IMG/VR virus record: IMGVR_UViG_3300013108_000151 | Location: 1-64,000 of that record | Length of the DNA stretch: 64,000 bases | From: a virus | Strand: one strand, 5' to 3' | In this document: positions 1 through 64,000 of the stretch, one piece after another | Position numbering within the stretch: the stretch's first letter is position 1 | Layout: each line of letters starts with the position of its first letter | Notes under the pieces: model-generated | What the model was told of the DNA's origin: nothing | Databases searched by the model: none | What the model saw: only the letters and a program-made list of their open reading frames with translations | Translations under genes and position numbers: made by a program

Positions 1-77
1 CCTCCACCGCCTCCACAAGCAGTTAGCAGAAATATTAATGAACTTATTAATATACCTTTGATTGACTTTGATAGCAT
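1..77 (-). CDS. Lipoprotein, partial (cut by window start)
   Basis: Only the first 25 or so codons are inside the window. The start ATG at 77 has an AGGAGG ribosome site just upstream. The peptide begins with a short basic stretch, then a hydrophobic run ending in the lipobox LTAC followed by a glycine run, so it should be exported and lipidated on that cysteine. It starts right after the stop of the 55-residue gene at 77-244, so the two are probably one transcript. The mature function is unknown because the rest is missing. Confidence 0.6.
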   Translation of the reverse strand, partial: MLSKSIKGILISSLIFLLTACGGGG

Positions 78-244
78 TATGCCTCCTGGTTAATTACTGT
101 TAAAAAACCAAAAAAGATACCTGTGATAGCAAAAATAAAACAGCCTATCCAATTATCATTTTCATATCCTACTGGGCCGTCAATACAACCGACCGCAATA
201 ATTAAACTTATTATTGAAATTATAGCAAATGTTGTTTGTTTCAT
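77..244 (-). CDS. Small membrane protein, 55 aa
   Basis: A 55-codon frame starting at ATG 244 behind AAAGGAG and a sigma70-like promoter at 274-301. It has an N-terminal hydrophobic stretch ending in a cysteine (residues 5-20, a weak lipobox AVGC), a short polar hinge, then a second hydrophobic segment (about residues 32-51). Two membrane passes, or one lipoprotein anchor plus one pass, are both possible. It is followed at once by the lipoprotein gene at the window edge. The family is not recognised. Confidence 0.55.
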   Translation of the reverse strand: MKQTTFAIISIISLIIAVGCIDGPVGYENDNWIGCFIFAITGIFFGFLTVINQEA

Positions 245-273
245 ACTTTTTCTCCTTTTCTAACTATACATAC

Positions 274-301
274 ATTATAGCATCTTTTAGGAAAATGTCA
301 A
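274..301 (-). promoter_or_regulatory. Sigma70-like promoter for the 77-244 gene
   Basis: Reading on the minus strand, TTGACA at 301-296 and TATAAT at 279-274 are separated by 16 bases, about 30 bases upstream of the start codon at 244. Both hexamers match consensus exactly. Confidence 0.75.
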
Positions 302-375
302 CCATTTTGGCGAAAAAATATGGTGCTAAGACCCGCTTAAAATAAGGGTTTTGAAGAATATTATGAAATATTATA

Positions 376-513
376 TAAAAAGGTAAGCCTAACCCCACGG
401 TAGAACAGGATTAGGCTTGTATAGTTAGATAAGGAATAAACTACCGTTGAACTTTTGTACTTAATTAAAAATCTGTTAGGAAACACAACAATGTGTATTA
501 TTAACTTTAACTT
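376..513 (-). ncRNA. Candidate phage small RNA with hairpin and pseudoknot
   Basis: The 314-base stretch 245-558 has no convincing gene, but a strong promoter at 520-548 reads into it. The predicted transcript starts near 513. It contains a perfect 8-bp stem (385-392 with 411-418, AAGCCTAA/TTAGGCTT) followed after three bases by a run of five T (381-377), which resembles an intrinsic terminator. Seven loop bases (397-403) are complementary to 441-447 upstream, so an H-type pseudoknot is possible. Predicted length is about 135-140 nt. No known riboswitch or sRNA family was recognised. A long leader for the 244 gene is an alternative reading. Confidence 0.5.
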
Positions 514-519
514 TACACA

Positions 520-548
520 AGTATAACATTCATTAAATTAATTGTCAA
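520..548 (-). promoter_or_regulatory. Sigma70-like promoter reading into the ORF-free gap
   Basis: On the minus strand TTGACA (548-543), a 17-base spacer, then TATACT (525-520). It lies downstream of the cold shock gene stop at 559, so it cannot drive that gene. It points at the hairpin/pseudoknot region 513-376. Confidence 0.75.
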
Positions 549-558
549 CCAAAATGTA

Positions 559-765
559 TTATATTTTTTTGATATTGATCGCAGTAGGCTTTCCTCTGTT
601 TTCGCCAATGTCATAAGTTACATCTTCACCTTCGGTGATTTGATCTATCCCAGACTCTTGTAAAGCGGAAACATGTAGGAAGATATCTTTACCTTCTTCG
701 CCAGTATCTATAAAACCATAACCCTTTGTAGGATTAAACCATTTTATTTTACCAGTATTACTCAT
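559..765 (-). CDS. Cold shock protein (CspA family)
   Basis: A 68-residue single cold shock domain, the usual family length. It carries the RNP1-like motif KGYGFI (residues 14-19) and the RNP2-like DIFLHVSAL (28-36), the aromatic surface that binds single-stranded RNA or DNA. These proteins melt RNA secondary structure and act as transcription or translation chaperones in the cytoplasm. The start at 765 has AAGGA six bases upstream and overlaps the end of the preceding 86-aa gene by eight bases, so the two are co-translated. Phage copies may help translation of phage mRNA in cold ocean water; that role is inference. Confidence 0.95.
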   Translation of the reverse strand: MSNTGKIKWFNPTKGYGFIDTGEEGKDIFLHVSALQESGIDQITEGEDVTYDIGENRGKPTAINIKKI

Positions 766-1018
766 TGTTGTCCTTTGTATTATGTTGTTTATTAATAATG
801 CTTTCTAATAACTCTATAACTAACAAGTTATCAACTCTTGCGATACGCCATTCTTCTGAAATGTAATACATCTCAGTTGAAAGTTCATTATACATCGCAT
901 CTATGTGGGAACCCAAATGATCTATTCGATCACTTAATTTGTATATTGAGTGCCCAATCCAAAGTAATAGCACTATTAAAATTACTCTGAATATGTTTTT
1001 TATGTTCGTTTGTTCCAT
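758..1018 (-). CDS. Small membrane-anchored protein, 86 aa
   Basis: Residues 8-25 form one hydrophobic segment, followed by a hydrophilic, probably helical tail. This suggests a single-pass membrane protein with most of its length on one side. Its start at 1018 overlaps the stop of the 109-aa gene upstream, and its 3' end overlaps the cold shock gene, so it belongs to the 1591-559 operon. The family is not recognised. Confidence 0.65.
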   Translation of the reverse strand: MEQTNIKNIFRVILIVLLLWIGHSIYKLSDRIDHLGSHIDAMYNELSTEMYYISEEWRIARVDNLLVIELLESIINKQHNTKDNNE

Positions 1019-1347
1019 TACAATTTAATTTCAATTAACTTTAGTATATTGCCTGTTGGTATTACAGTACTTGACCCACCATCACCAAACTCACCATCTT
1101 TATTAAAATTATAATCACTCATTAATACATGAGTGTCTTTGTCTTTTTTAACCAGCCAACCTGTGCTAACACAAATGGCAGGCTTAGACGCTTGAATGTC
1201 TTTAAGAGTTCTCCAACTTGGATCACTCTCAATATCTTTCCAGTAAGCAACGTAAAACCCAAACTCCTGTACAGGAGTCCTATAGTCGGGTAAGGCGACC
1301 GAAGCCGCCTTATTCCCTAATTGCTTAGACGAATGTCTATTAGGCAT
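1018..1347 (-). CDS. Conserved-looking phage protein of unknown function, 109 aa
   Basis: ATG 1347 is preferred over the TTG one codon earlier. It overlaps the end of the HTH gene by eight bases. The protein is soluble and mixed alpha/beta, with GWLV, DYNF and a glycine/serine-rich GDGGSST stretch near residue 90. It has no membrane segment or signal. The layout (LVKKDKDTHVLMSDYNF) looks like a small beta-barrel domain, but I cannot assign it. Confidence 0.6.
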   Translation of the reverse strand: MPNRHSSKQLGNKAASVALPDYRTPVQEFGFYVAYWKDIESDPSWRTLKDIQASKPAICVSTGWLVKKDKDTHVLMSDYNFNKDGEFGDGGSSTVIPTGNILKLIEIKL

Positions 1348-1591
1348 CAACGCCTGTAGCCATTGCTTTGTACCCAGCCGAGATAATTTTACGGCTCGCA
1401 GTACCTAGACGGTACTTGTTAACACCATTTTTCTTAGTGTTAAGATAAATTGGGTATCCAGCAAAACGTAGTGATTGTACTACTGATTGTGGGTTACCAG
1501 CACCAAATCTTGTAGCGATTTGTTTGCTTGTAAGCTCTTGTCCTTTTTCGAACGCTTCAAGAACTCTCTGATTGATTGTTTTCTTAGTCAT
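1340..1591 (-). CDS. Small winged-HTH-like regulator, 83 aa
   Basis: The start at 1591 (MTKKTINQ) is chosen over the upstream ATG at 1654 because GGAGGG lies eight bases before it. Residues 5-50 read as a helix-turn-helix: a helix, then LTSKQIATRF (helix 2), GAGNPQSVVQSLRFAGY (recognition helix) and a basic wing. A similar small protein occurs in other T4-like marine phages. It probably binds DNA as a phage transcription regulator. It heads the 1591-559 operon under the promoter at 1664-1692. Confidence 0.7.
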   Translation of the reverse strand: MTKKTINQRVLEAFEKGQELTSKQIATRFGAGNPQSVVQSLRFAGYPIYLNTKKNGVNKYRLGTASRKIISAGYKAMATGVDA

Positions 1592-1663
1592 TGTCTTTAC
1601 CCTCCATAGGTATTTGATTTTAGTAATTACTATATCAAGATATTTTTCTAACATAGTGATTAT

Positions 1664-1692
1664 AGTATAGCAAAAATAAAACCTAAGGTCAA
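1664..1692 (-). promoter_or_regulatory. Sigma70-like promoter for the HTH-CspA operon
   Basis: On the minus strand TTGACC (1692-1687), 17 bases, TATACT (1669-1664). The predicted transcript has a leader of about 65 bases before the start codon at 1591. Confidence 0.7.
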
Positions 1693-1774
1693 CCTTTTTT
1701 TAAACTTTCTCCAAAAATCTCCAAAAAAAATAGGGAACCAAGTTCCCTATTTTATATTTTAACTTTCCTAAATT

Positions 1775-2308
1775 TTATAGGCCAAGTTTTTCTTTACCAT
1801 AGTCACCTCGTATCCAGTTGATAACTGTTCCAGGATCAGTATTTGAAAATGGATCAATATCGGCATTATCTTTTTTGCCTTCTTCAACCCATTGTTTAAT
1901 AATTTTACTATCTTTTACAATCATAGCATATCGCCAAGATCTTGTGCCCATTCCGTTATTTTGCTTGTCTACTAATTGCTCCATACGTTTAGTAAATGCT
2001 CCGTTACCGTCTGGTAATAGTTTAACATGTTCAATGCCCAAATCTTTACCCCAAGCATTCATTACAAAGCAATCATTTACTGAAATACAGTAAATTTCAT
2101 CAATACCTTCGTCAAGAAACTCTTGGTATCTATCTTCAAACCCTGGTAAATGGTTAGTTGAGCAAGTTGGTGTAAAAGCACCTGGTAGTGAAAATACCAC
2201 TACAGTTTTATCTTTGAACCAATGGTCGCTATCATATGTTTTATATTCGCCATCAATTCTCATCTTCCATTGAATAAAAGGTACGTTATGTCCTTCTTTA
2301 TGTGCCAT
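1775..2308 (-). CDS. Peroxiredoxin (Prx5/AhpC-TSA type)
   Basis: A 177-residue thioredoxin-fold peroxidase that reduces peroxides through a peroxidatic cysteine. The family signature PGAFTPTCS is intact (residues 42-50), with the catalytic Cys at about 49. The downstream motif around KLLPDGNGAFTKRM and an Arg in the GTRSWRYAMIV strand fit the Prx5 subgroup. A second cysteine (SVNDCFVMNAWGK) sits where Prx5 enzymes often have one. The start has GGAG nine bases upstream. A phage copy could protect the infected cell from oxidative stress; this is inference. It lies directly before FolE on the same strand. Confidence 0.93.
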   Translation of the reverse strand: MAHKEGHNVPFIQWKMRIDGEYKTYDSDHWFKDKTVVVFSLPGAFTPTCSTNHLPGFEDRYQEFLDEGIDEIYCISVNDCFVMNAWGKDLGIEHVKLLPDGNGAFTKRMEQLVDKQNNGMGTRSWRYAMIVKDSKIIKQWVEEGKKDNADIDPFSNTDPGTVINWIRGDYGKEKLGL

Positions 2309-2334
2309 ATTTTTGTTCTCCAGTTATAATGTTG

Positions 2335-3012
2335 TTATTTATTATGACCTTTCATGCTCAAACAAATATCATAGAATTCTTGTTTTAGAGCAGGATCTCT
2401 TTCAAAGCCACCTAGCATAATTGCTGTTGTCATGTCTGACTCGTGTTCACGTACACCTCTGTGAGTCATACAATGATGTTCTGCTTTTACTACCACTGCT
2501 ACATGTGGAGTTTTAGCATATCTTTGTAATTCTTCCGCAATCTGTGTGGTCATTTCTTCTTGAATCTGCGGGCGTTCAGCAATATGATGTACTAGTCTAT
2601 TAAACTTTGATAATCCAATTACTTCGTCTTCTGGTACAATGCCTACCCATGCTTTGCCTACAATGTTTTGAAAATGATGGGCACAGGTTGACCTAATAGT
2701 AATAGGACCTGATGTATATAAACTTTTATATCCCATATTTGGAAAACTTGTAACACGTGGTATAGGTTGAAACCTCCCGCCAAATATTTCTTTTACATAC
2801 ATTTTTGCTACACGTCTTGCGGTATCATTTGTATTATGGTCGTGTTCAGTGTCAATTACCAAACTTTCCATAACTTCTTGTAGTTTACCTTGAACTTCAT
2901 CTTGTAGTTGATCTAGTTCACCTTCATGAATAAACTCAGATATATTATCATTACAATGAAATCTTTTGTTCTTTGCTTTGATTCTTTCTTTAATTACTTT
3001 ACTTATTTCCAT
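2335..3012 (-). CDS. folE: GTP cyclohydrolase I
   Basis: Converts GTP to 7,8-dihydroneopterin triphosphate, the first step of both folate and 7-deazaguanine (preQ0) synthesis. The 225-residue protein has the zinc-site motifs STCAHHF (Cys and His, about residues 108-114) and EHHCMTHRGV with the second Cys. The substrate-binding GLSKFNRLV segment is also present. Length is typical for the type I enzyme. SD GGAGA precedes the ATG. Its place 1.7 kb from a QueD-like T-fold gene and 3.7 kb from a DpdA-like gene suggests it feeds a DNA 7-deazaguanine pathway rather than folate. Confidence 0.95.
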   Translation of the reverse strand: MEISKVIKERIKAKNKRFHCNDNISEFIHEGELDQLQDEVQGKLQEVMESLVIDTEHDHNTNDTARRVAKMYVKEIFGGRFQPIPRVTSFPNMGYKSLYTSGPITIRSTCAHHFQNIVGKAWVGIVPEDEVIGLSKFNRLVHHIAERPQIQEEMTTQIAEELQRYAKTPHVAVVVKAEHHCMTHRGVREHESDMTTAIMLGGFERDPALKQEFYDICLSMKGHNK

Positions 3013-3049
3013 TTTTTATTTCTCCGATGTTAAGGCAGTGGATTGCCAT

Positions 3050-4117
3050 TTAGAAAGTTTCAGTTGCTTCATATAGTCTTTTGCCATTAAAGAAAGATGA
3101 AACTTTGTCTGTTAGTTTGTTACATACTGACTCATAATCATTTAACGTCATCATTTTATTAATGTGTTCCATTAGTTCAGTTTTATGTTCCAAATAGTTT
3201 TCCCATGAACTTGTCCATTCACTAGGATATAATACTTCAGGTGTTGCCATTTCGCTATAACTTAACCTATCTGGTACTAATGGTAATGTTCCTACCAAAG
3301 CACCTTCATACCAACTAATACCAAGTGTTTCTTGTAGGTTGGCACTAAACACTAGTTTACTTGTAGCAAGTAATTTATGATATTCGTCTTTTGTTAGTTG
3401 CTTTTCTTGAGCAACTATCCAATTATATTGTGGCATACTTTCTGCCAAATCTTTAAAAATGTTTAACTGTTTTTCAGGAGCCAACCTGTGTGGAAATACA
3501 ATGTTATTGTATTTAGGTGCTCCAGCATATGGCTTTAATGTATCTTCTAAATATTCCATAGGCCATCCAACTAGTTTAATGCTATGTAATAATTGTCTAT
3601 CAATGTCTCTATCATCATTCCAAAATGTATTTGTAAACATATCTATATGAAACTTTGTAGCAAAGAAGTTGTCATCATAACAATTATACATGCTCATCTC
3701 AGCATTTCTAACCCAAGGCTTATCGCCTATTAATCTACCCAAAAAGTCTGCTGGATCATAACTGCCGGCGTGCCACATGCCTCCTATTTTAATTTTAACA
3801 CCTAATAATTCTGCCATATACTTTAATTGTATAACAGTAGGATTCCAAGCATCAGTATAAAGAAAGTAATCGCCATCTTTAATTTTACCATCACAAAACA
3901 TTTTTCCTATTTGCTCTAGTTGATTACTTTTGTAAACATTTGTACCACCAAAGTTTAAAAATGCTCCTGGTGTTGTTGCCTGAGGAGTTTCACCACCACT
4001 AATAACAATTACATCATCTGTATTATGATGTTCTGCTAATTGCTTTGGTAAGTGCTTTTTCCACTGTGATGTGTAACGAGTGTCTACGGCTTCAATGTCT
4101 ACAATATAAACAGTCAT
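3050..4117 (-). CDS. GT-B-fold glycosyltransferase-like protein, 355 aa
   Basis: The C-terminal half has the look of a GT4-type donor site: VFPHRLAPEKQL (about residues 208-219) followed by SANLQETLGISWYEG (about 258-272), with paired glutamates spaced as in the EX7E motif. The N-terminal half (VISGGETP, YLFYTDAWNP region, GGMWHAGS) is consistent with an acceptor domain. It could glycosylate modified bases, a virion protein or a host glycan; the acceptor cannot be read from sequence. Its start at 4117 abuts the stop of the 112-aa gene, so they are co-transcribed. Confidence 0.75.
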   Translation of the reverse strand: MTVYIVDIEAVDTRYTSQWKKHLPKQLAEHHNTDDVIVISGGETPQATTPGAFLNFGGTNVYKSNQLEQIGKMFCDGKIKDGDYFLYTDAWNPTVIQLKYMAELLGVKIKIGGMWHAGSYDPADFLGRLIGDKPWVRNAEMSMYNCYDDNFFATKFHIDMFTNTFWNDDRDIDRQLLHSIKLVGWPMEYLEDTLKPYAGAPKYNNIVFPHRLAPEKQLNIFKDLAESMPQYNWIVAQEKQLTKDEYHKLLATSKLVFSANLQETLGISWYEGALVGTLPLVPDRLSYSEMATPEVLYPSEWTSSWENYLEHKTELMEHINKMMTLNDYESVCNKLTDKVSSFFNGKRLYEATETF

Positions 4118-4455
4118 TATTTTCTCATCATACCGTGTACGCCAGGTGCTCCATCATTGTCTTTAAGTTCTGCTACCTTTTGTTCTGCTTGTTTTAGCAT
4201 AGTTTGAGTAGCATTAAGAACTTCAATAGATTTTTCTAATTCGGTTAGTATGGCTTTGGATATACCTAACATCATAGGACCGTGTTCTTTAAGTCCTGCC
4301 CAAAACTTCTTATAATCATCGCCTTTATAATTGTCTGCTTCAATTAATAAATTTTGAAAGTCTTGAATAATTTTATGCGGATCTTTACCTACGTCTGTTT
4401 TTTTAACAGTCTTAGGCGTTGCTACTTTTTTTACTTTTTTTGTTTTCTTTGTCAT
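4117..4455 (-). CDS. Lysine-rich small phage protein, 112 aa
   Basis: The first 22 residues are a lysine/valine/threonine-rich basic tail (KKTKKVKK...). The rest is predicted helical with a coiled-coil tendency near residues 70-98. It overlaps the next gene upstream by four bases (ATGA) and abuts the glycosyltransferase downstream. The basic tail might bind nucleic acid. The family is not recognised. Confidence 0.6.
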   Translation of the reverse strand: MTKKTKKVKKVATPKTVKKTDVGKDPHKIIQDFQNLLIEADNYKGDDYKKFWAGLKEHGPMMLGISKAILTELEKSIEVLNATQTMLKQAEQKVAELKDNDGAPGVHGMMRK

Positions 4456-4733
4456 TTGTTAAGTCCTAATAATGTTTCTATTTGAGTATCATTAAATTTA
4501 ATCAGTATAGCATCTTCCATGTCATCTGTCCAACTACTGTCATCCCATACAAAATCTTTACCGTATGTATAACCATGTTTACCAAGTTGATTACATACCT
4601 GACCAACAGCATCAACTAATGTATAGTTGGCATTAAGAGCACCGCCTTCAATACTATTGCCATTAGCATCAGTGTTCCATGGATGCCTGTTACTAAATCT
4701 AGAAATCTGTAAATTTAATTCTTTACTGTACAT
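4452..4733 (-). CDS. Unknown protein, about 93 aa
   Basis: An ATG at 4790 is possible, but it lies deep inside the QueD-like gene. The ATG at 4733, eleven bases inside the end of that gene, fits the tight overlaps seen elsewhere, so I use it. The protein is acidic, with DFVWDDSSWTDDMEDAI near the C-terminus, and has no membrane segment. No family is recognised. It sits in the 7-deazaguanine cluster, but no role can be inferred from its sequence. Confidence 0.55.
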   Translation of the reverse strand: MYSKELNLQISRFSNRHPWNTDANGNSIEGGALNANYTLVDAVGQVCNQLGKHGYTYGKDFVWDDSSWTDDMEDAILIKFNDTQIETLLGLNK

Positions 4734-5196
4734 CACGTCCATGTCCATATTGAACAAACGATCCGTTTTCTCCATCTTCAGAAACATCAATCCAAATAGT
4801 ACGACCAGGATAGCGATCTGCTATTTGGCTATGTAAATCATCACAAATCATTTCACACGATTTGTAATCAAGTTCTAATGTTTTTTCAGCATATAGTTTT
4901 TCTAACCATCGCTTAAATTGGATAAACTCAATATCTCTGTCATCATGAAATACTTCTATCCAAACTTTAAAATGAAAAATATGTCTATGAGGATAACCTA
5001 AGAAACTAACATCATATTCGTCACCTGTTGCTAGTTTTGGATCATCTAATGCCGCAGGATATTTATGTATACCTTCTTTTCTAAAAGTTACCCAGATCAT
5101 CTTTTTAGAGTTACTACGAGTTTCAGCAATACTTTCTTTTAGTGCCTGTTGCCTCATAGGACTATCATCAATGTTTACTACGTTTTCTTGGCTCAT
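4723..5196 (-). CDS. QueD-like (6-pyruvoyl-tetrahydropterin synthase/T-fold) protein lacking the catalytic Cys
   Basis: 157 residues. After an N-terminal extension of about 32 residues, the spacing matches QueD: His44 (GIHKYP), the pair His70/His72 (PHRH, in place of HGH), a beta strand FHFKVWIEV, DRDIEFIQFKRWLE in place of the IIDFAELK helix, and a C-terminal IWIDVSEDGENGSF strand ending in the family's Glu region. The three zinc histidines are therefore present. The cysteine that normally lies four residues before HGH is a leucine here. Whether it makes carboxytetrahydropterin is unclear. A promoter at 5222-5250 drives it, and FolE lies downstream. Related proteins occur in marine T4-like phages. 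Confidence 0.65.
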   Translation of the reverse strand: MSQENVVNIDDSPMRQQALKESIAETRSNSKKMIWVTFRKEGIHKYPAALDDPKLATGDEYDVSFLGYPHRHIFHFKVWIEVFHDDRDIEFIQFKRWLEKLYAEKTLELDYKSCEMICDDLHSQIADRYPGRTIWIDVSEDGENGSFVQYGHGRDVQ

Positions 5197-5221
5197 TTTA
5201 GTTCCTTTACTTTAAGTTAAT

Positions 5222-5250
5222 ATAATAACAGGTTGTGCTATTAAAGTCAA
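5222..5250 (-). promoter_or_regulatory. Sigma70-like promoter for the QueD-like gene
   Basis: TTGACT (5250-5245), 17-base spacer, TATTAT (5227-5222) on the minus strand, about 26 bases before the ATG at 5196. The SD AAAGGAAC lies in between. Confidence 0.75.
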
Positions 5251-5254
5251 CCTT

Positions 5255-5590
5255 TTAATATAATTTAAATTCATATCCAATTGTAATCCCCCAATTATTG
5301 TCTGGAGAAGTTTCATATGAAGGTGCCAAATACCAACTGTCTTTTGTTACTCTCGTCATTGGCACAATTTTCTCTCCACTGTATCCTGTTACTAATCCAA
5401 TTTCCAATTCCGAATTAAATGGTGTATCAAACTTTCTTCCAATATAAGCACCAACATTTGATTCGCTGTTATAATAAACTCCTGCTATTGTATTATCAAT
5501 TGTACATCTAGCATGTGGGTGAACAGCATTGTAATCTCCTTCTAGTCCAACGTGTAGCGATAACGCCACTAGCAAAGATATACAACTCAC
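5255..5590 (-). CDS. Secreted small beta-rich protein (possible outer-membrane-like), 111 aa
   Basis: The start is a GTG at 5590 overlapping the stop of the upstream gene (TAAGTGA), with GGAAGA as SD. The first 15 or so residues are hydrophobic and resemble a signal peptide or anchor. The remainder alternates polar and aromatic residues in short strands (VGAYIGRKF, LEIGLVTGYSG, WGITIGYEFKLY) and ends in an aromatic, as small beta-barrel outer membrane proteins do. Function is unknown. Confidence 0.55.
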   Translation of the reverse strand: MSCISLLVALSLHVGLEGDYNAVHPHARCTIDNTIAGVYYNSESNVGAYIGRKFDTPFNSELEIGLVTGYSGEKIVPMTRVTKDSWYLAPSYETSPDNNWGITIGYEFKLY

Positions 5591-5937
5591 TTATTCTTCC
5601 ATTTTAAGTAAAACAAGTCTAGCTCTTGATCACCTGCTAAGTATATCTTTCCAACTCCGCCTCGTCTTCTTCCAGGGTTTCCAAATTTAGAAGAAGAAAA
5701 ATCTGTATCAAAGCACCAACTACTATTACAAGCATAACTCCTTTTGTAATCATTATACCAATAATACTCGATTGACGGTCCCCAGGTTTCCCAACACCAC
5801 GCTCTCACCTCCAAAAATGTATGGGTTGGGATTTGTATTTGGTAATCAAACTCACCATAGAGTTTGTTTCTGCCGTCAATCTTTCTTATTTTGTGCCAAT
5901 TATTTTTAGGTCCTAATACTGGATATACTGATGTCAT
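5587..5937 (-). CDS. Unknown protein, about 116 aa
   Basis: Start at 5937 (MTSVYPV) chosen because GAGGA lies five bases upstream. A GTG start at 5973 overlapping the previous stop is the alternative. Rich in Trp and Tyr (WCWETWGPSIEYYWYNDY), two close cysteines (residues near 80), and a glycine/arginine patch GRRRGGVGK. No membrane segment is evident. No family is recognised. Confidence 0.55.
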   Translation of the reverse strand: MTSVYPVLGPKNNWHKIRKIDGRNKLYGEFDYQIQIPTHTFLEVRAWCWETWGPSIEYYWYNDYKRSYACNSSWCFDTDFSSSKFGNPGRRRGGVGKIYLAGDQELDLFYLKWKNK

Positions 5938-5972
5938 ATGGTTCCTCATCTTTAACGGGCCTAAGAAATTCA

Positions 5973-6167
5973 CTAAGTAGTTTCTTGTTGTAATCTTAAT
6001 CTGTTAATTTTATCTTTGATTGCTAATTTTTCTTTTTTCAATTCTACTAGATCGTATTTGCCACTTGTTGTGCGATCGTTTGCTCTACCCTTTTCCAAGT
6101 CAGTAGTTAACCTGTCGAGTTGCTTGTGTTTTTCTTGTAACTCTCTTATTTCAGTTTTATTTTTCAT
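5973..6167 (-). CDS. DUF465/YdcH-like small coiled-coil protein
   Basis: 64 residues, almost entirely helical and highly charged. The pattern of a short ELQEKHKQLD helix followed by a LVELKKEKLAIKDKINRL helix matches the small DUF465 proteins of proteobacteria, which form helical hairpins of unknown function. It overlaps its neighbours by one to four bases and sits between two unknown genes upstream of the QueD-like gene. Confidence 0.6.
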   Translation of the reverse strand: MKNKTEIRELQEKHKQLDRLTTDLEKGRANDRTTSGKYDLVELKKEKLAIKDKINRLRLQQETT

Positions 6168-6685
6168 TCTATCTCCTTGTCTTTAGTGTATTTGTCCCAA
6201 CTAGTAAATTTACTGTGATCCATTAAGTCATGTAATGTATGACTCCATACACCTGGGTTAGTCTTATTATAGCCTTTGTCGTCTATTTTAATACAAGTAT
6301 TATAATTCCATTGATTAACATATGGAATTACAACTCTAATTTGAGGAATAAAGTTATTAAATTCTGAATACCCGCCTTCTAACACCCATTCCAAATTAAT
6401 AGTACTAGGTATATCTAAACTACAAAGTATTCCTTCTTGTAGAAATGCTTTGATCATTAATTCCCAATCTTCAAATTCGTCGTTTGTTTTAGGATTGTAA
6501 CTATGGTTAGCACCAAAGAATATATGTTCACAGTTAAGATTTGTATACCAATCTTTAATAGTGTTATAGTCTTGTAAACCAGTAACAAACAATGTTTGTT
6601 TACCGTATGCTGGTGTTTTCTCTACTTCAATACCTGTAAAAAACTGTACGTTATCTTTTACTGTTCCGTTGTAATTTCTTTCCAT
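6164..6685 (-). CDS. Conserved phage protein of unknown function, 173 aa
   Basis: Soluble alpha/beta protein starting FFTGIEVEKTPAYGKQTLFV (residues 15-34), which reads like a beta-strand, loop, beta-strand opening. A central HIFFGANHS and a LQEGILCSLDIP stretch follow. The SD AGGTGA precedes the ATG at 6685, eight bases from the stop of the DpdA-like gene. Proteins like this travel with queuosine-type genes in marine T4-like phages as far as I recall, so a part in the 7-deazaguanine pathway is possible but not shown. Confidence 0.6.
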   Translation of the reverse strand: MERNYNGTVKDNVQFFTGIEVEKTPAYGKQTLFVTGLQDYNTIKDWYTNLNCEHIFFGANHSYNPKTNDEFEDWELMIKAFLQEGILCSLDIPSTINLEWVLEGGYSEFNNFIPQIRVVIPYVNQWNYNTCIKIDDKGYNKTNPGVWSHTLHDLMDHSKFTSWDKYTKDKEIE

Positions 6686-6692
6686 AAGTCAC

Positions 6693-8150
6693 CTATTCAA
6701 ATAAAGCATTAAATTGTGAACTAGCATTAACAGTTTTCTTACCAATAGCACCCCTAGTTCCAGGTACCATCATCCAAAGTTTTTGATGTTGTTCAATAAA
6801 ATCTAATGCTGTATCCCTATCGTCAATTTCAAATACTCGATCAATCACTTCACATACTGCTTGTCTTTCAAAAGTATCATTAACAAGCCAATTAGGATAT
6901 GAACCATTATCCATAGCCTTGTTTGCTTCTTGTACAGATCTAATGTGTGTGTAAACATTATGATTCATCATTAAGAAATATGAGAAACTATCCCAACTAG
7001 TGTTGCCTTCTTTATTGTTTTTGTTTAAATCGCCTGGGCCATATTTACAAATATCATTAACTAGTAGTCCTTCACTTAATGGACTAGGATTCCAATTAGT
7101 GTGATGTTTAGTACATTCTTCGTCCCAAGGTCTAGTGTCTTTACTAAAGGCTTTATCATCTGGGGCAGGTTCCATAATATAAGACCATTTACCGTTGTGA
7201 TCTAAACGCCAGTTTGTATATTGCTGTCCGTTGGCTGTACATAAAAATGGAGAAGCACAATCATATGTTACAGTAAAGTTTGGATTGTGATACTTTCGTA
7301 TAGCACGTTGAACAGCCGTTAGCATAAGGCCCCATTCAAGTTTTGATGTTCCTAAGAAATGCATGAAGTCTTGTTTGCCTTGTTCGATTAAACCATCAAA
7401 ACGTAATATTACTAATCGTTTAAGTGCTAAATGTATATCGCACATATTCTGTCCACCCATAGACCATCCATTAAAGTGGTTGTCTGGATAAACTTTAGGG
7501 TCACAAAAGTGTTTCATTTGCTCATACCAGTCATCTGCTTGAGCAAAGTTTTCACCTTGTAATACATTTAAAAATTTACAGTTACCGTTACGATTTTTAA
7601 TGAAGTATTCATTGTTAAACTTTGTGCCATCGACTGCCTCTTGATAGGAACTAATTTGACTAGCCGTCGCACCTTCTGGAGAACGTGATACCCAAGCCGG
7701 AATATCAAGTACCATCCCATAGTCCATAAACTCGTCCATCCAAGCAAGAACTTGCTCACGTTTCTTTTGTGCTTTAGGACATCCGCTATTTGCTTTCCAG
7801 TCGCCTTCCCATTTGCCTTTACCAATTTGGAAGCCGCCGGAGTCACCTAATAACCAACTGTTGTCACGATCTCTGTTACGAGTCATGTCTTCTTTATCAA
7901 CTTGTGTTAGTTCTAAATTGGCGTGTCCTGCCGAGTACAAACTCCATTTGTAATTCCACATACTAGCGGCCGGTTCTAACCAGTTACCACTTTCTACTCC
8001 ACATGCCATATTCTTTGGCACTCTATCATGAGCAATATATTCTGTATAACGTTGTTTACCTATAAACGTAGAATAAAAACTACTGATAGCAGGCAAAAAG
8101 ATAGCATAATCTTTCTGCTCTGTTGTTAGATTTGTGGGTAGTTCACTCAA
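6693..8150 (-). CDS. dpdA: DpdA-like 7-deazaguanine DNA transglycosylase (TGT superfamily)
   Basis: 485 residues with the ordered landmarks of tRNA-guanine transglycosylases. DSGGFQ is at residues 103-108 (general acid Asp103). LDIP (148-151), LNVLQG (194-199) and GWSMGG (228-233) follow, as substrate-pocket motifs. Then come FLGTSKLEWGL (265-275) and TYDCASP (295-301), with Asp297 in the nucleophile position. The zinc CxC...C...H site of bacterial Tgt is not evident, as in DpdA proteins. DpdA exchanges guanine in DNA for preQ0-type bases and shields phage DNA from restriction. The start is TTG with GGGGGTAAG upstream. FolE and a QueD-like gene lie downstream; QueE and QueC are not in this window. 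Confidence 0.85.
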   Translation of the reverse strand: MSELPTNLTTEQKDYAIFLPAISSFYSTFIGKQRYTEYIAHDRVPKNMACGVESGNWLEPAASMWNYKWSLYSAGHANLELTQVDKEDMTRNRDRDNSWLLGDSGGFQIGKGKWEGDWKANSGCPKAQKKREQVLAWMDEFMDYGMVLDIPAWVSRSPEGATASQISSYQEAVDGTKFNNEYFIKNRNGNCKFLNVLQGENFAQADDWYEQMKHFCDPKVYPDNHFNGWSMGGQNMCDIHLALKRLVILRFDGLIEQGKQDFMHFLGTSKLEWGLMLTAVQRAIRKYHNPNFTVTYDCASPFLCTANGQQYTNWRLDHNGKWSYIMEPAPDDKAFSKDTRPWDEECTKHHTNWNPSPLSEGLLVNDICKYGPGDLNKNNKEGNTSWDSFSYFLMMNHNVYTHIRSVQEANKAMDNGSYPNWLVNDTFERQAVCEVIDRVFEIDDRDTALDFIEQHQKLWMMVPGTRGAIGKKTVNASSQFNALFE

Positions 8151-8161
8151 CGTCTTACCCC

Positions 8162-8893
8162 CTATTTGCTTTGTGCTGGTAAGATATACTCGTAAACAGC
8201 AAGTCCGCTATCAACATTAATTTGTGCCGCACCTTGGTCTGAAATCATCATTGTTTTATCGCCCGGCAGTTTTAAAATTTGTTGTATTTGTAATACTGGC
8301 CATGCCCAACCGTGTGTAAGTTTACCTTCCACATCTGGCTGAAATACAAAACTACCAGCATGTGTAGAATGGTCACCAAATACAAACTCTAAATTACCAT
8401 TTGTAGTTTTAGCAATAAATGTTGACTCTTCTGAGTGTACTTGGGCCTGGTAAGCCAAACGTTGTATTGCCGCTACAGTTGGCTCTAGTGTTACTGTCCA
8501 TTCAACGCCTTTAAACTTAACTGATTTTAGTTTTTCACTAATAAGTTCACTAGTCATAAACCTGTAGTCATTGTTAAAGTCGCCACCCTCGTTTTCAAAG
8601 TGAATGCCTACTGGAACTTCTGTCCCATTACGCTCTTGCTTTGTTAGTTCTAGTTTAGCATTGTCCTTGTAAACTGGAATTTTTAATAGCAAGTCTAGTT
8701 TATTTAGGTTTGGCATACCAAACGTACCCATAAACTCTGCTATTGGGTTTTTAAACTTTGCTTTAATAATAACACTACGGTCTTCGGCTAAACCTTCTAG
8801 TACTGTTTCTTCGTCTGTACCTTCTACTTTAACTAGGTCAATAAAACCCAATCCGTGTGTATGTTGTACGATGTCTTGTAAATAATCTTTCAT
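8162..8893 (-). CDS. DNA polymerase sliding clamp, gp45-like
   Basis: 243 residues from the ATG at 8893, chosen because GGAGAAG sits eight bases before it; the ATG at 8908 lies inside that SD. The all-beta/alpha pattern, the clamp size (T4 gp45 is 228 aa) and the run VIIKAKF then FMGTFGMPNLNKLDLLLKIP resemble gp45-type clamps (loader-opened ring, tethers polymerase and, in T4, late transcription). The ending GLAVYEYILPAQ fits a final clamp strand. No catalytic motif is expected. It has its own strong promoter. Identification rests on pattern and context, so it is less certain than the polymerase. Confidence 0.7.
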   Translation of the reverse strand: MKDYLQDIVQHTHGLGFIDLVKVEGTDEETVLEGLAEDRSVIIKAKFKNPIAEFMGTFGMPNLNKLDLLLKIPVYKDNAKLELTKQERNGTEVPVGIHFENEGGDFNNDYRFMTSELISEKLKSVKFKGVEWTVTLEPTVAAIQRLAYQAQVHSEESTFIAKTTNGNLEFVFGDHSTHAGSFVFQPDVEGKLTHGWAWPVLQIQQILKLPGDKTMMISDQGAAQINVDSGLAVYEYILPAQSK

Positions 8894-8917
8894 TGATTTC
8901 TTCTCCATTTATATTGT

Positions 8918-8946
8918 ATTATAACTTGTTCGTATATTAAAGTCAA
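8918..8946 (-). promoter_or_regulatory. Sigma70-like promoter for the clamp gene
   Basis: TTGACT (8946-8941), 17 bases, TATAAT (8923-8918) on the minus strand. The -10 box is 25 bases from the SD-supported start at 8893. Confidence 0.8.
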
Positions 8947-9734
8947 GTCTTTTTTCGATGAATTTTATTCAATTCAACGGCTTTTTCTAATAACGATAAA
9001 TCTATTCCTAAATCTGTCGTTTCATTTAATAAGGCGTTAGTGTCTTTTGGAAAACAATGTCCTCCCCAACCAAACTTACCATCAGGACCAGGAACCATTG
9101 TATGTCCTGACCCAATCCTTGGATCCAATCCTAATAGATTGCTTACTGTATCGTAATTGGCTCCAGTTTTGCTACATAGTTCAAATAGTTCATTAAAGAA
9201 CGTTAGTTTTGTTGCTAGGAAACTATTAGCAAAATACTTCACCATACTTGCTTCTTCGAGTGTACAAGTGTGTATATGCTCTACTAATGGCAGACTTTGT
9301 CTTAACATATCTGCCCAAAACTTTGTTTTATCTCCGCCTAGTATACAATACTTTTGATTAACAAAATCTTCTAATGCTGTTGCTTCTCTTAAAAACTCCG
9401 GATAGTATGTAATTGATTGTTTGTTCCATGCTTTATTATATTCTTCCATCCGTGCTAACGAACTCCATGGTACTGTACTTTTAATTAAAATTGGCAAATC
9501 AATTTCACCAGTACTAGCATCTTTTAATACATTCCAAATATTACTATCATCACAAGAGCCGTTTTCTGCTGGCGGTGTGCTAACAGCAATTATAAGCCCA
9601 TCTGCTGTTTTAATATGGTCTTGTAATTTGTTATTGTTTAGTCTAGGGTCTACAGGTATTATCTCATGATGTTTTGATAATAGTTCTCCAATAGCACTTC
9701 CTACAAAGCCATATCCTGCTATAATTAACTTCAT
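8943..9734 (-). CDS. Short UDP-glucose/GDP-mannose dehydrogenase-family protein
   Basis: 263 residues, compared with about 400-450 for the family. The N-terminal Rossmann motif GYGFVGSAIG (residues 8-17), the central-domain helix with VKYFANSFLATKLTFFNE and the catalytic loop GWGGHCFPKDTNAL with its Cys are present. The C-terminal UDP-binding domain is missing. It may be a natural short form, acting with another protein, or using a smaller substrate. It overlaps the adjacent epimerase gene by four bases, so the two probably supply a modified nucleotide sugar. Their place between clamp and polymerase is unusual. Confidence 0.85.
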   Translation of the reverse strand: MKLIIAGYGFVGSAIGELLSKHHEIIPVDPRLNNNKLQDHIKTADGLIIAVSTPPAENGSCDDSNIWNVLKDASTGEIDLPILIKSTVPWSSLARMEEYNKAWNKQSITYYPEFLREATALEDFVNQKYCILGGDKTKFWADMLRQSLPLVEHIHTCTLEEASMVKYFANSFLATKLTFFNELFELCSKTGANYDTVSNLLGLDPRIGSGHTMVPGPDGKFGWGGHCFPKDTNALLNETTDLGIDLSLLEKAVELNKIHRKKT

Positions 9735-10462
9735 ACAATTTCCTTAATATATTCTTTTACATTGTATTTAGGTCGCCAGCCTGTTTTTACTAGCACTTCT
9801 ATGTCCGCAACATTCTCTGATGCTTCACACGGGTCTCCATCTTTTAAGGGAACATTAATATCAAAACTACTAGCAAGTTCGTTTATTTTTACGCCAATGC
9901 CTGTGCCAACATCAACAATACCGTTTAACTCACTATTACCTAAACTTTTAATAATAGCATTACATATATCATCTACATGGATAAAATCTCTTGTATGATT
10001 AGTTACATACTTTAATGTTTTATCTCTAATACGACCTATTAACATATCTCCTCTGCTACCTGGTCCATACACGGTTGTGAATCGCATACCTAAACTACGT
10101 TTAGGTGCTACTTCTTCCATAGCCTTTTTACTTGTACCATAAGGAGAAAGCCACCATTTTTTAGCACACGAACTACTAGCATATATAATTCTCATCTCAT
10201 ATAATGATGCTAAGTTAAATAGACGTTTACTTAATTCTACGTTATTATACCAATACTTTTCTGGTTCCTTCAAACTATTTCTAACATTGGCATATCCAGC
10301 CAAGTGTACAACAGCATCACAACCTTCAGGCTCCCACATTGAGATATCTCTGTTCTTACTAATGTTTCTATCCCATTCTATTACGTCGTGACCAAGGTCT
10401 CTTAGTAGTTGAGTTAGCCTACTACCTATAAAACCTTTGCTACCTGTTACACTTACTTTCAT
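9731..10462 (-). CDS. NAD-dependent epimerase/dehydratase (extended SDR)
   Basis: 243 residues from ATG 10462 (SD AGGAATAAA); the longer frame to 10519 runs into the polymerase gene and is rejected. GSKGFIGS (residues 7-14) is the NAD glycine motif. VVHLAGYANVR is the usual strand 4 region, SSSC plus YGTSK provides the catalytic Ser/Tyr/Lys, and a VYGPG segment follows. These enzymes epimerise, dehydrate or decarboxylate nucleotide sugars in the cytoplasm. It is co-translated with the sugar dehydrogenase-like gene downstream. Confidence 0.9.
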   Translation of the reverse strand: MKVSVTGSKGFIGSRLTQLLRDLGHDVIEWDRNISKNRDISMWEPEGCDAVVHLAGYANVRNSLKEPEKYWYNNVELSKRLFNLASLYEMRIIYASSSCAKKWWLSPYGTSKKAMEEVAPKRSLGMRFTTVYGPGSRGDMLIGRIRDKTLKYVTNHTRDFIHVDDICNAIIKSLGNSELNGIVDVGTGIGVKINELASSFDINVPLKDGDPCEASENVADIEVLVKTGWRPKYNVKEYIKEIV

Positions 10463-10469
10463 TTTATTC

Positions 10470-13124
10470 CTATTCAAAATCAAACAACGAATCAAATGTT
10501 GTTGACATATTTGTATCACTTTCTAAATCCCAATCTAGTACACCTAGTAAGTTATCTACTTTACTTGTTATTACACTTTGTTCCATTTCAGCATCGTTAA
10601 ATGGTAACTCTTTAAACCATTGTGGCAAGTGTAGTTGATCTGTTGGATATGCTACACTTACAAAGCCTAATGGATTTGGTTTCAGTTTACAAACAATTAC
10701 TTTTTGCCCATCCATAATTTGTTCACTGTACTTGTCGTGATTCATTCTACACAAAGTATTCCAGTTCATACTTGCTCTAACATGCCCTGGCATATTTGTT
10801 TTACCTTCACGTCTTTCTGCTTCAGTAAACTTTGTTAAATTATTACAACGTTTGGGTGAACCTTTTTCCCAAGCAGGCCTGTGTTTAAAGTCTTGCTTAA
10901 AGTTTTTAATTTTCTCAACAACTTGTTCTCTGTCGTCGCCTGTAAGTACACCTAGTAAAATATCACTTAAAAAGTCTTGTATTACTTTTGGTGTGTCACT
11001 ACGTTTTAAGTCTAAGCCCATTGCTTTTACTTTGCCTGGCTTGCCATGTTGATCTAAACGTGTTCCTTCTAAATCATATATTAATGCCGCATAACGTTTC
11101 TTAGTAATATACAAACCTTTTTCAGCAACTATTTCTCTGCCACCTTGTATAATCTCACCATTAGAGCGAGGGCAGTTAAAGGCTTCCTTCATATGCTTTG
11201 GAAACTCTACGTTCATCCTTTCAGATATGTTGTCATATAGTTTAACAGCCATATCTTTACCCCATTCCATTTCACCTTTTTCAACAGCATCTTTAATTAC
11301 TGGCCAAGCACTAAAATATACAGAGTCTGTATCACCATATATAATACTCTCACCTCTATGATCAAACTCACCTGTTATCATTTCATTAGTCTTAGCACTC
11401 ATAAACTTAGCAATAGTTCTACCTGTTAGTGTTGTACTCTGTCCAATACGTTTATCAAAGAATCTACAACCTGGATTAAGAATAGCACCATACAAACTAT
11501 TTAGGTTAATCTTTTTAACAAGTTGCCTTTTGTCAAAGAATGCTTTTTCAGCCGGAGTAGTTGCTGATGATTTAAGTTTTTGTATATCTTGTCTTTCCTT
11601 GTACCAACGTTCAAGTAGTCCTGGAATAATACCTTTTTGTTCATTTGTAAATATTGTACCATTAGCACTTAGTATCCATGGTTTGCCTTCTAAGAATATC
11701 TTCTTATAGATTTGAGCACCTGTTAATATTTCATTAGGAGCATTTTCCCATTCAACAACAATCTCATCTACTTTGTCTTGGTCCATAACCATTTGATATT
11801 CTGTGCTACCAAACTTGCCCTCCCATGCTTCAGCAAATGATTTCTTCTTTCCCATTGCCTCATTAACATGAGCGTCATTATAATCAGGTCTAAGTTGTCC
11901 TACGATAGTTGCTGGATCCATATTCAATGCTCTAATGGCACTTGGATATAGCGAATTAATATCAATAGCACCAATCCAGTCATGTAGTCCTTTCTTAGGA
12001 TAAGCCACATAAGCACCAGCGGCCTGTGTATTACCTTCGTGCTTACGTCTATCTGGAACTACAAAGCCTTGTTCGTGTGCTTCATTGATAATTGCTTGTT
12101 CTGTAACAGCAACAGCACCCATTGTTGTTTGTATTAAAACAGTATTAGCATGAGCAAGTTCGTTGCTTAGATCAGCAAATTTAAGTTTCTCATCTAGTTT
12201 GTTAAGTAGCATTGTATCTTGTCTAGAATATTCAATAAACTTTTCCCAGTCGTTATTATATAATTGATCTAATGTTCCTGTGTACGGAACTTTTTGATCA
12301 CCTAATTCATATTCACTAATCGCATCTAAAGAATAAGAATGCATCTCATGGTAGGTGTATTTTCGATACAGTTGCATATAGTCCATGTGTACACGGCCTA
12401 TTAAATCAAATGTAATTTGTTCCTTACCAAATCTTTCAAACTTACGTTCTTTTGGAAACTGCCCAAACAAACAAAAACGCCTTGTGTCGTCTTTACTTAA
12501 TACACGTTTAACTCTGTTAACCATGTACGGAATATCATAACCTTCACTATTCCAACCACTTAATACATCAGCATCTTCTATTAAGTCTAAAAACGATTTA
12601 AGAAGATCTTCTTCTTTATCAAATACAAATGTGTTATCAAACTTACTAACAATTTTATCAACTTCTTCTTTAGACATTCCTTTAGGCGGAACTAATAGTG
12701 TAACTAGTTGCTCTGCCCATTGTAAATATATAGAAATTGCTGTTACAGGATTAAACGGATCTTCTGGAGGACTAAAGCCTCTGCTAACATCAAAGTCTAC
12801 CTCAATATCAAAAAATGCTATTTGTAGTTTAGGAGCATTTTGACCTAAGTAGTTTTCTTCCAAACATCTAAACACAGGATTCATATCTGATTCATATGTT
12901 TTAACATTTACATGAAGTGCTTTCTCTCGTCTAAAATCTTTGTTACTACGACATTGAATCCTGCTCACAGGATTACCGTATATACTTTTAAACTTACCCT
13001 TGGGGTCGTCATAGTACATTACATACTTTGCCTGATGCTCGTAATATTGTCGTTGTTGATTTTTATCTCGCTCAACGATGTGGATTCTATCTCGTTGTCG
13101 ATCAAAGAAAGCGTCTACATACAT
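10470..13124 (-). CDS. DNA polymerase, family B (gp43-type)
   Basis: 884 residues, as for T4-like gp43. Exonuclease motifs: FFDIEVDFD (Exo I, about residue 104), LSGWNSEGYDIPY (Exo II) and EYSRQDTMLL (Exo III), so proofreading should be intact. Polymerase motifs: AIDINSLYPSAIRALN (motif A), KKINLNSLYGAI (motif B) and IYGDTDSVYF (motif C, with the catalytic aspartates). It replicates phage DNA with the clamp at 8162-8893 and the clamp loader at 47464-48393. The start ATG at 13124 has AGGAGC nine bases upstream. The order with sugar genes between clamp and polymerase differs from T4. Confidence 0.97.
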   Translation of the reverse strand: MYVDAFFDRQRDRIHIVERDKNQQRQYYEHQAKYVMYYDDPKGKFKSIYGNPVSRIQCRSNKDFRREKALHVNVKTYESDMNPVFRCLEENYLGQNAPKLQIAFFDIEVDFDVSRGFSPPEDPFNPVTAISIYLQWAEQLVTLLVPPKGMSKEEVDKIVSKFDNTFVFDKEEDLLKSFLDLIEDADVLSGWNSEGYDIPYMVNRVKRVLSKDDTRRFCLFGQFPKERKFERFGKEQITFDLIGRVHMDYMQLYRKYTYHEMHSYSLDAISEYELGDQKVPYTGTLDQLYNNDWEKFIEYSRQDTMLLNKLDEKLKFADLSNELAHANTVLIQTTMGAVAVTEQAIINEAHEQGFVVPDRRKHEGNTQAAGAYVAYPKKGLHDWIGAIDINSLYPSAIRALNMDPATIVGQLRPDYNDAHVNEAMGKKKSFAEAWEGKFGSTEYQMVMDQDKVDEIVVEWENAPNEILTGAQIYKKIFLEGKPWILSANGTIFTNEQKGIIPGLLERWYKERQDIQKLKSSATTPAEKAFFDKRQLVKKINLNSLYGAILNPGCRFFDKRIGQSTTLTGRTIAKFMSAKTNEMITGEFDHRGESIIYGDTDSVYFSAWPVIKDAVEKGEMEWGKDMAVKLYDNISERMNVEFPKHMKEAFNCPRSNGEIIQGGREIVAEKGLYITKKRYAALIYDLEGTRLDQHGKPGKVKAMGLDLKRSDTPKVIQDFLSDILLGVLTGDDREQVVEKIKNFKQDFKHRPAWEKGSPKRCNNLTKFTEAERREGKTNMPGHVRASMNWNTLCRMNHDKYSEQIMDGQKVIVCKLKPNPLGFVSVAYPTDQLHLPQWFKELPFNDAEMEQSVITSKVDNLLGVLDWDLESDTNMSTTFDSLFDFE

Positions 13125-13152
13125 TAATGTCTGCTCCTATTATAATAATTAT

Positions 13153-13434
13153 CTAAACCCATGCCATGGCTACTAAGAATCCGAATACGTTAACACATAC
13201 AAACCATCCAGTTAGTAGCATTACCCATGCCGCCCCTCTTCGAAATGAAGCATAGCATTGAGTAGTTGACCCAATAAAAAATAGCGGGTATATTAATCTT
13301 AAATCTGGGTCTAATGCTGTTAAGGCCAATGACAAACTAGCCGCAACAGTAAATATAAAACTTACAAGTTCAAACCCAAATGCTATTTTGTCACTGGTAT
13401 ATGAGTTAATCCAGAACCTTTTTATATTTTCCAT
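13153..13434 (-). CDS. Three-TM small membrane protein, 93 aa
   Basis: Hydrophobic segments at about residues 18-40, 47-60 and 68-92 separated by short charged loops (DPDLR, RRG). The start overlaps the stop of the DsbA-like gene. Small multi-pass proteins of this type are common next to replication genes in marine T4-like phages, but no function is assigned. Confidence 0.65.
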   Translation of the reverse strand: MENIKRFWINSYTSDKIAFGFELVSFIFTVAASLSLALTALDPDLRLIYPLFFIGSTTQCYASFRRGAAWVMLLTGWFVCVNVFGFLVAMAWV

Positions 13435-13694
13435 TAGGCACGACCGACTGTTGCTAGAATAGTTTCTAGCAAGTCTTGGTCTGTACTAACCTCGCTAAAG
13501 TTTCCTTTGTGTGCTGTTCTAATTGCTTTTTTAAGTACAGCAGGTTTGATTTCGAATTCTTCAGCAATGGCTTTAACTGTTTCGTTTAAGCCAGCATTTA
13601 AATCTTCTACTTCCTGCATTACTGTCATGCCCTCATTAATAATTTGGGTTAATTTGAGTTTTTCGTCTTGATTGAATACTCTATCAGATGTCAT
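13434..13694 (-). CDS. DsbA-like double-stranded DNA-binding protein
   Basis: 86 residues, helical, with length and charge pattern close to T4 DsbA (89 aa), a dsDNA-binding protein linked to late transcription. The sequence has a long central helix (EKLKLTQIINEGMTVMQEV) followed by EEFEIKPAVLKKAIRTAHKGN, a basic helix that could contact DNA. It lies next to the DNA polymerase and has its own strong early promoter (13735-13763). The assignment is by pattern and context, not by a catalytic motif. Confidence 0.6.
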   Translation of the reverse strand: MTSDRVFNQDEKLKLTQIINEGMTVMQEVEDLNAGLNETVKAIAEEFEIKPAVLKKAIRTAHKGNFSEVSTDQDLLETILATVGRA

Positions 13695-13734
13695 TATATT
13701 TCTCCTTAAGGTTATTTTAGTTATAACTCATTAC

Positions 13735-13763
13735 ATTATACTACCACTTTCTGTAGAAGTCAA
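13735..13763 (-). promoter_or_regulatory. Sigma70-like promoter for the DsbA-like gene and polymerase
   Basis: TTGACT (13763-13758), 17 bases, TATAAT (13740-13735) on the minus strand. The SD AAGGAGAAA precedes the start at 13694. Confidence 0.8.
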
Positions 13764-13786
13764 GTTCTTTTGTAGATAATTACATG

Positions 13787-13794
13787 TATAAATC
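13787..13794 (+). promoter_or_regulatory. Late promoter-like box (TATAAATC)
   Basis: TATAAATC lies 16 bases before the plus-strand start at 13811 and differs from the T4 late box TATAAATA at one position. It also supports 13811 over the ATG at 13784, which would precede the box. Confidence 0.5.
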
Positions 13795-13810
13795 AAATGG
13801 AGAATTATAC

Positions 13811-14656
13811 ATGAGTTTAAATATTGATGACTTTGGAAAGTTCAAAATCATACAAGATGATGGAAATTGGGTAGATAAAAATAGATTCATTTCTGTTATT
13901 GATTATTGGGCAAACTATTTTAATACAATGTCAGTATCAGGAACAGTTATACACAACGCTGGTGATCAACCAGATGTTAAATATGATCTTAGTAAAAAAC
14001 TTATAGCAATTAAAGGCCATACAGGAATTAATACATTGGCTATTGTGTTCGCCGCGGCTAAATGCGGCCATACCCTCTATTTTGATAATGCTAATAATTT
14101 AACTAAAGCATGGTATAACAAAGTTAAGCCTAATGTACTAATGGTCGGCGATGGAGACATGTGTATGGAAGGCGGAAGATACACAAGTGGCGAAGGCTGT
14201 GTACGTTTGCTGTTTACTAGAAGATTTGAAGGCCTCACTAGCAGGTACATATATCCAAATAAAAAAGTGGCAGGAACCCATGTTTTAATTCACCATAAAG
14301 ATAAAAAAGAAAGAAAAGTTACATTATCTAAATTAAATAAAAGTATTAGCGATTACAAAACGATGCCGGCTGTAGCATACATTGAAAATGATACAAAACA
14401 TCAAGTTGATCAACTAGTAGATACTATTCTTCCTTTAATGCACTCAGGTGCTAAGATTGTATTACATACAAAAATTTCAGGCTTTGATCAAAGACAAGCA
14501 CTAAAAGAACACAGACCAGATGTTATATATTGGAGTGAAGATATTCTTAAAATGGTTGAAGATAAAGAAAAGTTTTTAAGTGAATTAATTCCTGCTCCAT
14601 TATTCGTCCCACATATAAGAAAAACAAAACAGGTAAAAGCATCTAAAAGTAAGTGA
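13811..14656 (+). CDS. Unknown plus-strand protein, 281 aa (faint ANL-enzyme resemblance)
   Basis: The start at 13811 has GGAG seven bases upstream. The protein has no signal or membrane segment. Two stretches resemble the N-terminal region of adenylate-forming (ANL) enzymes: KLIAIKGHTGINTLAIVFAA with AKCGHTLYFDN (about 74-105), and LPLMHSGAKIVLHTKISGFD followed by a KEHRPDVIYWSEDIL-like segment (about 213-250). The TSGTTG/PKG phosphate loop and the C-terminal domain of ANL enzymes are absent, so if related it is not a standard ligase. The C-terminus is lysine-rich. It is the only gene in this plus-strand island. Confidence 0.6.
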   Translation: MSLNIDDFGKFKIIQDDGNWVDKNRFISVIDYWANYFNTMSVSGTVIHNAGDQPDVKYDLSKKLIAIKGHTGINTLAIVFAAAKCGHTLYFDNANNLTKAWYNKVKPNVLMVGDGDMCMEGGRYTSGEGCVRLLFTRRFEGLTSRYIYPNKKVAGTHVLIHHKDKKERKVTLSKLNKSISDYKTMPAVAYIENDTKHQVDQLVDTILPLMHSGAKIVLHTKISGFDQRQALKEHRPDVIYWSEDILKMVEDKEKFLSELIPAPLFVPHIRKTKQVKASKSK

Positions 14657-14880
14657 AGTGTGCTACCGTTTCCTTAATTAGTCCAAAGAATCCTTACATT
14701 GTTTGTTTACCCAATCTCGTTCAGGGTAGCACTTTTATGAACGGGTGACGAAAGATAACTAGTATTCCGACGCCTATCAATTACTTACTAACACACTCTA
14801 TTCAAGCCAGGGTGTTGCAACACCCCAAATTAGTAAATCTTTGACCAACTTAACCGATTGGGCTAAATTCGTTGCTCTTC
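14657..14880 (-). ncRNA. Structured intergenic region, possible late ncRNA
   Basis: No gene fits here, but three inverted repeats do. They are a perfect 16-base palindrome GGGTGTTGCAACACCC (about 14813-14828), a stem pairing GGTGACG with CGACGCC (about 14745-14775), and a closing helix of (A)AGTGTGCTACC near 14658 with GGGTAGCACTT near 14730. A TATAAATA box on the minus strand at 14886-14893 would start an RNA near 14880. The same sequence could also be a bidirectional 3' end between convergent genes. No known RNA family was recognised. Confidence 0.4.
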
Positions 14881-14885
14881 AAATG

Positions 14886-14893
14886 TATTTATA
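14886..14893 (-). promoter_or_regulatory. Late promoter box TATAAATA overlapping a stop codon
   Basis: A perfect TATAAATA on the minus strand embedded in the stop codon region of the SGNH gene (stop 14891-14889). It reads into the ORF-free structured stretch, not into a protein gene. Confidence 0.5.
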
Positions 14894-15578
14894 CAAGTTG
14901 TCCAAAATGGTGCCCTATAAGGCGAACAGTATCAGGACCAAAATGATGAGCGTCTCTGGCATAGTCCCATTCGTCTGTAACTATTTTTAAACGTTCAGGA
15001 AAGTTGTTATCTAACCAATCAATATCTGCCCAGTTATCTTCTCTAATCATTAGTTTATCAGGTATGAAACTGTATATAAAGTTTAAACCTTTAGTACACT
15101 CTACTATTCTATTAAAGTTGAATAACATACGTTCTTGACATCTTTTATAGTTAGTATCGTCAGCATAAAACTTACCTTCCAAATTATATCTATGTAAGTA
15201 ACTAAACATTACTAATACAGTTTTAGGCTTAAACTTATCCACACCCCACTCAACAATATCAGCAATAGTGTCGTTGCCAGCACCGTCCATGCCTAAGTTA
15301 ATAACAGGCTTACCAATGTGTTGCGGCCATGCCTCCCATTCAGGACCACCGTGGTGTTCTGTAAAACTATCGCCAACCGCAATTATATCAGCATCGGGAT
15401 AAGGTCCTGTTTGCCTAAAGCCGTCTTCGTTGTAAGTGTAATCAAAATCCTGCCATATATGATTTGCCCACCATTGAGCACCTTTGTGGCATTGTGCTGG
15501 ACTATCTAAAGGATGTTTGTCTCCTAGTTTAGGAGTATAGGATGTATTCTTACGAGTTGCTAATTCTTCGTTGATCAT
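14889..15578 (-). CDS. SGNH/GDSL hydrolase-family protein
   Basis: 229 residues. The block I motif IIAVGDSFTEHHGG (about residues 65-78) contains the nucleophile Ser. NLGMDGAGNDT (about 93-103) supplies the glycine of block II and a GND-like element. DARDAHHFGPD near the C-terminus fits the block V Asp-x-x-His. These enzymes remove acyl groups from lipids, sugars or glycans. No signal peptide is seen, so it acts in the cytoplasm or is packaged. Three more distant members of the same broad fold lie at 43498-45184 and 62286-63215. The target is unknown. Confidence 0.75.
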   Translation of the reverse strand: MINEELATRKNTSYTPKLGDKHPLDSPAQCHKGAQWWANHIWQDFDYTYNEDGFRQTGPYPDADIIAVGDSFTEHHGGPEWEAWPQHIGKPVINLGMDGAGNDTIADIVEWGVDKFKPKTVLVMFSYLHRYNLEGKFYADDTNYKRCQERMLFNFNRIVECTKGLNFIYSFIPDKLMIREDNWADIDWLDNNFPERLKIVTDEWDYARDAHHFGPDTVRLIGHHFGQLV

Positions 15579-15586
15579 ATTAGTAA

Positions 15587-15697
15587 TTAGTTAGTTAAAC
15601 TGTATATTACTAATAATGTGATAAGAATGGCTAACACATAAGGCCATTTTGGTTTCGGTTTTTTATATATGGTTATACGTTCGGTATAAAAGGGCAT
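15587..15697 (-). CDS. Tiny single-pass membrane protein, 36 aa
   Basis: A basic N-terminal half (about 17 residues) followed by one hydrophobic helix (WPYVLAILITLLVIYSL) and a very short tail. No clear SD is present. It fills the gap between the SGNH gene and the 15713 gene. Short membrane peptides like this are common in phages, but coding here is not certain. Confidence 0.45.
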   Translation of the reverse strand: MPFYTERITIYKKPKPKWPYVLAILITLLVIYSLTN

Positions 15698-15712
15698 GAG
15701 TTATATGGGTAT

Positions 15713-16135
15713 TTAATTTTCTAGGTCTTTAGATACTTTACTTTCGAAACTGTCGTATCCGCCCCAGTCGTTGTCGTCTTGATATTCAACACCCATGTCA
15801 TCGTCATAATCTGAACTGCTATGAGGATCGAAGTCGTCATCCTTGCCTAGTATTTCATCCATTAACTTATCTTGTATCCATTCATATGGATCACCGTCTC
15901 TGGCTTTCATAGTACCATAAGGCATATCCCCAGAGTTGCTATACAAGTCAAATAAATCTTGATAGAACTCTGGGTGATCTGATAAATCAAAATCTTCTGG
16001 GCTTCGTTTAAACAAAGCAACTTCTTTTGGGTGTGCTTGAAGTATGTCGTGTACACTTTGGTACGACTTTTCTTTAATCATATTATCACTTACCATTTTC
16101 ATGTAAGTGTTCATTTCTTTTACTATGTTACTCAT
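15713..16135 (-). CDS. Acidic unknown protein, about 140 aa
   Basis: The start at 16135 overlaps the end of the 260-aa gene by eight bases. An N-terminal helical part (NTYMKMVSDNM) is followed by a strongly acidic C-terminal third with many Asp/Ser (KDDDFDPHSSSDYDDDMG). It is probably soluble and partly disordered. It is the last gene of the 23373-15713 cluster, which may encode head-associated proteins. No family is recognised. Confidence 0.6.
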   Translation of the reverse strand: MSNIVKEMNTYMKMVSDNMIKEKSYQSVHDILQAHPKEVALFKRSPEDFDLSDHPEFYQDLFDLYSNSGDMPYGTMKARDGDPYEWIQDKLMDEILGKDDDFDPHSSSDYDDDMGVEYQDDNDWGGYDSFESKVSKDLEN

Positions 16136-16910
16136 CAAATATACTCTCTGTCTTAGCATAAGGTTTTTTATTTTTAACTTGTGCTTTAGTTTTGTTGTTT
16201 TGTTCGTCCTTATCCTCAGAGTCCATGCCTACTGTAATGCCATAAGATTCGCCAAGTGCCCCTTTTACTAATTGTGGGTAATATTTTTTGTTGATGTTGT
16301 GATACATCCATTCACTATCCATAGTGTCTGTGTATCCTTGTTTTCTATTTTTAGCAATAACTAGTTCTACCATTTTAATTTCTTTAGGTGTGCCAAATGC
16401 TTTTGCTAGTAATAAGTTGTTTTCTGAATGATAGTTGTTCTTTTCATTGTCTTTATACAATTGCATTAATGCTTTGCCTTCAAGGCCTTTAGCATCAAAA
16501 TCGTCTTCGTTCTTAATAGGTAGTTCAGGGTCAAATGCTTTCCATTCGTCATATGTTAAGTACATATCTGTATCTGGATCGTAGTACTTTCCTTCTACAT
16601 TATCATAATAAACTACTTTGCCTGAACGTGTCATAATAGGACCTTCTAGCCCATCGCGTGGTTGATACTTTTCTCTATCTATATCTGGAAGTCTAGCCCA
16701 ACCTTCGTTAGTTTTATGTAAGTAATGGTATAATGAATCTAGTTGCATTAATTCTCTTGGTGATAAATGATCACCTCTTCTTTTTAATTCATCAAATACA
16801 GCAATTTCTCTTTCTAGTTCTTCCCTATTCATCGCACCAGGATGTTTGCCTGATTGTGTCCACGGCGATCTGCTTGGGTCGATTTCTTTTATTAGATCTT
16901 TTGCTCTCAT
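16128..16910 (-). CDS. Possible head-internal protein, 260 aa (unknown)
   Basis: It begins MRAKDLIKEID, with an IKE triad at residues 7-9 that would fit the T4 prohead protease cleavage rule (L/I)xE. Two small repeats of YYDxxxGKYYDPDTDMYLTYDEWKAF type (about residues 98-125) look like an OCRE/WW-like tyrosine-rich element. The C-terminus is lysine-rich. It is three bases from the Cys-rich gene upstream. The function is unknown; packaging into the head is inference from the N-terminus and neighbours. Confidence 0.6.
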   Translation of the reverse strand: MRAKDLIKEIDPSRSPWTQSGKHPGAMNREELEREIAVFDELKRRGDHLSPRELMQLDSLYHYLHKTNEGWARLPDIDREKYQPRDGLEGPIMTRSGKVVYYDNVEGKYYDPDTDMYLTYDEWKAFDPELPIKNEDDFDAKGLEGKALMQLYKDNEKNNYHSENNLLLAKAFGTPKEIKMVELVIAKNRKQGYTDTMDSEWMYHNINKKYYPQLVKGALGESYGITVGMDSEDKDEQNNKTKAQVKNKKPYAKTESIFDE

Positions 16911-16912
16911 TT

Positions 16913-17833
16913 TTATTTTCCGTATATCTTTGTTTCTTCGTCCCAGTTAGCAATCATGCTCTTAAGTGTGTCTAACATTTTTTGTAAATCACCTGTGCCT
17001 ACTCTATCACCAGTTCCCATTATTTCTTTACTAAATTTGTATCTTTGTTCAATTGCTACATTTAACTGACCTGCTGTTTTTATTAGCATTGATTTAGTAT
17101 GATTAAGTTGACCTTTGTCTAAATCTCTATAATATTCAGTAGTTCCATGTTTTGCTACCTCGTTAGTTGATTCTTTACGATGGCGTCCTGTATTAAGTTT
17201 TTCAAAAGCATTATTATGAGCATCTTTAAGATCTGATAAAGCACCATGCATATTTCTAAGATCATTAACCATATCTGAACTATTATCTTTATCTTCTATG
17301 TCTGTTAATGCTAAAAGTGTTTTAGAAACTTGGTTTAATTGTTTTTTTAAATTATGAAGTTGAATACCTTTATAATCATTGTAATTCTTTTGTGCTACTT
17401 CACCTACTGCTTTTTTATTAAACTTTTGTACATCTGGATTTTGTTCTCCAGGTACTACTTTTAATGCTCTTGCTACAGCACCTTGTAAGCCTTGAACTGA
17501 TTTAGACATAGTAATAAGTTGATCATGTATGTCGCCTGTTCCAGTTACCGGTTTGCCTTCCCATTCTTCAGCACTATCCATAACACCTAAACGTTTGATG
17601 TGCTTTTCAATATCTACAAGTTTGCTGTATAATTCTTCTAATGATTGATATTTTCTATCATCTTGAAAGTCTTCATTTACTGAATGACAGTCACAACTTG
17701 AACACTCTGGGCCACAAGTACATTCTTCTTTTGTGCCACAACCACAACCACAAGATTCAACTACTTTGTTTTTTTCTTCATTTTGTATTTGTTGTAGTAC
17801 TGAATTTATTTCGTGTATGTCACCAAACTTCAT
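16913..17833 (-). CDS. Helical protein with N-terminal Cys cluster, 306 aa (unknown)
   Basis: The N-terminus MKFGDIHEI has an IHE triad (6-8). Residues 27-50 hold nine cysteines and a histidine within about 24 residues (CGCGCG, CTCG, CSSCDCH), which could bind zinc or an Fe-S cluster. The rest (60-306) is long helical segments with GTGD turns at about 97 and 275 and is coiled-coil-like. The Cys cluster is unlike anything else in the window. It starts one base after the preceding stop, so the genes are in one transcript. No known family. Confidence 0.6.
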   Translation of the reverse strand: MKFGDIHEINSVLQQIQNEEKNKVVESCGCGCGTKEECTCGPECSSCDCHSVNEDFQDDRKYQSLEELYSKLVDIEKHIKRLGVMDSAEEWEGKPVTGTGDIHDQLITMSKSVQGLQGAVARALKVVPGEQNPDVQKFNKKAVGEVAQKNYNDYKGIQLHNLKKQLNQVSKTLLALTDIEDKDNSSDMVNDLRNMHGALSDLKDAHNNAFEKLNTGRHRKESTNEVAKHGTTEYYRDLDKGQLNHTKSMLIKTAGQLNVAIEQRYKFSKEIMGTGDRVGTGDLQKMLDTLKSMIANWDEETKIYGK

Positions 17834-18472
17834 TTACTTGTCCTCTTTTTTGCCCATAGCCTTTTTGATTGCTTTATCTTTAGCGGCCATGTAATCATCT
17901 CCGTCAATGTCGCCATCTCCGTCGTGGTCTTTTTTCTTGCCTTCACTCATATCATGATTTTGTCTAAAATATTTTACAAAATCTTTAATTGTGTCACCGT
18001 CTAAGTAACGAACTAAATCGTCAAACACAGGATGGTCAGCACATTCTAATTCGTCGCATAAATCATAAATTGGATCAGCAAATTCACCAACTGCTTCTGG
18101 AGTGGGCTCTTCTTCTGCTACTGCCGTTTGTGGAGCAATTAAATCTCTAAATTGACTTGAGAGGTCAGCAATTAAATCTTCGTCAACTATGTCCTCGCCA
18201 ACAAGTTTACCTCTGTTGGCATTCTTAGTTGTTCCATCTGTTTCGCCGCTGGGTACGGATTTTGTCTTTTCTCTACCTTTTAAATGATTAGGTTTGGACT
18301 CGTCAATTGATTCAAGTAAATTAGCCATAGCATTTACATCTGGATCGTGATGTTTTTTCTCTTGCTTTGCTTTTTTAATTACTTTAATTTCTTTATGCTT
18401 TTGTGCTTGGTCGCCAGTTTCGCTCATTTCGTTTAACTTGGCTACTAAACTAGAAAATGAATTGTCTTCCAT
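17834..18472 (-). CDS. EF-hand-loop protein, 212 aa (unknown)
   Basis: Near the C-terminus the segment DHDGDGDIDGDDYMAAKD (about residues 184-201) matches a dockerin/EF-hand calcium-binding loop, with Asp at positions 1, 3, 5 and an acidic 12th position. The remainder is acidic and partly disordered, with lysine-rich ends. The N-terminal LNE triad (13-15) fits a prohead protease site. Similar EF-hand tails occur in marine T4-like phage proteins of unknown function. It overlaps the 162-aa gene by one base. Confidence 0.6.
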   Translation of the reverse strand: MEDNSFSSLVAKLNEMSETGDQAQKHKEIKVIKKAKQEKKHHDPDVNAMANLLESIDESKPNHLKGREKTKSVPSGETDGTTKNANRGKLVGEDIVDEDLIADLSSQFRDLIAPQTAVAEEEPTPEAVGEFADPIYDLCDELECADHPVFDDLVRYLDGDTIKDFVKYFRQNHDMSEGKKKDHDGDGDIDGDDYMAAKDKAIKKAMGKKEDK

Positions 18473-18960
18473 TATTTGTCTCCTTTGTTTTCGTTAGCCT
18501 GTTGTAATGCTTTAGCAACCTTAGGATGGTCTGCTAATCCTGGCTTCAACTTGTTAATCTTTTCAGCGGCACCCGTATAGTTACCACCTTTAAATTCAGG
18601 ATGATTAGCAATGGCTATTGCCTTTCTTACATCATCATCTGAAAATTCTTGTTTAAGCTCGTTCATACCTTCTGCTGGAACAGGAGTTGCTACGTCTATA
18701 GCAAGTTCAATATCACTTGGTGTTGATTCTAAGTGATGTTTAACACTTGAAATATAGTCAGCGGCTTTAGTAATTTTAGCCTGTACCCAACCTTCAAGTC
18801 CTTGTGCTTCAGATACATTTTTAAGCATTTTGTGTAGTTCAACGGAGTACTTTGCTAGTTTAAATAAATCTGCTCTAGCCATTTGTACTTCGTGGTCTGT
18901 TTCCATTACACGAGTGTCCATGGATAAATCTTCTTTTACGATTATTTGTTTAGCTCTCAT
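18472..18960 (-). CDS. Helical unknown protein, 162 aa
   Basis: Begins MRAKQIIVKED, nearly identical over its first four residues to the 16128-16910 protein. Predicted helices at 25-60, 62-82 and 105-155, the last containing DVRKAIAIANHPEFKGGNYTGA, which reads like a TPR-like pair of helices. The SD GGGGTT precedes the ATG. It probably belongs to a head-internal or core protein set, but this is inference. Confidence 0.6.
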   Translation of the reverse strand: MRAKQIIVKEDLSMDTRVMETDHEVQMARADLFKLAKYSVELHKMLKNVSEAQGLEGWVQAKITKAADYISSVKHHLESTPSDIELAIDVATPVPAEGMNELKQEFSDDDVRKAIAIANHPEFKGGNYTGAAEKINKLKPGLADHPKVAKALQQANENKGDK

Positions 18961-19012
18961 TTTTTAACCCCGAATTAATTAGTTGTTTAAGTTATTTATT
19001 TAATTTATAATA

Positions 19013-19255
19013 TTATCTCTTAACCATTGGACCACCAAATATGCTTGTACCTTTCATATCTAGGGCATTATCTGTTGGTTTTTGATTCTTAGGTTTAGGA
19101 TGTTTTGGTGCTTTACCCATTTTACCAGGGACTCCGGCATAACTTTTTTGTTGTGCTTTATTTCCAATAGCAATATGTGGGTTTACAACAGAAGCAATGT
19201 TACCACTTGCTGTGGCGCCTGCTGTTGCTGTTTCTATAATATCTTTTATTTTCAT
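19013..19255 (-). CDS. Small glycine/alanine-rich protein, 80 aa (unknown)
   Basis: Begins MKIKDIIETATAGA, with an IIE triad at 6-8. The rest is low in secondary structure and rich in Ala, Gly, Lys and Pro, ending KGTSIFGGPMVKR. Small proteins of this kind recur in marine T4-like phages near head genes. No SD is visible; a TAAATA box ends four bases before the ATG, so the mRNA may be leaderless. Confidence 0.6.
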   Translation of the reverse strand: MKIKDIIETATAGATASGNIASVVNPHIAIGNKAQQKSYAGVPGKMGKAPKHPKPKNQKPTDNALDMKGTSIFGGPMVKR

Positions 19256-19277
19256 AGTATATTTACTTATCCATTAA

Positions 19278-19502
19278 TTAAATGAAAAACTTTTTTAATA
19301 ATTGGCTATTAATACTTCTATCAGCCCTACGACTTGCTTTTTTCATCTTTTTTGCTTTTGCCCTAAGTACTTTTAATTCTGCTCTAGTTAGTTCTGGCCT
19401 TGTTGTAAAGCCTAGATAACGTAATGCTCTGTACTTAAAGTTTCCTTTCTTTTTGAAGTTGTTAATCGATACTGTTTCATGCTTTAGTTCCTCGTTTTTC
19501 AT
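19278..19502 (-). CDS. Small very basic protein, 74 aa
   Basis: More than a quarter of the residues are Lys or Arg, in two clusters (KKKGNFKYRALR, RAKAKKMKKASRRADR). This suggests nucleic acid binding or a packaged DNA-compacting protein. It overlaps the 3' end of the HAD-CCA gene by 26 bases in another frame. No family is recognised. Confidence 0.55.
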   Translation of the reverse strand: MKNEELKHETVSINNFKKKGNFKYRALRYLGFTTRPELTRAELKVLRAKAKKMKKASRRADRSINSQLLKKFFI

Positions 19503-21909
19503 TTTCCCAACTCCTTCTTAATAGGGCAACTCGTCCTTCACCTTTTACTTGTAGTCCGAGTTTATTAGCCTGTTTTGATGTTTCGCCCGGTTTAACATCT
19601 TTAGTTGTATTATATGGTGTTATAATTCCAACACCTTCATCTAAGTCTAACATGTCTGCCATACGTTTCATAGCAAAACTTTTAGATTCTGTAGTTACAG
19701 CATTTAGTAAATCGTCTGCTGATAAGTCATAATTGTTTTGTTTCCACAAGTCTTTTAATTTGTTTAGTGTAGCACCTAACCCAGGCCCAGGTGTCATGCC
19801 GTGTTGTATAAGATCTTTTCCTGTTATAGGAAACTCCGGCATTGTAAATTGTTCTATATAACTTGCTAGTTTTTCATTGCTTTGTATCTTTAATAGATTA
19901 CTAACTTTTACTTTATCGTGCCCATCAATAACCAAATGCTCTGCTTGTTCTTTTGTTAATTTTCTATTTTTGTAAGTTGTATAAAACTTTAAATCTTGTG
20001 CTTCGGCGTTACTTAATTTCCATTTGTTAGCAATAGAAGTATCATCAACTAAAACTGCTAATGCTATTACAGGATCTGTATTACCTTTTATATCTGTTAA
20101 TCTTGCTATCTTGCCTGTGTCTAATCCTATTACCTCGTCAACACCTGTTGCTGACATATAGGACAATGTTTGAATTACACTATGTCCTACTAATAGTTTG
20201 CCCATCTCCTGCCATATTCTCTCTACAGAAACTTGAGACAATCCTTTAGTGTTATCTTTAATAGCCTTTAATGTTTCTTTATCCCAAGTAGGACTTTCTA
20301 ATTTACTTTGAAATCTAAAGTATCTTAGTATTCTTAAGTAATCTTCTTTAATACGTTCTACTGGATCACCAACAAACTTACTAACTTTATCTTGTAAGTC
20401 GTCCATGCCTTCAAAGTAATCATACAAGTTGCCATCAAAGTCTAAACTCATAGCATTGTAAGTTAAGTCTCTACGTTTAGCATCTTCTTTCCAGTTACGA
20501 ATAAACTCTACGTCAGCATGTCGACCATCTGTATTAGTGTCTGCTCTTAACGTTGTAATTTCATATCCTTCGCCGTCAATAATTGCTGTAAGAGTTCCGT
20601 GTTCCATTCCAGTAGGCTTATGTTTAATACCTGCTTTGTCTAGTATAGCAACCATTTCGTCTGGTGTGGCATCTGATGCCAAGTCAATATCTTTAGGTGT
20701 TTTACCTAAAGCAATATCTCTAACAGCACCGCCAACTATTCTTATTTCAAACTTGTTCTTTTTGAATACGCTATCTAATTTTTCTAACGCTGGGTTCATT
20801 ATATTGTTAAACCCTTCTGTATCTAGTTCTTCACTTTCAACAGTAAACTCTTTGTTAGAAGTTTTAAAGTCTGCTTTCCTCATTACTGTTTTAGCAATAA
20901 GATCTAATTCTTTGTTATTTTTATCCCATACTAAAGCAAAAGGTACATTAACATCAGTTCTCATATCTTTCATTACTGCTTCAGCATCAGGACCCATTTG
21001 AGCAATAGGTCTTGCCCAGTATTTGTATTCTTGTTTAAATAAACGTGTTAGTTCTGCTGGTGTAATAGGTTTTTCGTTTCTAGCATCATTTACTCTATCT
21101 AAAAAATGTCTAGTAAATTCTACATCAATGCCTACTTTAGAAAATAGTCTGTCAGCATATGCTTCAATTTGTTTTAAGTCTTGTGGTGTAACATCTTCGT
21201 AAACTTTTCTTACATACTTCTTGTAATTTAATCCGTGTCCTGAACTAGGCCTATAGCCCATCTTAGCACCTTTAGGCTTTGGGTATCTTAGTTTTCCTGG
21301 AGTAGACTTTTTTACTTTTAAAGGCCTTCTAAATCCACCATAAGTTAATCCGCTGATACTTAATGGTCCACGTTCGTTTAAATATTGCTCTTTATAATCG
21401 TCCAAAGCATTTATAACTACATTCAACGAATCTTCATCTGCTTGATACTTAATACCGTAACCGCCTGCTTTATTCCAATTTTCAATGTTTAGTCCTCTGT
21501 CGTCAATTAATATATTAGGCGTACCATCTGGTTGTTTAGCAAATCTATCTTTGTTTGCTACTATAAGAGTGTTTGTAGGTTTAATTTTTAACTTTCTGCC
21601 AATCCAGTCAATTTTATGCTTTTTGCTGTTTTCATGATCATTTCTTAGTGGCGAGGAACATATACTATACGAGCCAAAACGATTTATAACTATTTGAAGT
21701 AATTTATCTGCTGTAGGAAATTTTTCTAACTTAGCAAAGAAGTCTGTGCCTATCATTCTATTAAGAGTAGAATTTACTTTGTCTTGGGGTATGTCTCTAT
21801 AAGTTTTAACACCTACCATTTTTGCCCAAGCACCAAAGAAGTCTGCTAGTACTCCATCCATGTCAACATAAACTATAGGCTGTTTGTTATCTACTTCACT
21901 TAGTTTCAT
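19477..21909 (-). CDS. HAD phosphatase - linker domain - CCA-adding/poly(A) polymerase fusion, 810 aa
   Basis: Residues 13-165 form a HAD domain: VYVDMDGVLADFF gives the DxD nucleophile pair, and ILIDDRGLNIENW gives the C-terminal acidic motif. Residues 235-350 are a separate unknown domain (VEFTRHFLDRVNDARNEKPIT). Residues 385-620 are a class II tRNA nucleotidyltransferase/poly(A) polymerase head. It has IVGGAVRDIALG and DIDLAS (metal-binding DxD), RRDLTYNAM, and ERIKEDYLRILRYFRFQ. The N-terminus MKLSEV holds LSE. Together this would repair RNA 3' ends: a phosphatase plus a CCA/A-adding enzyme. Whether it is packaged or acts in the cell is not known. Confidence 0.85.
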   Translation of the reverse strand: MKLSEVDNKQPIVYVDMDGVLADFFGAWAKMVGVKTYRDIPQDKVNSTLNRMIGTDFFAKLEKFPTADKLLQIVINRFGSYSICSSPLRNDHENSKKHKIDWIGRKLKIKPTNTLIVANKDRFAKQPDGTPNILIDDRGLNIENWNKAGGYGIKYQADEDSLNVVINALDDYKEQYLNERGPLSISGLTYGGFRRPLKVKKSTPGKLRYPKPKGAKMGYRPSSGHGLNYKKYVRKVYEDVTPQDLKQIEAYADRLFSKVGIDVEFTRHFLDRVNDARNEKPITPAELTRLFKQEYKYWARPIAQMGPDAEAVMKDMRTDVNVPFALVWDKNNKELDLIAKTVMRKADFKTSNKEFTVESEELDTEGFNNIMNPALEKLDSVFKKNKFEIRIVGGAVRDIALGKTPKDIDLASDATPDEMVAILDKAGIKHKPTGMEHGTLTAIIDGEGYEITTLRADTNTDGRHADVEFIRNWKEDAKRRDLTYNAMSLDFDGNLYDYFEGMDDLQDKVSKFVGDPVERIKEDYLRILRYFRFQSKLESPTWDKETLKAIKDNTKGLSQVSVERIWQEMGKLLVGHSVIQTLSYMSATGVDEVIGLDTGKIARLTDIKGNTDPVIALAVLVDDTSIANKWKLSNAEAQDLKFYTTYKNRKLTKEQAEHLVIDGHDKVKVSNLLKIQSNEKLASYIEQFTMPEFPITGKDLIQHGMTPGPGLGATLNKLKDLWKQNNYDLSADDLLNAVTTESKSFAMKRMADMLDLDEGVGIITPYNTTKDVKPGETSKQANKLGLQVKGEGRVALLRRSWENEKRGTKA

Positions 21910-21918
21910 TTAACTTCC

Positions 21919-23373
21919 TTATACAGTATCGAAGTTTACATCTTCAAATTGATAAGTTGACTCTGCTTTAATCTTTTTTAACAACATCATAATACGTTGT
22001 GTTTCTTCGGGGTCTTTTGATATTAGTTCTTTAAAAGCATCTGCGGCCGCAATCATTTGATTACGTGAATATTGTGTGTCACCGCGTTTCATTTTCATTA
22101 ATACTTGTAGTAACTGTTGTTTGTCTGCTACACCTGGAAGTTGTTTAGCAATCATTTGTGGACTAACGCCACCTGATAACTTGCCATCTTCGTCGTTAGG
22201 CGAGTCAGGTGTTACTAGTTCTTCTTTCTTTAATGTTGGTGTATCTATTCTTTGGTTAACCTTAGCAGGATCCATTCCCATTTTAGATGCTTGTCCGTAC
22301 TTTGCCATTGTCTTTTGTAAGTAAGCGGCTTTTCTTCTCAACCTAGCGGCTTTTTTAGCGGCAGGTGAAATTCCTTCTGTCATTACTGGGTCAAAGTTAT
22401 CTAGATAAAATCTTATTAATGTTTTAGTATCTATATCTTTAAATCCACCAGCAATGTTAGAAGCATACCAGCCTAAAGCATGGCGAAACGGTTTGCCAGC
22501 ATTTTCTTTTTTCTTTCTTTGTAAAACAGAGTGTAGTCTTTCTGCGGCATTTCTATATCCACGTCTGTTTAGTACAGGTGCTATTTTTCTTTTTAGCATT
22601 CCGTATGGAGTTTCTTCTTCAACAGATTCACCTTTTGCCCTTTTGGTGGCTACGGCATGCATTACACTCTCAGCATCTTTACCATAACGTTTTTCAAAGT
22701 CGCCTTTATGTTTTTTTAGTTTCTTAAAGTTTGCTTCTTTGCTACGTTTCTCTCCGCCGCTTAATTTTCGTTCTGTTGTTGTTTCTGCCAGACGTGTATC
22801 CAGTACCTGCTGAATTACCTCGTTATACGAACCGAACAAATCGGTTATAAACTCTTTCCTTTGTTCATCGTCTAGTGTTTTATACTGGTCTCTTAGTTGT
22901 GTGGCAGAAGAAGCCGGAGCACCTAGTACTGTGAAATTAACAGTTGGCGCCACGATTAAGTACCCATGCTTCTCATACCCTTCTAGTTCTTCAATTTTTT
23001 TGTTGTCTATTGGTTGGTAATATGTTGGGGTTCCATCTTTCTTAAGACCTGGTTTGAACCTTGGGTTTTCGTCCATGTCCTTTTGCCCTACAGCAAATAT
23101 AACTGCTGTATCTGGGCTAACACCTGACAGAGTATTTTCAGGTTTATATGGTGATGTTTCCTGTTTAATTGCTTTACCAGGAACACCAGCAAGTAACATC
23201 ATAGCACGTTTTTCTTTAAATGTAAACGGTGATCCAGGGCCTGTTTTATTGCTTGTACAAATGAAAGTATTATTTTCGCCAAACTTCTTGGCTATACTGT
23301 CATAAACAGCCTTGTGTCCTTTGTGAAATGGATGAAACCTGCCACCATATATTGCTATAATCTTACTAGCCAT
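21919..23373 (-). CDS. NMNAT-like nucleotidyltransferase with long C-terminal extension, 484 aa
   Basis: The first 190 residues form a cytidylyltransferase-like nucleotide-binding domain: IYGGRFHPFHKGHKAV contains the HxGH motif and SSATQLRDQY matches the ISSTxIR motif. These enzymes adenylylate NMN, pantetheine phosphate or similar. The remaining 290 residues are basic, helical and of unknown function (KKHKGDFEKRYGKDAESVMHAVATKRAKG, then AAKKAARLRRKAAYLQKTMAKYG). It lies ten bases before the HAD-CCA fusion, so the two large multi-domain genes are co-expressed. A late-type box at 23395-23402 precedes it. The exact substrate cannot be told from sequence. Confidence 0.8.
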   Translation of the reverse strand: MASKIIAIYGGRFHPFHKGHKAVYDSIAKKFGENNTFICTSNKTGPGSPFTFKEKRAMMLLAGVPGKAIKQETSPYKPENTLSGVSPDTAVIFAVGQKDMDENPRFKPGLKKDGTPTYYQPIDNKKIEELEGYEKHGYLIVAPTVNFTVLGAPASSATQLRDQYKTLDDEQRKEFITDLFGSYNEVIQQVLDTRLAETTTERKLSGGEKRSKEANFKKLKKHKGDFEKRYGKDAESVMHAVATKRAKGESVEEETPYGMLKRKIAPVLNRRGYRNAAERLHSVLQRKKKENAGKPFRHALGWYASNIAGGFKDIDTKTLIRFYLDNFDPVMTEGISPAAKKAARLRRKAAYLQKTMAKYGQASKMGMDPAKVNQRIDTPTLKKEELVTPDSPNDEDGKLSGGVSPQMIAKQLPGVADKQQLLQVLMKMKRGDTQYSRNQMIAAADAFKELISKDPEETQRIMMLLKKIKAESTYQFEDVNFDTV

Positions 23374-23394
23374 TAATTTACTCCAGTTATACTG

Positions 23395-23402
23395 TATTTA
23401 GT
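23395..23402 (-). promoter_or_regulatory. Late promoter-like box (ACTAAATA)
   Basis: ACTAAATACAGTATA on the minus strand, 22 bases before the NMNAT-like start. The same 13-base core (CTAAATACAGTAT) recurs at 54477-54484 before a fibre gene. Confidence 0.45.
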
Positions 23403-24099
23403 TTTTTTGGAGCAAGGCTATGTCACCTTGAAACGAATAATATCCTGTATGTGTTAATGGAATGCTGGTATCGGCATATATTTTTCCACCTAATTCTCTC
23501 CAACGTTTACAAAACGTATAGTCTTCGCTAAGGTAATTGCCTTGATCGTCAATATCTGTATCAAATAAAGCATACATAAATTGTTCTGCTTCATTGCTTA
23601 TGTTAATATTGTTTCTGTGTTTTAAGTTAGGAAAACTATCAAACATTTTTTGAATTACTTCACGTTTGATTAGTAAAAATCCTGTACCAATATCTTCTAC
23701 TTCTATTAAATCACCATCGCGGTTAGCATTAGGACTAGGATTAAAAACGTAATCAGGATCAAATGTTTTCTTGGGATATATACCACCTACAACATCTTTA
23801 TCGTGTGCTATAAGTTTATATACAGATTCTGGATTAAAGCCAACATCAGCATCTATAAACATTAAATGAGTTGCTTTAGGATTTAACATTACTTTTGCTA
23901 CAAGGTTATTTCTTGCCCTAGTAACAAGACTTTCGTTAGCCATTGTTTCTACACTAAATGTCATATCATTTTTCATACAAGCAATAGTGTATGAGATCAT
24001 ACTGACGTAGTGCTTCTCTGTAACTTGACCCCCATAACATGGAGTACAAATTGCTACGAAACTTTTTTGTATAATGTTTGCTTGTTCATCTGTGAACAT
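23398..24099 (-). CDS. GT-A-type glycosyltransferase-like protein
   Basis: 233 residues. It opens with a Rossmann strand FVAICTPCYGG. ESLVTRARNNLVAKVML follows, and then the metal-binding triplet in HLMFIDADVGF (DAD, about residues 76-78). DVVGGIYPKK and a C-terminal LSEDYTFCKRW segment (the ED pair, a likely catalytic base region) fit GT-A enzymes of phage genomes. It transfers a sugar from a nucleotide donor; the acceptor is unknown. It precedes the NMNAT-like gene in the transcript. Confidence 0.85.
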   Translation of the reverse strand: MFTDEQANIIQKSFVAICTPCYGGQVTEKHYVSMISYTIACMKNDMTFSVETMANESLVTRARNNLVAKVMLNPKATHLMFIDADVGFNPESVYKLIAHDKDVVGGIYPKKTFDPDYVFNPSPNANRDGDLIEVEDIGTGFLLIKREVIQKMFDSFPNLKHRNNINISNEAEQFMYALFDTDIDDQGNYLSEDYTFCKRWRELGGKIYADTSIPLTHTGYYSFQGDIALLQKN

Positions 24100-24110
24100 T
24101 GATTACCTAG

Positions 24111-24359
24111 TTAAATTGAAATTTCTAATGTGTGTTCTGGGATAGTCTTTGATAATACATTGGCTAGTCTATTAGCCTCATCCTCTGTGAATGCTGTTTT
24201 AAAAGTACAACCTAAGGCATTTTCTAATACGTCAATATACCAATCGTCTGTACTTTCTGTTAATCCTCTGCCTAACACCATAGCAATGGCACCAGCAAAG
24301 ATTCTTTGTTCTTGTACTGTAGGTTCGTGTCCTAAATCTAATTTAATCCAATTTACCAT
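24111..24359 (-). CDS. Unknown small protein, 82 aa
   Basis: Helical and acidic, with QEQRIFAGAIAMVLGRGL (residues 16-34) and FTEDEANRLANVLSKTIPE (57-76). No signal or membrane segment. It overlaps the 130-aa virion-like gene by one base. No family is recognised. Confidence 0.6.
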   Translation of the reverse strand: MVNWIKLDLGHEPTVQEQRIFAGAIAMVLGRGLTESTDDWYIDVLENALGCTFKTAFTEDEANRLANVLSKTIPEHTLEISI

Positions 24360-24751
24360 TAGTAATTAAACCTCAATTTGTTAATAGTACCTGCTGTAAA
24401 AGATGTTATACTAGCTCTAATGTTTACAAAGTTACCTGTAAAGTTAAAAGCCTTATGTGATGTTTCAGTCGAGTATGCTTGTGAAGTGCCACTAGCCGTT
24501 CCTGCCGGGTCAACTAATGTAACATCAAACCAATCAGTGCTTCCAGGTGTTTCTACTAGACTTGCTTGTATTGTAATTGTACCAGTAAATCCAGTTAACT
24601 GCCAACTAACAGTATGTAATCCATCGCTGTAACCGTAGTAGCCATCTCCTTTTGCTGAATCGCTTTGGAATGCTATAGAACTACCATCATAGTTGCCTGT
24701 GGCTGTACCATGTGTTGTACTTGCTATTAGAGTTGTTGCTGTTGCTGGCAT
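24359..24751 (-). CDS. Beta-sandwich virion-like protein, 130 aa
   Basis: Rich in Thr, Ser, Gly and Ala with alternating strands (HTVSWQLTGFTGTITIQASL, FVNIRASITSFTAGTINKLRFNY). Few charged residues and no enzyme motif, typical of small fibre or decoration proteins. It has an SD-like AGGAAA before the ATG and lies among other late genes. Exact place in the virion unknown. Confidence 0.6.
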   Translation of the reverse strand: MPATATTLIASTTHGTATGNYDGSSIAFQSDSAKGDGYYGYSDGLHTVSWQLTGFTGTITIQASLVETPGSTDWFDVTLVDPAGTASGTSQAYSTETSHKAFNFTGNFVNIRASITSFTAGTINKLRFNY

Positions 24752-24773
24752 AATATTTTCCTATTTTACTTAT

Positions 24774-25040
24774 TTATTTAATTTTGTATGCTTTAGCCAG
24801 ACGTTCTGGCGTCATGCTGTCAATTTCTTTTACATTTGAATAGTTAAAAGTAAAGTTTTCTCTGTGATCTCTTACAAAGTGTCCTATACCGCCATCTTCG
24901 TTGGCGTTTGTAATGCTTAATTCTTTCATAATTTCAATGTTTTCGTGGCTAAAGCCCTTTGATATTACTTTAGCATATACTCTTGTACCTGCTTTTATTA
25001 GTTTCTTGTTTAATAATTTAATCCAAAGTTGCTGATTCAT
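24774..25040 (-). CDS. Conserved-type small phage protein, 88 aa
   Basis: The C-terminus MTPERLAKAYKIK and the middle GGIGHFVRDHRENFTF look like a protein seen in many marine T4-like phages, but the function is not known. It overlaps the 271-aa gene by four bases (ATGA). No membrane segment. Confidence 0.6.
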   Translation of the reverse strand: MNQQLWIKLLNKKLIKAGTRVYAKVISKGFSHENIEIMKELSITNANEDGGIGHFVRDHRENFTFNYSNVKEIDSMTPERLAKAYKIK

Positions 25041-25852
25041 TTTGTTTCTTTCTTTACATATTTTATAACTCGAGAAATAAATTCTCCAAGTGTTAAGTCT
25101 ACTAATGTTAGATTATATTCATCTTCAACGTAGATCCAATCTCCTACGGGCCAATGTCCTCCGGGTTTGGATTTATTCATTTCTGCTAACCTTCTATCAG
25201 TAACTTTGATAACTCCTTGCTCATTTAATTCTGTTATTACTTTTGTTGTTGAAGTGTTTTTCCTACACTTATCTTTAAGTATAACACGATATTGATATTT
25301 GTCAAGCGGAAACTTATCACATTCAATTTCATCAGGTTGAATTTTAGGATTAACTAAATCAACTTCATATACATAGGTAGCAACATTTTCTAACAAAGAA
25401 AATACATTAGGATCATTTGTATAATGGTCTACATTTGTTCCTTCAATTCTAAGTTTAGGATTTGGACCTAAATTTTCATACATCCATTTTATTAATTCAA
25501 ATGTATTTTCGTATTCTTTATTCCATATAGATTTTTTACCAACTGGTACTATCCTGCTATAAGATTTTTCACAAATTTGCTTTAGTAATGACCTATCATC
25601 TGGTAGTAATCCTTTAACCCATTCTTTATACGATTTACTATTACTACCACTAAATTCTGTACGTCTAGCATAAAAGTAACGCCAATAATAAACAGGATAA
25701 AATCTTATACGAATTTGAAACTCACTATAAAATCTACTATCTGCTATCCTAATTCTAGATAAGAATCTACTAAGTTTGGGGTTTAAATTGGTCCAGTACA
25801 ATAAGACCGGATTTGTTGACTTGTGGAGTAGATTCGGCTTGTAACTCTTCAT
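25037..25852 (-). CDS. Unknown protein, 271 aa
   Basis: The frame overlaps the end of the ClpA-like gene by 83 bases if the ATG at 25852 is used. A later non-ATG start cannot be excluded because no SD is seen. The N-terminal 70 residues are rich in Arg/Tyr/Phe (RIRFYPVYYWRYFYARR). The C-terminal half is charged with GDWIYVEDEYNLTLVDLTLGEF. No family is recognised, and there is no clear membrane helix. It is co-transcribed with the unfoldase, so a link to its function is possible. Confidence 0.55.
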   Translation of the reverse strand: MKSYKPNLLHKSTNPVLLYWTNLNPKLSRFLSRIRIADSRFYSEFQIRIRFYPVYYWRYFYARRTEFSGSNSKSYKEWVKGLLPDDRSLLKQICEKSYSRIVPVGKKSIWNKEYENTFELIKWMYENLGPNPKLRIEGTNVDHYTNDPNVFSLLENVATYVYEVDLVNPKIQPDEIECDKFPLDKYQYRVILKDKCRKNTSTTKVITELNEQGVIKVTDRRLAEMNKSKPGGHWPVGDWIYVEDEYNLTLVDLTLGEFISRVIKYVKKETK

Positions 25853-28088
25853 TGTGATCTAGCTCTCCTTTGTTAATAGTAATTGTAAATTGATTATCTA
25901 CATAATCAATTAAAATTAGAGAGCCTTCAGGAACTGATTCAAATAAAATTTTCTTAGATAAAGGTATTTTAACTTTATCTTCAATTACTCTTGCTAATGG
26001 TCTAGCACCCATTTTCTTATCATATCCGAGCTCGGCTAATTGTGCCACTGCTTTTTCCATAAACTCGATCTTAACACCCTTCTCAGAAAGTAAGTCGTTA
26101 ATTTCTTCTTTAAATTTGCCAACAATTTTTCTTACTACTTCGGTTGATAGATGTTTAAATTTACATACGCCATCTAGTCTATTTCTAAATTCAGGTTTAA
26201 AGAAGTTTTTGACTGCTTTATCTTCCTCACCTGTTTTTTCGAGTCCTTGACTAAAGCCAATATTATTCATTTCGTTATCCATAGCACCTAAGTTAGATGT
26301 CATTAAGATAACTGTATTTCTAGCATCTGCTTTCTTACCATTTGTGCTAGTAATAAATCCTTCGTCCATTAGTTGTAACAATACATTACTAACATCAGGG
26401 TGTGCTTTTTCTATCTCATCAAACAATATAATAGAGTGAGGATTCTTTTCTATTTCACTTACTAGCATTCCGCCACCTAAGTTACCATCTTCGTATCCTA
26501 CATATCCTGGAGGAGCACCAATTAGTCTAGCGACTGTATGCTTCTCTTGGTATTCACTCATATCAAAACGTAATAGTTTTGCTTGTGAATATTCTGCTAA
26601 TAGTTTAGCAAATTCTGTTTTACCAGAGCCTGTTGGTCCTAGTAATAAAAATGTTCCTATAGGTTTATTAATACTTTTTAGTCCTGCTTTGCTTACCATA
26701 ATCTTATTAACTACAGTATCAATTACTTGATCTTGTCCGTATAGTTTAGTTTTAATATGAACATCTATTTCTGCTAAACTCTTTGTCTCTTCAGAGTTTA
26801 AATGTTCTATAGGTATCCTTGTCGCTTTAGAAAGTTCTTCTATAATGTTGTGTTTACGAATCTTAAAGTTCTTGTGTCCTAAGAAACGTTGCCTAGCACA
26901 AGCACTATCAATTAAATCAATAGCCTTATCTGGTAATTTTCTATCTGATTGGTGTCTGACGCTAAGGTCAACAGCGGCTTCAATAGCCTCTGGAAATATC
27001 TTTGCTTTATGAAAGTCCATAAAATACTTGTTAAGACCAGTAAGTATATCTTTCGCTACTTCTGGTGTGGGCTCTTCAACTGTTAGTCTATAAAATCTTC
27101 TCATAAACGCCCTGTCTTTTTCAAAACTAGACGTATAGTCTTCCCATGTAGTAGAAGCAATTACTTTTACTTCTCCTTTTGCTAATGCTGGTTTAAGCAT
27201 TTGCATGAAATCTGGTCCACTGTTTCCCCCGGCGCCGGCACCCTTCATTTGATGTGCTTCATCTATGAAGATTATAGTACCCGGCAGTTTCTTTGCCGCG
27301 GATATAATTTCTTTTAATCTTTCTTCAAATTCACCTCTGTATTTTGTTCCGGCAATTAAGCCACCAACGTCGAGATTAAATATTTTAGAATTTTTTAAGT
27401 ATTCAGGCACGTTGCCCGCGTTAATTCTTGCGGCTAGTCCTTCAGCAATAGCAGTCTTACCCACTCCAGGTTCGCCTATTAATAATACATTTGATTTGTT
27501 ACGTTTAGCAAGTACTTGGCACATTTCCTCTATCTCTGTCTCTCTGCCAATAACAGGATCAATCTTTTTGTTTTGTGCCTGTTCGTTTAAATTAACTGTG
27601 AACTCGTCCATAACTTCTTTAGCCATTTGTAAATGCATTTCTTCTTCATTTTCACCTGTGTAATTCATATTGAAGAATTCAGTTAGACTGTGCTTTGCTA
27701 CACCAAACTTCATAAAGAAGTAATAAGAGTGGCTACGTTCTTCAGCCATAATGCTTTGGAATAAGTCTATTGTTTGTAAATGTTGTCTGCCGCTAAACAA
27801 TACTTGAGTAAATGCTCTATTACATACTCTATCTAGTCCTTGTGTTTTTTGAGGATCTATATGGCCTTCTGTTGTTATAGGCAATGTTTCTACATACGCC
27901 TTAATTTCTTTTGCTAATTGTTCTTGATCACACCCGTACTCCTCTAACATTATTTTAAAGTTCTTATAGTTAACTAATGCTAATGTTAAATGCTCAATAG
28001 TAACGTATTTGTGCTTTAATTTTGCGGCAAATTCATATGCTTTGCTTAAAATTAAATCCATTTCCGGGTTGTGTTTTATTCCTGCCAT
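25770..28088 (-). CDS. clpA: ClpA-like AAA+ unfoldase
   Basis: 772 residues, close to E. coli ClpA (758). Order: ClpN domain (residues 1-140, EFAAKLKHKYVTIEHLTLAL), D1 AAA+ with GEPGVGKTA (about 209-217) and FIDEAHQ, D2 with GPTGSGKTE (about 490-498), LFDEIEKAH, and the ClpA-type C-terminal small domain (YDKKMGARPLARVIEDKV). In D2, NNIGFSQG sits where ClpA and ClpX have their IGL/IGF loop, so docking to ClpP is likely. It unfolds proteins using ATP and feeds a ClpP chamber, possibly the host's or the phage ClpP at 39307-39885. Phage-encoded ClpA with the ClpP loop is uncommon. Confidence 0.95.
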   Translation of the reverse strand: MAGIKHNPEMDLILSKAYEFAAKLKHKYVTIEHLTLALVNYKNFKIMLEEYGCDQEQLAKEIKAYVETLPITTEGHIDPQKTQGLDRVCNRAFTQVLFSGRQHLQTIDLFQSIMAEERSHSYYFFMKFGVAKHSLTEFFNMNYTGENEEEMHLQMAKEVMDEFTVNLNEQAQNKKIDPVIGRETEIEEMCQVLAKRNKSNVLLIGEPGVGKTAIAEGLAARINAGNVPEYLKNSKIFNLDVGGLIAGTKYRGEFEERLKEIISAAKKLPGTIIFIDEAHQMKGAGAGGNSGPDFMQMLKPALAKGEVKVIASTTWEDYTSSFEKDRAFMRRFYRLTVEEPTPEVAKDILTGLNKYFMDFHKAKIFPEAIEAAVDLSVRHQSDRKLPDKAIDLIDSACARQRFLGHKNFKIRKHNIIEELSKATRIPIEHLNSEETKSLAEIDVHIKTKLYGQDQVIDTVVNKIMVSKAGLKSINKPIGTFLLLGPTGSGKTEFAKLLAEYSQAKLLRFDMSEYQEKHTVARLIGAPPGYVGYEDGNLGGGMLVSEIEKNPHSIILFDEIEKAHPDVSNVLLQLMDEGFITSTNGKKADARNTVILMTSNLGAMDNEMNNIGFSQGLEKTGEEDKAVKNFFKPEFRNRLDGVCKFKHLSTEVVRKIVGKFKEEINDLLSEKGVKIEFMEKAVAQLAELGYDKKMGARPLARVIEDKVKIPLSKKILFESVPEGSLILIDYVDNQFTITINKGELDHNEELQAESTPQVNKSGLIVLDQFKPQT

Positions 28089-28096
28089 ATTATATC

Positions 28097-28570
28097 CTAA
28101 CTGTATTGTACTTCATTATTAAATCTTTGATCCATTGTTATACCTTGACAGTGATCATATTCGTGTAACCAACATCTTGCTTCAAGTCCTTCTAAATCCA
28201 TTGTTGTCCAAGTTCCAGCATAATCTTGAAACTTTACATGGCAATTATTAGGGCGAGTTATTTTTAATTCTTCGCCTTTAAAACTTAAACATCCTTCGGT
28301 GTCTGTTACCATATTATCATGACCCCATTCTCCATCCGTGTGTATTAATTCGGGATTGATACAAGTAAGTATGGTTTTATCTGCCCTCTTCATTACAAAC
28401 ATTTGTACATTAAGACCGCATTGGTTAGCCGCTAATCCCATACCGCCTTCTTCAAACATAAGACTAACAAGTTCTAAACTATACTTTTGGTATAATTTCT
28501 TACTTGCTTCTTTATCGTCCCAAGTAAGTTTTTTTCCTAATGTGTGTAAGTATGTTGGGTCTAATCTCAT
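28097..28570 (-). CDS. def: Peptide deformylase
   Basis: About 157 residues from ATG 28570 (ATGA overlap with the J-protein gene); ATG 28582 is an alternative. All three family motifs are present: GMGLAANQCGL (motif 1, GxGLAAxQ), EGCLSF (motif 2 with the metal Cys) and LHEYDHCQG (motif 3, HExDH). It removes the formyl group from nascent proteins in the cytoplasm. Phage deformylases with short C-termini are known from cyanophages. It sits between a J-protein and ClpA, forming a protein-processing block. Confidence 0.95.
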   Translation of the reverse strand: MRLDPTYLHTLGKKLTWDDKEASKKLYQKYSLELVSLMFEEGGMGLAANQCGLNVQMFVMKRADKTILTCINPELIHTDGEWGHDNMVTDTEGCLSFKGEELKITRPNNCHVKFQDYAGTWTTMDLEGLEARCWLHEYDHCQGITMDQRFNNEVQYS

Positions 28571-29385
28571 TTTGTATTCCATTTTATTATAGCATTTTTC
28601 TGTTCTTCTGTCAAGTTCTTAGGTATATTAATATGTAGCCTAATAAACAAGTCACCACCATCTAATCCGTAACCAGGTATACGTTGTACTTGATGATGTT
28701 GAGTGCCTTCTTTGATTGATATCTTTAATACCTTGTCGTCAATATGTGTATACTCTGTAACACCTCCTGTCATAGCGTCCCATACACTTATTTCATGTTC
28801 AGCAACAAGGTTGCCTCCCTCTATACTGTACTTATTATCACGCTGAATAAGAACAGTGATTATTAAATCACCTGGAGTACCCATTTGTCTAGGTGGTAAG
28901 CCGTGTCCTGTATAACGTATCTTTGTTCCGTTTTTAACGAACGGCGGCGTTTTTACACTTAGAGTATTACCATTTACTTGAAGTATATGTTCGTGTCCAT
29001 GCCACATTTGATAAAATGTTACTGGCAAATTCATTGCTATGTCTCTACCTTTTCGACTAGTATTACGATATTTTACATCAGGATGTGGGCCGCTTCTTTG
29101 ACCAAATATGTCTCCAAAATTTCCAAATCCTGATAGTATATCGTGTAAGTCGTCTTGTGACATTCCACTACTAGACCATGTGAAGGATGTATCACCAAAA
29201 GGATTTTGTCCAGTGTCGCCTTTTTTAATTCTATTATATGCTTCTGTGATTTCTTTCATTTTGGCTTCGCTACCACCTTTCCTGTCAGGGTGGTGCTTCA
29301 TAGCCAATTTCTTATAGGCTTTCTTTACTGTTGCTTCGTCTGATTCGGGGGATACACCCAGAACTGTATAAGGGTCCTGATTCAT
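28567..29385 (-). CDS. DnaJ/CbpA-type J-domain co-chaperone
   Basis: 272 residues. The J domain is residues 4-60, with the HPD triad in KHHPDRKGG that stimulates the DnaK ATPase. A short Gly/Phe-type linker (NPFGDTSF) follows, then two beta-rich C-terminal substrate domains. The cysteine zinc finger of DnaJ is absent, so it is a class B J-protein like CbpA. A perfect promoter at 29392-29420 places +1 on or next to the ATG, with no SD, so the mRNA is predicted leaderless. It would recruit host DnaK to phage targets. Confidence 0.93.
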   Translation of the reverse strand: MNQDPYTVLGVSPESDEATVKKAYKKLAMKHHPDRKGGSEAKMKEITEAYNRIKKGDTGQNPFGDTSFTWSSSGMSQDDLHDILSGFGNFGDIFGQRSGPHPDVKYRNTSRKGRDIAMNLPVTFYQMWHGHEHILQVNGNTLSVKTPPFVKNGTKIRYTGHGLPPRQMGTPGDLIITVLIQRDNKYSIEGGNLVAEHEISVWDAMTGGVTEYTHIDDKVLKISIKEGTQHHQVQRIPGYGLDGGDLFIRLHINIPKNLTEEQKNAIIKWNTK

Positions 29386-29391
29386 GTGTAT

Positions 29392-29420
29392 ATTATATAT
29401 GATAACTTAGCAGTTGTCAA
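29392..29420 (-). promoter_or_regulatory. Sigma70 promoter with predicted leaderless start
   Basis: TTGACA (29420-29415), 17 bases, TATAAT (29397-29392) on the minus strand. Six bases separate the -10 box from the ATG at 29385, so transcription should begin at or next to the start codon. Confidence 0.8.
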
Positions 29421-29430
29421 GTTAGAAATG

Positions 29431-29676
29431 TTACTCGGATTTACTAGAACTCTTTCCAGAACTACTACCTACATACAAACCAAACCAGGCCGCTCCAGCA
29501 CCAACTACTATTGATACTAAACCACTTTGTTCAAAGTTTGGCGCCTCAAGAGCCATAAACCAATGTACTACTTGATACAATAAGATGATGTAAACTGTAA
29601 TAAACACTCTTGGAAAAATTCTCCAAGCGTCAAAAGCCTTTGCTAAATCTAATATTCCTTTATATTTGTTTTCCAT
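29431..29676 (-). CDS. Small membrane protein, holin candidate, 81 aa
   Basis: Two hydrophobic segments (about residues 18-42 and 52-70) joined by a short acidic/polar loop, with a basic/Ser-rich C-terminus (SSSGKSSSKSE). The glycine-rich second helix (VSIVVGAGAAWFGLYVG) resembles small phage holin-like proteins. It sits at the end of a transcript carrying the endolysin and spanins, so a holin role is plausible but unproven; the 91-aa neighbour is another candidate. Confidence 0.55.
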   Translation of the reverse strand: MENKYKGILDLAKAFDAWRIFPRVFITVYIILLYQVVHWFMALEAPNFEQSGLVSIVVGAGAAWFGLYVGSSSGKSSSKSE

Positions 29677-29680
29677 TATT

Positions 29681-30121
29681 TTATTCCTTTTTTGATGCTT
29701 TCCTCATATTTGAGATTGCTTCTTTATTTTTTTCTATTTGTTCAGTTTGGGCATCGTCTAACATCTTTTGTATTTTCTGTGCTTTTTCAAACTGTGAATC
29801 TTTGTGTACTTCGTTGTTAATAACCTTCTCTAATTTGAGAATAGGTATTCTAGTATTAGGTACATATCTCCACGTATAACCGTTATCAGAGTAAATTCCA
29901 AATACTGTTTGTCCTACTCCAATTTTAACTATAGTGGCTTCAGCACCATCTAATAAGACTGTGTCGCCTTCGTTAAATGCTGGATTCATTTTAAACTTTA
30001 AGCCTTGTGCTAAATTAGTAACAAAGTCTTTTGTCCAAAAAGCAATCATTAATGATATAAGGATAGCGATCCAAGGACCTATAAATTCTGTTATTGCTAG
30101 TGCTTCTGGTGATGGTGTCAT
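29681..30121 (-). CDS. MscS-like beta-domain membrane protein, 146 aa
   Basis: One membrane helix (about residues 15-32) followed by a MscS-type beta domain: NEGDTVLLDGAEATIVKIGVG (roughly 47-67) and YTWRYVPNTRIPI match the small-channel family pattern. The C-terminal third is a charged helix. Full MscS has three helices, so this is a reduced form. It may form a small channel or scaffold near the lysis genes. The protein is predicted to be in the inner membrane. Confidence 0.65.
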   Translation of the reverse strand: MTPSPEALAITEFIGPWIAILISLMIAFWTKDFVTNLAQGLKFKMNPAFNEGDTVLLDGAEATIVKIGVGQTVFGIYSDNGYTWRYVPNTRIPILKLEKVINNEVHKDSQFEKAQKIQKMLDDAQTEQIEKNKEAISNMRKASKKE

Positions 30122-30124
30122 TCT

Positions 30125-30400
30125 TTATTTCTCCAGTTTGTTTAATCTGGCCTCTAGTTCGTCTATTTTCTTTGTAACGTGAGGGTACTTTTTACGCCAA
30201 GCATCGTCGGGTTGCTGTAACCATGTCCAACCCCAACGCTCTACAAGATAGTCTGCTATCCTGTCAAAATACCCATACATCCAAAGGCCAATTCGTGTAC
30301 CTTTGAAGTAAGTTGAAAACGCTAGTCCAAATAAAGAACCGACTAATGCTGTGTATATCCACAAGCGGTCGCTTGCCATTCGTTCGATCATTTCCCACAT
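30125..30400 (-). CDS. Small membrane protein, 91 aa
   Basis: The first helix (LWIYTALVGSLFGLAFSTYF, about residues 13-32) is followed by a GTRIGLWMYGYFDRIADYLVERWGW segment that may dip into the membrane, then a coiled C-terminal tail (VTKKIDELEARLNKLE). A late-type box (30427-30434) and AGGAG precede it. Located directly after the o-spanin gene in the lysis cluster. Holin or lysis-regulator role is possible. Confidence 0.6.
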   Translation of the reverse strand: MWEMIERMASDRLWIYTALVGSLFGLAFSTYFKGTRIGLWMYGYFDRIADYLVERWGWTWLQQPDDAWRKKYPHVTKKIDELEARLNKLEK

Positions 30401-30426
30401 AATTGACTTACTCCTGTTTATAGAAG

Positions 30427-30434
30427 TATTTATC
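30427..30434 (-). promoter_or_regulatory. Late promoter-like box (GATAAATA)
   Basis: GATAAATA on the minus strand 26 bases upstream of the ATG at 30400; a one-base variant of the T4 late box. AGGAG follows. Confidence 0.5.
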
Positions 30435-30444
30435 TATTATAGGG

Positions 30445-30885
30445 TTAGTTAAGTTGCCAGAATTTCTTTTGAGATTCCGCTTCTTTTTTGGCTTCTGCTT
30501 CGGCTTTATCTTCTTCGTTTTTGTTGTCTATTGCCTGTTCGGCATTTTCATAGTAGTTTTTATAAGCACCTATGATTGCTTGTTGCTGTTGTATTAATGT
30601 CATTATGTCAGACATGTTTAGAGATAGTTTTTCGTATCCATCATCAGTTAATCCAAACAGGACTATATCTTTTTTATCGTCTGATAATCGTGCCCAAACT
30701 TCCTCTACATTTTCTTCGTTAATAACAAACCACTCAACATCTTTTAAGTTTAGTGTGTCTACATCAGGTAAAACTAAAACTGGTTTTTCTATTGGTTTAG
30801 TTGTTACGTTAAGTTCTTTTACAGAACTACTACAGCCTGCTAAAAATACTGTGGCAATAATTGATAATACTAATAACTTCTTCAT
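30445..30885 (-). CDS. o-spanin (Rz1-like outer-membrane lipoprotein)
   Basis: 146 residues from ATG 30885, which overlaps the i-spanin stop (ATGA). It starts with a basic tip, a hydrophobic core and the lipobox FLAGC (Cys about residue 16). The mature part contains EWFVINEENVEEVWARL and DIVLFGLTDDGYEKLSLN, a pattern found in o-spanin-like lipoproteins of marine myophages. O-spanins sit in the outer membrane and fuse it with the inner membrane together with the i-spanin at lysis. A Glu/Lys-rich tail follows a coiled-coil part. Confidence 0.8.
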   Translation of the reverse strand: MKKLLVLSIIATVFLAGCSSSVKELNVTTKPIEKPVLVLPDVDTLNLKDVEWFVINEENVEEVWARLSDDKKDIVLFGLTDDGYEKLSLNMSDIMTLIQQQQAIIGAYKNYYENAEQAIDNKNEEDKAEAEAKKEAESQKKFWQLN

Positions 30886-31379
30886 AAGTTTTTCTTTTTC
30901 CATGCTTCTGATTGAATACTAGGATCAAAGTTAGGATTTGCTAACTCATAGCATTCCGGATTGATCTCACTAGGCTTAGTTGCTTGTATTTCTGATTCAA
31001 GTAACGGAGCACCACTTAATATTTCAGCACACCTTAAAGCATTGTCAGAACCTTTATTTAAAACATCTTCTGTCATGCCTGGTCTAGCGACACCTAGTAC
31101 ACCAATGTCATGCCTGCTTAATTTATTTTGTAATCTTTTTGATCTGTCTTCTGCTTCTTGGAATTTTTCATTAAGGATTTTATTTTCTTTAGCCATTGCT
31201 TCATATGATTCTTTCATAGCAAGTTTGGCCGCTTCTGCTTCTTTGGCCGCAAAAGTTGCCTTTGCTTCATTGGCAACTAGTATAGCCATTTTTTCTTGTG
31301 TATCATTATAATACCAATAGGCACCTCCGCCCATAGCACACATTAATACAAACATAATTAAAGATAACTTAAGACCCAT
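30882..31379 (-). CDS. i-spanin (Rz-like)
   Basis: 165 residues. One N-terminal membrane helix (about 4-23) is followed by a long coiled coil rich in Ala/Glu/Lys (30-90). Then comes LSRHDIGVLGVARPGMTEDVLNKGSDN, which matches the SRHDL..LA..KPGL element common in Rz-type i-spanins of T4-like phages. It lies between the endolysin and the o-spanin, the standard order. It spans the periplasm from the inner membrane to the o-spanin for final lysis. Confidence 0.85.
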   Translation of the reverse strand: MGLKLSLIMFVLMCAMGGGAYWYYNDTQEKMAILVANEAKATFAAKEAEAAKLAMKESYEAMAKENKILNEKFQEAEDRSKRLQNKLSRHDIGVLGVARPGMTEDVLNKGSDNALRCAEILSGAPLLESEIQATKPSEINPECYELANPNFDPSIQSEAWKKKNL

Positions 31380-31383
31380 AAAT

Positions 31384-32226
31384 TTATCCTAATAATTTTC
31401 CTAACGATTTTGGCCCCATTATACCATCTGCTGTTAAACCATTTTTACTTTGCCATTGTTTAACAACACGTTCCGTACCTGGACCAAAGTCACCATCTGC
31501 TGGTAAAATATTTAAAGCCCTTTGTACTTCTATAACCGTTTGTCCTTTCGAACCTTTTCTAACTGTGTTATAAGACTTTACTTCTGATGGTTTGTAATGT
31601 TCGCCAAATACTTCTAAAGCATGTTCGTAATGTTTCTTACGATCTTCAAGTCCTATTGTACCACCGTTAATTCTTTTTGTCATGCCAACTACATCTTGAG
31701 CATCAGCATACTTATTTAATCCATTTGTACTCCAAAACCAACAAGCACTTTCTAAAGCACCTTGTTTAGTTCCTAAGTATTCTACAACTTCTTCTGGCGA
31801 CTTATTAATACTTTTACCAAATCTAGTGTAGTTACTTCTGCCAGTTAATTGTATTACACCACGTCCACGGAATCTATATCCATCTCCTGACGCTGTGTCT
31901 CCGTTGTCCATCCTGTTAGCATAGATAACGTTAGCAATTTTCTCTGGCTGTCTATGATACTCTTCAGCATCTCTTCCAGCACGTTTAAAGTATTTTGGAA
32001 ATACTCTATTCAAAGCATCGGCACTATAATTTAAGTTTTCTTTTAAAACTGTAAACTGTAAACTTTCGTGTCCACATTGTGCTAAGAATCCTGCTACTCT
32101 GCTTTTAGTATCAATGTCATACTTTGGTAGCATTTTACTCATTAGTTCGTGCCATTCAGACACTTCTTTATTTTTAGTTAAGATATTTGATAATTTATCT
32201 TTTGTGAAATCAAATTTAAAACTCAT
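31384..32226 (-). CDS. GH19 endolysin with peptidoglycan-binding domain
   Basis: 280 residues. The GH19 (chitinase-like) catalytic domain covers residues 20-210: FLAQCGHESLQF contains the catalytic Glu, and GDGYRFRGRGVIQLTGRSNYTRFG is the second active-site segment. A C-terminal PG-binding type 1 domain (residues 218-279) has the repeats VRKGSKGQTVIEVQRALN and DGDFGPGTERVVKQWQ. It cleaves the peptidoglycan glycan at lysis and has no signal peptide, so a holin is needed for export. It heads the lysis cassette with spanins just downstream. Confidence 0.93.
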   Translation of the reverse strand: MSFKFDFTKDKLSNILTKNKEVSEWHELMSKMLPKYDIDTKSRVAGFLAQCGHESLQFTVLKENLNYSADALNRVFPKYFKRAGRDAEEYHRQPEKIANVIYANRMDNGDTASGDGYRFRGRGVIQLTGRSNYTRFGKSINKSPEEVVEYLGTKQGALESACWFWSTNGLNKYADAQDVVGMTKRINGGTIGLEDRKKHYEHALEVFGEHYKPSEVKSYNTVRKGSKGQTVIEVQRALNILPADGDFGPGTERVVKQWQSKNGLTADGIMGPKSLGKLLG

Positions 32227-32270
32227 CTTGATAGTTCCTTTCGTATGCTATACATACTTAGTGAAAGCAA

Positions 32271-32729
32271 TTATATGTTAATGGCTTTCTTGATATCGTC
32301 TATTAGTTTAGAATCGGATAAAAACCCGCTGTAAGATTCAGAAGAATTAGGTATTTGTGCTAGTGTTTCTTCTGTAACGTCTTTGCTTATAGAACTTTTG
32401 CTGTATCTCATTTTCCAATCTTCTAAGTCAGCAACTTTGCTTACTTCTTTAAGCATGTAACCTAAGTTATCTCTAATGTCAACATTTCGTTCCATTTCGA
32501 CAAACACCATATACTTTCCATGTCTGTTAGTACCTGGGGAAACAGCGGCATCTAGTATCCATTCATAGCCTGACTCTAAGAAGTTAACTAAGTCTTGTCC
32601 TGCTTCTTTATTTTCTACTTGAAAGTTAACAACACAAACATCTTCGTCTGTGCCCATCTTTGCTTTGTAACGATCAACTTCAAAGTGATCGCTAATTGTC
32701 ATTCTAAGGTCGCCGTGTTTAAGTCCCAT
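32271..32729 (-). CDS. Unknown conserved phage protein, 152 aa
   Basis: Mixed alpha/beta with EDVCVVNFQVENKEAGQDLVNFLE (about 28-51), a GTNRHGKYMVFVEMER strand (64-82) and a C-terminal Ser-rich helix. It begins with ATG overlapping the stop of the 180-aa gene. Located next to the lysis genes and in the late region, so it may be a virion or baseplate-associated protein; the sequence alone does not say. Confidence 0.6.
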   Translation of the reverse strand: MGLKHGDLRMTISDHFEVDRYKAKMGTDEDVCVVNFQVENKEAGQDLVNFLESGYEWILDAAVSPGTNRHGKYMVFVEMERNVDIRDNLGYMLKEVSKVADLEDWKMRYSKSSISKDVTEETLAQIPNSSESYSGFLSDSKLIDDIKKAINI

Positions 32730-33271
32730 TATAAATCTAACTCCGGTGTTGATTGAGTTTCTGGAGCAATAGTATCTGTATCTGTTAGTCCAGTTTCTTG
32801 TTGTGATGTAACATCTTCCATGTCGTATGTGTCACCTTCAATCTCAATGCTACCTCTGTATATTTCTGTCATTAGTTGTCTTGGCATAGTAATTTCTACT
32901 ATCCAAACTTTCTCCGAAACCATTTTAGGATATCTAGTACCTGGTTCCATTTGCTCCATTCTTTCAGCAGTATCGGCGGATAAGTCCACTGGAGTTTCTA
33001 AAACATCTCTTCGGTATTTAATGTTAGCACCATAGTCTAAAAGACGTCTAGCACCATCTGGATCTGGCATTTGCTTTTCAGGCCACATAAATGATGCTGT
33101 AACCCAATGGCGTTCAGTAACAGGTCCTAGAACTAATTCTCCATCTGTCCAGTTTTTATAACTGTAAAGATGAACAGCATCTAGTACTCGTTCAAAATCA
33201 ATCAGTGTTTCTGTAAAACTATCTGAGTTGTATAAACTCTTTAGTGTTTCTGCTATTTCTAATGCTTTCAT
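32729..33271 (-). CDS. Unknown phage protein, 180 aa
   Basis: Alpha/beta protein with IDFERVLDAVHLYSYKNWTDGELVLGP (near residues 24-50), and an acidic, Thr-rich C-terminus (TSQQETGLTDTDTIAPETQ). A late-like box CATAAATA (33301-33308) lies upstream, supporting late expression. The gene faces away from phoH. Similar proteins accompany structural genes in marine T4-like phages. No domain is assigned. Confidence 0.6.
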   Translation of the reverse strand: MKALEIAETLKSLYNSDSFTETLIDFERVLDAVHLYSYKNWTDGELVLGPVTERHWVTASFMWPEKQMPDPDGARRLLDYGANIKYRRDVLETPVDLSADTAERMEQMEPGTRYPKMVSEKVWIVEITMPRQLMTEIYRGSIEIEGDTYDMEDVTSQQETGLTDTDTIAPETQSTPELDL

Positions 33272-33300
33272 TTTTTATTCCGTATGAATGTTACTCACTG

Positions 33301-33308
33301 TATTTATG
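33301..33308 (-). promoter_or_regulatory. Late promoter-like box (CATAAATA)
   Basis: CATAAATA on the minus strand, 29 bases before the ATG at 33271. One base differs from TATAAATA. Confidence 0.45.
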
Positions 33309-33342
33309 TCTAAAATCAATAATATTATATAAGTTATGGCTT

Positions 33343-33371
33343 TTGACAATACTATCTTAAATACTTATAGT
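33343..33371 (+). promoter_or_regulatory. Sigma70-like promoter for phoH
   Basis: TTGACA (33343-33348), 17 bases, TATAGT (33366-33371). The predicted leader of about 65 bases includes a small stem (AGTGG/CCACT) before the AGGAGG of phoH. Confidence 0.75.
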
Positions 33372-33441
33372 GGTTCATTGATATCCACTTCGAGAATGAA
33401 TAGGATATTTGCCACTAAGACATTGTTTTATAGGAGGCACT

Positions 33442-34170
33442 ATGTCAAAGAAAAATAAACGACACAAGCATAACCATAATCTTGCTTATGCTGACAATAC
33501 TTTACATTTTGACAACATACGTCAGAAACCCCCACAAATGATCCCTAGATCACTAGCACAAGAGCATTATATTGATATCTTAACGGATGAAAATTGCCCT
33601 ATTGCTGTAACTAGCGGTCCTGCAGGTACAGGAAAAACGTACTTGGCCATGTTAGCGGCTATTAGAGCCTACCGAACGGGACAAGTAGAAAAGATAGTTT
33701 TAACTAGACCAGCGGTGGGCGTAGATGATGAGCGTCACGGATTCTTACCTGGTGATTTAAATGCCAAGATGGAACCCTGGACGAGGCCCCTCTTTGATGT
33801 ATTAAAAGAATACTACAATACAAAAGAAATAACTAGGATGTTAGATGAAGAAATTTTGGAGATCAGTCCACTGGCATTCATGCGAGGAAGAACTTTTAAA
33901 AAATCGTGGATCATAGCAGATGAAATGCAAAATGCCACCCCAAGTCAGATAAAGATGTTACTTACCCGCTTAGGAGAAGGATCTAAAATTGTAGTGACTG
34001 GCGACGTCAAGCAGGCAGATAGAAACAATCAACAAAATGGTTTATTGAATTTCGATACTATTACTAATGGTAAAGAGATGACATTTATCAGAACTTGCCG
34101 GTTCACTAACAAAGATATTGAGAGACATCCGGCTGTAGCGGAGGTATTATCATTATATGGTGACAATTAA
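33442..34170 (+). CDS. phoH: PhoH-like ATPase
   Basis: 242 residues from ATG 33442 (AGGAGG seven bases upstream). Walker A is GPAGTGKTY (about residues 56-64), Walker B is WIIADEMQN, and the PhoH-specific GVDDERHGFLPGD and LTRLGEGSKIVVTGD segments are present. PhoH proteins are cytoplasmic NTPases of the SF1-like fold, often carried by marine phages, with suspected roles in RNA or phosphate stress. It is the first gene of a plus-strand unit with its own promoter; a stem-loop at 34252-34275 follows. Confidence 0.95.
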   Translation: MSKKNKRHKHNHNLAYADNTLHFDNIRQKPPQMIPRSLAQEHYIDILTDENCPIAVTSGPAGTGKTYLAMLAAIRAYRTGQVEKIVLTRPAVGVDDERHGFLPGDLNAKMEPWTRPLFDVLKEYYNTKEITRMLDEEILEISPLAFMRGRTFKKSWIIADEMQNATPSQIKMLLTRLGEGSKIVVTGDVKQADRNNQQNGLLNFDTITNGKEMTFIRTCRFTNKDIERHPAVAEVLSLYGDN

Positions 34171-34251
34171 AATTTAAAAGCAATTCTAGGGAAAACTGCT
34201 CATATAACTTGTGGATAACTGTTTTCCCTGGAAAAAGTATGATTCAAATAC

Positions 34252-34275
34252 ATGGTTTTTGACGCCAAAAACCAT
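34252..34275 (+). terminator. Strong hairpin after phoH
   Basis: ATGGTTTTTG (34252-34261) pairs perfectly with CAAAAACCAT (34266-34275) around a four-base loop ACGC. No long T-run follows, so it could be a weak terminator or an mRNA-stabilising or processing hairpin. Confidence 0.5.
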
Positions 34276-34319
34276 TTCAGATGTTATAACTATGGATTGG
34301 CCTGGTAGTAAATAATACG

Positions 34320-34336
34320 CTGATTAACTTAATCAG
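34320..34336 (+). promoter_or_regulatory. Leader hairpin before the 77-aa membrane protein
   Basis: CTGATTA (34320-34326) pairs with TAATCAG (34330-34336), loop ACT. It ends about ten bases before the AAAGGAG site of the 34358 gene and may protect the 5' end of a processed mRNA. Confidence 0.4.
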
Positions 34337-34357
34337 TGAAAATAAAGGAGATCCAAT

Positions 34358-34591
34358 ATGGACATTATGACAAAAATAAAAGGTTGGGCATCGTCTCTAG
34401 CCGATACGGGCGTAAGCCTAATCGCTTTGGGCATTGTGCTTGAAGTTCTTTTTAGTGGACAAAACATACCGTTCTGGCCAAACATTTCTGTAATAGGTAA
34501 TGTACAGTCAATTCTAGCAGGTTTCTCAGAGCAAGGTTTACTTGGTTTGGTTGCTGTTTGGATTTTATATAACTTATACAAAGCAAAATAA
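34358..34591 (+). CDS. Two-TM small membrane protein, 77 aa
   Basis: AAAGGAG lies nine bases before the start. Two hydrophobic segments (about residues 17-34 and 53-72) are joined by a loop with PFWPN. The C-terminus is basic (NLYKAK). The hairpin upstream and good SD suggest high expression. Function unknown; a second holin-like or scaffold candidate. Confidence 0.65.
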   Translation: MDIMTKIKGWASSLADTGVSLIALGIVLEVLFSGQNIPFWPNISVIGNVQSILAGFSEQGLLGLVAVWILYNLYKAK

Positions 34592-34682
34592 ACGTATATG
34601 TTATTAGAGAACAAATCGTTCACTATGAGTTGGTATCGATCTATCGACTCAGATTTGCTCTTTAACAAAGGAGGAAATTGAA

Positions 34683-34790
34683 ATGATGAAAAATAAATGG
34701 ATATGGGGAGGAATCGTACTTGTTGTAGCAGTAGTGTTATGGCAACTAGGAATTTTCACTCCTTCACCTGCAGAAGTAACTACAGGTTAA
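34683..34790 (+). CDS. Tiny single-TM protein, 35 aa
   Basis: Start at tandem ATGs (34683/34686) behind AAAGGAGG. One hydrophobic helix (WIWGGIVLVVAVVLWQLG) and a short Pro/Thr-rich outer tail. A perfect intrinsic terminator follows it at 34816-34848, so it ends the phoH unit. Confidence 0.6.
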   Translation: MMKNKWIWGGIVLVVAVVLWQLGIFTPSPAEVTTG

Positions 34791-34815
34791 TCAATAATAT
34801 CAAGACGTTAAATGG

Positions 34816-34848
34816 AAAAGAGCAGTTCATATGATCTGCTCTTTTTTT
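34816..34848 (+). terminator. Intrinsic terminator of the phoH unit
   Basis: AAAAGAGCAG (34816-34825) pairs with CTGCTCTTTT (34836-34845) around a 10-base loop and is followed by more T (to 34848). A classic rho-independent terminator on the plus strand. Confidence 0.9.
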
Positions 34849-34867
34849 ATGGGTGAAATTTCAGTCA

Positions 34868-34921
34868 AAAAAAACCGCCAACTAAACCAATATTTTACGT
34901 TTACTTGACGGACTTGGTGGC
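34868..34921 (-). terminator. Possible terminator of the HAD gene
   Basis: On the minus strand CGCCACCAA near 34921 can pair, with one mismatch, with TTGGCGG before a run of eight T. The loop is long, so this is a weaker call than the plus-strand terminator beside it. Confidence 0.4.
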
Positions 34922-34924
34922 GCC

Positions 34925-35536
34925 TTATCCCACCTTGCGAATATCTATTACACTTTTATTTATGCCAGATACAATATTATATATGTCTCCCCAGTTCTTT
35001 GCTACAGGAAAGTCGTGTTCGGTATTCATGTTGTGACCATGTTCCATTACAATAGGTTTCAATCCTGCTTTAGCACCAGCAATAGCATTTTCTACTTTAT
35101 CTTCAATCCACCACATTTTACTATTCTCATATACAGATAGTGCTTCGTCTTTATCAGCACCAGTTCCTAAGCAAGTAACTTCTGTAAACACACCCTCGCC
35201 AAACAATTTATCTAAGTTTTGCTCACGTAATTTTTTAGCATGATATTGTGTAGACATACTAGTAATAGCATGGAATGTCCAACCTTCGTCTGCCAATTTT
35301 GTTACATATTCAACAGCATCTCGTAAAGGAGGTAGAAATCCCATTACAGCACTTTCGTTAAAAATCTTAATCAGTTTCTTTGCTTGTGATTTTTCAATGC
35401 TATATCGAATGTTCATTCCGTAAGCAAATTCTTCGCCTTCTTGCTTTTTGAATCCTTGTTCGTTCATCCAAACATCAAAAGCATACTCCCAATTTAGTAA
35501 TACACCGTCTACGTCTGTTAATATTGTCTTTTTCAA
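34925..35536 (-). CDS. HAD-superfamily phosphatase
   Basis: 203 residues from a TTG at 35536. That start is chosen because a perfect promoter (35567-35595) lies inside the longer ORF and AAGGAAAC precedes the TTG; the ATG at 35629 would be upstream of the RNA start. ILTDVDGVLLNWE gives the DxD motif (residues 8-10), HAITSMS the Ser/Thr motif and WWIEDKVENAIAGAKAG the Lys/acidic motif. It removes phosphate from a small molecule or nucleotide, like the HAD part of the fusion at 19477-21909. The substrate is unknown. Confidence 0.85.
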   Translation of the reverse strand: MKKTILTDVDGVLLNWEYAFDVWMNEQGFKKQEGEEFAYGMNIRYSIEKSQAKKLIKIFNESAVMGFLPPLRDAVEYVTKLADEGWTFHAITSMSTQYHAKKLREQNLDKLFGEGVFTEVTCLGTGADKDEALSVYENSKMWWIEDKVENAIAGAKAGLKPIVMEHGHNMNTEHDFPVAKNWGDIYNIVSGINKSVIDIRKVG

Positions 35537-35566
35537 TGGAGTTTCCTTATTGTTAATTATAGTATA

Positions 35567-35595
35567 ATTATACACTATTTTAGGCCGTTTGTCAA
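35567..35595 (-). promoter_or_regulatory. Perfect sigma70 promoter of the HAD gene
   Basis: TTGACA (35595-35590), 17 bases, TATAAT (35572-35567) on the minus strand. All twelve hexamer bases match consensus. Confidence 0.85.
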
Positions 35596-35751
35596 CCGGT
35601 TTTTTCATTAAATGACTAGTTAAGTACATACATTTTATTAGTTAAATACTACTATGAATAATAAAAGAAAAGTACCGAATAGAGGTATTGGCACAAGTCT
35701 AAGCCTAAATAGAAAGAATGGCTATAAAGTTTATGTGGAGAATAATACATT

Positions 35752-36621
35752 ATGTTTAAGTCATTTTTTCAAGAGACAAAGTGGTTCTTACTCGCGACTG
35801 TCATACTAGGTGTAATCTTAGTAGGCAACATATATTATTGGCAATGGGAAGATCAGCGCCAAGCAAGAGCTAACGAAGGTATCCCCGAGTGGATATGGAA
35901 TCCAAACTATTTAGAAGAACATAACCTAGTAGAAGAAAAGGGATTAGAGTTTAAAAAACTTTCAGCACAGTTGTATTCTATGACTGGTAATATTGCTGTA
36001 GACGATTGTGAAAAAATTGTCCCACTTCTACCAAAAGACGATATACCATTTACAGTTATCTTAGAGAGCCCAGGTGGTTCTTTATTTGATGGAATATGTC
36101 TAGCGGCGCATCTTAAACACAGAAATGTTGTAACAGTTGTTCGTGATACACCTATTGTAGACGACGAAGGCAACATATTATATGAGCCTGGACTAGTTGG
36201 CTTTAGTGATGATCAGCCTGCTATAATGGACGGCAAGGTTATTTGTGCTTCGTCATGTGCTTTTATATTTTTAGGTGGAGATTATAGATATTTGATAGGT
36301 GATGTTTGGTACGGCATACATGCCCCGAGGACACCTGAAGATGTACAAGGCGGTATTAGTAAAACAGCAATTGAAACACAAGCCTATCGTTCGGCTACTG
36401 GCATAATGATGCTACTTGATCAATTAGGTGTTACACATAATGAAATTAAGTATTTGTTTATACAAGTACCGTCGACGTCAATGTATTGGTTACACCCTAG
36501 AGACTTTGCTGTAACGCCAGCATTGGGTTTCATTGCTACACATTATAGAGATTTTTGGGATTTTAATTTTGAACAACCGGTATATGTAGGAACCGGTATA
36601 CCAGACAAAAAGGAGAAATAA
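35752..36621 (+). CDS. Membrane-anchored ClpP/SppA-like serine protease
   Basis: 289 residues. One N-terminal membrane helix (about 12-29) puts the rest in the periplasm. The fold signature follows: VILESPGGSLFDG (103-114), CASSCAFIFLGG with the likely nucleophile Ser167, and WYGIHAPR with His190, matching the ClpP Ser-His spacing and the COG3904-like ESPGGS...CASACA...GFH pattern of periplasmic ClpP relatives. It would cut peptides in the periplasm. GGAG lies about 12 bases upstream of the ATG. The next gene, SbmA-like, starts three bases after its stop, so they are one operon. Confidence 0.85.
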   Translation: MFKSFFQETKWFLLATVILGVILVGNIYYWQWEDQRQARANEGIPEWIWNPNYLEEHNLVEEKGLEFKKLSAQLYSMTGNIAVDDCEKIVPLLPKDDIPFTVILESPGGSLFDGICLAAHLKHRNVVTVVRDTPIVDDEGNILYEPGLVGFSDDQPAIMDGKVICASSCAFIFLGGDYRYLIGDVWYGIHAPRTPEDVQGGISKTAIETQAYRSATGIMMLLDQLGVTHNEIKYLFIQVPSTSMYWLHPRDFAVTPALGFIATHYRDFWDFNFEQPVYVGTGIPDKKEK

Positions 36622-36623
36622 AA

Positions 36624-37646
36624 ATGTTAAGATCATTTTTCTTAGACAAACAGAACGGCTTTTATGCTTGGACTATGTTAGCCTTGTTATTAGGATTGTC
36701 CTGGTATACTGTACAACTTCTTGTATTTTATAATGCTTGGAATAGAGAAATTTACGATACTTTACAATCATTACAGGAAGATAGATTTTGGGAATTATTC
36801 TTAGGCTGGGATTGGGGAAGGATACGAGAGTTAGTTATATTAAAAGAAGGCACTATGATGTCATTTTTAGAACTTATTGTCCTTTACGTTCCTATAGCCG
36901 TGTACGCCACGTGGCAAACACAACGATACTGTTTCAAATGGCGAGAAGCAAATACACATTATTATCTACGTAGATGGGAAGGTTGTGAGGCTAAAATTGA
37001 AGGTGGCAGTCAGCGTATACAAGAAGACTTAATGATATTTGGTAAAACATTACAAAGTTTGTTTACAGGTTTCTTTAGTTCTATACTAGTATTGTTTGCT
37101 TTCCTTCCTATACTTTGGACCTTATCAGAAGGGTTGCCTGTATGGAATGGACAAATTATTCCCGGCTTCCTTGTATGGGTAGCATTAGGTGTATCCTTAG
37201 GAGGTACTTTTATATCTGTTATACTTGGTTGGAAACTGCCTAGTTTAGAATACAACAACCAAAAAGTAGAAGCAACATTTAGAAAGCAACTAGTTTTTTC
37301 AGAAGATGATTTTAAAGCAAGGGCAACGGAAGTTTTATTTCCTATGTTTAGTTCTGTTAAGAGAAACTATTATAGACTATTTAATTGGTACATGGGATTT
37401 GGTGTATGGCAAACAGCATTTGGATTATGTGTAGGTAACTTAGCACTAATTGTTTTAGCACCAGCATATTTTGACCAACTTATTACACTTGGAGTTTTAT
37501 TCCAGGTACTTAATGCATTTGGACGAGTAGAAAGTTCAATGGGATTCTTTATTGATCGATGGACGACCATCGTAGACTTCATGTCTGTTATTAAACGTAT
37601 CCGTGAATTCAACACAGCCTTAGATACGGCAGAAATGGAGAAATAA
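36624..37646 (+). CDS. SbmA/BacA-family membrane transporter
   Basis: 340 residues, slightly shorter than SbmA (406). About five to seven membrane segments. The middle matches SbmA closely in pattern: FKWREANTHYYLRRW, EGGSQRIQEDLMIFGKTL, a LPILWTLSEGLPV loop, GWKLPSLEYNNQKVEATFRKQLV and YFDQLITLGVLFQVLNAFGRV. SbmA/BacA proteins import peptides and peptide-like antibiotics across the inner membrane using the proton gradient. It overlaps nothing and follows the periplasmic protease by two bases, with GGAG before its start. A phage copy is unusual. Confidence 0.88.
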   Translation: MLRSFFLDKQNGFYAWTMLALLLGLSWYTVQLLVFYNAWNREIYDTLQSLQEDRFWELFLGWDWGRIRELVILKEGTMMSFLELIVLYVPIAVYATWQTQRYCFKWREANTHYYLRRWEGCEAKIEGGSQRIQEDLMIFGKTLQSLFTGFFSSILVLFAFLPILWTLSEGLPVWNGQIIPGFLVWVALGVSLGGTFISVILGWKLPSLEYNNQKVEATFRKQLVFSEDDFKARATEVLFPMFSSVKRNYYRLFNWYMGFGVWQTAFGLCVGNLALIVLAPAYFDQLITLGVLFQVLNAFGRVESSMGFFIDRWTTIVDFMSVIKRIREFNTALDTAEMEK

Positions 37647-37648
37647 AA

Positions 37649-38137
37649 ATGATTAAAAAAACATTAGCCCGATGGTGGTTGATTACAACAATCACATTGT
37701 GTGGTGTTTATCCATTGTGGACGTTTGGTATATTTGGAGACATTTATATGGCAGACGTTACAAGCATTCATTTAATAATTTATGCTGTATTTGTACTTGC
37801 TACTATTCTGACAGGGATTGCGGCCTGGAGGACAAATACAAGTGATAGACGAACAGGGCATTACAATAAAACAACAACAAAGATTGTTGACATTTGTTGG
37901 TTCTTATCTGAGTCAATGATGACATTAGGTTTGATTGGAACAATAGCAGGAATGATATACTTGTTTAGTATGATATTTGGCGACATAGATGTTAGTGATC
38001 CTGATAGTTTAAAAGAAGCATTATCGCATATGGCCAGAGGACTTTCAACTGCTATGTACACTACAATCTGTGGTATGATTGGTGCTTTAATAACAAAAGT
38101 TCAATTAATGAATATAGAGTTTGACACAAATGAATAG
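37649..38137 (+). CDS. MotA/TolQ/ExbB-like proton channel protein
   Basis: 162 residues, four hydrophobic segments. The last two (MTLGLIGTIAGMIYLFSM and LSTAMYTTICGMIGALIT) carry the ExbB/TolQ/MotA helix pattern of small residues plus the Thr-rich channel-facing face. It ends DTNE, sharing eight bases with the next gene (ATGAATAG overlap). It would pair with the ExbD/MotB-like protein to use proton flow for mechanical work on an envelope partner. It is preceded by GGAG and lies two bases after SbmA. Confidence 0.8.
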   Translation: MIKKTLARWWLITTITLCGVYPLWTFGIFGDIYMADVTSIHLIIYAVFVLATILTGIAAWRTNTSDRRTGHYNKTTTKIVDICWFLSESMMTLGLIGTIAGMIYLFSMIFGDIDVSDPDSLKEALSHMARGLSTAMYTTICGMIGALITKVQLMNIEFDTNE

Positions 38138-38819
38138 ACAAAGATTCAAAGGCATGACATCGTTCTTAGATATGCTCTGGATACTGTTAGCAGGATTTGG
38201 AGCCATGTTTATTATTGCTTTTCTTCTTATACAACCACCGGCAAAGAATGCCGACATTATTAAGAAAGCAGAATACATTATTGTCCTTAGTTGGGATAGT
38301 GAAGTAGGAGATGATATTGACCTTTGGGTACGAGATCCGAAAGGTATTACTGTTAGTTTTAGAAACAAGACTGGCGGTCTTATGAATTTAGAAAAGGACG
38401 ACTTAGGCAGACAAAATGATGCTATAACAGATGAGTATGGTAACGTAACTGTAGTAAAAATAAACAGAGAAACAACAACACTTCGAGGAACAGTACCAGG
38501 TGAATACGAAGTAATGATTCACGTATACTCAAGAGAGTTTGTGCCTAGTACTAGAGAAAATGCTAAACCAGGTGCCCAACATCGACGTACAGGTCCTGTT
38601 GAATATAGTGTTGAAGTTATAAAAATCAATCCTTACAAAATAGTATATGCTACAGAGGGGGTATATGATCAAGACAAGCAAGAAATAAGTATTGTAAGAT
38701 TTACAATTGGTGATGATCACGAGTTTGAAGGGTTCAACAATAATCCTTCTAACATTATACAATTTACTACAGATTCTTATAATGGTAATACTCAAATTAA
38801 CGGGAGGCCTTTATTATGA
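38130..38819 (+). CDS. ExbD/MotB-like partner with DUF2135-like periplasmic domain
   Basis: 229 residues from the ATG at 38130, which overlaps the channel gene; a TTG three codons earlier also fits. One membrane helix (about residues 8-33) has an Asp at its cytoplasmic entry (SFLDMLWILLAGF), the proton-carrying position of ExbD and MotB. The periplasmic part contains VLSWDSEVGDDIDLWVRDPKG and later GTVPGEYEVMIHVYS, a beta-sandwich like DUF2135. It would be the second stator subunit of the pair. The OmpA-like peptidoglycan-binding motif is not seen. Confidence 0.7.
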   Translation: MNRQRFKGMTSFLDMLWILLAGFGAMFIIAFLLIQPPAKNADIIKKAEYIIVLSWDSEVGDDIDLWVRDPKGITVSFRNKTGGLMNLEKDDLGRQNDAITDEYGNVTVVKINRETTTLRGTVPGEYEVMIHVYSREFVPSTRENAKPGAQHRRTGPVEYSVEVIKINPYKIVYATEGVYDQDKQEISIVRFTIGDDHEFEGFNNNPSNIIQFTTDSYNGNTQINGRPLL

Positions 38820-39307
38820 CATTAGACATGGAACTAACTAAAATATTCTTAACATTATCTATATTTGTATTAATGTCCTTCTCGTTGTTTGTTGCTATAC
38901 GTTATGGTAGAGTTAACAAATGGACTTACATAATGATACCTGTTATACTAGTTTTATCTATGACTATTAAAACTAGTATAGAAGATATGTTAGGATATCC
39001 TACAAAGCAAGTAGCAAAAGAAGAACAGTTATACCTTACACACTTTGTTGGTATAGAGAAAAAATGGATATACATTTGGGCAATTGACAACAGTATATCT
39101 TGGGAGCCAAGGGCGTTTAAAATAGTTTATACTAAAGAAAACGAAAAAGCATTACAAGATGCTAAAGAACAACAACAAGCAGGCGTACCAATAGGTGTAG
39201 CCGTAGATGAGCCACCAAGAGTTGGCGGAGAGAAAGATCGACAAACAGTACGAGTAAATGTTTTTAACAAATCTCGTGGTGTACAAAAATCAAATGGAGA
39301 CTATTAA
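38816..39307 (+). CDS. Two-TM protein of the membrane operon, 163 aa (unknown)
   Basis: Two hydrophobic helices (about 6-30 and 37-52) followed by a periplasmic-type soluble part with WIYIWAIDNSISWEPRAFKIVY (residues 79-101) and a Gln/Ala/Lys-rich tail. It overlaps its neighbour upstream by four bases (ATGA) and abuts the ClpP gene downstream. The function is not recognisable; its place suggests a linker of the channel pair to the proteases. Confidence 0.65.
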   Translation: MTLDMELTKIFLTLSIFVLMSFSLFVAIRYGRVNKWTYIMIPVILVLSMTIKTSIEDMLGYPTKQVAKEEQLYLTHFVGIEKKWIYIWAIDNSISWEPRAFKIVYTKENEKALQDAKEQQQAGVPIGVAVDEPPRVGGEKDRQTVRVNVFNKSRGVQKSNGDY

Positions 39308-39885
39308 TGAGTGATAAGAAAGTATTAACACCAGCAGATATGATACCACCTAAAGTAGAATTGCTTATGAATGGTATGTATATGTTTATGGGAGATGTTT
39401 CTATGGAAACAATGAATCCTGTTATAGATTGGATTCTTGCCGAGAACATGAAAAAAACTAATAAAGCAAAAGAACTAACCTTAGGGATTTGTTCAAGAGG
39501 CGGTGACCTAAATGCCTGCTTTGCCTTAGTTGATGTTATGAGGGCTTCCTCTATACCAGTTAGGACAATAGGACTAGGCATGATTGCTTCATGCGGATTG
39601 TTATTGTTTATATCGGGTAAGAAAGGCCGCAGGATACTTACACCTAATACAGCAATATTATCACATCAGTATAGTTGGGGTAGTGCTGGTAAGGAACACG
39701 AACTATTTGCTCGTGTAAAAGAACTAGAACTAACAACAGAAAGAATGATTGAACACTATAAAAAGTGTACAGGTTTAACAGAAAAGAAAATAAGAGAGTT
39801 CTTATTGCCACCGCAAGATGTGTGGTTAAGTGCCAAAGAGGCTAAAGAATTAAAACTATGTGATAGGGTTGAAAACATAAAATAA
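39307..39885 (+). CDS. clpP: ClpP-type serine protease (cytoplasmic)
   Basis: 192 residues, the usual ClpP length, without signal or membrane helix. The catalytic triad is complete: Ser95 in GLGMIASCG (compare GQAASMG), His120 in ILSHQYSWG, Asp171 in PPQDVWLSAKEA, which lies as in E. coli ClpP. ICSRGGDLNACFALVDVM is the substrate strand. It should form a ring-shaped peptidase chamber and could work with the phage ClpA-like unfoldase at 25770-28088, whose IGF loop is intact, or with host ClpA/ClpX. It ends the plus-strand operon's main run. Confidence 0.92.
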   Translation: MSDKKVLTPADMIPPKVELLMNGMYMFMGDVSMETMNPVIDWILAENMKKTNKAKELTLGICSRGGDLNACFALVDVMRASSIPVRTIGLGMIASCGLLLFISGKKGRRILTPNTAILSHQYSWGSAGKEHELFARVKELELTTERMIEHYKKCTGLTEKKIREFLLPPQDVWLSAKEAKELKLCDRVENIK

Positions 39886-39907
39886 ATATACCGAAAGGAG
39901 GTTACTA

Positions 39908-40039
39908 ATGTATAATAGAAATGTTTGGACAGGAATACTAATATTAGCAATCTTATGTATGGCATTTTTTCTTAAGCCAGCACACGGTACAGAAATAAAT
40001 GTGTTTTCAAATAAAAAAGAGAATTTAACCTGCTACTAA
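39908..40039 (+). CDS. Tiny secreted or membrane peptide, 43 aa
   Basis: A strong GAAAGGAGG precedes the ATG at 39908. A hydrophobic segment (about residues 7-22) ending in a PAHG site resembles a signal peptide or a one-pass helix, followed by a short polar tail with one Cys near the end. It overlaps the last codon of the 2OG oxygenase gene on the other strand. It closes the membrane operon. No family is recognised. Confidence 0.55.
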   Translation: MYNRNVWTGILILAILCMAFFLKPAHGTEINVFSNKKENLTCY

Positions 40040-40680
40040 TTAGCGAAGTATCGCATTGTTATTGAATCTCTATTAAAGTCAGTCATGTCTTTAATTGGAT
40101 TTACTTTATGCCAGGAATGATCACTTGGTTTAATACACCAGACAACATTGGGTATATAAGATATCTCTTTTATCTCTGTAAACTGGTCATTATTTTTCTC
40201 TAATAATCTTACACCCAAATTAGAATGACTATCATCTATAGGACAATATAGTTGAAAATGAATTACAAAATCTCGCCAATCATCTGTATGTGGCTTTAAA
40301 TCTATATTAATCTCTCGTATTAATTCCGCGCCACCGTGTGCTTCTTGTTTAATATTAAACTTATTAAGTATTAGTTCTTTAACTTTTACATCTGATAATA
40401 ACGATTCAACTTCGGCATGTACGTTATCCGCTTTATACATGTTGTACGTTATTGTTCCTGCCTTATGTACATTCTCAGCCGTAGGCTTTTCAAATCCTTG
40501 CTCGGGGATTTCAATTTTTTCTATAGCATGAAGATTATCATTTGTTAAGTTATTATTAGCCTGTACTAACCTGTCATACAATTCTTGTGGCAAAAAGTCG
40601 TGTATAATAAAGTGAGGAAATGGTTTACTTGATATTAATGCTTTATTAATTTTTGATAATATATGTTCTAAATGTTCCAT
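40036..40680 (-). CDS. 2-oxoglutarate/Fe(II)-dependent oxygenase-like protein
   Basis: 214 residues. The metal triad is seen as HTDDWRDFVIHFQLYCP (His/Asp, HxD) and SDHSWHKVN (second His), with Arg in RDSITMRYF that would bind 2-oxoglutarate. These enzymes hydroxylate proteins, nucleobases or small molecules. A perfect late box (40686-40693) lies five bases before the ATG with no SD, so the mRNA is predicted to be leaderless. The target is unknown. A second distantly related 2OG enzyme is at 46841-47467. Confidence 0.8.
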   Translation of the reverse strand: MEHLEHILSKINKALISSKPFPHFIIHDFLPQELYDRLVQANNNLTNDNLHAIEKIEIPEQGFEKPTAENVHKAGTITYNMYKADNVHAEVESLLSDVKVKELILNKFNIKQEAHGGAELIREINIDLKPHTDDWRDFVIHFQLYCPIDDSHSNLGVRLLEKNNDQFTEIKEISYIPNVVWCIKPSDHSWHKVNPIKDMTDFNRDSITMRYFAN

Positions 40681-40685
40681 AATAA

Positions 40686-40693
40686 TATTTATA
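40686..40693 (-). promoter_or_regulatory. Perfect late box TATAAATA with predicted leaderless start
   Basis: TATAAATA on the minus strand. Five bases separate it from the ATG at 40680; in T4 late promoters +1 lies six bases after this box, so the start codon would be the first transcribed base. Confidence 0.65.
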
Positions 40694-40696
40694 CTC

Positions 40697-40788
40697 TGGT
40701 AGAAGTGCCCGGAATCGAACCGAGTCGAGAACGCTAATCTGGCGCTGAAAGGAATATAAACCCTCCCTGTGTACCAACACCCACTTCC
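40697..40788 (-). tRNA. Class II-like tRNA, anticodon uncertain
   Basis: A 92-base stretch with encoded CCA (TGG at 40697-40699 on the plus strand). The acceptor GGAAGTG pairs with CACTTCT. A perfect T-arm CTCGG-TTCGATT-CCGGG is present. The long variable region can form a five-pair stem (AGCGC/GCGTT). The best anticodon arm GAGGG-TTTATAT-TCCTT gives UAU (Ile), which is odd for a class II tRNA; the D-arm is short. An alternative arm in the variable region is weaker. It may be a divergent or decaying tRNA. Confidence 0.55.
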
Positions 40789-40802
40789 CGCAGAATAGAA
40801 TT

Positions 40803-40877
40803 TGGTAACACCTAGGGGAATCGAACCCCTCTTGCCAGGATGAAAACCTGGAGTCCTAACCGATAGACGAAGGTGTC
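40803..40877 (-). tRNA. tRNA-Glu (UUC)
   Basis: A full cloverleaf with encoded CCA. Acceptor GACACCT/AGGTGTT, D-arm GTC-TATCGGTTAG-GAC, anticodon arm CCAGG-TTTTCAT-CCTGG giving UUC, and a T-arm with GGTTCGATTCC. Glu codons are common in these AT-rich genes (GAA). The 5' end overlaps the stop of the adjacent CDS by two bases. It lies next to the class II-like tRNA. Confidence 0.93.
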
Positions 40878-41334
40878 ATGTTATACTGTGGGGTGTTGTT
40901 TGTGATATGTAGTAACCATACCAATGCTCCCCAAATCTATTATTAATCCTTTTGTAAAACTTTGGTTCAACTGTAACATCAACAATATAAACATTATCTT
41001 TGTCACTACGTTTATTGTAAAATAGCAAATAACAAGGTGCTTTGTGTTTTAAAGCATACTTTCTATACTCTAAAAGTTTTTCGTCAACACTCCAAAATCT
41101 TTCAGGGTGACCATTTACTTTATATGTTTCACGTTTGTTTTTGCTATCGTAAAAGGCAATTATTTTTTTCCCTTTCTTGATTATATGATCAGGAACTGCT
41201 AGACCATCCTCCCTAAACTCTTCAGGTTCGTGTATGCTACATTTAGGATGAATTCTCTCAATTACTTTGAGAGCATGATTCTTTTCTAGCCTGTTACCAA
41301 ACTTTAAATCTTTTTTAAACTGTTTCGATGTCAT
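40876..41334 (-). CDS. Unknown basic protein, about 152 aa (nuclease-like look)
   Basis: The start at 41334 (MTSKQFKK) overlaps the 3' end of the SH3-like gene by 20 bases; the frame up to 41442 has no SD and is rejected. Rich in Lys/Arg. DHIIKKGKKIIAFYDSKNKR followed by a KAPCYLLFYNKRSDKDNVYIVDV segment loosely resembles a small PD-(D/E)XK nuclease core, but no firm motif is present. The end of the gene overlaps the tRNA-Glu. Confidence 0.55.
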   Translation of the reverse strand: MTSKQFKKDLKFGNRLEKNHALKVIERIHPKCSIHEPEEFREDGLAVPDHIIKKGKKIIAFYDSKNKRETYKVNGHPERFWSVDEKLLEYRKYALKHKAPCYLLFYNKRSDKDNVYIVDVTVEPKFYKRINNRFGEHWYGYYISQTTPHSIT

Positions 41335-41632
41335 CAGCAACTCTAACGGCGGTAACATTTGCCCAAATAAAACTACGCCAACCTTCTGCTTTGACATCCC
41401 AAACACTTTGTAAGTGTTCCTTAGCAGGCTTAGGCTCTTCACCTTCTGCCAAAGGTTTAGGACGATTTTCTAATGGAATTGCTTCATTTACTAGTGTACA
41501 CGTCATTACACGTTGTTCGCCGTTTTTCTTAGTAAACGTAACTTCCATAATGTTTGACTGTAAGTCTTCTTTAACTTCAGCCTTACGGGTAGGATCGTCA
41601 AACCCTACATCTTCAAATAATTTTGATTCCAT
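41315..41632 (-). CDS. SH3-like beta-barrel phage protein, 105 aa
   Basis: Start at 41632 (MESKLFED) has GGAG six bases upstream; the ATG at 41644 contains that SD. IMEVTFTKKNGEQRVMTCTL, then an acidic Pro/Lys linker, then SVWDVKAEGWRSFIWANVTAV fit a small SH3-like beta-barrel family widespread in T4-like cyanophages. Role unknown. Confidence 0.65.
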   Translation of the reverse strand: MESKLFEDVGFDDPTRKAEVKEDLQSNIMEVTFTKKNGEQRVMTCTLVNEAIPLENRPKPLAEGEEPKPAKEHLQSVWDVKAEGWRSFIWANVTAVRVADDIETV

Positions 41633-41633
41633 T

Positions 41634-41948
41634 TTATACTCCAAAATAAAATTTCATTAGACCCATTCCAATTATAGCCACTAATACAGCATTTAAAACA
41701 ATAAGAGCCCTATCATGCCATAATAAACCTACCCAAAACCAGCCTAGAGTTCCAAAAAAACCAAACCATAAATCAACATGAGGTAATGTTCCTGTTGCTC
41801 TAGCCGATGTGGCTACTAGAATTAGTATAACTGAAACCCACTTAACATACCAAGATAAATCATACCTTGGGGTTATTTTCTTAAAAACCCTAGTTGAGTT
41901 TAGGGCTTTTATTTTGTCGTTAAGTTTTAATACTTTATTCTCAGCCAT
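41634..41948 (-). CDS. Three-TM membrane protein, 104 aa
   Basis: Basic N-terminus, then hydrophobic segments at about residues 31-47, 56-73 and 80-100. Overlaps the 36-aa gene upstream by eight bases. Similar small membrane proteins are common in the early region. No family is recognised. Confidence 0.6.
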   Translation of the reverse strand: MAENKVLKLNDKIKALNSTRVFKKITPRYDLSWYVKWVSVILILVATSARATGTLPHVDLWFGFFGTLGWFWVGLLWHDRALIVLNAVLVAIIGMGLMKFYFGV

Positions 41949-42051
41949 AAAAAAACTTACCTACTTCCCATACAATTAAAAACGATACCATAAACCATAC
42001 CGTGTTTTTCATTGAGTTTACTGAACGTTCTAACTTATCAATTGGCTTCAT
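41941..42051 (-). CDS. Tiny membrane protein, 36 aa
   Basis: A polar N-terminal helix (LERSVNSMKN) and a C-terminal membrane helix (TVWFMVSFLIVWEVGKFF). It has a strong SD GAGGAGAAAGT before the ATG and overlaps both neighbours by a few bases, so it is probably a real gene translated with them. Confidence 0.6.
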   Translation of the reverse strand: MKPIDKLERSVNSMKNTVWFMVSFLIVWEVGKFFYG

Positions 42052-42791
42052 ACTTTCTCCTCGACCTTTTTAACATAATTTAAACTTGTTTCCCAAGCAC
42101 CCTTGTAATGTTTACTAATACCAAGACGTTTAATCTTTGCCTTGATATTAATAACATCGTTCCTCTCTCCTAATTCTTTTCCGTTCCAAAAGTTAACAAG
42201 AAACTTGTCGTTGTATATTCCTGTATAAATGTAAGACTCATAGTTCTTAGAGTAAAATACATTTATAAGTTCAACATCACCTTCTATCTTGTCACCTACT
42301 GATCCAATATATTCATGTGTACAATTTGCTAGTACATCATCTTCTAGTTTTTCTTTGTTAATATCTCTAGCATAAGCAGACGGAGTTGACGTTAATAGTC
42401 CTACACCTAATGCTGGAATCTCTTCTGTGTCTAAAGTTTTCCAAATGTTTTCCACATAGTCATTTAATTGACCACCTAGTGCTTCAAACAGTTTGCCTTG
42501 GTAGTGTAATTTAATATCTTCTGCTAGACACTTATCTTCCATTGTAATTTCAATTTTTACTTTTTCTAAAAACTTATGTAATTCTTTATGGTATCCGTAA
42601 CTAGGAAGTCCTGACACTAAAAAATATACCAACGACTTGTTACTTGCCTTTACAACCTTATATGATGTATACCCTCCATCTCCTTTAAGGTATTCAGTCT
42701 TATCTTCTTTGAGGTATTCACCATTAAAACGTTGAGCGGCACAAGCCGCCTGTAATACTAAATCTGTATTATACATTTTTTTAGGTTTCAT
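42048..42791 (-). CDS. Unknown protein, 247 aa
   Basis: Start at 42791 (MKPKKMYN) has GAGGA eight bases upstream. Soluble alpha/beta protein with VLQAACAAQRF at the N-terminus (roughly 12-24), and VGDKIEGDVELINVFY-type beta strands near residues 185-200 that resemble a phage/viral small beta domain. No catalytic motif is evident. It belongs to the 43401-40876 early unit under the promoter at 43437-43464. Confidence 0.6.
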   Translation of the reverse strand: MKPKKMYNTDLVLQAACAAQRFNGEYLKEDKTEYLKGDGGYTSYKVVKASNKSLVYFLVSGLPSYGYHKELHKFLEKVKIEITMEDKCLAEDIKLHYQGKLFEALGGQLNDYVENIWKTLDTEEIPALGVGLLTSTPSAYARDINKEKLEDDVLANCTHEYIGSVGDKIEGDVELINVFYSKNYESYIYTGIYNDKFLVNFWNGKELGERNDVINIKAKIKRLGISKHYKGAWETSLNYVKKVEEKV

Positions 42792-42811
42792 TGTTTTATT
42801 CCTCAAATACA

Positions 42812-43099
42812 TTAAGCAACTCTGTTAGATGTGTAAGAGTCAAGTGCTTTAGCAAGTTCTTCATCTGTCATAGAACTAATGCCAATGCTTCTAGCATAAC
42901 TTTTAGAATAGTCATTTGCTACAACTTCATACAAACAACACTCATCTTGATACCTATCAAATTGAGCAGGAGTAGTAATACCATATTCTGCCCAATGTTT
43001 AGGATCTTCAACAATAGTACCAATCCAAAGATTAGGATTAGAATCCATCTCTTTTTTAGATTTTTCGTTAATTGCTTTGATGTGTTTAACTAATTCCAT
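42812..43099 (-). CDS. Unknown protein, 95 aa
   Basis: The start at 43099 (MELVKHI) overlaps the stop of the 100-aa gene (TAATG). Helical with NPNLWIGTIVEDPKHWAEYGITTP in the middle and SMTDEELAKALDSYTSN at the C-terminus. No family is recognised. Confidence 0.55.
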   Translation of the reverse strand: MELVKHIKAINEKSKKEMDSNPNLWIGTIVEDPKHWAEYGITTPAQFDRYQDECCLYEVVANDYSKSYARSIGISSMTDEELAKALDSYTSNRVA

Positions 43100-43401
43100 T
43101 ATGCCGCCATCCTTTCTTCTACTATAGTACGAATACAAATTTTGTAGTTTTCTTGTGTAGGTTTCATACCGTTTTGTTTACACAATTTCTTAGCCATTGG
43201 AGTCATAAACCCTTTTGACTCTAGGATTGTTAAAGGTGATTCACCTTCTTTGTAACGAGTAAAATACTCTTCAGGAGTAAAGTGCTTAATTAGAAAGTTC
43301 TTGAAAGAACCTTGATATTTTACATATTTAAAACGAGCAACGAATTCACCTTTATAAGTTAGGTATCCTCCGTAGTAATCGAACCCTTCTTTTTTAAACA
43401 T
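43099..43401 (-). CDS. Unknown protein, 100 aa
   Basis: Starts 35 bases after the promoter at 43437-43464, with AAGGAGTAA upstream. N-terminal beta hairpin (YYGGYLTYKGEFVARFKYVK) then helices. The first gene of the 43401-40876 early unit. No family is recognised. Confidence 0.6.
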   Translation of the reverse strand: MFKKEGFDYYGGYLTYKGEFVARFKYVKYQGSFKNFLIKHFTPEEYFTRYKEGESPLTILESKGFMTPMAKKLCKQNGMKPTQENYKICIRTIVEERMAA

Positions 43402-43436
43402 ATTTCTTACTCCTTCTTCTTATTAACTATACTACT

Positions 43437-43464
43437 ATTATACACGAATTAGGCCAAAAGTCAA
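43437..43464 (-). promoter_or_regulatory. Sigma70-like promoter for the 43401-40876 early unit
   Basis: TTGACT (43464-43459), 16 bases, TATAAT (43442-43437) on the minus strand, about 36 bases before the ATG. Confidence 0.75.
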
Positions 43465-43497
43465 CCAAAATCACGTCTTTTTTTCATATTTTTTTAG

Positions 43498-44313
43498 TTA
43501 TTTGAAGATTTCGTCGAAATATTCAGCAAATTTGGGCATATTTTTGGAATGTAAGTGGTTATCATCGTAACAAAACTGTTTAAGATGCTGTCTTACTACT
43601 TCTAAGTTGGTAACTTTTCCTATATCCTGCTCATACTTCCATTCACTTATATTATCTGGTTTAAGCAATGTCAATTTGTTAGAATTAATTTCTAATCCGT
43701 TAGGTTTCCAACTAAACCAAAATACCTTTTTACCTTTGCTTACTAAGAAGTCGTTTATTACTTCACATTGTGCTATTGTATCTAAAAACCTAGATTTCAT
43801 TCCGTCATCAAATGTTGATAGTACTCTTACATAACCTTGCCATTGCTTTGGTCCTAGGTGAAATGGCATATTTGTATGCTTCGTCCAATATTGATTTAAG
43901 TCATCAGAATCCATAAGCACTTGGCTATCATCTATTATTGATGCAGAAATTTTACGAAACTCCTCATCTAAGTTTTGAGGTTTTCCTGCCTGCCATATTT
44001 GTACAGGAAAATGTATATCATAGTTCTCTCCATACTCGTTATCTGTGTGTGCTAATATACGTTGAGCATTTGGTATTTCAAAAACAAATACATCAGGATT
44101 ATACCTATCTAGTAATGTTAGTAATCTTTTAAAATATGTAGTAATACCATGCCCACTTTCACTACAGTTATAGATTGTATTAGAGGGATGCCTTTCAGAT
44201 ACTGCTTGAATAAGGTTTGTTTGGAATTCAAACCTTAAGTTATCACTACTGCGATATTCGTCCTCACATGAGTGTAGATAACTTGTTCCTATGAAAGAAT
44301 AAGACTTACTCAT
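43498..44313 (-). CDS. SGNH-like hydrolase paralogue A
   Basis: 271 residues from ATG 44313, which overlaps its paralogue B by eight bases (ATGAGTAA). The nucleophile block is FIGTSYLHS (Ser of GTS, about residue 9), block II NCSESGHGI, a middle DRYNPDVFVFEIPN, and the C-terminal YDDNHLHSKNMPKFAEYFDEIF with DxxH. It shares all of these, in order, with paralogues B (44306-45184) and C (62286-63215). The GDS motif of ordinary SGNH is GTS here. Probably acts on acyl or sulfate-like esters of glycans; substrate unknown. Confidence 0.75.
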   Translation of the reverse strand: MSKSYSFIGTSYLHSCEDEYRSSDNLRFEFQTNLIQAVSERHPSNTIYNCSESGHGITTYFKRLLTLLDRYNPDVFVFEIPNAQRILAHTDNEYGENYDIHFPVQIWQAGKPQNLDEEFRKISASIIDDSQVLMDSDDLNQYWTKHTNMPFHLGPKQWQGYVRVLSTFDDGMKSRFLDTIAQCEVINDFLVSKGKKVFWFSWKPNGLEINSNKLTLLKPDNISEWKYEQDIGKVTNLEVVRQHLKQFCYDDNHLHSKNMPKFAEYFDEIFK

Positions 44314-45184
44314 TAATAAAAAGTGGATCAAAGTACTCACTAAAACTGATCATATGTTCGGCTTTTAAATGAGATCCGTTGTCATAACAAAAAGTATTAA
44401 AGTGGTTTTCGTACTTTTCGCCTAATGATATTAGTTGTTGCCTGTAAGGTGGTTGCTTTCCAAATTTCCTATAGTATTCCCATTCTATCATCGGAGTGTC
44501 GTCGTGTAATACATGAAAGTCATTAGGTATTTCTACCGTATGACTATCAGCATGCCATCTAAACCAATGAACTTCTTTACCTTTATTTTTTAAATAGTGA
44601 TCTATTAGTTTATATACTGCCATGTTATCTGAATGTCTAGCATGTACACCTTTTTCTAATTGTGATACTAGTCTTTTGAAAGCAAACCATTCGTTCTGTG
44701 TAAAATCAGCTCGTACTCCCTTTTCACTCCACATGTCATTTAAATCGCTAGTACTTAAAAAGCCGTGCCCTGTATCTAGTAATGGCTTATCGTAATATCT
44801 AAATGGGTCATCTTTGTTTTGTGGACTACCGCCTTTCCAAATTTGTATTGGAAAATGTTTATCATAATTAAAATAATACTCATCGTTGAAATGTAAAGTA
44901 TATCTCTCACCATCTGTAATTTCAATGACAAAAACATCTGGGTCATAACGATCAAGTAATGTGTGTACTCTTTTAGCATATAAATCAGTGCCGTGACCAC
45001 CTTCACTACAGTTATATAAAGTATGCTCAGGATACCTTTGTGATAATGCTCTAACGATATTCATTTTGCTAGAATATCTACCATGATCACTAACTGTAGG
45101 AAACGTTTCGTCTTGGTAGCCAGGTTCGCATAGCACTATGTAACTTGTTCCTATAAAAGCAATTTTTGGTGTTTTATGTTTCAT
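44306..45184 (-). CDS. SGNH-like hydrolase paralogue B
   Basis: 292 residues. Same family landmarks as paralogue A: AFIGTSYIVL (Ser near residue 15), YNCSEGGHGTDLYAKRV, DRYDPDVFVIEI, HFPIQIWKGGSPQN, YLKNKGKEVHWFRW, and CYDNGSHLKAEHMISFSEYFDPLF (Asp and His). The pair A/B is clearly a tandem duplication, since the middle HFPIQIW(K/Q)(A/G)G segments align. It is encoded four bases from the small gene upstream. An ester-hydrolase activity on host or phage glycans is inference. Confidence 0.75.
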   Translation of the reverse strand: MKHKTPKIAFIGTSYIVLCEPGYQDETFPTVSDHGRYSSKMNIVRALSQRYPEHTLYNCSEGGHGTDLYAKRVHTLLDRYDPDVFVIEITDGERYTLHFNDEYYFNYDKHFPIQIWKGGSPQNKDDPFRYYDKPLLDTGHGFLSTSDLNDMWSEKGVRADFTQNEWFAFKRLVSQLEKGVHARHSDNMAVYKLIDHYLKNKGKEVHWFRWHADSHTVEIPNDFHVLHDDTPMIEWEYYRKFGKQPPYRQQLISLGEKYENHFNTFCYDNGSHLKAEHMISFSEYFDPLFINE

Positions 45185-45186
45185 AA

Positions 45187-45561
45187 TTAAAAAGGTAAAT
45201 CATCTTCTTCAGGATCTGGTGGTGTTAGTAGTTCTAATGTTATATGCTTTTCGACTTCTAACTCATATGCTTCTGCCATTGCTTTAATGTGAGGGTGCTT
45301 TTCTTCCATTTCTTTGTTACGATTTAATTTAGCAGGAATACCTAATACTTTTTCAATCCTTTCTAACCTTGTATCTATGTCAGTGACAGTTCGTTCTGTA
45401 AAAGATTCTGTGCTGTTTTCTGTATCTGTGAAGTGTATGTCTTTATAATTACCAAGTGAAACAGTAACATCAGATAAGGTAGTTGAATAATTCCATTGAT
45501 CTAATGTCTTTTCGGCATCATCTAAGTCTAACTCTAATTGATATTCATCTTCTGGGTTCAT
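45187..45561 (-). CDS. Acidic unknown protein, 124 aa
   Basis: Starts with ATGA overlap on the radical SAM gene stop. An acidic N-terminal helix (EYQLELDLDDAEKTLDQW), a Thr/Ser middle and a coiled TRLERIEKVLGIPAKL segment, ending PDPEEDDLPF. No family is recognised. Its place suggests co-expression with the radical SAM enzyme upstream. Confidence 0.6.
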   Translation of the reverse strand: MNPEDEYQLELDLDDAEKTLDQWNYSTTLSDVTVSLGNYKDIHFTDTENSTESFTERTVTDIDTRLERIEKVLGIPAKLNRNKEMEEKHPHIKAMAEAYELEVEKHITLELLTPPDPEEDDLPF

Positions 45562-46841
45562 AATTCTATTCTCTCTTCTTTTTTAGATCGCAATTTTGTA
45601 GCAATTGATCCACAGTTGTCTATACAAATGTTAAGTCTAGGCTTTTCAGGATCATCTGTTCTATTGTTCCAACTGTCTTGTAAGTCTTCTTGAAAGAACT
45701 TATGATGTAAAATATCTTCTAACGTGTGATGACTAGTGTAGTTCCAGTTTTCATCATACTTGTTAACATAGTTATTATGATACTCGTTATCAGGTTGTCC
45801 TTGCTCGTTTGCTGAATCTTTATTCCATGGTCTACCAAAGTATGCTGTCATATGACAGCAAACATGTACACGACCGTCCCATTCGATTTGTAGTTTACCT
45901 TCGTTACCCCATTGACACCAAATGCTACAATTATTAGCATAGTCGTCCATGTCGTTATTAAACTCTTCAACTACAATTTCCTTTGCTTTCTTTTCCATGT
46001 CTTTGTATGCTTCTGTTGTATGGCTGTGTTCAGCACCTTCTGACATGTCTTTTTTCTTTACTTTAGTAAAGCCTGAGTGTTCATAACTTGTTTCTTTTTC
46101 TGCTACAGTCATTACACCTGTTCTAATTGCTTCTTCTCTTAATGAATTAGAAATGTGTTCTGCCATTCTACTACGTCTTATATCAAACCTAGAGAATCCG
46201 TATTCTTTTGCTAGTTGTTTGGCTTCTTCTATTTGATGTTTGTTGTGTTCAAATTCTATAAACTGCCATACTGCTACTCCGCCAGCATCCATAAACCATT
46301 TGGCTCTTTCTAAAACCGCTTCGTAAGGTACGCCACGACGGTACATTTGGTGTGTTTTATCGTCAACTCCTTCAAGAGCAAATATAACTTCCGAGTTATT
46401 AGGATTATATCTTTCACTAGCAATCTTGCCTAGTTCAGTCCAAAATGCTTTGTCTCTAACACCACCGTTTGTGCTAATCCACAAGTCAGTACGTCTATTA
46501 CGATCGTTTGCTTTACGTTGTTCTTTTTGTGAGTCACTTACGTCTGCTATGTAAGTTAATATTTCAATCAAATCTGGATGCATTATACAGTCACCAAACG
46601 TACCATTAAAGTCTAATGTTTTAAGTCCGCCCATTACTGTAGGAGTAAAAATATTCTTAACAGTTTCTAAAGGCATGTTACCTTTGTGTCCTACTTTAAT
46701 AGCAGGATTAATATCGCCCTCTTTAAGTCCTAGCCTTGGTACATCAGATGCTACACGTCGTAGACAACCTGGGCAGAAACTATTACAATTGGCTGTAATA
46801 TCTATTGTGATTCTTCTAAGTTTTTTTGGATTTAAAAACAT
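45558..46841 (-). CDS. Radical SAM enzyme with SPASM-like C-terminal cysteine region
   Basis: 427 residues. The Fe-S site CNSFCPGC (about residues 18-25) is the CxxxCxxC signature. The TIM-barrel core follows (TLDFNGTFGDCIMHPDLIEIL, STNGGVRDKAFW). The C-terminus has further cysteines (CSIWCQWGNEGK, HVCCHMTAYFG, ICIDNCG), like SPASM domains that bind extra clusters in peptide- and sugar-modifying enzymes. Too long and differently organised for QueE. It forms one transcript with a 2OG-like enzyme upstream (one-base overlap) and the SGNH paralogues downstream, suggesting a modification pathway. Confidence 0.88.
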   Translation of the reverse strand: MFLNPKKLRRITIDITANCNSFCPGCLRRVASDVPRLGLKEGDINPAIKVGHKGNMPLETVKNIFTPTVMGGLKTLDFNGTFGDCIMHPDLIEILTYIADVSDSQKEQRKANDRNRRTDLWISTNGGVRDKAFWTELGKIASERYNPNNSEVIFALEGVDDKTHQMYRRGVPYEAVLERAKWFMDAGGVAVWQFIEFEHNKHQIEEAKQLAKEYGFSRFDIRRSRMAEHISNSLREEAIRTGVMTVAEKETSYEHSGFTKVKKKDMSEGAEHSHTTEAYKDMEKKAKEIVVEEFNNDMDDYANNCSIWCQWGNEGKLQIEWDGRVHVCCHMTAYFGRPWNKDSANEQGQPDNEYHNNYVNKYDENWNYTSHHTLEDILHHKFFQEDLQDSWNNRTDDPEKPRLNICIDNCGSIATKLRSKKEERIEL

Positions 46842-47467
46842 TATATCATGTTGCTGTTATCTAGTATATACCCAGCACTATCCTTGTTAAGTAATACATT
46901 TAGCACTACCATAGTCATATTATCATAACCACAGTTGAATAGCAAATGTTGTTTACAAGTATTTACAAAATAAGTAGCACCGTAATCCCAATGTAGAATT
47001 CTGTCTTCCATTATCATATAACTATGTGTAGGATTCATATTCTCTAAAGGAATTAAAAGCCTAAATGAATCTATGTCTGTTCCATAACTATCAATGTGAG
47101 GAGGAAAGTATCCGCCTGGTCTTAGTTGTAGTACATGACATCTTACTAAATGCTCTTTAATGGGATCTAGTACTTCTTTAAATATATCATATATAGGTGT
47201 AGGAGTAACAAAGTCTAATTCAGTTAATTGTGTATTATGTTCTCTATTGTATTGTAATAAACTATCTAAGTCAGGCCCGGCACCTAACTTACCATCTAAA
47301 TTTGTTATGCTTAGACCCCATCTGTTGTTAACTGTACGTGGATTGTAGCGGGTATAATGCTTTTCGTAGGGTTTGAGTTGCTGTAATATATCATAAGGAT
47401 TTAGATCCTTATTAAGTTGAAACTGATCACCGTATGCTGTTAATGTATTGTATAACTCAAAACTCAT
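46841..47467 (-). CDS. 2OG-Fe(II) oxygenase-like (aspartyl/asparaginyl hydroxylase type)
   Basis: 208 residues. LQLRPGGYFPPHIDSYGTD contains the HxD metal pair (about residues 121-124), and a later KQHLLFNCGYDN contains the second His. FRLLIPLENM between them is the usual beta strand. This pattern fits asparaginyl/aspartyl or prolyl hydroxylase-like enzymes of marine phages. It overlaps the clamp loader gene upstream by four bases and the radical SAM gene downstream by one. It probably hydroxylates a protein or peptide. Confidence 0.75.
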   Translation of the reverse strand: MSFELYNTLTAYGDQFQLNKDLNPYDILQQLKPYEKHYTRYNPRTVNNRWGLSITNLDGKLGAGPDLDSLLQYNREHNTQLTELDFVTPTPIYDIFKEVLDPIKEHLVRCHVLQLRPGGYFPPHIDSYGTDIDSFRLLIPLENMNPTHSYMIMEDRILHWDYGATYFVNTCKQHLLFNCGYDNMTMVVLNVLLNKDSAGYILDNSNMI

Positions 47468-48393
47468 TTTTTACCAATCTGTGCTAACTCAACTAGTGTT
47501 GCCGACAGATTGATTTCAGGATCACTAACCATACTATGATTAACTAATCCTTTTCTAATTGTTAGAATTGCTTCGTCTTGACTTTCATCAGTTGTACCCC
47601 ATAACTCTAAGTTATCATACATCCAACGAAACAAGTCTTCCATTTCGTCTGCTCTTACTTGACTACACAATAGTTTTCTTGCTTCTCTAATTTGTCCAGC
47701 CTTAATCATGTCTACCATTTGTAGTCTATAATCTGCTGTAGTATTTTCTGCTTCTTGAGGACTTTGTAGTGTGTTATCAACTGTATTCATTTGACACAAG
47801 TTTAAACATTTTCTCAAGTCTGGATACGTTGCTTTTACATAACTGTCTAGTACATCTAGTTCTACTTCAACTTTTTCATTTACCAATACAGTTGCTACCC
47901 TAGTTGTAAAGTCTGTCATGTCTAGTTTCTCAATATGAAACCCTTGACATCTACTATGAAGTGCTGGAATAACTCTGTTAGGATAGTTACAAGTTAAAAT
48001 AAATCTTGCTGTGTTGGCATACATTTCCATAACACCACGTAATGCCGCCTGCCCGTTTGGACTAATATAATCTGCTTCATCTAGTAACACAACCTTAAAG
48101 TCGCCAAATGGCATTGTTTGTACAAAGCCTGTAATCTTATCTCTAATTGTATCTACGGAGTTTTCTCTACTAGCATTAATCTCTAGTATATCATACTCAT
48201 CTACTTCTAATACATTTAGTAATACTTTTGCTAGTGTAGTTTTACCCGTACCTGGAGCACCACTAAACAACAAGTGTGGAATTGCTTTATCATTGACCCA
48301 AGCCTGAACTTGTTTCTTTTGTGCTTCGTCACGAAACACATAGTCTTCGATTGTTTTAGGTCTATATTTCTCAGTCCAAAGTTGTTTCATCAT
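47464..48393 (-). CDS. Clamp loader ATPase subunit, gp44-like
   Basis: 309 residues (T4 gp44 is 319). WTEKYRPKTIEDYV opens the AAA+ domain, Walker A is GAPGTGKTTL (about 43-52), Walker B is VVLLDEADY, and the arginine-finger SRC motif is LHSRCQGF. It loads the sliding clamp for gp43. The small subunit gp62, next to gp44 in T4, is not seen beside it. It shares the promoter at 48505-48534 with a 42-aa ORF. Confidence 0.93.
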   Translation of the reverse strand: MMKQLWTEKYRPKTIEDYVFRDEAQKKQVQAWVNDKAIPHLLFSGAPGTGKTTLAKVLLNVLEVDEYDILEINASRENSVDTIRDKITGFVQTMPFGDFKVVLLDEADYISPNGQAALRGVMEMYANTARFILTCNYPNRVIPALHSRCQGFHIEKLDMTDFTTRVATVLVNEKVEVELDVLDSYVKATYPDLRKCLNLCQMNTVDNTLQSPQEAENTTADYRLQMVDMIKAGQIREARKLLCSQVRADEMEDLFRWMYDNLELWGTTDESQDEAILTIRKGLVNHSMVSDPEINLSATLVELAQIGKK

Positions 48394-48499
48394 TGCCTCT
48401 TATTAGTTTTATTATATTGTATATCAACCAACTAAATCCAACTGTGTTTACTATTAATACAATTATACTAAGTGTGTTCCAGTGTTCTAAGTAAGTCAT
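48371..48499 (-). CDS. Tiny membrane protein with leaderless start, 42 aa
   Basis: A hydrophobic core (TLSIIVLIVNTVGFSWLIY) spans most of the peptide. The ATG at 48499 begins five bases after the -10 box of the promoter at 48505-48534, leaving no room for an SD. It overlaps the start of the clamp loader gene by 23 bases in another frame. Either a leaderless small membrane protein or only the leader of the gp44 transcript. Confidence 0.45.
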   Translation of the reverse strand: MTYLEHWNTLSIIVLIVNTVGFSWLIYNIIKLIRGNDETTLD

Positions 48500-48504
48500 A
48501 GTAT

Positions 48505-48534
48505 ATTATACAACAATCCACCAGTATTTGTCAA
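48505..48534 (-). promoter_or_regulatory. Sigma70 promoter for the gp44 transcript
   Basis: TTGACA (48534-48529), 18 bases, TATAAT (48510-48505) on the minus strand. The hexamers are perfect. Confidence 0.8.
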
Positions 48535-48536
48535 GT

Positions 48537-48743
48537 TTAATATCGAGGAATATTGGCCATTGCTCTTTGAGTATCGGCATCGTTTTGGGCTGTTTGGACA
48601 GCCTTTTTTAACTCAGAATTTTCACGTCGTAAGCGTTTATTTTCAGTAATAAGATCGTCAATTCGTCTTTCCAAATCCAACGGGCCTCTATCATCAGGTA
48701 AACTGGCTATGTATTCATTTGCTGTCATTTTCTCTTTTGTCAT
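48537..48743 (-). CDS. Coiled-coil small protein, 68 aa
   Basis: Start at 48743 (MTKEKMTAN) has GGAG about ten bases upstream and an ATGA overlap with the halogenase stop. A long amphipathic helix (LERRIDDLITENKRLRRENS, then ELKKAVQTAQNDADTQRAMA) has strong heptad character. Function not recognised. Confidence 0.65.
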   Translation of the reverse strand: MTKEKMTANEYIASLPDDRGPLDLERRIDDLITENKRLRRENSELKKAVQTAQNDADTQRAMANIPRY

Positions 48744-49840
48744 AACATATTCTCCTTGAGCAAGTTCCAACTGTGTTTGCTCATCAATCCTTGGTGGCCG
48801 TGTTTACTATACTGTTTAATATCGGCTAAGGATTGCTCTTTGTATTGTTTAAAGTGATCCCAGTACGGACCTTTAGCACTATTAGTTCCATATAAAGCAT
48901 TCACCCATTTATGTATGCCTTCATATACTTTAGACATTAGCCTGTTATACACTTTAGGCTTATGACGTAATGCTATTAACTGTTTTATACTTGCCTGTGC
49001 TATAAAGTTCGCTGTAGCATTTAATGGTTCAATAAATCCAGCACTAATACCAACAGCAACAACATTGCCAACCCATTGCTCTACTGGCCTACGTGATTTA
49101 AATTTAATTACATTTTCTGCTTCAAGTCCTGTTTTTTCTGTAAACTCTTTTTTAGCATCTTCTATACTAATAAACTTACTACTAAACACATAACCATAAC
49201 TCATTCTACTTTGTAAACTAATACTCCACATCCACCCAGCATCCATCGTTTGTGCTCTAGTAAAAGGTTCGTATCGGGGCTCTCCGTTTGCCACTATAGC
49301 ATGATCATTAATAAGCACATCACTTTCAATATGTTTAACACCAACGTGTTTACTTAATATTCCACTTTCGCCTGTAGCATCAATAAACATATCAGTATCG
49401 TTGTAATCTTCTAAAGTAAAGTCTCTAGGAATAATTTTAAAATTAGGTTTGCTAACACAATGCTCTTTTAATAGTTCGCAAAATTTAGGAGCATCAATGT
49501 GATAACTAAATGTTTGACGTTGCTTTGTTGCTAGATTATTATCTTCATTTGCGGCATAGTATATCCAGTTATCATGGCTCCATCCTTCAAACACGTTACC
49601 ATATTTGAAGTAGCCATTAGATCTATCAACTAACTCTTGGTCAGTTATTCCTAGTATTTGACTAATCTCGTTGATAACTGGAATAGTGCTTTCGCCTATT
49701 CGCCTAATAATAGTGTTAGGGTTATTATACATTACTACTTGTTCACCATTTTCAACAAGGTATAGGGAAGAGATCCAACCAGCAACACCATTACCAACAA
49801 CTTGTACAGTTGTTCCGACATCGAATATTGTATTAGTCAC
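48740..49840 (-). CDS. Flavin-dependent tryptophan halogenase-like protein
   Basis: 366 residues (bacterial enzymes are about 500-530). VVGNGVAGWISSLYL is the GxGxxG FAD site (about 11-25), GESTIPVINE matches the GExxxP motif, and FKYGNVFEGW holds a Lys where the catalytic lysine of PrnA lies. GWMWSISL matches GWxWxIP except for the final Pro. Enzymes of this family halogenate aromatics with reduced flavin and chloride. Copies occur in marine phages, with unknown substrate. Neighbours are coiled-coil and GroES-like genes. Confidence 0.85.
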   Translation of the reverse strand: MTNTIFDVGTTVQVVGNGVAGWISSLYLVENGEQVVMYNNPNTIIRRIGESTIPVINEISQILGITDQELVDRSNGYFKYGNVFEGWSHDNWIYYAANEDNNLATKQRQTFSYHIDAPKFCELLKEHCVSKPNFKIIPRDFTLEDYNDTDMFIDATGESGILSKHVGVKHIESDVLINDHAIVANGEPRYEPFTRAQTMDAGWMWSISLQSRMSYGYVFSSKFISIEDAKKEFTEKTGLEAENVIKFKSRRPVEQWVGNVVAVGISAGFIEPLNATANFIAQASIKQLIALRHKPKVYNRLMSKVYEGIHKWVNALYGTNSAKGPYWDHFKQYKEQSLADIKQYSKHGHQGLMSKHSWNLLKENML

Positions 49841-49842
49841 GC

Positions 49843-50259
49843 TTACTCCATTTTCATAGGATTAGCAGGTGTAAATGTTGATATAGAACCAAACACTTCT
49901 TCTGGCATTTCATCTGATACAGCAAGTATTGATTCAGGCTCTGCTCGTCTTATTTTTACAATTTCACCTGTGTCGGGATCTTCTAAATCAATGCCTCTTC
50001 CCCAACGCCCGTGTTCAACTAATACCCATTGCCCAACTTCGTAATCGTCTTTGTTCTCAGGTCCTTTGGCAAATACTTTGCCCCAACGTGCTTTAATGCC
50101 TTCATCAGTGCCATCATCTGACTGTAGAATAATTCCACCTTTTGTGACTCTTTCATCAAAGTTCATGTCTGTAATTAATACATTGTCTTTGATTGGTCTA
50201 ATTTTACCTTTAATAGCGTTCAGTTGTTGTACTTTGCCGCCTATTTTACTTGTATCCAT
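49843..50259 (-). CDS. gp31/GroES-like co-chaperonin
   Basis: 138 residues (T4 gp31 is 111). IRPIKDNVLITDM starts the GroES fold, and ERVTKGGIILQSDDGTDEG matches the mobile loop with the GGI(I/V)L tripeptide that grips GroEL. WGKVFAKGP, YEVGQWVLVEHG, GRGIDLED and EPESILAVSDE follow as in GroES. T4 gp31 replaces host GroES for capsid folding; the same job is likely. It lies next to the FkbM gene. Confidence 0.88.
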   Translation of the reverse strand: MDTSKIGGKVQQLNAIKGKIRPIKDNVLITDMNFDERVTKGGIILQSDDGTDEGIKARWGKVFAKGPENKDDYEVGQWVLVEHGRWGRGIDLEDPDTGEIVKIRRAEPESILAVSDEMPEEVFGSISTFTPANPMKME

Positions 50260-51192
50260 TTATGCCTCTTCGAATAATTGTTGTGTTTGTTCTTCTGCTT
50301 CTGCTTTAAGTTGTTTTTCAATTCTACTAGGAACTGTTTTAGTTTCTTTAACTGCTACTTGGCCAACATAAGAATCATTTAGCAAACTCTTATGAATAAA
50401 GAATCTTTCCATCTTCTTAGTAAAGTGGTCCCATTCAGTTCCAGCATCTGTGCCGTCTGCCAATGTAATAACAAAGTCTCTTTCTAAGAACCAATCATAT
50501 ATATCTTGACAAGAATAACCAAAACGTTCAGGTTGTCCATGAACCATTTCTAATTGTACAATTGGCTTTTGTGTTACAATAGTTTGCTCAGCACCCATTA
50601 CAACTGGAAACTCATAACCTTCTGTGTCAACTTTAATAATGTCAACATCTTTAAAGTTATATGAGTCTAATGTTTTAACTTCAACAGTTACCTTTTCAGG
50701 CTCTACTGTTCTTCGTCTTGCTCTGCCACTTGGCAAAGGTACATCAATATTTTCTATATGATTGTGTCCAGCGTTGTCCTTTTTAATCAATATTTCAAAC
50801 GATCCAGGCTTATCTCCTAGTCCGTTATTATAAGTGTTAATTTTGCCTGTAGTTTCAAAAGCATTGTCGATGTGCCATGTTTTAAGTTCGTCTGCTTCAG
50901 TTTGTGCTTGTGCTAGTGCTATATTTTTAATAGCCATATCATATGTTTGTGGAGTAGGTTCAAACCCGTGTACCTCTTTACCCCAAGTAGAGTATTCGAT
51001 AGTGTTCATGCCAATGTTCATACCAACATCTATAATAGTACGAGCATTTGGTTTTAACTCTCTCAATCTTTTTAGGTTTTGTAACTGATAAGGTCCAGCA
51101 CCTGCGATTCGTTGCTGATAGAAAGCGTCATCTTTGTAGATCCAGTATTGCCTTCCGTAAGTATTTTGTACCAATTCTTCTGTGTATGCCAT
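50260..51192 (-). CDS. FkbM-family methyltransferase
   Basis: 310 residues. A SAM-binding motif IIDVGMNIGMNTIEY (about residues 54-68) with EVHGFEPTP at the end of strand 2, and VDIIKVDTEGYEFPVVMGA further on, are typical FkbM. These enzymes methylate sugars or small molecules. It has its own early promoter (51225-51253). In marine phages FkbM genes are often near glycosyltransferases; the target is unknown. Confidence 0.9.
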   Translation of the reverse strand: MAYTEELVQNTYGRQYWIYKDDAFYQQRIAGAGPYQLQNLKRLRELKPNARTIIDVGMNIGMNTIEYSTWGKEVHGFEPTPQTYDMAIKNIALAQAQTEADELKTWHIDNAFETTGKINTYNNGLGDKPGSFEILIKKDNAGHNHIENIDVPLPSGRARRRTVEPEKVTVEVKTLDSYNFKDVDIIKVDTEGYEFPVVMGAEQTIVTQKPIVQLEMVHGQPERFGYSCQDIYDWFLERDFVITLADGTDAGTEWDHFTKKMERFFIHKSLLNDSYVGQVAVKETKTVPSRIEKQLKAEAEEQTQQLFEEA

Positions 51193-51224
51193 CTGTAGTC
51201 CTTTTAAATTATAATATTACTGCT

Positions 51225-51253
51225 AGTATAACACCATTAACACAAAAGGTCAA
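51225..51253 (-). promoter_or_regulatory. Sigma70-like promoter for the FkbM and GroES-like genes
   Basis: TTGACC (51253-51248), 17 bases, TATACT (51230-51225) on the minus strand, followed by AAAGGACT before the ATG at 51192. Confidence 0.75.
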
Positions 51254-51261
51254 CTTTATTT

Positions 51262-51939
51262 TTATACTCGTTTTACTCCAGGCTTAGCCTTGATTTCTTG
51301 TTCTGCTGTCTTTTCTTTTACAACAGGTTTTGTAGTTTGGACTTTGGCAACTGCTGATGCTAATCCCCCTTTAGGCTTTGTTGTTATCTTGTTTTCTTCA
51401 ACAATTTCTTCTTTGGGTTCTTCAGTAACAGGAGTATCTTCTAGTTGTTCTAATACTTCTTTATCTTCTTCCATTATTTGTTCAGCAACTTGAACTACTT
51501 CTTCATCTGTCACAGATTTAGATGCTAATTCTTTTTGTTTTGCGACAACTTCGGGTGCCTGATATGGCGCCTCTTCTTCAACTTCATCGGCTGTTTCTGC
51601 CAAAGCCTTTGCTAAGTCATCACTAGTAATTGTACCATCATCAACTTCATCTGCTTGTATGCTAGGTGTCGCGTCTGCTGTTACTGGGGAATCCATAGGA
51701 CCAGCAGGGTCGTTATGATCAGGTATTGGCCTATCTTCAGGTATTGTTCCATTATGGATTCTGTAGTAATCAGCCATTACTTCTTCTCTAGTTTTTTCTA
51801 TAGCACCACCTGTACCTAATTTATCTCCACGAGCATTTACGCCCATGTTTCCAACAGCAATAACTTCCTCACCTTTGAGTTGCATGGTGTCAAAGTCTAT
51901 TCTTTTACCAGATGCTGTTTTATATTCTTTTTTCGCCAT
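51262..51939 (-). CDS. Acidic, Glu/Lys/Thr-rich phage protein, 225 aa
   Basis: N-terminal folded part (GKRIDFDTMQLKGEEVIAVGNMG), then EKTREEVMADYYRIHNGTIPEDRP, then a long disordered acidic tail with alternating Glu/Pro/Thr/Val and a basic end (KPGVKRV). A similar conserved protein is found in marine T4-like phages; the function is not known. SD GGAG precedes the ATG (10 bases). Confidence 0.65.
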   Translation of the reverse strand: MAKKEYKTASGKRIDFDTMQLKGEEVIAVGNMGVNARGDKLGTGGAIEKTREEVMADYYRIHNGTIPEDRPIPDHNDPAGPMDSPVTADATPSIQADEVDDGTITSDDLAKALAETADEVEEEAPYQAPEVVAKQKELASKSVTDEEVVQVAEQIMEEDKEVLEQLEDTPVTEEPKEEIVEENKITTKPKGGLASAVAKVQTTKPVVKEKTAEQEIKAKPGVKRV

Positions 51940-51979
51940 TTTGTTATCTCCAGTTATATATGTATATTACTATTACTTA

Positions 51980-52489
51980 TTATCTTAAGAACTCTGAGAA
52001 GTCTAAACTGTAATACATTGGATTAATCCTATTAATACCTATTTTGTATAATACAAAACTAGATACACTAGATCCTCTGCCTACACCCCATACTATATTA
52101 TTCTCTTTCATAACTTGTATCAAGTAGTACATAAAGTTTAATAAGGGCAATAAGTTACGTTCCTGAAACATCATTAGTTCTTTTCCGGCTCTCTGTAACT
52201 CTGCATCACTATTACATTGTTCTAATACCCATTTTGCTATATCAAAGTCTATATATTCTTTGGGCATAAACCAATTATTTTGATTATTTTTATCAAAATC
52301 TTCAATACTTGTATTAATGGGCACATATTGTTTTAACTTTGGTACATTGCTATATAAATCTTCTACTGCTTTATTAAATTTACTAGCATCGTCAAGTGTA
52401 ATTGTACTCATATCAATCTTAGGATTAGAATAGACTAGTTTCATAGCCTCTTCCTCATTTAAATAAACTTGTCCGTATTGATCTTTCAT
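51980..52489 (-). CDS. DnaE (DNA polymerase III alpha)-like fragment, 169 aa
   Basis: The C-terminal stretch NNIVWGVGRGSSVSSFVLYKIGINRINPMYYSLDFSEFL matches the conserved GxGRGSxxxSLVAYxLxIxxxxPxxxxLxFxRFL region of DnaE. The gene stops right after it. The upstream part (KWVLEQCNSDAELQRAGKELMMFQERNLLPLLNFMYYL) also fits DnaE. The PHP domain and the catalytic aspartates are missing. It cannot polymerise DNA, but might bind a host replisome partner. ATG 52489 is preferred over a TTG at 52507. Confidence 0.75.
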   Translation of the reverse strand: MKDQYGQVYLNEEEAMKLVYSNPKIDMSTITLDDASKFNKAVEDLYSNVPKLKQYVPINTSIEDFDKNNQNNWFMPKEYIDFDIAKWVLEQCNSDAELQRAGKELMMFQERNLLPLLNFMYYLIQVMKENNIVWGVGRGSSVSSFVLYKIGINRINPMYYSLDFSEFLR

Positions 52490-52496
52490 GTTTATA

Positions 52497-52763
52497 TTAC
52501 TCGCCAATATCTATTGGGTCGGTATTTTCTGGGTCTTTCTTTGGATCATGTTTTGGATCGTCTTCTTTTTTAACTTTTAACATATCCATACTTCTTTTTG
52601 CTAATGCTTCAGATGTTTCAAATACCATTGCTTGTACTTGATTACATACTGCTTGATTACCAGATTGCCTAGCACTTGTTAGACGAGCATTTAGTTTGCT
52701 TAGTCTTTTAGTTAACTCGTCTATGCTTAGTTCATTTAAATCTGGTGATAATGGATTGTACAT
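52497..52763 (-). CDS. Unknown charged protein, 88 aa
   Basis: N-terminal LNELSIDELTKRLSKLNARLTSARQ helix pair, then a lysine/aspartate-rich C-terminus (KKEDDPKHDPKKDPENTD). Overlaps the MazG gene by one base, so co-transcribed under the promoter at 53210-53239. No family is recognised. Confidence 0.6.
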   Translation of the reverse strand: MYNPLSPDLNELSIDELTKRLSKLNARLTSARQSGNQAVCNQVQAMVFETSEALAKRSMDMLKVKKEDDPKHDPKKDPENTDPIDIGE

Positions 52764-53176
52764 TATAAGTCGCCATCCTTGCGATTCTCACTATACCAAA
52801 CATCAAAGTCGCCATCTGGGTAACGTGATTTTAACTTGTGTACATTTTCAGCAATCACTTCATTAGGGTCCAAACCCAATGCCCGACAAGAACTAATCCA
52901 ATACCAAATAATATCGCCGAGTTCTCGTTTAGCATGAAAGATTGTGTCCTCATCCAATGGTTTACCTTGGAACACACATTTTTTAACAATTTCACTGAAT
53001 TCTCCTCCTTCACTAGCCATTCCAATCGAGCCAGTTAATAGTAGTGCTATGTTTACGCCTGTTGTATTTTCTAATACTTTTAATTGGCCAGTTAATGAAC
53101 CCGTGTTGTTTGATTCATTAGATGTAACTTTTGCTACAAAATCTTTGTAAGCATTTAAATCGATTTGTTTTGACAT
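52763..53176 (-). CDS. mazG: MazG-like nucleotide pyrophosphohydrolase
   Basis: 137 residues, single MazG domain. GMASEGGEFSEIVKKCVFQG gives the ExxE pair and KRELGDIIWYWISSC gives the ExxD pair that bind Mg2+; AENVHKLKSRYPDGDF is the family's C-terminal helix. It hydrolyses NTPs or (p)ppGpp-like compounds and is common in cyanophages and pelagiphages. GGAG precedes the start. It lies with a small gene and the DnaE fragment downstream. Confidence 0.9.
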   Translation of the reverse strand: MSKQIDLNAYKDFVAKVTSNESNNTGSLTGQLKVLENTTGVNIALLLTGSIGMASEGGEFSEIVKKCVFQGKPLDEDTIFHAKRELGDIIWYWISSCRALGLDPNEVIAENVHKLKSRYPDGDFDVWYSENRKDGDL

Positions 53177-53209
53177 TGATTAACTCCATTAATAATCATA
53201 CTATAGCAT

Positions 53210-53239
53210 AGTATAACACTAAATGGTGTATAAAGTCAA
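53210..53239 (-). promoter_or_regulatory. Sigma70-like promoter for the MazG unit
   Basis: TTGACT (53239-53234), 18 bases, TATACT (53215-53210) on the minus strand, 34 bases before the ATG at 53176. Confidence 0.7.
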
Positions 53240-53262
53240 GTAAAGTTTAAGAAAATTTGGAA

Positions 53263-54456
53263 TTATGCTACTGTACAACCTTGATTTGAAACAACTGTCC
53301 AACCTACTGAAGTAACATAAACTAACATAACAGTATCTTGAGCATCTTCAAATGTAATAGTTGATCCGTTAGCAAATGTTGTAGGTGTAAGTGTAGCATT
53401 ACCGCCACCATCTACTGCTAATGTAATAATCTTTATTTGGCCTACTGTGCCATTTGCTAGTGTTAAAGCCGCCGCTGATCCTGTTGTAGTAACTTCTGTA
53501 ACATGTGTTGTTAGATTAACTGCTCCAGCACCTGATAATGCTTGATGAGATCCAACTAAAGCACCTGTAAATTTAGTTGAATATATGTTACTAAACTTTT
53601 TAGTTGTGCTACCTAAAGGTCTAGTGTTAGTAGCGTCAGGTAGTATAGTACCAGTTATAGCATTTCCACCATTTCTTAATAGTCTATTACTATCTGCCTC
53701 GTCGGCGTGTATATCAACCTTTTTCCAAATACTTGTAGTACCGTCGTGTGTAGCGTTAGCAACATAAATCGCATCGCCATCTACTGCTATTTGCCCAGCC
53801 TTATCGCCTGCGGCTCCTGTGCCTGATTTTGGTGATGCTGTTTGTTGTATCTGAAGAACGTCACCGTGTATTACATTTGGTGCTCTGTTTAAGTCTTCAA
53901 TTGCTACTGTAGTTCCAGCATCAATAGTTGAAAATTTAAATCTATATTTTCCTGTTGTAGCAAAACTAATTTGTCTACTTGTGCTATTGTAGTCAGCAAG
54001 TTCGCTAATACCAATTGTACATTGTGTAGGAAGTGTTACTTTGTGAGCCGTGTTTGCTAAATCAACTTCAACAGTCACTTCACCGTATTTTGTTGTTGCT
54101 GGCCAGTTGCTAAATGATAAATCTATAGTACCACTTGTTTGAACTGTTTGGAAAGAACCAGCGGAGAAATCAATTGCTGTAGCACCAGTTAATGTACCTT
54201 TATTAACTGTTGTTGCTGACATATCTTTAAGTTCAAAGTCTTCCATTACAGAACCAGCACCGTCATTTGATAATGTTGTGCCAGTTAAAGCACTCTTAAC
54301 TATTACTTTTGCCTGTAAATCTTCTAACTCAGTTTTTGCTGAAGTTAAGTTAGTCTTAATATTATTAAAATTATCTCTAAATCCCTGAGAGTCGTTATCC
54401 TGCCCAGCAACTGGAAAGGTTACGCTTATATTGTTAGGGTTAATGCTACTTGCCAT
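53263..54456 (-). CDS. Tail fibre-like protein, 397 aa
   Basis: The start is at 54456 with CGGAG upstream and a late-type box at 54477-54484. The N-terminus SQGFRDNFNNIKTNLTSAKTEL resembles the attachment-type helix seen in the other fibre proteins here. The body is Gly/Thr/Ala/Ser-rich beta sheet (GTLTGATAIDFSAG, DATNTRPLGSTTKKFSNIY), and the C-terminus ends in a compact beta domain. These properties fit tail fibres or receptor-binding proteins. No enzymatic motif. Confidence 0.75.
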   Translation of the reverse strand: MASSINPNNISVTFPVAGQDNDSQGFRDNFNNIKTNLTSAKTELEDLQAKVIVKSALTGTTLSNDGAGSVMEDFELKDMSATTVNKGTLTGATAIDFSAGSFQTVQTSGTIDLSFSNWPATTKYGEVTVEVDLANTAHKVTLPTQCTIGISELADYNSTSRQISFATTGKYRFKFSTIDAGTTVAIEDLNRAPNVIHGDVLQIQQTASPKSGTGAAGDKAGQIAVDGDAIYVANATHDGTTSIWKKVDIHADEADSNRLLRNGGNAITGTILPDATNTRPLGSTTKKFSNIYSTKFTGALVGSHQALSGAGAVNLTTHVTEVTTTGSAAALTLANGTVGQIKIITLAVDGGGNATLTPTTFANGSTITFEDAQDTVMLVYVTSVGWTVVSNQGCTVA

Positions 54457-54476
54457 TTTCTATTCTCCGTATACTG

Positions 54477-54484
54477 TATTTAGT
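54477..54484 (-). promoter_or_regulatory. Late promoter-like box (ACTAAATA)
   Basis: ACTAAATACAGTATACGGAG on the minus strand, 20 bases before the ATG at 54456. Same core as at 23395-23402. Confidence 0.5.
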
Positions 54485-56801
54485 TCGGTGTGTCCATAAT
54501 TGTTTCTCTTGGGAACTTGAGATATGTGTCACCTGTATTCCAGTTTGTTTCTTCACTATCAACATTACCAAAAAAGCTCGTATTAGCACCCTCAAACGTT
54601 GTTGTGTCGTTATCAAACGTGGTTTCTGTTGTAGTTGTCCACTTTTGTGTGGATTTATTAAAATTCTTACTTCTACTGTTATCCCAAAGCAATCTATCTA
54701 CAGTAAAAGATGTTTTTTGTAATTCTTTTGCTGTATTTACAGCATCTAAGTAATATTTAACATGACCCGATTTGCCAGGTTTAGTATAACATAAAACTAC
54801 TGCCGGAACATATCCTAGTATTTCGCCATCTGCTTGAGTACTTCTCATCCATAAAGGTAATACTCTACTATCTTGATATCCTATTCCGTCAATTAATACT
54901 TTCCTCATAATTTCTATGCCGCTTGGAAATAGTTTAGTTTTGTTTTTAACATCACCTGTGATTAGGTTTGTGTTACCTTTAGTTATCTCATCAACAGTTA
55001 GTGGAGCATTATAATTGGATATTGTAGTTGCCGCATTGGCCGTAACTGCTACGTTACCCGGAACAAGTTTTCCATTTGAATTTCTTTCTGTTTGTCTATC
55101 AACAATGTCTACATAAACTACTTCGTATATAACTTTGTCTGTGTCAGGATCAACTGCTCTTGCTGTTTTAATCTCTCCGTGATTTAACTCTTGCTTGTAA
55201 AAGTTTTTCTGTAATACTTTCATGTATTCAGAACTTTCTTTAGGAGCAAGGCCGTGTGCTAGTAACATTCTAGCATCATGTTGTAATCCAAAATGAGGAT
55301 CATTTCGTCTATAAATTAAATCTAATGGAATATTATTAGTATTGTTTAGAACACCTCGCCATATGTCTCGTTGTTCTTGTAAAGATTGATTAACAAGATA
55401 TACATTTTCATATGGCTTATAGTTTTCATTTTTAACTGATATAGTAAATGTTCTTTCCGCTCTAATATCACCTCTGGCATTAAGTGCCTCTATGGTTACT
55501 TTGGTTGACTTATCAAATGTAGTTGTTTTCTTATCGTATGTTGTAGTATTATCGTCTGTTGAAAATGTTCCAAATCCTGGAACACCTTGTATACTACCGT
55601 CTGATAATAATTTTAATCCTTGTGGCAATCCACTTGTTGAACCAGGCTTAACTCTATAACGGAATGTTTCAGGTTGGGAACTAGTTACTTCTACGTATAG
55701 AGTACTAGCCTCTCCACTAGTAACTGATCCTAAGTTAGCAGGTGTTGTCCACTTAGGAGTAATTTCGCTATCAATAACAAGATTTATTGTAAACTCCATA
55801 TCATTGTAATAAGCGGCATCATCTCCTTTTGAAACTCTTACTGTAAATTTATATTGTTTTGTAATGTCTGTTATTTCAGGTAATGAACCAGTAATCCAAC
55901 CAGTTGTAGAATTAATAGATAATCCTGGAGGTAGTGTTCCAGCACTTATACTATAAACTGATGGTGTACCATCAAAGTCTCTACTGACTATTTGTTGTTG
56001 CCAATTGTTATTGTGTAATACATTGTCAAATACTTTTTGTCCATTTAATATTAATGGTGGATGTCTAACTTCAGCGTCTGCTGTAAATAGTTTTGTGTCT
56101 GCTGTTAGACCATCAAAACTTGCTCTTAAATTTTCACTAGATCTAACATCAATAGAGAATTCTCTTAATGATACGTCCTTGCCATCAGTTAACGAAACAG
56201 TAAATTTATAGTTCTTACTAATCCAACTGTCGGTAAAATCAAAACTATATAAATCAAAAAATGTTTGGTCAAACCCAGCATCAGGTGTTCCTTCTATTCT
56301 AGTTGGAACAATTTCTCCAAATACTTCACCACTGGAATTCATTTCTACACCAGGAGGTAATTCTCCATCTACTATTGTAAATGTGTAAGTATCATCTGGG
56401 TCTGGATCGTGTGCTGTTAATTGTTTTGAAATTTGTTCACCGTCTATAAATGTTCCTAAAGTACCTCCAGCGGTAACAAACATAGGAGCATCTTGACCTG
56501 TTACTGTTAATGTAAATGTTCTATCAGTTACAATATTATCTGCTACTGCTCTAACGGCAAACGTAGATGTAACATCCTGCCCTACTTCTTGAGGAATACC
56601 TGCTACGTCAACTTTAGTAGTGGGCTGTCCTTCAATAACACCGTCGCGTCTAATTAACAATCCTGATGGTAATGAACCTGCTATTAAGGAATAAACGATA
56701 TCAGAACCGCCTGCTGTTGCGATAACAGGAAGGTTATAATACTCGTTCTCTTGGATAGTACCAAGGTGTCCGGCGGGTGTTGTCCATACGGGTTTACTCA
56801 T
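54480..56801 (-). CDS. Large multi-Ig-like fibre protein, 773 aa
   Basis: At least four repeats of about 95 residues with the pattern Y.L..G.LP.GL.I...G.I.G.P: YSLIAGSLPSGLLIRRDGVIEG (about 41-62), FTIVDGELPPGVEMNSSGEVFG, YSISAGTLPPGLSINSTTGWITG, and FRYRVKPGSTSGLPQGLKLL. These are cadherin/Ig-like (dystroglycan-type) beta-sandwich modules seen in phage fibres. A C-terminal unique region from residue 470 follows. The ATG at 56801 begins five bases after a late box without an SD, so the mRNA is probably leaderless. Likely a virion surface adhesin. Confidence 0.82.
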   Translation of the reverse strand: MSKPVWTTPAGHLGTIQENEYYNLPVIATAGGSDIVYSLIAGSLPSGLLIRRDGVIEGQPTTKVDVAGIPQEVGQDVTSTFAVRAVADNIVTDRTFTLTVTGQDAPMFVTAGGTLGTFIDGEQISKQLTAHDPDPDDTYTFTIVDGELPPGVEMNSSGEVFGEIVPTRIEGTPDAGFDQTFFDLYSFDFTDSWISKNYKFTVSLTDGKDVSLREFSIDVRSSENLRASFDGLTADTKLFTADAEVRHPPLILNGQKVFDNVLHNNNWQQQIVSRDFDGTPSVYSISAGTLPPGLSINSTTGWITGSLPEITDITKQYKFTVRVSKGDDAAYYNDMEFTINLVIDSEITPKWTTPANLGSVTSGEASTLYVEVTSSQPETFRYRVKPGSTSGLPQGLKLLSDGSIQGVPGFGTFSTDDNTTTYDKKTTTFDKSTKVTIEALNARGDIRAERTFTISVKNENYKPYENVYLVNQSLQEQRDIWRGVLNNTNNIPLDLIYRRNDPHFGLQHDARMLLAHGLAPKESSEYMKVLQKNFYKQELNHGEIKTARAVDPDTDKVIYEVVYVDIVDRQTERNSNGKLVPGNVAVTANAATTISNYNAPLTVDEITKGNTNLITGDVKNKTKLFPSGIEIMRKVLIDGIGYQDSRVLPLWMRSTQADGEILGYVPAVVLCYTKPGKSGHVKYYLDAVNTAKELQKTSFTVDRLLWDNSRSKNFNKSTQKWTTTTETTFDNDTTTFEGANTSFFGNVDSEETNWNTGDTYLKFPRETIMDTPN

Positions 56802-56806
56802 ACAAG

Positions 56807-56814
56807 TATTTATC
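56807..56814 (-). promoter_or_regulatory. Late box (GATAAATA) with predicted leaderless start
   Basis: GATAAATA on the minus strand, five bases before the ATG at 56801, with no SD in between. Confidence 0.6.
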
Positions 56815-56831
56815 TAGTTTAAGGGTTTGGA

Positions 56832-57602
56832 TTATAATGCCGCTATACGGCTTTTGAAGTCAGCAAAGTCACTACTTGCCGCTACTTCTGTTTTTAACGT
56901 TGTTAGTGTAATTGTTTCTGCGGTTAAGTAATTCGAGTCGTTAGTCCATTGACTAATAGCACCTGCTTTATTTGTAAATGTATGTGAACTACTTGCTGTT
57001 ACACTATCAGTAATTCCATATCCTGCTATTGTAGTTGGCTTACCTGTTAATGAAGCAAATGATTGGGCTGGTACTGAAGTTAAGTAATTGCTATCGTTAG
57101 TCCACTGACTAATAGCACCGCTCTTGTTTGTAAATGTATCTGTACTTGATGCTGTAACAGAGCCAGACAAGTTAGACCAATTACCATTAGCATATCCTAC
57201 AAATTTATCTGTTGAAGTGTTATAATATAATGTACCTTCTACTGGTGAACTTGGTGCTGATGATTGAGCATTAAGAACAGTTTTGTCGGCATAAACTGTA
57301 TTGGCGTGTACGTTGTTCCAAGTCTTAGTTGTTGAACCTAAGTCTTTTGAATCTGTAGTATCAGGCTCAACGTTACTTGATAGTACTATTTTACCTGTAC
57401 CATTTGGGTCTAATGTAATATTGGCATTTGCTGTAACTGAAGCAATAGTTGTACCAGTTAAATCTAGATTAGTATCAACTGCTCCAACTTGCCATAAATT
57501 TTGAAAATTTGTATTTGTTTTTATTAAAGCGTCACGTAAGTAATCGCCAGATCCGTCGTCTGCTGTAGTTCCTACGTTTATAATCTCTCTTGTATATGCC
57601 AT
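56832..57602 (-). CDS. Fibre protein with repeat, 256 aa
   Basis: N-terminus NVGTTADDGSGDYLRDALIK with NTNFQNLW shares the NDGTGD.LR.A..K.N.NF pattern with the 222-aa neighbour. The middle holds SAPSSPVEGTLYYNTSTDKF, and the C-terminal half has two copies of a (D/H)TFTNK(S/A)GAISQWTNDSNYLT module (DNA repeats at 56923-57002 and 57079-57158). Probably a tail fibre or fibre-tip protein in the virion. Confidence 0.8.
   Translation of the reverse strand: MAYTREIINVGTTADDGSGDYLRDALIKTNTNFQNLWQVGAVDTNLDLTGTTIASVTANANITLDPNGTGKIVLSSNVEPDTTDSKDLGSTTKTWNNVHANTVYADKTVLNAQSSAPSSPVEGTLYYNTSTDKFVGYANGNWSNLSGSVTASSTDTFTNKSGAISQWTNDSNYLTSVPAQSFASLTGKPTTIAGYGITDSVTASSSHTFTNKAGAISQWTNDSNYLTAETITLTTLKTEVAASSDFADFKSRIAAL
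56923..57158 (-). repeat. Tandem 80-bp coding repeat in a fibre gene
   Basis: Two imperfect direct copies (about 56923-57002 and 57079-57158) encode the paired GAISQWTNDSNYLT modules. Such repeats allow length change by recombination. Confidence 0.7.
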
Positions 57603-57614
57603 TAGTAAAACCTA

Positions 57615-58283
57615 TTAATGTAAATCAACCCAAGCACCATTGGCTCTGCCTTTGAACTTATGGGCCGTACTATCATAATAGATCATACCGTTTGTTGGTG
57701 AACCTGGAGCCGTTCCTGGATTGTGTAGTGTGTGATTAGCACTTACAGAAGTACTTGCTGTAATTGTGCCACCAAATATTGTTAGCCATTGTTTAGTAGC
57801 ACTACCTAAACTCTTTTGAGCATCATCTGTAGGTCTAAGATCACTTGCTATTGCTACATGACCTGTTCCTGCTGGATCAAGTGTAATGCTTTCGTTAGTT
57901 GAAGTAGATGAAATTGTACTAGCATGAATTGACAAGTCTTCTACTACTAGTGTACCTGTTGTAGCATTCCATGTCATTCTAGCATCATGGCTTACGTCAC
58001 CGTCAGCATCCATATAAAGTACAGCATTGTCAGTGTGTGCTTCAATTCTTAAACTTGTTTGGGCGTCAACTACTACAATACCAGTCCCGTCAGCATCAAG
58101 TACTAAGTTACCGTTTGTATTAGTTGATTTAATTTTGTTACCGGATATATCAATATTTGTTCCTGTCGCAGATGCGGCATATATCTCATCAAAGTTATCA
58201 TTAATTTTATCAAAGGCTATTCTTAACGGATCACCTGTCCCGTCATTTGCTGAACTACCTAGATTTACAGTTTGTTTTGCCAT
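57615..58283 (-). CDS. Fibre protein, 222 aa
   Basis: N-terminus LGSSANDGTGDPLRIAFDK with NDNFDEIY is the clearest form of the motif shared with the 256-aa neighbour. The C-terminus contains APGSPTNGMIYYDSTAHKFK and ends in RANGAWVDLH, parallel to a similar passage in the neighbour. The rest is beta-rich (SLRIEAHTDNAVLYMDADG). Perfect TATAAATA lies 26 bases upstream (58309-58316). Very likely a virion fibre. Confidence 0.8.
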   Translation of the reverse strand: MAKQTVNLGSSANDGTGDPLRIAFDKINDNFDEIYAASATGTNIDISGNKIKSTNTNGNLVLDADGTGIVVVDAQTSLRIEAHTDNAVLYMDADGDVSHDARMTWNATTGTLVVEDLSIHASTISSTSTNESITLDPAGTGHVAIASDLRPTDDAQKSLGSATKQWLTIFGGTITASTSVSANHTLHNPGTAPGSPTNGMIYYDSTAHKFKGRANGAWVDLH

Positions 58284-58308
58284 TTTTGTGTTCCCGTTTT
58301 ATATATTG

Positions 58309-58316
58309 TATTTATA
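58309..58316 (-). promoter_or_regulatory. Perfect late box TATAAATA for the fibre genes
   Basis: TATAAATA on the minus strand in the short gap between the Fe-S carrier gene and the fibre gene (ATG 58283). Confidence 0.65.
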
Positions 58317-58319
58317 TTC

Positions 58320-58652
58320 TTATACAGCAAATGATTCACCACAACCGCAACTTGCCGTTGCTTGTGGATTTTTAACTGCTAGGAACGAACCGCCTAATTC
58401 GACAACATAATCAATGGTACTACCTAAAACATACATTTCTGCTAGTTTGTTGATCATTAGTTTATTATCTGAATCGTCGCTTAGGCTTACTTCAATCCAC
58501 TCTTCAGGGTCTTCTATTTCATTTGCCATTTGCCAATCATAAGTAAACCCGCTACAGCCTCCACCTTTTACAGTAAATGTAGCATATTTCTTATCATTTT
58601 TCGTTGTAGCGTCAAGTAAATAAGTTTTGGCTTTTTGTGTTACTTCTATCAT
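58320..58652 (-). CDS. A-type Fe-S carrier (IscA/ErpA family)
   Basis: 110 residues, the usual length. The three conserved cysteines are present: GGGCSGFTYDW (about residue 33) and CGCGESF at the C-terminus. The body DYVVELGGSFLAVKNP is the family strand. These proteins hold and hand over 2Fe-2S or 4Fe-4S clusters. It lies one base from the MIP18/SufT gene and just before a ferredoxin gene, forming an Fe-S block. Confidence 0.93.
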   Translation of the reverse strand: MIEVTQKAKTYLLDATTKNDKKYATFTVKGGGCSGFTYDWQMANEIEDPEEWIEVSLSDDSDNKLMINKLAEMYVLGSTIDYVVELGGSFLAVKNPQATASCGCGESFAV

Positions 58653-58653
58653 T

Positions 58654-59034
58654 TTAAAATCCTAGTTCTAGTTGGGCCAGTTCGCTCGCTAATTTTGGCC
58701 CAAATGTTGGTTGAAATGACAATTCAACTTTAACAGTATTTATACCTTCAACTTTTTCAACTGCCTCTTTTACCCATTTTGGCATTTCGCCTGCTACTGG
58801 GCAGAAAGCACTAGTTAATGTCATTATAATATCAACGTTATTGTCGTTGTCAACATCCATTTTATATATAAGTCCTAAGTCATGTACGTTTATGTGTATC
58901 TCTGGGTCATGTACTGTTCTTAGTGCTTCTTTAATTAGTTGTGCTTGTTTGATATTACCATTAGTTGTGACCCAATCAAATGTCATATCTTCGCTTCTAT
59001 ATCTATTGTATACGTCTGGTTGTTTCTCAGTCAA
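58654..59034 (-). CDS. MIP18/SufT-family (DUF59) Fe-S maturation protein
   Basis: 126 residues. EALRTVHDPEIHINVHDLGLI (about 37-57) is the DPE-x-VxDLGLI signature. VDIIMTLTSAFCPVAGEMP, with the conserved Cys, and VELSFQPTFGPKLA complete the domain. SufT/MIP18 proteins help place Fe-S clusters into target proteins. Overlaps the ferredoxin gene by eight bases. A TATAAATA string inside it (58737-58744) is more likely coding chance. Confidence 0.9.
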   Translation of the reverse strand: MTEKQPDVYNRYRSEDMTFDWVTTNGNIKQAQLIKEALRTVHDPEIHINVHDLGLIYKMDVDNDNNVDIIMTLTSAFCPVAGEMPKWVKEAVEKVEGINTVKVELSFQPTFGPKLASELAQLELGF

Positions 59035-59350
59035 TATGGTTTACTTTTACAACTAGGCTATCTGATTCTACACCACGTAATTCACATTGGCAACCTAGTC
59101 TGCTCTTTCCTTCTACCATGTCAGGAGCATAGTCTAACAAATCTAATTCACTTAGGTCTGTTGCTTGTCCTATGATTTCACTTCCTTTTTCTACTACTAC
59201 ATGGCAAGTAGCACAAATACAAGAACCTCCACAATCACCCCAAGGTTCCCCTTTGAAGTGATCGTAGAGTGCGATCATTATGTTGTCGTTGTCTGTGTAT
59301 TCCACATCAAACTCTCTGCCTGATCTTGTAATACACTTGAACGTTTTCAT
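59027..59350 (-). CDS. 2Fe-2S ferredoxin (adrenodoxin/ISC type)
   Basis: 107 residues. The four cluster cysteines are in DCGGSCICATC (CxxxxxCxxC spacing) and RLGCQCEL. ALYDHFKGEPWG before the site is in the place of the usual ARDAGI helix, which is typical of divergent ISC-type ferredoxins. It carries electrons for Fe-S assembly, oxygenases or radical SAM enzymes. Together with the two genes downstream it makes a three-gene Fe-S operon. Confidence 0.93.
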   Translation of the reverse strand: MKTFKCITRSGREFDVEYTDNDNIMIALYDHFKGEPWGDCGGSCICATCHVVVEKGSEIIGQATDLSELDLLDYAPDMVEGKSRLGCQCELRGVESDSLVVKVNHID

Positions 59351-59352
59351 AA

Positions 59353-59511
59353 TTAACCTTTTGTCAATACTTGATAAGCACCGTAGGCTATTGCGGCATA
59401 GGCGGCGATGTTAATCCAACTGCCCATAAACAAAATAACCAAACCCACAGCAACTAATCCTAGTCCACCATGAGATGCTTTTTCTTTAAGTCTATCTGTG
59501 ATAAAATCCAT
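59353..59511 (-). CDS. Tiny membrane protein, 52 aa
   Basis: Starts at ATG 59511 behind a strong AAAGGAGGTC. Two hydrophobic helices (GLGLVAVGLVILFMGSW and AAYAAIAYGAYQVL). Fills the gap between the ferredoxin gene and the glucosaminidase. Function unknown. Confidence 0.65.
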   Translation of the reverse strand: MDFITDRLKEKASHGGLGLVAVGLVILFMGSWINIAAYAAIAYGAYQVLTKG

Positions 59512-59552
59512 ATCGGACCTCCTTTATTGTGTGGCTGTTGTGCCACATTAAA

Positions 59553-60203
59553 TTAAGCATTTTCTAAGACCTTCCTAATGCTTAAAACTTTTTTCTTTAC
59601 CAAATCCGTATAAATTGGATTTGTACTCCAGTTGTTTAGGAGTTCTATCTGTTTATTGATATCGATGGAATTTGATTCTAATTGATGGCTTCTTTCTTCT
59701 CTGAACAATTCATAAGCATGATGATTGTTTATAGTACTTATCATGTGTTTAACTGAATCGCACTTGGTTTTGTATGCTCTTACACCCCATTTTACATCTG
59801 GATTTCCTAGTGGTTTTAATTGAGGTATTGATTCATCCCATGTTCTAATACCAAATAAGTTATTACCTTCGTTAGCAAATCTACTTTTACCATAGCCTGA
59901 TTCTAATACAGCCATTGCTATGATAATTTCTCTGTGTATTCTTTTCTCAGGAACTATGCTTAAATTAACATAATCAATACATCTTCCTACTGCTAATACA
60001 AACTCTTTATTGTTTGAGTATTCAATTGATGGTGCTTGGAATCCAAAATCATTCCATTGTTTTAATGTTTCTTGTTGGTATGATGTTTTTATTTTATCTA
60101 TTATATAATAATTAGGATAAAATGTTCCTACACCAAATGCTACTGCTACTGACAAAACTAATATAGCAATAGAAAGTACTATTACTTTTAATTTCTTTTT
60201 CAT
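59553..60203 (-). CDS. Bax-like glucosaminidase (membrane-anchored)
   Basis: 216 residues with one N-terminal membrane helix (about 5-25). The glucosaminidase/Bax signature HREIIIAMAVLESGYGKSRFA has the catalytic Glu (about residue 93), and GNNLFGIRTW and KWGVRAYKTKCDSVKHMIS follow, as in FlgJ/Bax-type GH73-like enzymes. It cuts peptidoglycan and, with its membrane anchor, could act from the periplasm. It is separate from the main endolysin at 31384-32226. Confidence 0.85.
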   Translation of the reverse strand: MKKKLKVIVLSIAILVLSVAVAFGVGTFYPNYYIIDKIKTSYQQETLKQWNDFGFQAPSIEYSNNKEFVLAVGRCIDYVNLSIVPEKRIHREIIIAMAVLESGYGKSRFANEGNNLFGIRTWDESIPQLKPLGNPDVKWGVRAYKTKCDSVKHMISTINNHHAYELFREERSHQLESNSIDINKQIELLNNWSTNPIYTDLVKKKVLSIRKVLENA

Positions 60204-60211
60204 AAGTTAAT

Positions 60212-60667
60212 TTAAACTTTCTTTCCGGCCGTTTTTAGTTCGTCTTTTGACACAACCATATAAGGGCCTTTGTTATATGCTGGAACAATTGAATATTGTT
60301 TACTAATTTCTAAACGTTCTTGTTGTTCTTTCCAATTACGTTTTGTACCACCATTACCTGGAATACTATTTGTACTCTTAGGTGTTGATGTTATACTAGG
60401 AACAATTTGTGTTTCTCTAACTTTTGGCAACGGAGCCGGTGCTTTTTTAATTACTTGGTTAGTAGAACGTGGCTTGTGATAACCTTGTACATAATCTATA
60501 TATTCATCTACTGTCATTTGTAGATTATGTAAATGCTTTTGCCTCATACGTTTATTGTATTGCTTAACTTCAATCTTCATGTCCTCTCTTTGCTTAACAG
60601 AAAGAACTTTACGTTTACGAGAACGTGTATTCAACGAGGTCATGCCTCGTACTAAACCCATTGTCAT
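60212..60667 (-). CDS. Basic unknown phage protein, 151 aa
   Basis: Lys/Arg-rich first half (RSRKRKVLSVKQREDMKIEVK) with a HLHNLQMTVDEYIDYVQGYHKP segment (about residues 45-66), a Pro/Thr-rich middle and a KGPYMVVSKDELKTAGKK C-terminus. Related proteins are found in marine T4-like phages without a known function. DNA binding is possible from its charge. Confidence 0.6.
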   Translation of the reverse strand: MTMGLVRGMTSLNTRSRKRKVLSVKQREDMKIEVKQYNKRMRQKHLHNLQMTVDEYIDYVQGYHKPRSTNQVIKKAPAPLPKVRETQIVPSITSTPKSTNSIPGNGGTKRNWKEQQERLEISKQYSIVPAYNKGPYMVVSKDELKTAGKKV

Positions 60668-60668
60668 A

Positions 60669-60926
60669 TTAAGATTTCTTTGCTAGATTAAATTCTACTG
60701 GTTCAAACTTATCTTCACTATTGGAATCAAAGTTCATCTTAGACATACCAAAATCTGTAGGTGCCATTGTATCTTCAAACTGTTTAAACTCTGCTAATTT
60801 ATAATCTAACATATTGTTTAAGATTTTAAGAATGGCTTGTTTGTTTTGGATATCGTTAGAAGAACCTGGAGCAAGTAATTTAATAACTTTTTCCAGGTCC
60901 TCAATGTCTTTTAAAGTGTCTATCAT
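60669..60926 (-). CDS. Unknown helical protein, 85 aa
   Basis: Start at 60926 (MIDTLKDIED) has GGGG upstream and is preferred over the TTG at 60938. DIEDLEKVIKLL, then QNKQAILKILNNMLDYKLAEFKQFE, form two helices; the C-terminus is acidic. Lies between the glycine-zipper gene and the basic 151-aa gene. No family is recognised. Confidence 0.6.
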   Translation of the reverse strand: MIDTLKDIEDLEKVIKLLAPGSSNDIQNKQAILKILNNMLDYKLAEFKQFEDTMAPTDFGMSKMNFDSNSEDKFEPVEFNLAKKS

Positions 60927-60938
60927 ACCCAACCCCAA

Positions 60939-61391
60939 TTAGAATTGGTGTATGTAGTCAACTGTATAACCTTTACCATCTACCATAAAAGTTAAAGTTG
61001 AATGAGAATAAACTTCTACTGAAGTTTCTTTATACCTAGTTTCAATACCACAATGTGTACCTGTAGTAGTATGACCAGGCTTGTTTTTGTTTGCCATATC
61101 AGCACCAATGATAGCACCTAAAATAGTAGCGGCATCGTTACCTTTACCTTTACCAATTTGGTTACCAATAATACCACCGATAATAGCACCACCTAGTACA
61201 TCACCTGAACTAGCACCACCTGAGTGTGTAGTAACTTCCCTACATACTTCTACATTATAAGGAACTTGTTGAATCACAGTCTTATAGTGATGGTATACAT
61301 TTGGTCTTTCAACGTTACCTGCCATTGCTGACGTAGTAACAAACATTACCATAATACCAGCAACTAAAGTTTTAATCATATTCTTCATCTT
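60939..61391 (-). CDS. Glycine-zipper 2TM (SlyB-like) exported protein
   Basis: 150 residues from ATG 61391 (GGAGAC before it), so the first helix is a signal peptide ending SAMAG. GGAIIGGIIGNQIGKGKG and ATILGAIIGADMAN are the paired glycine-zipper repeats of the 17 kDa/SlyB outer membrane family. Cysteines at VCREV and THCGIE may form a disulfide. A phage copy of a host envelope protein is uncommon. It has its own early promoter. Confidence 0.8.
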   Translation of the reverse strand, partial: KMKNMIKTLVAGIMVMFVTTSAMAGNVERPNVYHHYKTVIQQVPYNVEVCREVTTHSGGASSGDVLGGAIIGGIIGNQIGKGKGNDAATILGAIIGADMANKNKPGHTTTGTHCGIETRYKETSVEVYSHSTLTFMVDGKGYTVDYIHQF

Positions 61392-61434
61392 CGTCTCCTT
61401 TTTATTATTTGTTGTTATTAACATTTATACATAT

Positions 61435-61463
61435 ATAATAGCATCTTTCGGCCAAATTGTCAA
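61435..61463 (-). promoter_or_regulatory. Sigma70-like promoter for the glycine-zipper gene
   Basis: TTGACA (61463-61458), 17 bases, TATTAT (61440-61435) on the minus strand. Confidence 0.75.
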
Positions 61464-61521
61464 CCTTTTTCACGTCTTTTTTGGGTGTGTAAACCATTGA
61501 TTTTACTAGGTTTTTTAGAGA

Positions 61522-62289
61522 TTATTCAGATTTTATCTCTAAATCACGGAAAAACCACCAATAATTTTCATCATTTTCGGTGTTTGGAATGGTTTTTGTG
61601 TCCAAATATACCAGCATATCTTTCCAAGTTTGGCCATTAGGATCATCATAATCCATATATGGGTATTCTTTAGTATCTCTAACTGGTTGGTTAAAACTTT
61701 CAAATTGTATGTTGTTTTTTAACCCTGTATGTATTAGTAAACTTCCTGTGTGTTCTTTTAAATTACCAACCACACCATCTTTATGCTTCAACCAAAGTGG
61801 AGTATAATGATTGTGATGATTCTCTACACTTCGTTCAAATGCTGACCATTCTGTTCTATCAATACTAGGTCTAAAACCAGGCAAAACTTCACCATTTCTA
61901 AGTTTAATCTCATTATACATTTCTGTTATATTAACAAAGTAGCAACTGTTAAACATTCTCAAATAAAATCCTTCGTCTGTTCTATCTATCATATGTCCTA
62001 TTGCCCACCAAATTTTATCCTTGGTTTGCTCTAATACTAATTCAAATGTTTTGTTAGGCTCTAGGAATATATGCCCAGTACTAATAACACAGGCGATATC
62101 AATATTGTCTTTGTTTTTATCTATGTGTTTCCATATCTGTTTTTGTCTATAATCCTCATTTGGAAATGCCACTACTTCTGAGTCTGGATACATTAGTTTA
62201 GCATTCTCTACTGTATGATTAAACAATCGAGTTGTAAGTTCGTTTTCTTTATATGGGTTATTAACATATATTGTTAGTTTACGTTTCAT
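61522..62289 (-). CDS. Unknown protein linked to the SGNH paralogue, 255 aa
   Basis: Starts at ATG 62289 with AAGGAAAC and overlaps the SGNH paralogue stop (ATGA). The opening LTIYVNNPYKENELTTRLF and later VVAFPNEDYRQ, ACVISTGHIFLEP and WAIGHMIDRTDEG suggest a Rossmann-like alpha/beta fold, possibly a glycosyltransferase of the GT-A shape, but no DxD or SAM site is certain. It probably works with the SGNH-like protein. Confidence 0.6.
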   Translation of the reverse strand: MKRKLTIYVNNPYKENELTTRLFNHTVENAKLMYPDSEVVAFPNEDYRQKQIWKHIDKNKDNIDIACVISTGHIFLEPNKTFELVLEQTKDKIWWAIGHMIDRTDEGFYLRMFNSCYFVNITEMYNEIKLRNGEVLPGFRPSIDRTEWSAFERSVENHHNHYTPLWLKHKDGVVGNLKEHTGSLLIHTGLKNNIQFESFNQPVRDTKEYPYMDYDDPNGQTWKDMLVYLDTKTIPNTENDENYWWFFRDLEIKSE

Positions 62290-63215
62290 AGTTTCCTTGC
62301 TAAATTAAATATAGGATCGAAGTAACTAGCAACTAGTTTAAATCCTTCAAAGTTTAAATGACAATTATCGTTAGGTCTCAAAAATTTTGATATATGTTTA
62401 TCTTTTGGAGATTTTTCATTTGCCCATTTTAAAAGATATGTTTCATTAATTATGTTTTCTTTAAGGAAGTCAACATCGCTACTAGGAAAATTATCGTAAA
62501 ATCCTTGACCGTTATATTCATTACCGTGTTTTGTTGTTACAGGTTTATCCCATTGATAAAATTTAACTTGTTTTCCTTTGCTTGTTAAGTAACCATGTAT
62601 TAGTTTTAATATACTAACAACATGCTTTTGTCTTGCTTCATATGAATAAGTATTCATAAATTTAATTATAGGCCTTTGATCTTTTTTCGAAGCACGATCA
62701 TAAACTTCCCAATGAAACTGCTGGTTTAAATCTTTGTCATCTAGCATTGCCCAAGCATTATCAATTGTTGGTACTCTATTATATGTTTTGTCAATGTTTA
62801 GTAATTGGCCGTCTTGGTATATTTGTAGTGGATAAAAGTTTTCGTATTCAGTTAAGTACCTATCATCTACAAGCCATGATAGTCTTAAATAATTAGGTAT
62901 TTCGATACAGTATACATCAGGACTATAGTTTTCTTCAGTAAATATTACCCTTTCAGGCCACACATCAATACCACTGCCAGATGAACTTATATTATAAAGT
63001 TTAAATTTAGGGTTTTGTTTTGATAGTTCTTGTATTAAGTTTCTTCCGTCTATTAGTGTAGCAAAGTTGTTACCATCGTATGTGGACCAGTTTTCTAACT
63101 TATAAGTTTTAGGATCATGCTTTCCGAATTCTCTAGTCAATCTAGTTTTTGGTTTTGGTATTTCACCTTCTAGGTTAAGATACGAAGAGCCAACAAATGC
63201 TATTTTTTTAGCCAT
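62286..63215 (-). CDS. SGNH-like hydrolase paralogue C
   Basis: 309 residues. AFVGSSYLNL (Ser in GSS), YNISSSGSGIDVWPERV, YSPDVYCIEIPNYLRL, NFYPLQIYQDGQLLN, YLTSKGKQVKFYQW and RPNDNCHLNFEGFKLVASYFDPIF match paralogues A and B in order. The Asp/His pair at the end is preserved. Compared with A and B it has an extra stretch of about 30 residues near the N-terminus. AAGGAGCC precedes the ATG. Its neighbours differ from those of A and B, so it is a dispersed copy. Confidence 0.75.
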   Translation of the reverse strand: MAKKIAFVGSSYLNLEGEIPKPKTRLTREFGKHDPKTYKLENWSTYDGNNFATLIDGRNLIQELSKQNPKFKLYNISSSGSGIDVWPERVIFTEENYSPDVYCIEIPNYLRLSWLVDDRYLTEYENFYPLQIYQDGQLLNIDKTYNRVPTIDNAWAMLDDKDLNQQFHWEVYDRASKKDQRPIIKFMNTYSYEARQKHVVSILKLIHGYLTSKGKQVKFYQWDKPVTTKHGNEYNGQGFYDNFPSSDVDFLKENIINETYLLKWANEKSPKDKHISKFLRPNDNCHLNFEGFKLVASYFDPIFNLARKL

Positions 63216-63226
63216 TCAATGGCTCC

Positions 63227-63757
63227 TTAGTGTACAGTTTTAGATGCGATGTCTTCTGGAAGAACGGTTGTTTCAACTTTATTTCTAGTTTGATAAATGT
63301 GTGCGATAATTTGATCATATTCTTCTTGAGGTAGTATTGTTCTATAAAGTTTCATAGCCTCTGCCACTAACGGTCCAGCAATTACTAATCCACTTGTTGT
63401 TGATAAATGTCTTACAATTAGTGCTTCGAGTTCTGTTTGAAACATAATCATAGCATCACTTTTTGCTTCAGGATCATCAAAGTCATAATCTATTTCGCGA
63501 TGTCTTAATAAAAATTCATCTTCTTGTAGTAGTTTTAGTCCACTTTGATCTTGGCTTCTTTTTTCTTCTTCTAATTCTTTTAATGCTTGTTGGTCATCTT
63601 CGAATTGCTTTATTTCTTCGAATCGTTTTTCTTGTTGTTGTTTTGCTTTTTCAGAAAGGAATACCTTAAATGATTCTGGATCTCTCCCTAACAACCTGTC
63701 ACTAAACTGTAGTAATATTCTGGCTGTGTTTAATTTAAGTTTTTCTTTCCAGTTCAT
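63227..63757 (-). CDS. Coiled-coil unknown protein, 176 aa
   Basis: Residues 35-85 form a Glu/Lys/Gln-rich coiled coil (EKAKQQQEKRFEEIKQFEDD). The second half has an alpha/beta part (MIMFQTELEALIVRHLSTTSGLVIAGPLVAEAMKLYR). A TAAATA box lies five bases before the ATG and no SD is seen, so a leaderless mRNA is predicted. No family is recognised. Confidence 0.6.
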   Translation of the reverse strand: MNWKEKLKLNTARILLQFSDRLLGRDPESFKVFLSEKAKQQQEKRFEEIKQFEDDQQALKELEEEKRSQDQSGLKLLQEDEFLLRHREIDYDFDDPEAKSDAMIMFQTELEALIVRHLSTTSGLVIAGPLVAEAMKLYRTILPQEEYDQIIAHIYQTRNKVETTVLPEDIASKTVH

Positions 63758-63761
63758 TATA

Positions 63762-63929
63762 TTATTTATTCAAATTTTTCTTAGCCATTGCTTTTTCAGT
63801 TTTCTTGTAGATTTTATAGGCAATCTTGGCGGCTTTCCTACGTTCTTTTCTACTGTGTTCTACAGGCTTGGGACCAACATCTTGTGGAGATTTTTCCCAT
63901 CCGTACATAAACTCGCCAACTCTTGCCAT
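63762..63929 (-). CDS. Small basic protein, 55 aa
   Basis: Starts at ATG 63929 with AAGGA upstream. FMYGWEKSPQDVG is followed by a strongly basic helix (EHSRKERRKAAKIAYKIYKKT). It might bind nucleic acid. Adjacent to another basic tail at the window end. Confidence 0.55.
   Translation of the reverse strand: MARVGEFMYGWEKSPQDVGPKPVEHSRKERRKAAKIAYKIYKKTEKAMAKKNLNK
63763..63770 (-). promoter_or_regulatory. Late-like box (AATAAATA) with predicted leaderless start
   Basis: AATAAATA on the minus strand, five bases before the ATG at 63757; overlaps the stop of the 55-aa gene upstream. Confidence 0.45.
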
Positions 63930-63930
63930 A

Positions 63931-64000
63931 TTATTTTCCTTGTCCTCTATATTTTTTATAAACTCTACGTTTGGATTTATTCATTGAACTTGTTTTAATC
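63931..64000 (-). CDS. 3' end of a gene cut by the window edge (basic C-terminus)
   Basis: The frame ends with TAA at 63933-63931 and is open to the right edge. The last residues are very basic (NKSKRRVYKKYRGQGK). It may start at the ATG at 63984 as a 17-residue peptide or be the tail of a longer gene outside the window. Confidence 0.4.
   Translation of the reverse strand, partial: IKTSSMNKSKRRVYKKYRGQGK

What the first reader, a model, noticed from the sequence alone, without database searches (positions are those of the whole stretch)
2335..8150. 7-deazaguanine DNA hypermodification module (FolE, QueD-like, DpdA-like) around unknown genes
FolE and a DpdA-like transglycosylase are both clear, and a T-fold protein sits between them. 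DpdA enzymes swap guanine in DNA for preQ0-type bases in phages, which blocks many restriction enzymes. QueE and QueC, needed to finish preQ0, were not seen in the 64 kb, so they are elsewhere in the genome, supplied by the host, or replaced. Unknown genes in the same cluster (6164-6685, 5587-5937, 4452-4733) are candidates for missing steps.
Basis: partly seen in the sequence, partly recalled or inferred. Interest (0 to 1): 0.85.

Follow-up and report, generated by a model that had tools for sequence, protein, structure and literature searches.

The report
Phage guanine-swapping module with glycosyltransferase
A marine phage carries genes to replace guanine in its DNA with a 7-deazaguanine base, and its relatives always pair them with a repurposed QueD-like protein and a sugar-attaching enzyme in place of the usual QueC step, which suggests a sugar-decorated guanine not yet described in DNA.

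Summary
FolE is unambiguous, the 485-aa protein has a TGT barrel with both catalytic aspartates, and the 157-aa protein is a remote QueD relative. The reading needs three corrections. (1) QueD and QueE are not replaced: in the three nearest relatives both lie 8-10 kb past FolE, which here is off the contig. (2) QueC is absent or sub-threshold in all five complete phages with this module, while DpdA phages lacking the 157-aa protein have it; the branch point is 7-carboxy-7-deazaguanine (CDG), not preQ0. (3) The most telling gene was missed: a GT4-like glycosyltransferase at 3050-4117. In 43 of 43 relatives with enough sequence, dpdA is followed by the QueD paralog and the glycosyltransferase. 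The pair recurs in unrelated phages, with two DpdA subfamilies, and in a bacterial chromosomal cassette. Of the three unknown genes proposed as missing steps, only 6164-6685 is conserved. Best reading: the QueD paralog (possibly DpdL) processes CDG, DpdA inserts the base, and the glycosyltransferase decorates it. The transglycosylase module is well supported; glycosylation of the base is inferred from gene association.

The parts
6693..8150 (-). DNA-guanine transglycosylase (DpdA-type, TGT fold), 485 aa; catalytic pair D103 / D297, base-contact D149, Q198-G199; no CxCxxC zinc motif
6164..6685 (-). p173, conserved protein of unknown function that travels only with this module
   Evidence: 42 of 43 loci with room; among 50,697 phage records only in the PA5oct group and ACP17; fold unassigned
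4723..5196 (-). QueD-fold paralog, 157 aa (phrog_17812): putative Zn triad H44/H70/H72 kept, QueD catalytic Cys column is Leu66; candidate CDG-processing enzyme (DpdL-like?)
   Evidence: mutually exclusive with QueC
3050..4117 (-). GT4-like glycosyltransferase, 355 aa; R211, K216 and E263-x7-E271 motif intact
   Evidence: Pfam GT4 only 0.073 for the window protein itself, 8e-12 for the best relative
2335..3012 (-). FolE, GTP cyclohydrolase I, 225 aa
   Evidence: Pfam 3.5e-46, PHROG 1.3e-51
8943..9734 (-). nucleotide-sugar dehydrogenase (UDP-glucose/GDP-mannose type, N and central domains only); possible donor supply, in 10 of 63 relatives
9731..10519 (-). NAD-dependent nucleotide-sugar epimerase/dehydratase; possible donor supply, in 32 of 63 relatives
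4117..4790 (-). two small lineage-specific ORFs (4117-4455, 4452-4790), not conserved parts of the module
   Evidence: present in 3 and 7 loci
5255..6167 (-). three small ORFs (5255-5590, 5587-5973, 5973-6167 DUF465), not conserved parts of the module
   Evidence: present in 4, 6 and 9 loci; DUF465 7.6e-7

Best explanation
A QueC-independent 7-deazaguanine DNA hypermodification module. FolE (here) with QueD and QueE (off the contig end) makes 7-carboxy-7-deazaguanine (CDG). The 157-aa QueD-fold paralog takes CDG, or the base made from it, in place of QueC, most likely removing or converting the carboxyl group. The TGT-fold DpdA exchanges guanine in replicated DNA for the product. A GT4-type glycosyltransferase, perhaps helped by p173 and by phage nucleotide-sugar enzymes, then attaches a sugar. 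Shown by homology and structure: FolE, DpdA fold and catalytic residues, QueD-fold relationship, GT family. Shown by gene content: QueD/QueE in relatives, absence of QueC, strict co-occurrence of the QueD paralog, GT and DpdA. Inferred: that the QueD paralog acts on CDG, and that the glycosyltransferase acts on the inserted base.
For: DpdA. Order dpdA - p173 - QueD paralog - GT on one strand, with the paralog and GT in 43/43 and p173 in 42/43 loci with room. Whole-record searches: GT and this DpdA superfamily both present in Paride, Phosso, X1, ACP17 and BUCT-ZZ01, both absent in six complete phages with the paralog alone. The paralog+GT pair occurs with a DpdA2-type enzyme (ACP17, X1, BUCT-ZZ01; 33-37% to nt-1 DpdA2) and with the sister type seen here, so the link is not one phage's inheritance. 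QueC missing or sub-threshold in the five, present in 9g, nt-1, 2.275.O and GR7B, which lack the paralog. ACP17 has queD-folE-p173-dpdA-GT-paralog-queE in one run. A bacterial isolate, Aurantimonas, has DpdA, a Vut_1/YhhQ-like protein, the paralog and GT in a row between bacterial genes. QueD/QueE in nearest relatives. GT motif residues invariant in 12 divergent members, except E263 -> D in two.
Against: No nucleoside analysis exists for any of these phages in what I could read. The glycosyltransferase link is association only; its acceptor is unknown, and if the paralog is a plain decarboxylase the product has no obvious group at C7 for O-glycosylation. The window's GT matches Pfam GT4 only weakly (0.073); the family assignment rests on relatives, and the GT was not modelled. 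Nucleotide-sugar genes occur in only about half of relatives. Weak or partial QueC-like hits exist in four fragmentary relatives.
Confidence: 0.58

Rival explanations
1. The module makes an unglycosylated 7-deazaguanine (dDG or dCDG): the QueD paralog is the CDG decarboxylase DpdL, DpdA inserts the base, and the glycosyltransferase acts on something else (another base, a protein or a surface glycan).
For: phiST, RHph_I1_18, Ahp1, Bakedbeans and MA9V-3 carry the paralog with no GT and no QueC, so the paralog works without the GT. From memory, Cui et al. 2023 report dDG and dCDG in phages and predict a CDG decarboxylase DpdL; the paper is not held.
Against: GT sits next to or near the paralog and DpdA in many unrelated phages and in a bacterial chromosome, which is hard to explain if it serves another process.
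Confidence: 0.25
2. One reading: preQ0-type modification, with QueC or its substitute supplied by the host.
For: Many hosts of DpdA phages carry the full queuosine pathway (PMC6884629); the hosts' QueC could in principle serve.
Against: QueC is absent or sub-threshold in all five complete module phages but present in 9g, nt-1, 2.275.O and GR7B, which lack the paralog; a host-supplied QueC would not explain that exclusion.
Confidence: 0.1
3. The genes serve host tRNA queuosine or folate metabolism, not DNA.
For: FolE is shared with folate synthesis and the transglycosylase has the tRNA-TGT fold.
Against: The transglycosylase lacks the TGT zinc motif CxCxxC, is closest by profile to the DpdA2 group of nt-1, a phage whose DNA carries 7-deazaguanines (PMC6884629), and sits beside the polymerase and clamp genes.
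Confidence: 0.05

Closest known systems
DpdA2 pathway of Vibrio phage nt-1 (Hutinet et al. 2019, PMC6884629)
   Same: TGT-fold DpdA with FolE, QueD and QueE; the window DpdA is a sister of DpdA2 (profile 97.8% to nt-1, 99.6% to the DpdA2 group)
   Different: nt-1 has QueC and makes dPreQ0/dADG/dG+; here there is no QueC and a QueD paralog plus a glycosyltransferase instead
Enterobacteria phage 9g dG+ pathway (DpdA1)
   Same: 7-deazaguanine insertion by a phage transglycosylase next to polymerase/clamp genes
   Different: Gat-QueC present; the 9g DpdA gives no profile match to the window protein (2%)
dDG / dCDG phages and predicted DpdL (Cui et al. 2023, doi 10.1093/nar/gkad657; recalled, not readable here)
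   Same: pathway stops at CDG without QueC; a CDG decarboxylase is predicted
   Different: I could not compare sequences with DpdL; no glycosyltransferase is part of that account as I recall it
T-even glucosyl-hydroxymethylcytosine
   Same: two-stage logic: special base first, sugar second
   Different: here the base is a deazaguanine inserted after replication; unrelated base chemistry; GT4-like enzyme

Membership tests
DNA-guanine transglycosylase (DpdA, TGT superfamily) | TGT (beta/alpha) barrel fold | tested here: met
   Foldseek E 6.7e-7, VIA Z 18.5 over 300 residues, 4.1 A
DNA-guanine transglycosylase (DpdA, TGT superfamily) | catalytic aspartate pair (Z. mobilis D102/D280 equivalents) | tested here: met
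   D103 and D297 invariant in 25 close and 11 divergent members, aligned to the TGT motifs DSGGFQ and DC-x-x-P
DNA-guanine transglycosylase (DpdA, TGT superfamily) | acts on DNA, not tRNA | not testable with these tools
   indirect only: no TGT zinc motif, DpdA2-like by profile
DpdA2 subfamily | recognisable sequence relationship to nt-1 DpdA2 | tested here: inconclusive
   no BLASTP match at 0.01, profile 97.8% E 6.7e-13; a sister group rather than a clear member
FolE (GTP cyclohydrolase I) | GTP_cyclohydroI domain over cut-off | tested here: met
   157 bits against cut-off 27
QueD (6-carboxytetrahydropterin synthase) | QueD/PTPS sequence-profile relationship with zinc-binding histidines | tested here: met
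   profile 92%, E 5e-7; H44, H70, H72 invariant in 15 divergent members; fold not modelled
QueD (6-carboxytetrahydropterin synthase) | catalytic cysteine | tested here: not met
   the Cys column aligns with Leu66, invariant in the family; the Asp-His segment is missing from the alignment. Not filed as a QueD.
DpdL (CDG decarboxylase) | sequence similarity to the published DpdL | not testable with these tools
   the paper and its sequences are not held
preQ0 / dG+ phage pathway (Hutinet groups 1 and 2) | QueC or Gat-QueC present | tested here: not met
   absent in Paride, Phosso, ACP17, BUCT-ZZ01; X1 16 bits against cut-off 22; not found in the window record, which is a fragment
GT4 glycosyltransferase | Pfam Glycos_transf_1 match | tested here: inconclusive
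   window protein 0.073, below cut-off; 8 of 12 divergent family members match, best 8e-12
GT4 glycosyltransferase | E-x7-E and R/K donor-phosphate residues | tested here: met
   R211, K216, E271 invariant in 12; E263 is E in 10 and D in 2

The most novel reading that the evidence does not exclude
These phages, and at least one bacterium, carry a sugar-decorated 7-deazaguanine in their DNA, made by a QueC-free branch in which a repurposed QueD fold and a GT4-type glycosyltransferase build a modified guanine not previously described.
Probability: 0.5. Interest if true: 0.87.

Novelty: new variant of a known kind. Interest (0 to 1): 0.74.

Why it matters
Sugar decoration of phage DNA is known for modified pyrimidines; to my knowledge no glycosylated guanine has been reported in DNA. 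The module is widespread in marine phages and present in cultured phages with complete genomes (Phosso, ACP17, BUCT-ZZ01, X1, Paride/PA5oct), so one mass-spectrometry run can settle it. It would also give a function to phrog_17812, to a glycosyltransferase family annotated mostly as hypothetical, and to p173, and may bear on how such phages avoid restriction.

Tried and rejected
p173 as a QueE, TGT or QueD relative: profile comparisons 0.1-0.3%. Its model gives no PDB match at E<=1e-3; the VIA list has B. subtilis QueE at Z 6.2 over 130 residues, too low to claim, and the only confident viral match is the ACP17 homologue. The radical-SAM gene at 45558-46841 as QueE: matched Radical_SAM (1.1e-7) but not the QueE profile. 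QueC-like hits in relatives G005, G007, G012, G019: partial or weak (19-23 bits), perhaps other PP-loop ATPases. Single-sequence HMM and PDB sequence searches failed for the DpdA and the paralog, and Pfam TGT over whole records missed Paride, ACP17 and X1. A small QueD alignment (two sequences) gave 0.6% against the paralog; the larger set gave 92%. Literature: no held paper was found on DpdL, on ACP17 DNA modification or on glycosylated deazaguanine; the Paride and MIJ3 papers report no DNA modification in the passages found. Xanthomonas PhiXhv-12 has a 26% GT relative in an unrelated sugar context.
Full report
What is there. On the minus strand, in gene order, the window has DNA polymerase (13124-10470), an NAD-dependent sugar epimerase (10519-9731), a nucleotide-sugar dehydrogenase (9734-8943), a 248-aa protein (8908-8162) aligning with the Phosso gene annotated as sliding clamp, the DpdA-like protein (8150-6693), p173 (6685-6164), three small ORFs, the 157-aa protein (5196-4723), two small ORFs, a 355-aa protein (4117-3050), FolE (3012-2335) and a peroxiredoxin. 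The record is a 64,881-base IMG/VR virus record whose polymerase is closest to those of large phages such as Phosso and Atu_ph07, so it is probably a fragment.

FolE is beyond doubt. The 485-aa protein is nearly invisible to Pfam (E 0.11), but its AlphaFold2 model matches TGTs before anything else, and its family profile aligns with cellular TGT at 97% over 276 columns, with DSGGFQ, Q-G, G-G and DC-x-x-P in register. D103, D149 and D297 are invariant in 25 near and 11 far members; the TGT zinc motif CxCxxC is absent. By profile it is a sister of DpdA2: 97.8% to nt-1 DpdA2 and 99.6% to the group of ACP17, X1 and BUCT-ZZ01, which BLAST places with nt-1 (33-37%). It does not match 9g DpdA1.

The 157-aa protein (phrog_17812) is related to QueD: 92%, E 5e-7, over 108 columns against 43 QueD sequences, with controls at 2% or less. 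Histidines 44, 70 and 72 fall on or next to QueD's zinc histidines and are invariant in 15 divergent members; the QueD catalytic cysteine column is an invariant leucine, and the Asp-His segment is missing. So it appears to share the fold but should not make 6-carboxytetrahydropterin.

Gene content of relatives. A scan gave 80 IMG/VR loci. In the 43 with more than 5.5 kb after dpdA, the 157-aa family and the 355-aa family are present in 43 and p173 in 42, always in the same order and strand. QueE was found in 21 of 30 IMG/VR records besides the window's own, and in Paride; QueE and canonical QueD are both in the three nearest relatives. From the coordinates, QueD lies about 8-9 kb and QueE about 9-10 kb past FolE in G002, G005 and G006; window base 1 is only 2.3 kb from FolE, so their absence here is explained by the contig end.

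The 355-aa protein is a GT4-like glycosyltransferase. Its own Pfam score is weak (0.073), but 8 of 12 divergent family members hit Glycos_transf_1 (best 8e-12), and R211, K216 and E271 are invariant (E263 is Asp in two). Some related genes are annotated glycosyltransferase.

Phyletic pattern in complete phages. Whole-record profile searches find the GT family and this DpdA superfamily in Paride, Phosso, X1, ACP17 and BUCT-ZZ01, all of which have the 157-aa family; six complete phages with the 157-aa family but no GT also lack this DpdA superfamily. p173 occurs, among 50,697 phage records, only in the PA5oct group and ACP17. QueC is absent or sub-threshold in all five GT phages, absent in five of the six others (D479 has a partial hit), and present in 9g, nt-1, 2.275.O and GR7B. 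The 157-aa family did not appear in those four in the tblastn search. Thus the 157-aa family and QueC replace each other.

Independent settings. ACP17 holds queD, folE, p173, dpdA, GT, the 157-aa gene and queE in one run. In GTDB contigs the trio recurs. One, the isolate Aurantimonas sp. VKM B-3413, looks like a bacterial chromosome segment: the trio, with a Vut_1-type protein (7e-5; the family of the preQ0 transporter YhhQ), lies between a periplasmic binding protein gene and a GGDEF/EAL gene. This ties the trio to 7-deazaguanine without any FolE or QueE next door.

Mechanism. Shown: CDG-making genes in relatives, a TGT-fold DpdA with its catalytic residues, a QueD-related paralog instead of QueC, and a glycosyltransferase bound to them by order and co-occurrence. 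Inferred: the paralog processes CDG, perhaps as the decarboxylase DpdL predicted by Cui et al. 2023 (recalled from memory; not held); the glycosyltransferase decorates the inserted base. Nucleotide-sugar enzymes next to the module here, an epimerase in 32 and a dehydrogenase in 10 of 63 relatives, and an epimerase-like protein beside the Paride genes fit a sugar donor supply but are not universal. A weakness is chemical: a fully decarboxylated base offers no group at C7 for an ordinary O-glycoside, so either the paralog makes something else or the sugar goes elsewhere.

Verdict. The transglycosylase module is real and of a known kind; the QueC-free branch with a conserved glycosyltransferase is, as far as I could find, undescribed. 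Two key papers could not be read, so part of it may already be known. Cultured phages make it testable at once.

Noticed in passing
L126:6065-9442 (Aurantimonas sp. VKM B-3413, NZ_JAJAVB010000009): Bacterial chromosomal cassette of DpdA, a Vut_1/YhhQ-like protein, the QueD paralog and the glycosyltransferase, flanked by a periplasmic-binding-protein gene and a GGDEF/EAL gene: a possible bacterial version of this modification system.
   Followed up: partly
window 48740-49840 (-): PHROG 'tryptophan halogenase', E 1.7e-64, in the same phage.
   Followed up: no
window 45558-46841 (-): Radical-SAM protein of 427 aa, not QueE by profile, next to a 208-aa protein of unknown family.
   Followed up: partly
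window 58320-59350 (-): Three adjacent ORFs that by eye resemble iron-sulfur assembly proteins and a ferredoxin; not run against families.
   Followed up: no
window 1775-2308 (-): Peroxiredoxin (PHROG 2.3e-68) directly after FolE, kept in near relatives.
   Followed up: no
window 5255-5590 (-): Short ORF with a PHROG match to PagP-like proteins (3.4e-6), only in near relatives.
   Followed up: no
L147 (Xanthomonas phage PhiXhv-12) 6669-9903: Distant GT relative (26%) beside genes annotated glutamine-fructose-6-phosphate aminotransferase and BshB-like deacetylase: a separate phage sugar cluster.
   Followed up: no

Follow-up and report, generated by a model that had tools for sequence, protein, structure and literature searches.

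The start peptides of a gene cluster in this T4-like phage resemble the peptide with which T4 loads its head, and the phage therefore probably carries ready-made enzymes and delivers them together with its DNA. The cluster comprises nine genes that lie side by side on the minus strand (15713-23373) of the window, a 64-kb stretch of a 64.9-kb viral record whose genes include those for a phage DNA polymerase, a clamp loader, baseplate/tail-fibre proteins and an endolysin; no near-identical match to the window was found among phage records. We consider it quite likely that the products of the cluster are internal head proteins of the T4 type, which would be packaged via an N-terminal and probably protease-cleaved capsid-targeting peptide.

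The initial annotation reported an (I/L)xE motif within the first 15 residues of five of six neighbouring proteins, and all five motifs were found at exactly the residues claimed: IKE at 7-9 of a 260-aa protein (16128-16910), IHE at 6-8 of a 306-aa protein (16913-17833), LNE at 13-15 of a 212-aa protein (17834-18472), IIE at 6-8 of an 80-aa protein (19013-19255) and LSE at 3-5 of an 810-aa fusion protein (19477-21909). The denominator did not stand, because a small ORF encoding a 74-aa basic protein with neither motif nor tag (19278-19502) had been left out, and the fair count is five of seven. The sixth neighbour, a 162-aa protein (18472-18960), has VKE in place of (I/L)xE. The N-terminal tags read MRAKDLIKE (16884-16910) in the 260-aa protein, MKFGDIHE (17810-17833) in the 306-aa protein, MRAKQIIVKE (18931-18960) in the 162-aa protein, MKIKDIIE (19232-19255) in the 80-aa protein, where cleavage is predicted after E8, and MKLSEV (21892-21909) in the fusion. 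L/I-x-E within approximately 10 residues, as in the T4 CTS, is present in four of these (genes 16128-16910, 16913-17833, 19013-19255 and 19477-21909); the 212-aa protein has its motif only at 13-15, and its tag assignment is weak. Another weak candidate is gene 15713-16135, whose probable real start is an internal ATG (MSNIVKEMNTYMKMVSDN), as judged from orthologues that start MKKTIAEEL, MKKTIQEEL and MSRLAEEL.

Three of the tagged proteins have no assigned function or only distant matches. Residues 84-122 of the 260-aa protein match phrog_13298, to which KVP40.0154 and further proteins of Vibrio phages are related, and the 162-aa protein has a DHEVxMA...GLEGWVQAKITKA domain with weak matches in Kyanoviridae and in the phages Melnitz and immuto. 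Shortly past its tag, the 306-aa protein, which has no assigned function, contains a Cys-rich stretch (residues 28-50, CGCGCGTKEECTCGPECSSCDC) that resembles a small metal-binding region. The 212-aa protein has an acidic segment, DGDGDIDGDD, close to its C-terminus.

Among predicted gene starts, (I/L)xE occurred in residues 1-15 of 5/7 genes between 16128 and 21909 versus 8/88 elsewhere in the window (Fisher one-sided p = 4e-4). The loose motif was found in 13% of random 15-residue stretches, so the earlier caution about chance hits was justified: the triplet by itself is too weak, and the real signal is the whole of the first 6-10 residues. A stricter pattern, M[KRL][ILVAF]x[EDQ][ILVF], matched 6/95 gene starts in the window, five of them in the cluster, against a background of 2/451 internal Met codons and 0.3% of all internal positions; five of the six genes fall within 9 consecutive genes, a clustering that was reached by 4/5000 shuffles. 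This pattern was composed after inspection of these cluster genes, and the independent support therefore comes from its clustering in two distant relatives, with four matches within nine consecutive genes in G007 (7/5000 shuffles) and six in G018 (0/5000 shuffles). Furthermore, an N-terminal profile trained solely on G007 and G018 proteins from other families ranked 19477-21909 first, 19013-19255 second and 16913-17833 sixth among the 95 window genes; the same profile gave low scores to the MRAK starts, and a permutation test at a low profile threshold was uninformative (19 observed, 18.5 expected).

Thirty IMG/VR loci with relatives of the 810-aa protein were compared. In relatives at 55-60% identity, tags are kept both on orthologues and on unrelated neighbours, and the orthologous tags of the close relatives read MKIKDIIE, MRIKEIIE or MKIKDITE and, for the 162-aa protein, MRAKQIIRE or MKARDILKE. 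In two loci (L008, L021) the fusion is split, and both halves are tagged (MRINEVILHEE on the CCA gene, MLIREIISE on the HAD gene). Rearranged fusions are tagged as well, with CCA-HAD in G018 starting MKIFEVTE and HD_4-CCA-HAD in G007 starting MRLHEF, and the middle domain, which the window protein carries internally, stands at the N-terminus and is tagged in G007 (MRLDEV) and G018 (MRIFEV). By simple count, [ILVFM]xE lies near the start of 8/8 distinct CCA-first and 9/12 HAD-first N-termini; the other three HAD-first N-termini (Melnitz, immuto and L013) have a candidate tag past a likely later start. In five other large phages (CcrColossus, DSS3P8, Gurke, Phosso and Atu_ph07), the CCA enzyme starts with only a short, untagged leader. 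Judged from these sequences, the tag belongs to the N-terminus and not to the protein family. The cytidylyltransferase/NMNAT-like gene at 21919-23373, which lies within the range given in the initial annotation, fails as a tag bearer: no tag is seen in the window phage or in its closest relatives (L001-L004), and tagged orthologues occur in L007, L010 and L016. Outside the main cluster of G018, a zeta-toxin/AAA_33-like kinase (L065:16664-17353) is tagged MKIHDILERE and is another cargo candidate.

In T4, gp21 cleaves after L/I-x-E, ten CTS residues are enough for targeting, with residues 4 and 7 acting mainly in targeting and residues 8 and 10 in processing, and CTS loading of varied proteins by T4-like phages has already been suggested (PMC9026906). 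As with T4 IPI-IPIII and Alt, proteins that are otherwise unrelated begin with a short peptide that closes with (I/L)xE, and relatives encode a gp21-type protease and gp23. Unlike in T4, the proposed cargo extends to CCA-adding, HAD and nucleotidyltransferase enzymes. The tags also differ from those of the T4 internal proteins (MKTYQEFIAE in IPII and IPIII): they mostly have no aromatic residues, their spacing is one residue shorter, with hydrophobic residues at 3 and 6 versus 4 and 7 in the T4 CTS, and MKLSEV has its LSE at 3-5 only. Many have the form M(K/R)(I/L)xE(V/I), nearer to T4 gp24, which is likewise cut by gp21 according to its record note and whose start, MAKINELLRE, is close to MAKINEII in L005 and MKINELLGE in G007.

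Two relatives that carry the fusion gene, G007 and G013, encode both gp21 (PF03420) and gp23 (PF07068). Neither protein turned up in the record that contains the window or in the close relatives G001-G003, all of which are fragments; a PF03420 search of the 64.9-kb record gave no match and is uninformative, because 14 control genomes gave none either. Across 77 loci with the relatives' gp23, including G007 and G013, the gp23 segment L(N/A/T)E-(S/N)ATAGATQAGNIATLNKVILP shows hardly any variation. At the matching place, T4 gp23 reads FLTE-AEIGG, which we take to be the site where T4 cuts. The 80-aa protein 19013-19255 carries DIIE-TATAGATASGNIASV in register with this segment, and its residues 8-23 (19187-19234), ETATAGATASGNIASV, match ESATAGATQAGNIATL in the relatives' gp23. 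Its score against gp23 was 56, the highest among the 95 window proteins (34 for the runner-up), and was reached by 0/1000 shuffles against either relative. The 80-aa protein reproduces the putative gp23 cleavage site and the arm that follows it. Among 27 contigs with the relatives' gp23, one (G045, 342 kb) matched, by the middle domain only.

Published mass spectrometry of cyanophage S-CREM2 virions lists 52 proteins (Table 3 of PMC10665884) and provided a test. The 219 S-CREM2 genes were translated and searched with a motif derived from the T4 CTS, and 26 of the 52 virion proteins were set aside (24 structural proteins and two large endolysins). The motif was present in 5/26 detected non-structural or hypothetical proteins versus 1/167 undetected proteins (p = 1.7e-4), and the association held when all 52 listed proteins were used (p = 0.003). 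The tagged proteins are a SAM hydrolase (MKDFDSFLEE), a kinase (MKRFDAFLTE), a cytidylyltransferase (MKNFSSFLTE), ORF13 and ORF136. According to the published accounts consulted, the cytidylyltransferase was detected in virions of S-SM1, S-SCSM1, S-CREM2 and S-SZBM1, and other enzymes accompany it in cyanophage virions. We read its N-terminus in S-SCSM1 (MKSFLQFLKE), S-CREM2, S-SM2 (MKSFFQFLSE), P-SSM2 (MKSFSQFLTE) and S-CRM01 (MKLFNQFFKE); all five copies have a T4-type CTS. The cyanophages differ from the window phage in that these accounts report no CCA fusion there, and the papers searched, for which alone this holds, name no CTS or packaging signal for the cyanophage virion enzymes. The table speaks to the presence of the tagged proteins in virions and not to their cleavage, and the S-CREM2 authors regarded co-purification with CsCl-purified virions as possible (PMC10665884). 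For immuto and Melnitz, a literature search found no virion proteome.

Two further S-CREM2 proteins were noted. ORF160 (L096:28342-29235), listed in the virion by mass spectrometry (PMC10665884), copies the different gp23 arm of its own phage (GATGFTGAAAPEGPVAGYDPLM against GADGFTGAAAPGGPNAGFDPVM), with a score of 95 against S-CREM2 gp23 (next 40); in ORF160 and in 19013-19255 the arm copy could be a shell-binding or protease-decoy device. The Cas9-like virion nuclease gp12 (L094:7704-10313) has a CTS-like FASFMAE at approximately residues 19-25, off the annotated start, and that start may be wrong.

The common N-terminus might instead dock the proteins to a phage machine other than the head, such as a replication, RNA or membrane complex. 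We think this unlikely: in favour of docking, nucleotide and RNA enzymes are prominent in the tagged set and the fragment shows no gp21, whereas the capsid-arm mimic, the likeness to T4 internal proteins and gp24, and the listing of tagged enzymes in S-CREM2 virions all indicate the head. T4-type N-terminal targeting is supported by these observations, by gp21 and gp23 in two relatives with the fusion gene, and by tags on unrelated proteins that follow gene splits and domain swaps.

The HAD-CCA fusion named in the initial annotation was borne out by domain matches in 19477-21909. An NT5C/HAD 5'(3')-deoxyribonucleotidase domain (21472-21879, residues 11-146, E 3e-9; phrog_2643) is followed by a middle domain with a VEFTRHFLDR motif (20851-21186, residues 242-353) and by the PolyA_pol head domain of a CCA-adding enzyme (20383-20745, residues 389-509, PF01743, E 1.5e-32), and PF12627 also matched (E 1.9e-8). 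GGAVRD and DID motifs were read in the CCA part, and the catalytic motifs of both enzymes are intact. The domain order is HAD-middle-CCA in the window, CCA-HAD in G018 and HD_4-CCA-HAD in G007, so that the family combines several disparate enzymatic domains in shuffled order, as polyvalent proteins do. Those proteins (Iyer et al., 2017, PMC5512222) and P1 DarB (PMC9024508) are likewise multidomain and domain-shuffled, and their packaging and injection have been predicted or demonstrated. LPD23 is present in one tagged protein of a relative. The unifying feature here is a short CTS-like tag, unlike in the polyvalent proteins, and the P1 Dar proteins have no common N-terminal consensus. Two short modules recur: NTTxDVKPGExxxQAxKFG on different tagged proteins (G007 52415-56065, G018 66489-67013 and the C-terminus of 19477-21909), and ARHNCDNPGPKTKARYWSCRxW at the ends of G018 76607-77980 and G007 307278-307694.

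The tags could also load proteins into the prohead that then serve as scaffold or remain in the shell, without ejection. Several cluster proteins are small and have no assigned function, and the arm mimic might belong to the shell as a minor component; however, the fusion keeps its HAD and CCA active-site motifs, no role in assembly is obvious for enzymes of this kind, and T4 IPs and Alt are known to leave the head by ejection (PMC9026906), which makes this reading improbable. That the motif reflects chance or a common effect of gene-start composition is barely credible, since the frequency of the loose triplet in random sequence is countered by conservation in diverged relatives, by clustering in three genomes and by transfer with gene splits.

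For T4-type targeting, we propose that a 6-10 residue N-terminal peptide (M-K/R-hydrophobic-x-acidic-hydrophobic...E) would bind the prohead scaffold core, that a gp21-type protease would probably cleave behind the glutamate of (I/L/V)xE, and that the processed protein would remain in the head and exit with the DNA upon infection. For the window phage, packaging, cleavage and ejection, and their purpose, are inferred from sequence. The cargo would include the HAD-CCA fusion, with predicted activities in tRNA 3'-end repair and nucleotide dephosphorylation, and would probably guard tRNA and nucleotide pools in the first minutes. A CCA-adding enzyme present at entry could mend tRNAs whose 3' ends defence nucleases have cut, and a virion-borne one would suggest tRNA repair at infection time zero; a cytidylyltransferase/NMNAT delivered at entry could restore NAD.

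More tentatively, and with somewhat more doubt than confidence, marine T4-like phages may share a transferable head-loading code (IP-type and gp24-type) that pre-packs a set of enzymes for tRNA-end repair, NAD and nucleotide metabolism, kinases and SAM hydrolase, with some cargo attaching to the shell by imitating the cleavage site and arm of the capsid protein. If so, the injected protein set could be read from N-termini alone. The tag-based packaging proposed for the cluster offers a mechanism for a recurrent puzzle, the metabolic enzymes in purified T4-like virions that authors could not distinguish from contamination, and makes the injected proteins of uncultured phages predictable from sequence.

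No T4 late promoter (TATAAATA) was found upstream of the cluster, which counts against the proposed packaging, and this sequence is under-represented on both strands of the window (4 copies versus 12.2 expected in shuffles). In Melnitz it stands 40 nt ahead of the cluster, and it also precedes KVP40.0154, at a distance of 26-33 nt. In the window, one copy lies 26 nt upstream of a tail-fibre/baseplate gene (57615-58283). In addition, the window encodes a tryptophan-halogenase-like gene (48740-49840, phrog_2928), a GTP cyclohydrolase and a UDP-glucose dehydrogenase.

Follow-up and report, generated by a model that had tools for sequence, protein, structure and literature searches.

Why should a virus carry a phosphatase and a tRNA nucleotidyltransferase, with a further domain between them, in a single polypeptide? 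The DNA analysed here (the window) covers 64 kb of a 64,881-base record from a T4-like marine virus and has genes for a family B DNA polymerase, a clamp loader, baseplate and tail proteins, a ClpA-like ATPase and a peptide deformylase. An uninterrupted open reading frame of 810 codons encodes an 810-aa protein in which an NT5C-type HAD phosphatase, a basic linker, a folded domain (mid), a CCA-adding enzyme and a C-terminal tag follow one another (Table 1). The original prediction, that one ORF holds both a HAD domain and a class II nucleotidyltransferase, is borne out by the ORF and by Pfam and PHROGs, and the motifs it quoted (DMD, GGAVRD, DID, RRDLTYNA, EDYLRILR and VERIWQE) are all present; the C-terminal tag at about residues 739-810 is a further part beyond the three described there.

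Table 1. Features of the 810-aa protein and its surroundings, in window coordinates.
Feature	Residues	Position	Strand	Remarks
810-codon ORF	1-810	19477..21909	(-)	first 12 residues MKLSEVDNKQPI
N-terminal motif M-K-L-S-E	1-5	21895..21909	(-)	putative T4-type capsid-targeting / prohead-protease-like [LIF]xE site
HAD phosphatase, NT5C / 5'(3')-nucleotidase type	8-174	21388..21888	(-)	D16/D18, S85, K120, D136/D137
Basic disordered linker	175-237	21199..21387	(-)	contains GGFRRPLKVKKSTPGKLRYPKPK; [LIF]xE at 177-179
Mid domain	236-355	20845..21204	(-)	predicted RegB/RelE-like RNase fold; invariant His in HFLDR
Class II CCA-adding tRNA nucleotidyltransferase, head, neck and tail	366-738	19696..20814	(-)	
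C-terminal tag	739-810	19480..19695	(-)	[LIF]xE at 756-758, then GVGIITPYNTTKDVKPGETSKQANKLG module
NMNAT-like / cytidylyltransferase-like gene		21919..23373	(-)	directly upstream of the ORF, 9-nt gap
CTAAATA, T4-type late-promoter-like motif		23395..23401	(-)	21 nt upstream of the NMNAT-like gene
Downstream genes of the same cluster		16128..19255	(-)	N-termini of the same type in several: MRAKDLIKEI, MKFGDIHEI, MRAKQIIVKE, MKIKDIIETA
tRNA-Ile(TAT) and tRNA-Glu(TTC)		40697..40877		CCA genomically encoded in both

The fusion is real, intact and conserved. Because the same HAD-mid-CCA order occurs on three other, independent contigs, giving four distinct complete proteins with the window's own, the frameshift or chimeric assembly that might have joined two genes is excluded, and since the catalytic residues are also invariant among relatives, with the aspartates kept in 28/28 HAD and 19/19 CCA domains, the protein is not a decayed pseudoenzyme. 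Relatives were found in 30 uncultured viral loci, several with the same domain order, and among the isolate phage records none matches 80% of the protein's length. Confidence in the relative placement of the domains is low in the full-length structure model (pTM 0.39), and we therefore propose no spatial arrangement of the domains.

The nucleotidyltransferase is of the CCA-adding type, with an activity that is predicted from its sequence. Pfam places a PolyA_pol head at residues 389-509 (E 1.5e-32) and a PolyA_pol_RNAbd domain at residues 543-590 (E 1.9e-8), the class II CCA motifs RRDxxxNA, GG..RD, DxD, EDxxR and ERxxxE are intact, and across 19 aligned CCA domains the GG, RD, DxD, RRD, EDxxR and ER..E residues are each present in 19/19. 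The closest solved structure is the human mitochondrial CCA-adding enzyme TRNT1 [4x4w, E 5.9e-66, Z 26.8, with 359 residues aligned at an rmsd of 6.3 A to a flexible, multi-domain model], and the alignment to it spans the CCA-type head stretches HGTLTAI...EITTLR and the loop TDGRHA. Poly(A) polymerases rank behind it as structural matches, and the CCA model PRK13299 scores 226 bits, a score below the NCBIfam equivalog cutoff, against 117 bits for the PcnB model. The enzyme had been left as either CCA-adding or poly(A) polymerase; we keep the first and reject the second, as TRNT1 is by far the better match to the CCA-type head and the PcnB model scores lower. Compared with TRNT1 and the bacterial class II CCA enzymes, the phage unit has all the catalytic motifs and the full head-neck-tail fold, but sits inside a multi-domain protein. 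In E. coli Cca a CCA enzyme is joined to an HD phosphohydrolase, which resembles the phage protein in coupling a CCA enzyme to a phosphohydrolase, whereas the phage partner is a HAD domain and the domain order differs.

The N-terminal phosphatase matches Pfam NT5C at residues 11-146 (37.4 bits, cutoff 24.8). In an alignment of 28 HAD domains, D16, D18, K120, D136 and D137 are each kept in 28/28, and the DxD, S/T, K and DD motif residues as a whole in 27-28/28. Motifs and fold are closest to those of the 5'(3')-deoxyribonucleotidases cdN and mdN (Z about 14-15), although the identity to them is only about 20-24% and the substrate of the phage domain is a prediction. Nucleotidases of the 5'(3') type are able to act on 3'-phosphates. 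A role of the fusion at RNA 3' ends is plausible, as first proposed, but the HAD groups with enzymes that act on mononucleotides and is for that reason not established as an RNA 3'-phosphatase. This bears on the purpose given in the original prediction, that the phosphatase removes a 3'-phosphate or 2',3'-cyclic phosphate left by anticodon nucleases and the CCA enzyme then rebuilds the end. A phosphatase and a CCA enzyme in one chain would suit such a pathway, as would the use of 3'-phosphates by this nucleotidase class, but repair of an anticodon break requires an end-healing kinase/phosphatase and a ligase, and the fusion holds neither ligase nor RNA kinase. NT5C-type enzymes, moreover, use mononucleotides, and since CCA enzymes act at the acceptor end and cannot close an anticodon break, the proposal fits poorly and we regard it as very improbable.

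The region between the two enzymes had been described, at residues 235-350, as an unknown linker domain, but it is no linker: structure prediction gives a well-folded domain (pLDDT 95) with an extra N-terminal helix, and it is highly conserved, the other 42 aligned sequences being 61-98% identical to the window copy, with the His of HFxDR invariant. In PHROGs it matches phrog_23027 and phrog_14518, both phage families of unassigned function, and a Pfam scan gave inconsistent weak matches, the best to DUF3867 (E 2.5e-4), in 7/43 members. Compared with PDB structures, the toxins RelE, HigB, YafQ and ParE come out on top, the best being RelE with a low Z of 6.5 (77 residues, rmsd 3.0); a Foldseek search of the PDB returned no significant match, and T4 RegB (2hx6) was absent among the matches listed. 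Among viral models the domain matches a protein annotated as a site-specific RNA endonuclease, the RegB annotation (E 1.6e-6, TM 0.63). A local profile-profile alignment (hhalign) with seven RegB sequences puts the invariant His on RegB His48, with H-F-L-D-R aligned to H-L-L-D-R [P 0.0015; the score was equalled in 1/200 column shuffles]. RegB shares a fold family with RelE and YoeB and carries an additional helix at its start (PMC3014915). From the structure matches, the alignment on His48 and the RegB-type extra helix, we assign the modelled mid domain a probable RegB/RelE-like fold; it is likely, though not certain, to act as an RNase. It differs from T4 RegB and the RelE/YoeB endoribonucleases in having a conserved Lys at the place of RegB His68, and its sequence similarity to them is very weak. 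If right, this is a first structural assignment for a phage domain that is very common and conserved and has no Pfam family. The domain was seen, unusually conserved, in 263 stretches of marine viral contigs (L035-L114), and relatives in bacterial genomes amount to 10 loci, from MAGs or environmental bins, which are possibly phage contamination.

Among relatives the association of these domains is shuffled. We found at least seven arrangements (HAD-MID-CCA, HAD-CCA, CCA-HAD, HAD-MID, MID-HAD, SAH-CCA-HAD and SAH-MID-CCA), and the same modules also occur as neighbouring genes, with HAD, MID or SAH within 6 kb of 31/61 distinct CCA loci. Relatives of 1117-1425 aa carry an HD_4 domain with an intact HDxxED that matches the small alarmone hydrolases (SAH) MESH1 and SpoT and, in their N-terminal part, a DGHHR motif that was assigned by eye as ParB-like; the SAH domain is absent from the window protein. 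A GNAT domain is also joined to the mid domain in relatives. As single cases, ParB-like, SAH/MESH1-like HD_4, CCA and NT5C-HAD domains share one chain in L010:4633-8283, L024:3578-7855, L016, L009 and L014, a 1270-aa protein (L078:2780-6592) has a C-tag-like N-terminus followed by SAH, the RegB-like mid domain and a CCA enzyme, and Zeta-toxin-like kinase domains are fused to the RegB-like mid domain in L038:2108-5563 and L076:2084-4846, the latter also with HAD. In the cultured Methylophilales phage Melnitz (L032) the HAD (4978-5490, QZI94976), NMNAT-like (615-2567, QZI94972) and mid (8908-9357, QZI94985) genes are solo and their cluster precedes the primase; the first two products begin with the motif discussed below (MKSIVEV, MKKFSEII).

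The GVGIITPYNTTKDVKPGETSKQANKLG module of the C-terminal tag is also present in other phage proteins: in the loci the short NTTxDVxPxE...KQAxKFG module of the window (19480-19695) recurs in 46 otherwise different proteins, usually C-terminally and at times N-terminally, and against phage isolates the tag gave just weak Gordonia matches (E 0.8). Further recurrent short basic tails are KGFSQKAHC and EKxKMYHWCANM.

These patterns recall the polyvalent proteins of Iyer et al. 2017 (PMC5512222), whose features of at least two disparate domains, variable shuffled architecture and solo versions are all present here. The likeness extends to the occurrence of solo and fused forms, predicted injection with the DNA and recurrent BECR-type RNase, ParB-like and RelA/SpoT-related domains. 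The differences are that, as far as the available text of that study goes, its Pol-beta nucleotidyltransferases are of a minimal type in Firmicute elements and not CCA enzymes, and that its proteins are marked by MuF or zincin domains, the phage set by a T4-type N-terminal motif; neither NT5C-HAD with RegB-like and CCA nor SAH-CCA-HAD was found described in that text. The protein combines its domains in a new way, on the known theme of phage proteins that have several domains and are ejected. The same study finds unrelated activities within one chain to be typical, and this supports an account in which the modules are fused only through one shared packaging tag and work separately, on targets that have nothing to do with one another (nucleotide pools, mRNA, tRNA), with no common RNA-end pathway. 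The free variation of order and partners, Zeta-toxin-like kinases, ParB-like, GNAT and SAH domains included, agrees with it, as does the grouping of the HAD with mononucleotide 5'(3')-nucleotidases. However, CCA, HAD and SAH co-occur more narrowly than random shuffling suggests, and for SAH-CCA-HAD we count seven distinct complete proteins, although they are related to one another; we take independent action to be a serious possibility, if a somewhat improbable one.

Whichever module comes next, most of these proteins share the start M-x(1-3)-[LIF]-x-E. In the vicinity of these genes, 56 of the 158 N-terminal families have [LIF]xE in residues 2-11, compared with 13-21 at control positions; by class, the motif is found in 7/7 SAH-CCA-HAD, 4/4 HAD-MID-CCA, 27/33 CCA and 43/53 MID proteins and in 190/1101 other ORFs, and within the window in 5/10 cluster genes and 5/82 others (p 0.001). 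The motif is short, with a chance occurrence of roughly one protein in ten, and the window NMNAT-like protein lacks it, as do most SAH proteins that stand alone. In T4, a short propeptide at the N-terminus, cut after Glu, directs the cargo (PMC9026906), and the N-terminus of T4 Alt is MELITELF. As an independent test we compared the motif with the published virion proteome of the T4-like cyanophage S-CREM2 (PMC10665884) over two genome stretches (gp1-84 and gp131-197), counting the motif within the first 10 residues: it occurs in 10/15 virion-detected proteins that have no assigned structural role and in 11/123 undetected ones [Fisher p 1.4e-6; four window lengths were tried and all were significant]. 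The detected carriers include a cytidylyltransferase (MKNFSSFLTEAD), a SAM hydrolase (MKDFDSFLEEFD) and a kinase (MKRFDAFLTEEE), and according to the authors of the proteome non-structural proteins in these virions could be carry-over (PMC10665884). The stretches compared hold no HAD-MID-CCA homologue. NMNAT-like enzymes are recurrent in cyanophage virions (PMC9602691); the window NMNAT-like protein had no BLAST match to S-CREM2 gp154 in the set compared, so that this parallel holds at the level of enzyme type only.

A T4-type prohead protease (PF03420) is encoded by four long relatives and was not found in the 64.9-kb fragment of the window's phage. The protein has four [LIF]xE sites (residues 3-5, 177-179, 520-522 within the nucleotidyltransferase, and 756-758), three of them at domain edges, where cleavage is speculation; across interdomain linkers the excess of such sites over shuffles is modest (54 vs 43; 12/300 shuffles). 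The protein resembles T4 Alt and IPI-III in its short [LI]xE-type propeptide (MELITE in Alt), in the T4-type protease of its relatives and in the late expression motif, and differs in that its enzymatic cargo is unrelated, its packaging is putative and its motif is shorter than the capsid targeting sequence of IPIII. Packaging of the 810-aa protein in the virion seems to us fairly probable, and the domain shuffling, the RegB-like domain and the packaging-like N-terminus together suggest shared virion delivery as the reason for the fusion.

The NMNAT-like gene is a probable operon partner of the ORF, and NTAAATA motifs in upstream zones of the window, those ahead of tail genes included, number 13 against 2.7 expected and are probably late promoters. 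They are concentrated 19-45 nt upstream of genes, tail genes among them. In the window TATAAATA, the exact T4 late promoter, is less frequent than chance predicts (4 vs 12 expected) and was rejected as the promoter of the 810-codon gene, upstream of which it does not lie; the relaxed NTAAATA core is the enriched form. No head genes adjoin the gene in this fragment, and PADLOC gave no match. The protein might instead be an enzyme of RNA or nucleotide metabolism made during infection and left unpackaged, its N-terminal motif serving otherwise, for example in regulating translation or folding. Other phages commonly have CCA-adding enzymes in no such setting, those of jumbo phages have been interpreted as RNA repair (PMC7824862), and no virion proteome was found for this phage or any close relative. 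Against this stand the late-type promoter motif ahead of the operon and the occurrence of the motif in non-homologous proteins, with enrichment among virion-detected ones, and we consider an unpackaged enzyme distinctly unlikely.

The reading that we prefer is that of a polyvalent enzyme which a marine T4-like phage expresses late and carries inside its capsid. The M-K-L-S-E motif would direct it into the prohead, where a T4-type protease would be able to clip it after the motif Glu, and cleavage at 177-179 and 756-758 may in addition free the HAD and the C-terminal tag. The protein would then be ejected together with the DNA, and in the cell the CCA-adding module would restore damaged or modified tRNA 3' ends, the NT5C-type HAD would take phosphate off nucleotides and possibly off 3' ends, and the RegB-like domain would bind or cut RNA. 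The net effect would be that host defences which put tRNA 3' ends out of use are countered and translation stays open to the phage from the first minute on. For this protein we infer that it is packaged, cut by the protease and injected, and we infer its biological substrate as well; as the best explanation we put a virion-packaged, ejected polyvalent protein, probably active in early tRNA 3'-end rescue and RNA takeover, at an even chance of being right; tRNA-end rescue as a main role comes close to an even chance without reaching it. As CCA is encoded in both phage tRNAs, the enzyme is not needed for maturing them, which favours repair of tRNA ends, be they the host's or the phage's. The tRNA-end reading also gains from the relatives in which SAH joins the same CCA and HAD modules: a phage SAH removes the pyrophosphate put on tRNA 3'-CCA ends by toxSAS toxins (PMC11559606), and this reversal, taken with the repeated joining of SAH to CCA and HAD, points to a kit for rescuing tRNA 3' ends. 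As the window protein has no SAH, its own link to tRNA pyrophosphate would come by way of these relatives.

In its widest form, which we offer tentatively and think rather unlikely, marine T4-like phages would deliver from the virion a modular kit, made of free fusions between a CCA enzyme, an SAH-type hydrolase, a phosphatase and a RegB-like RNase that share a single capsid-targeting motif at the front and are injected to reverse toxSAS/CapRel-type attacks on tRNA 3'-CCA ends before phage gene expression. The enzyme cargo of these phages is hardly known. If the reading is true, the injected cargo of an abundant group can be predicted from a motif at the N-terminus that the sequence itself reveals, and phages carry tRNA 3'-end repair into the cell alongside their DNA, a counter to tRNA-targeting immunity that is active before any phage gene is transcribed.

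Other genes of the window may be recorded here. One cluster protein (17834-18472) ends in a calcium-loop-like DHDGDGDIDGDDYMAAKDKAIKKAMGKK tail. The phage-borne ClpA-like ATPase (25770-28582) adjoins the peptide deformylase gene, and Tryptophan-halogenase-like and radical-SAM-like genes lie at 48740-49840 and 45558-46841.
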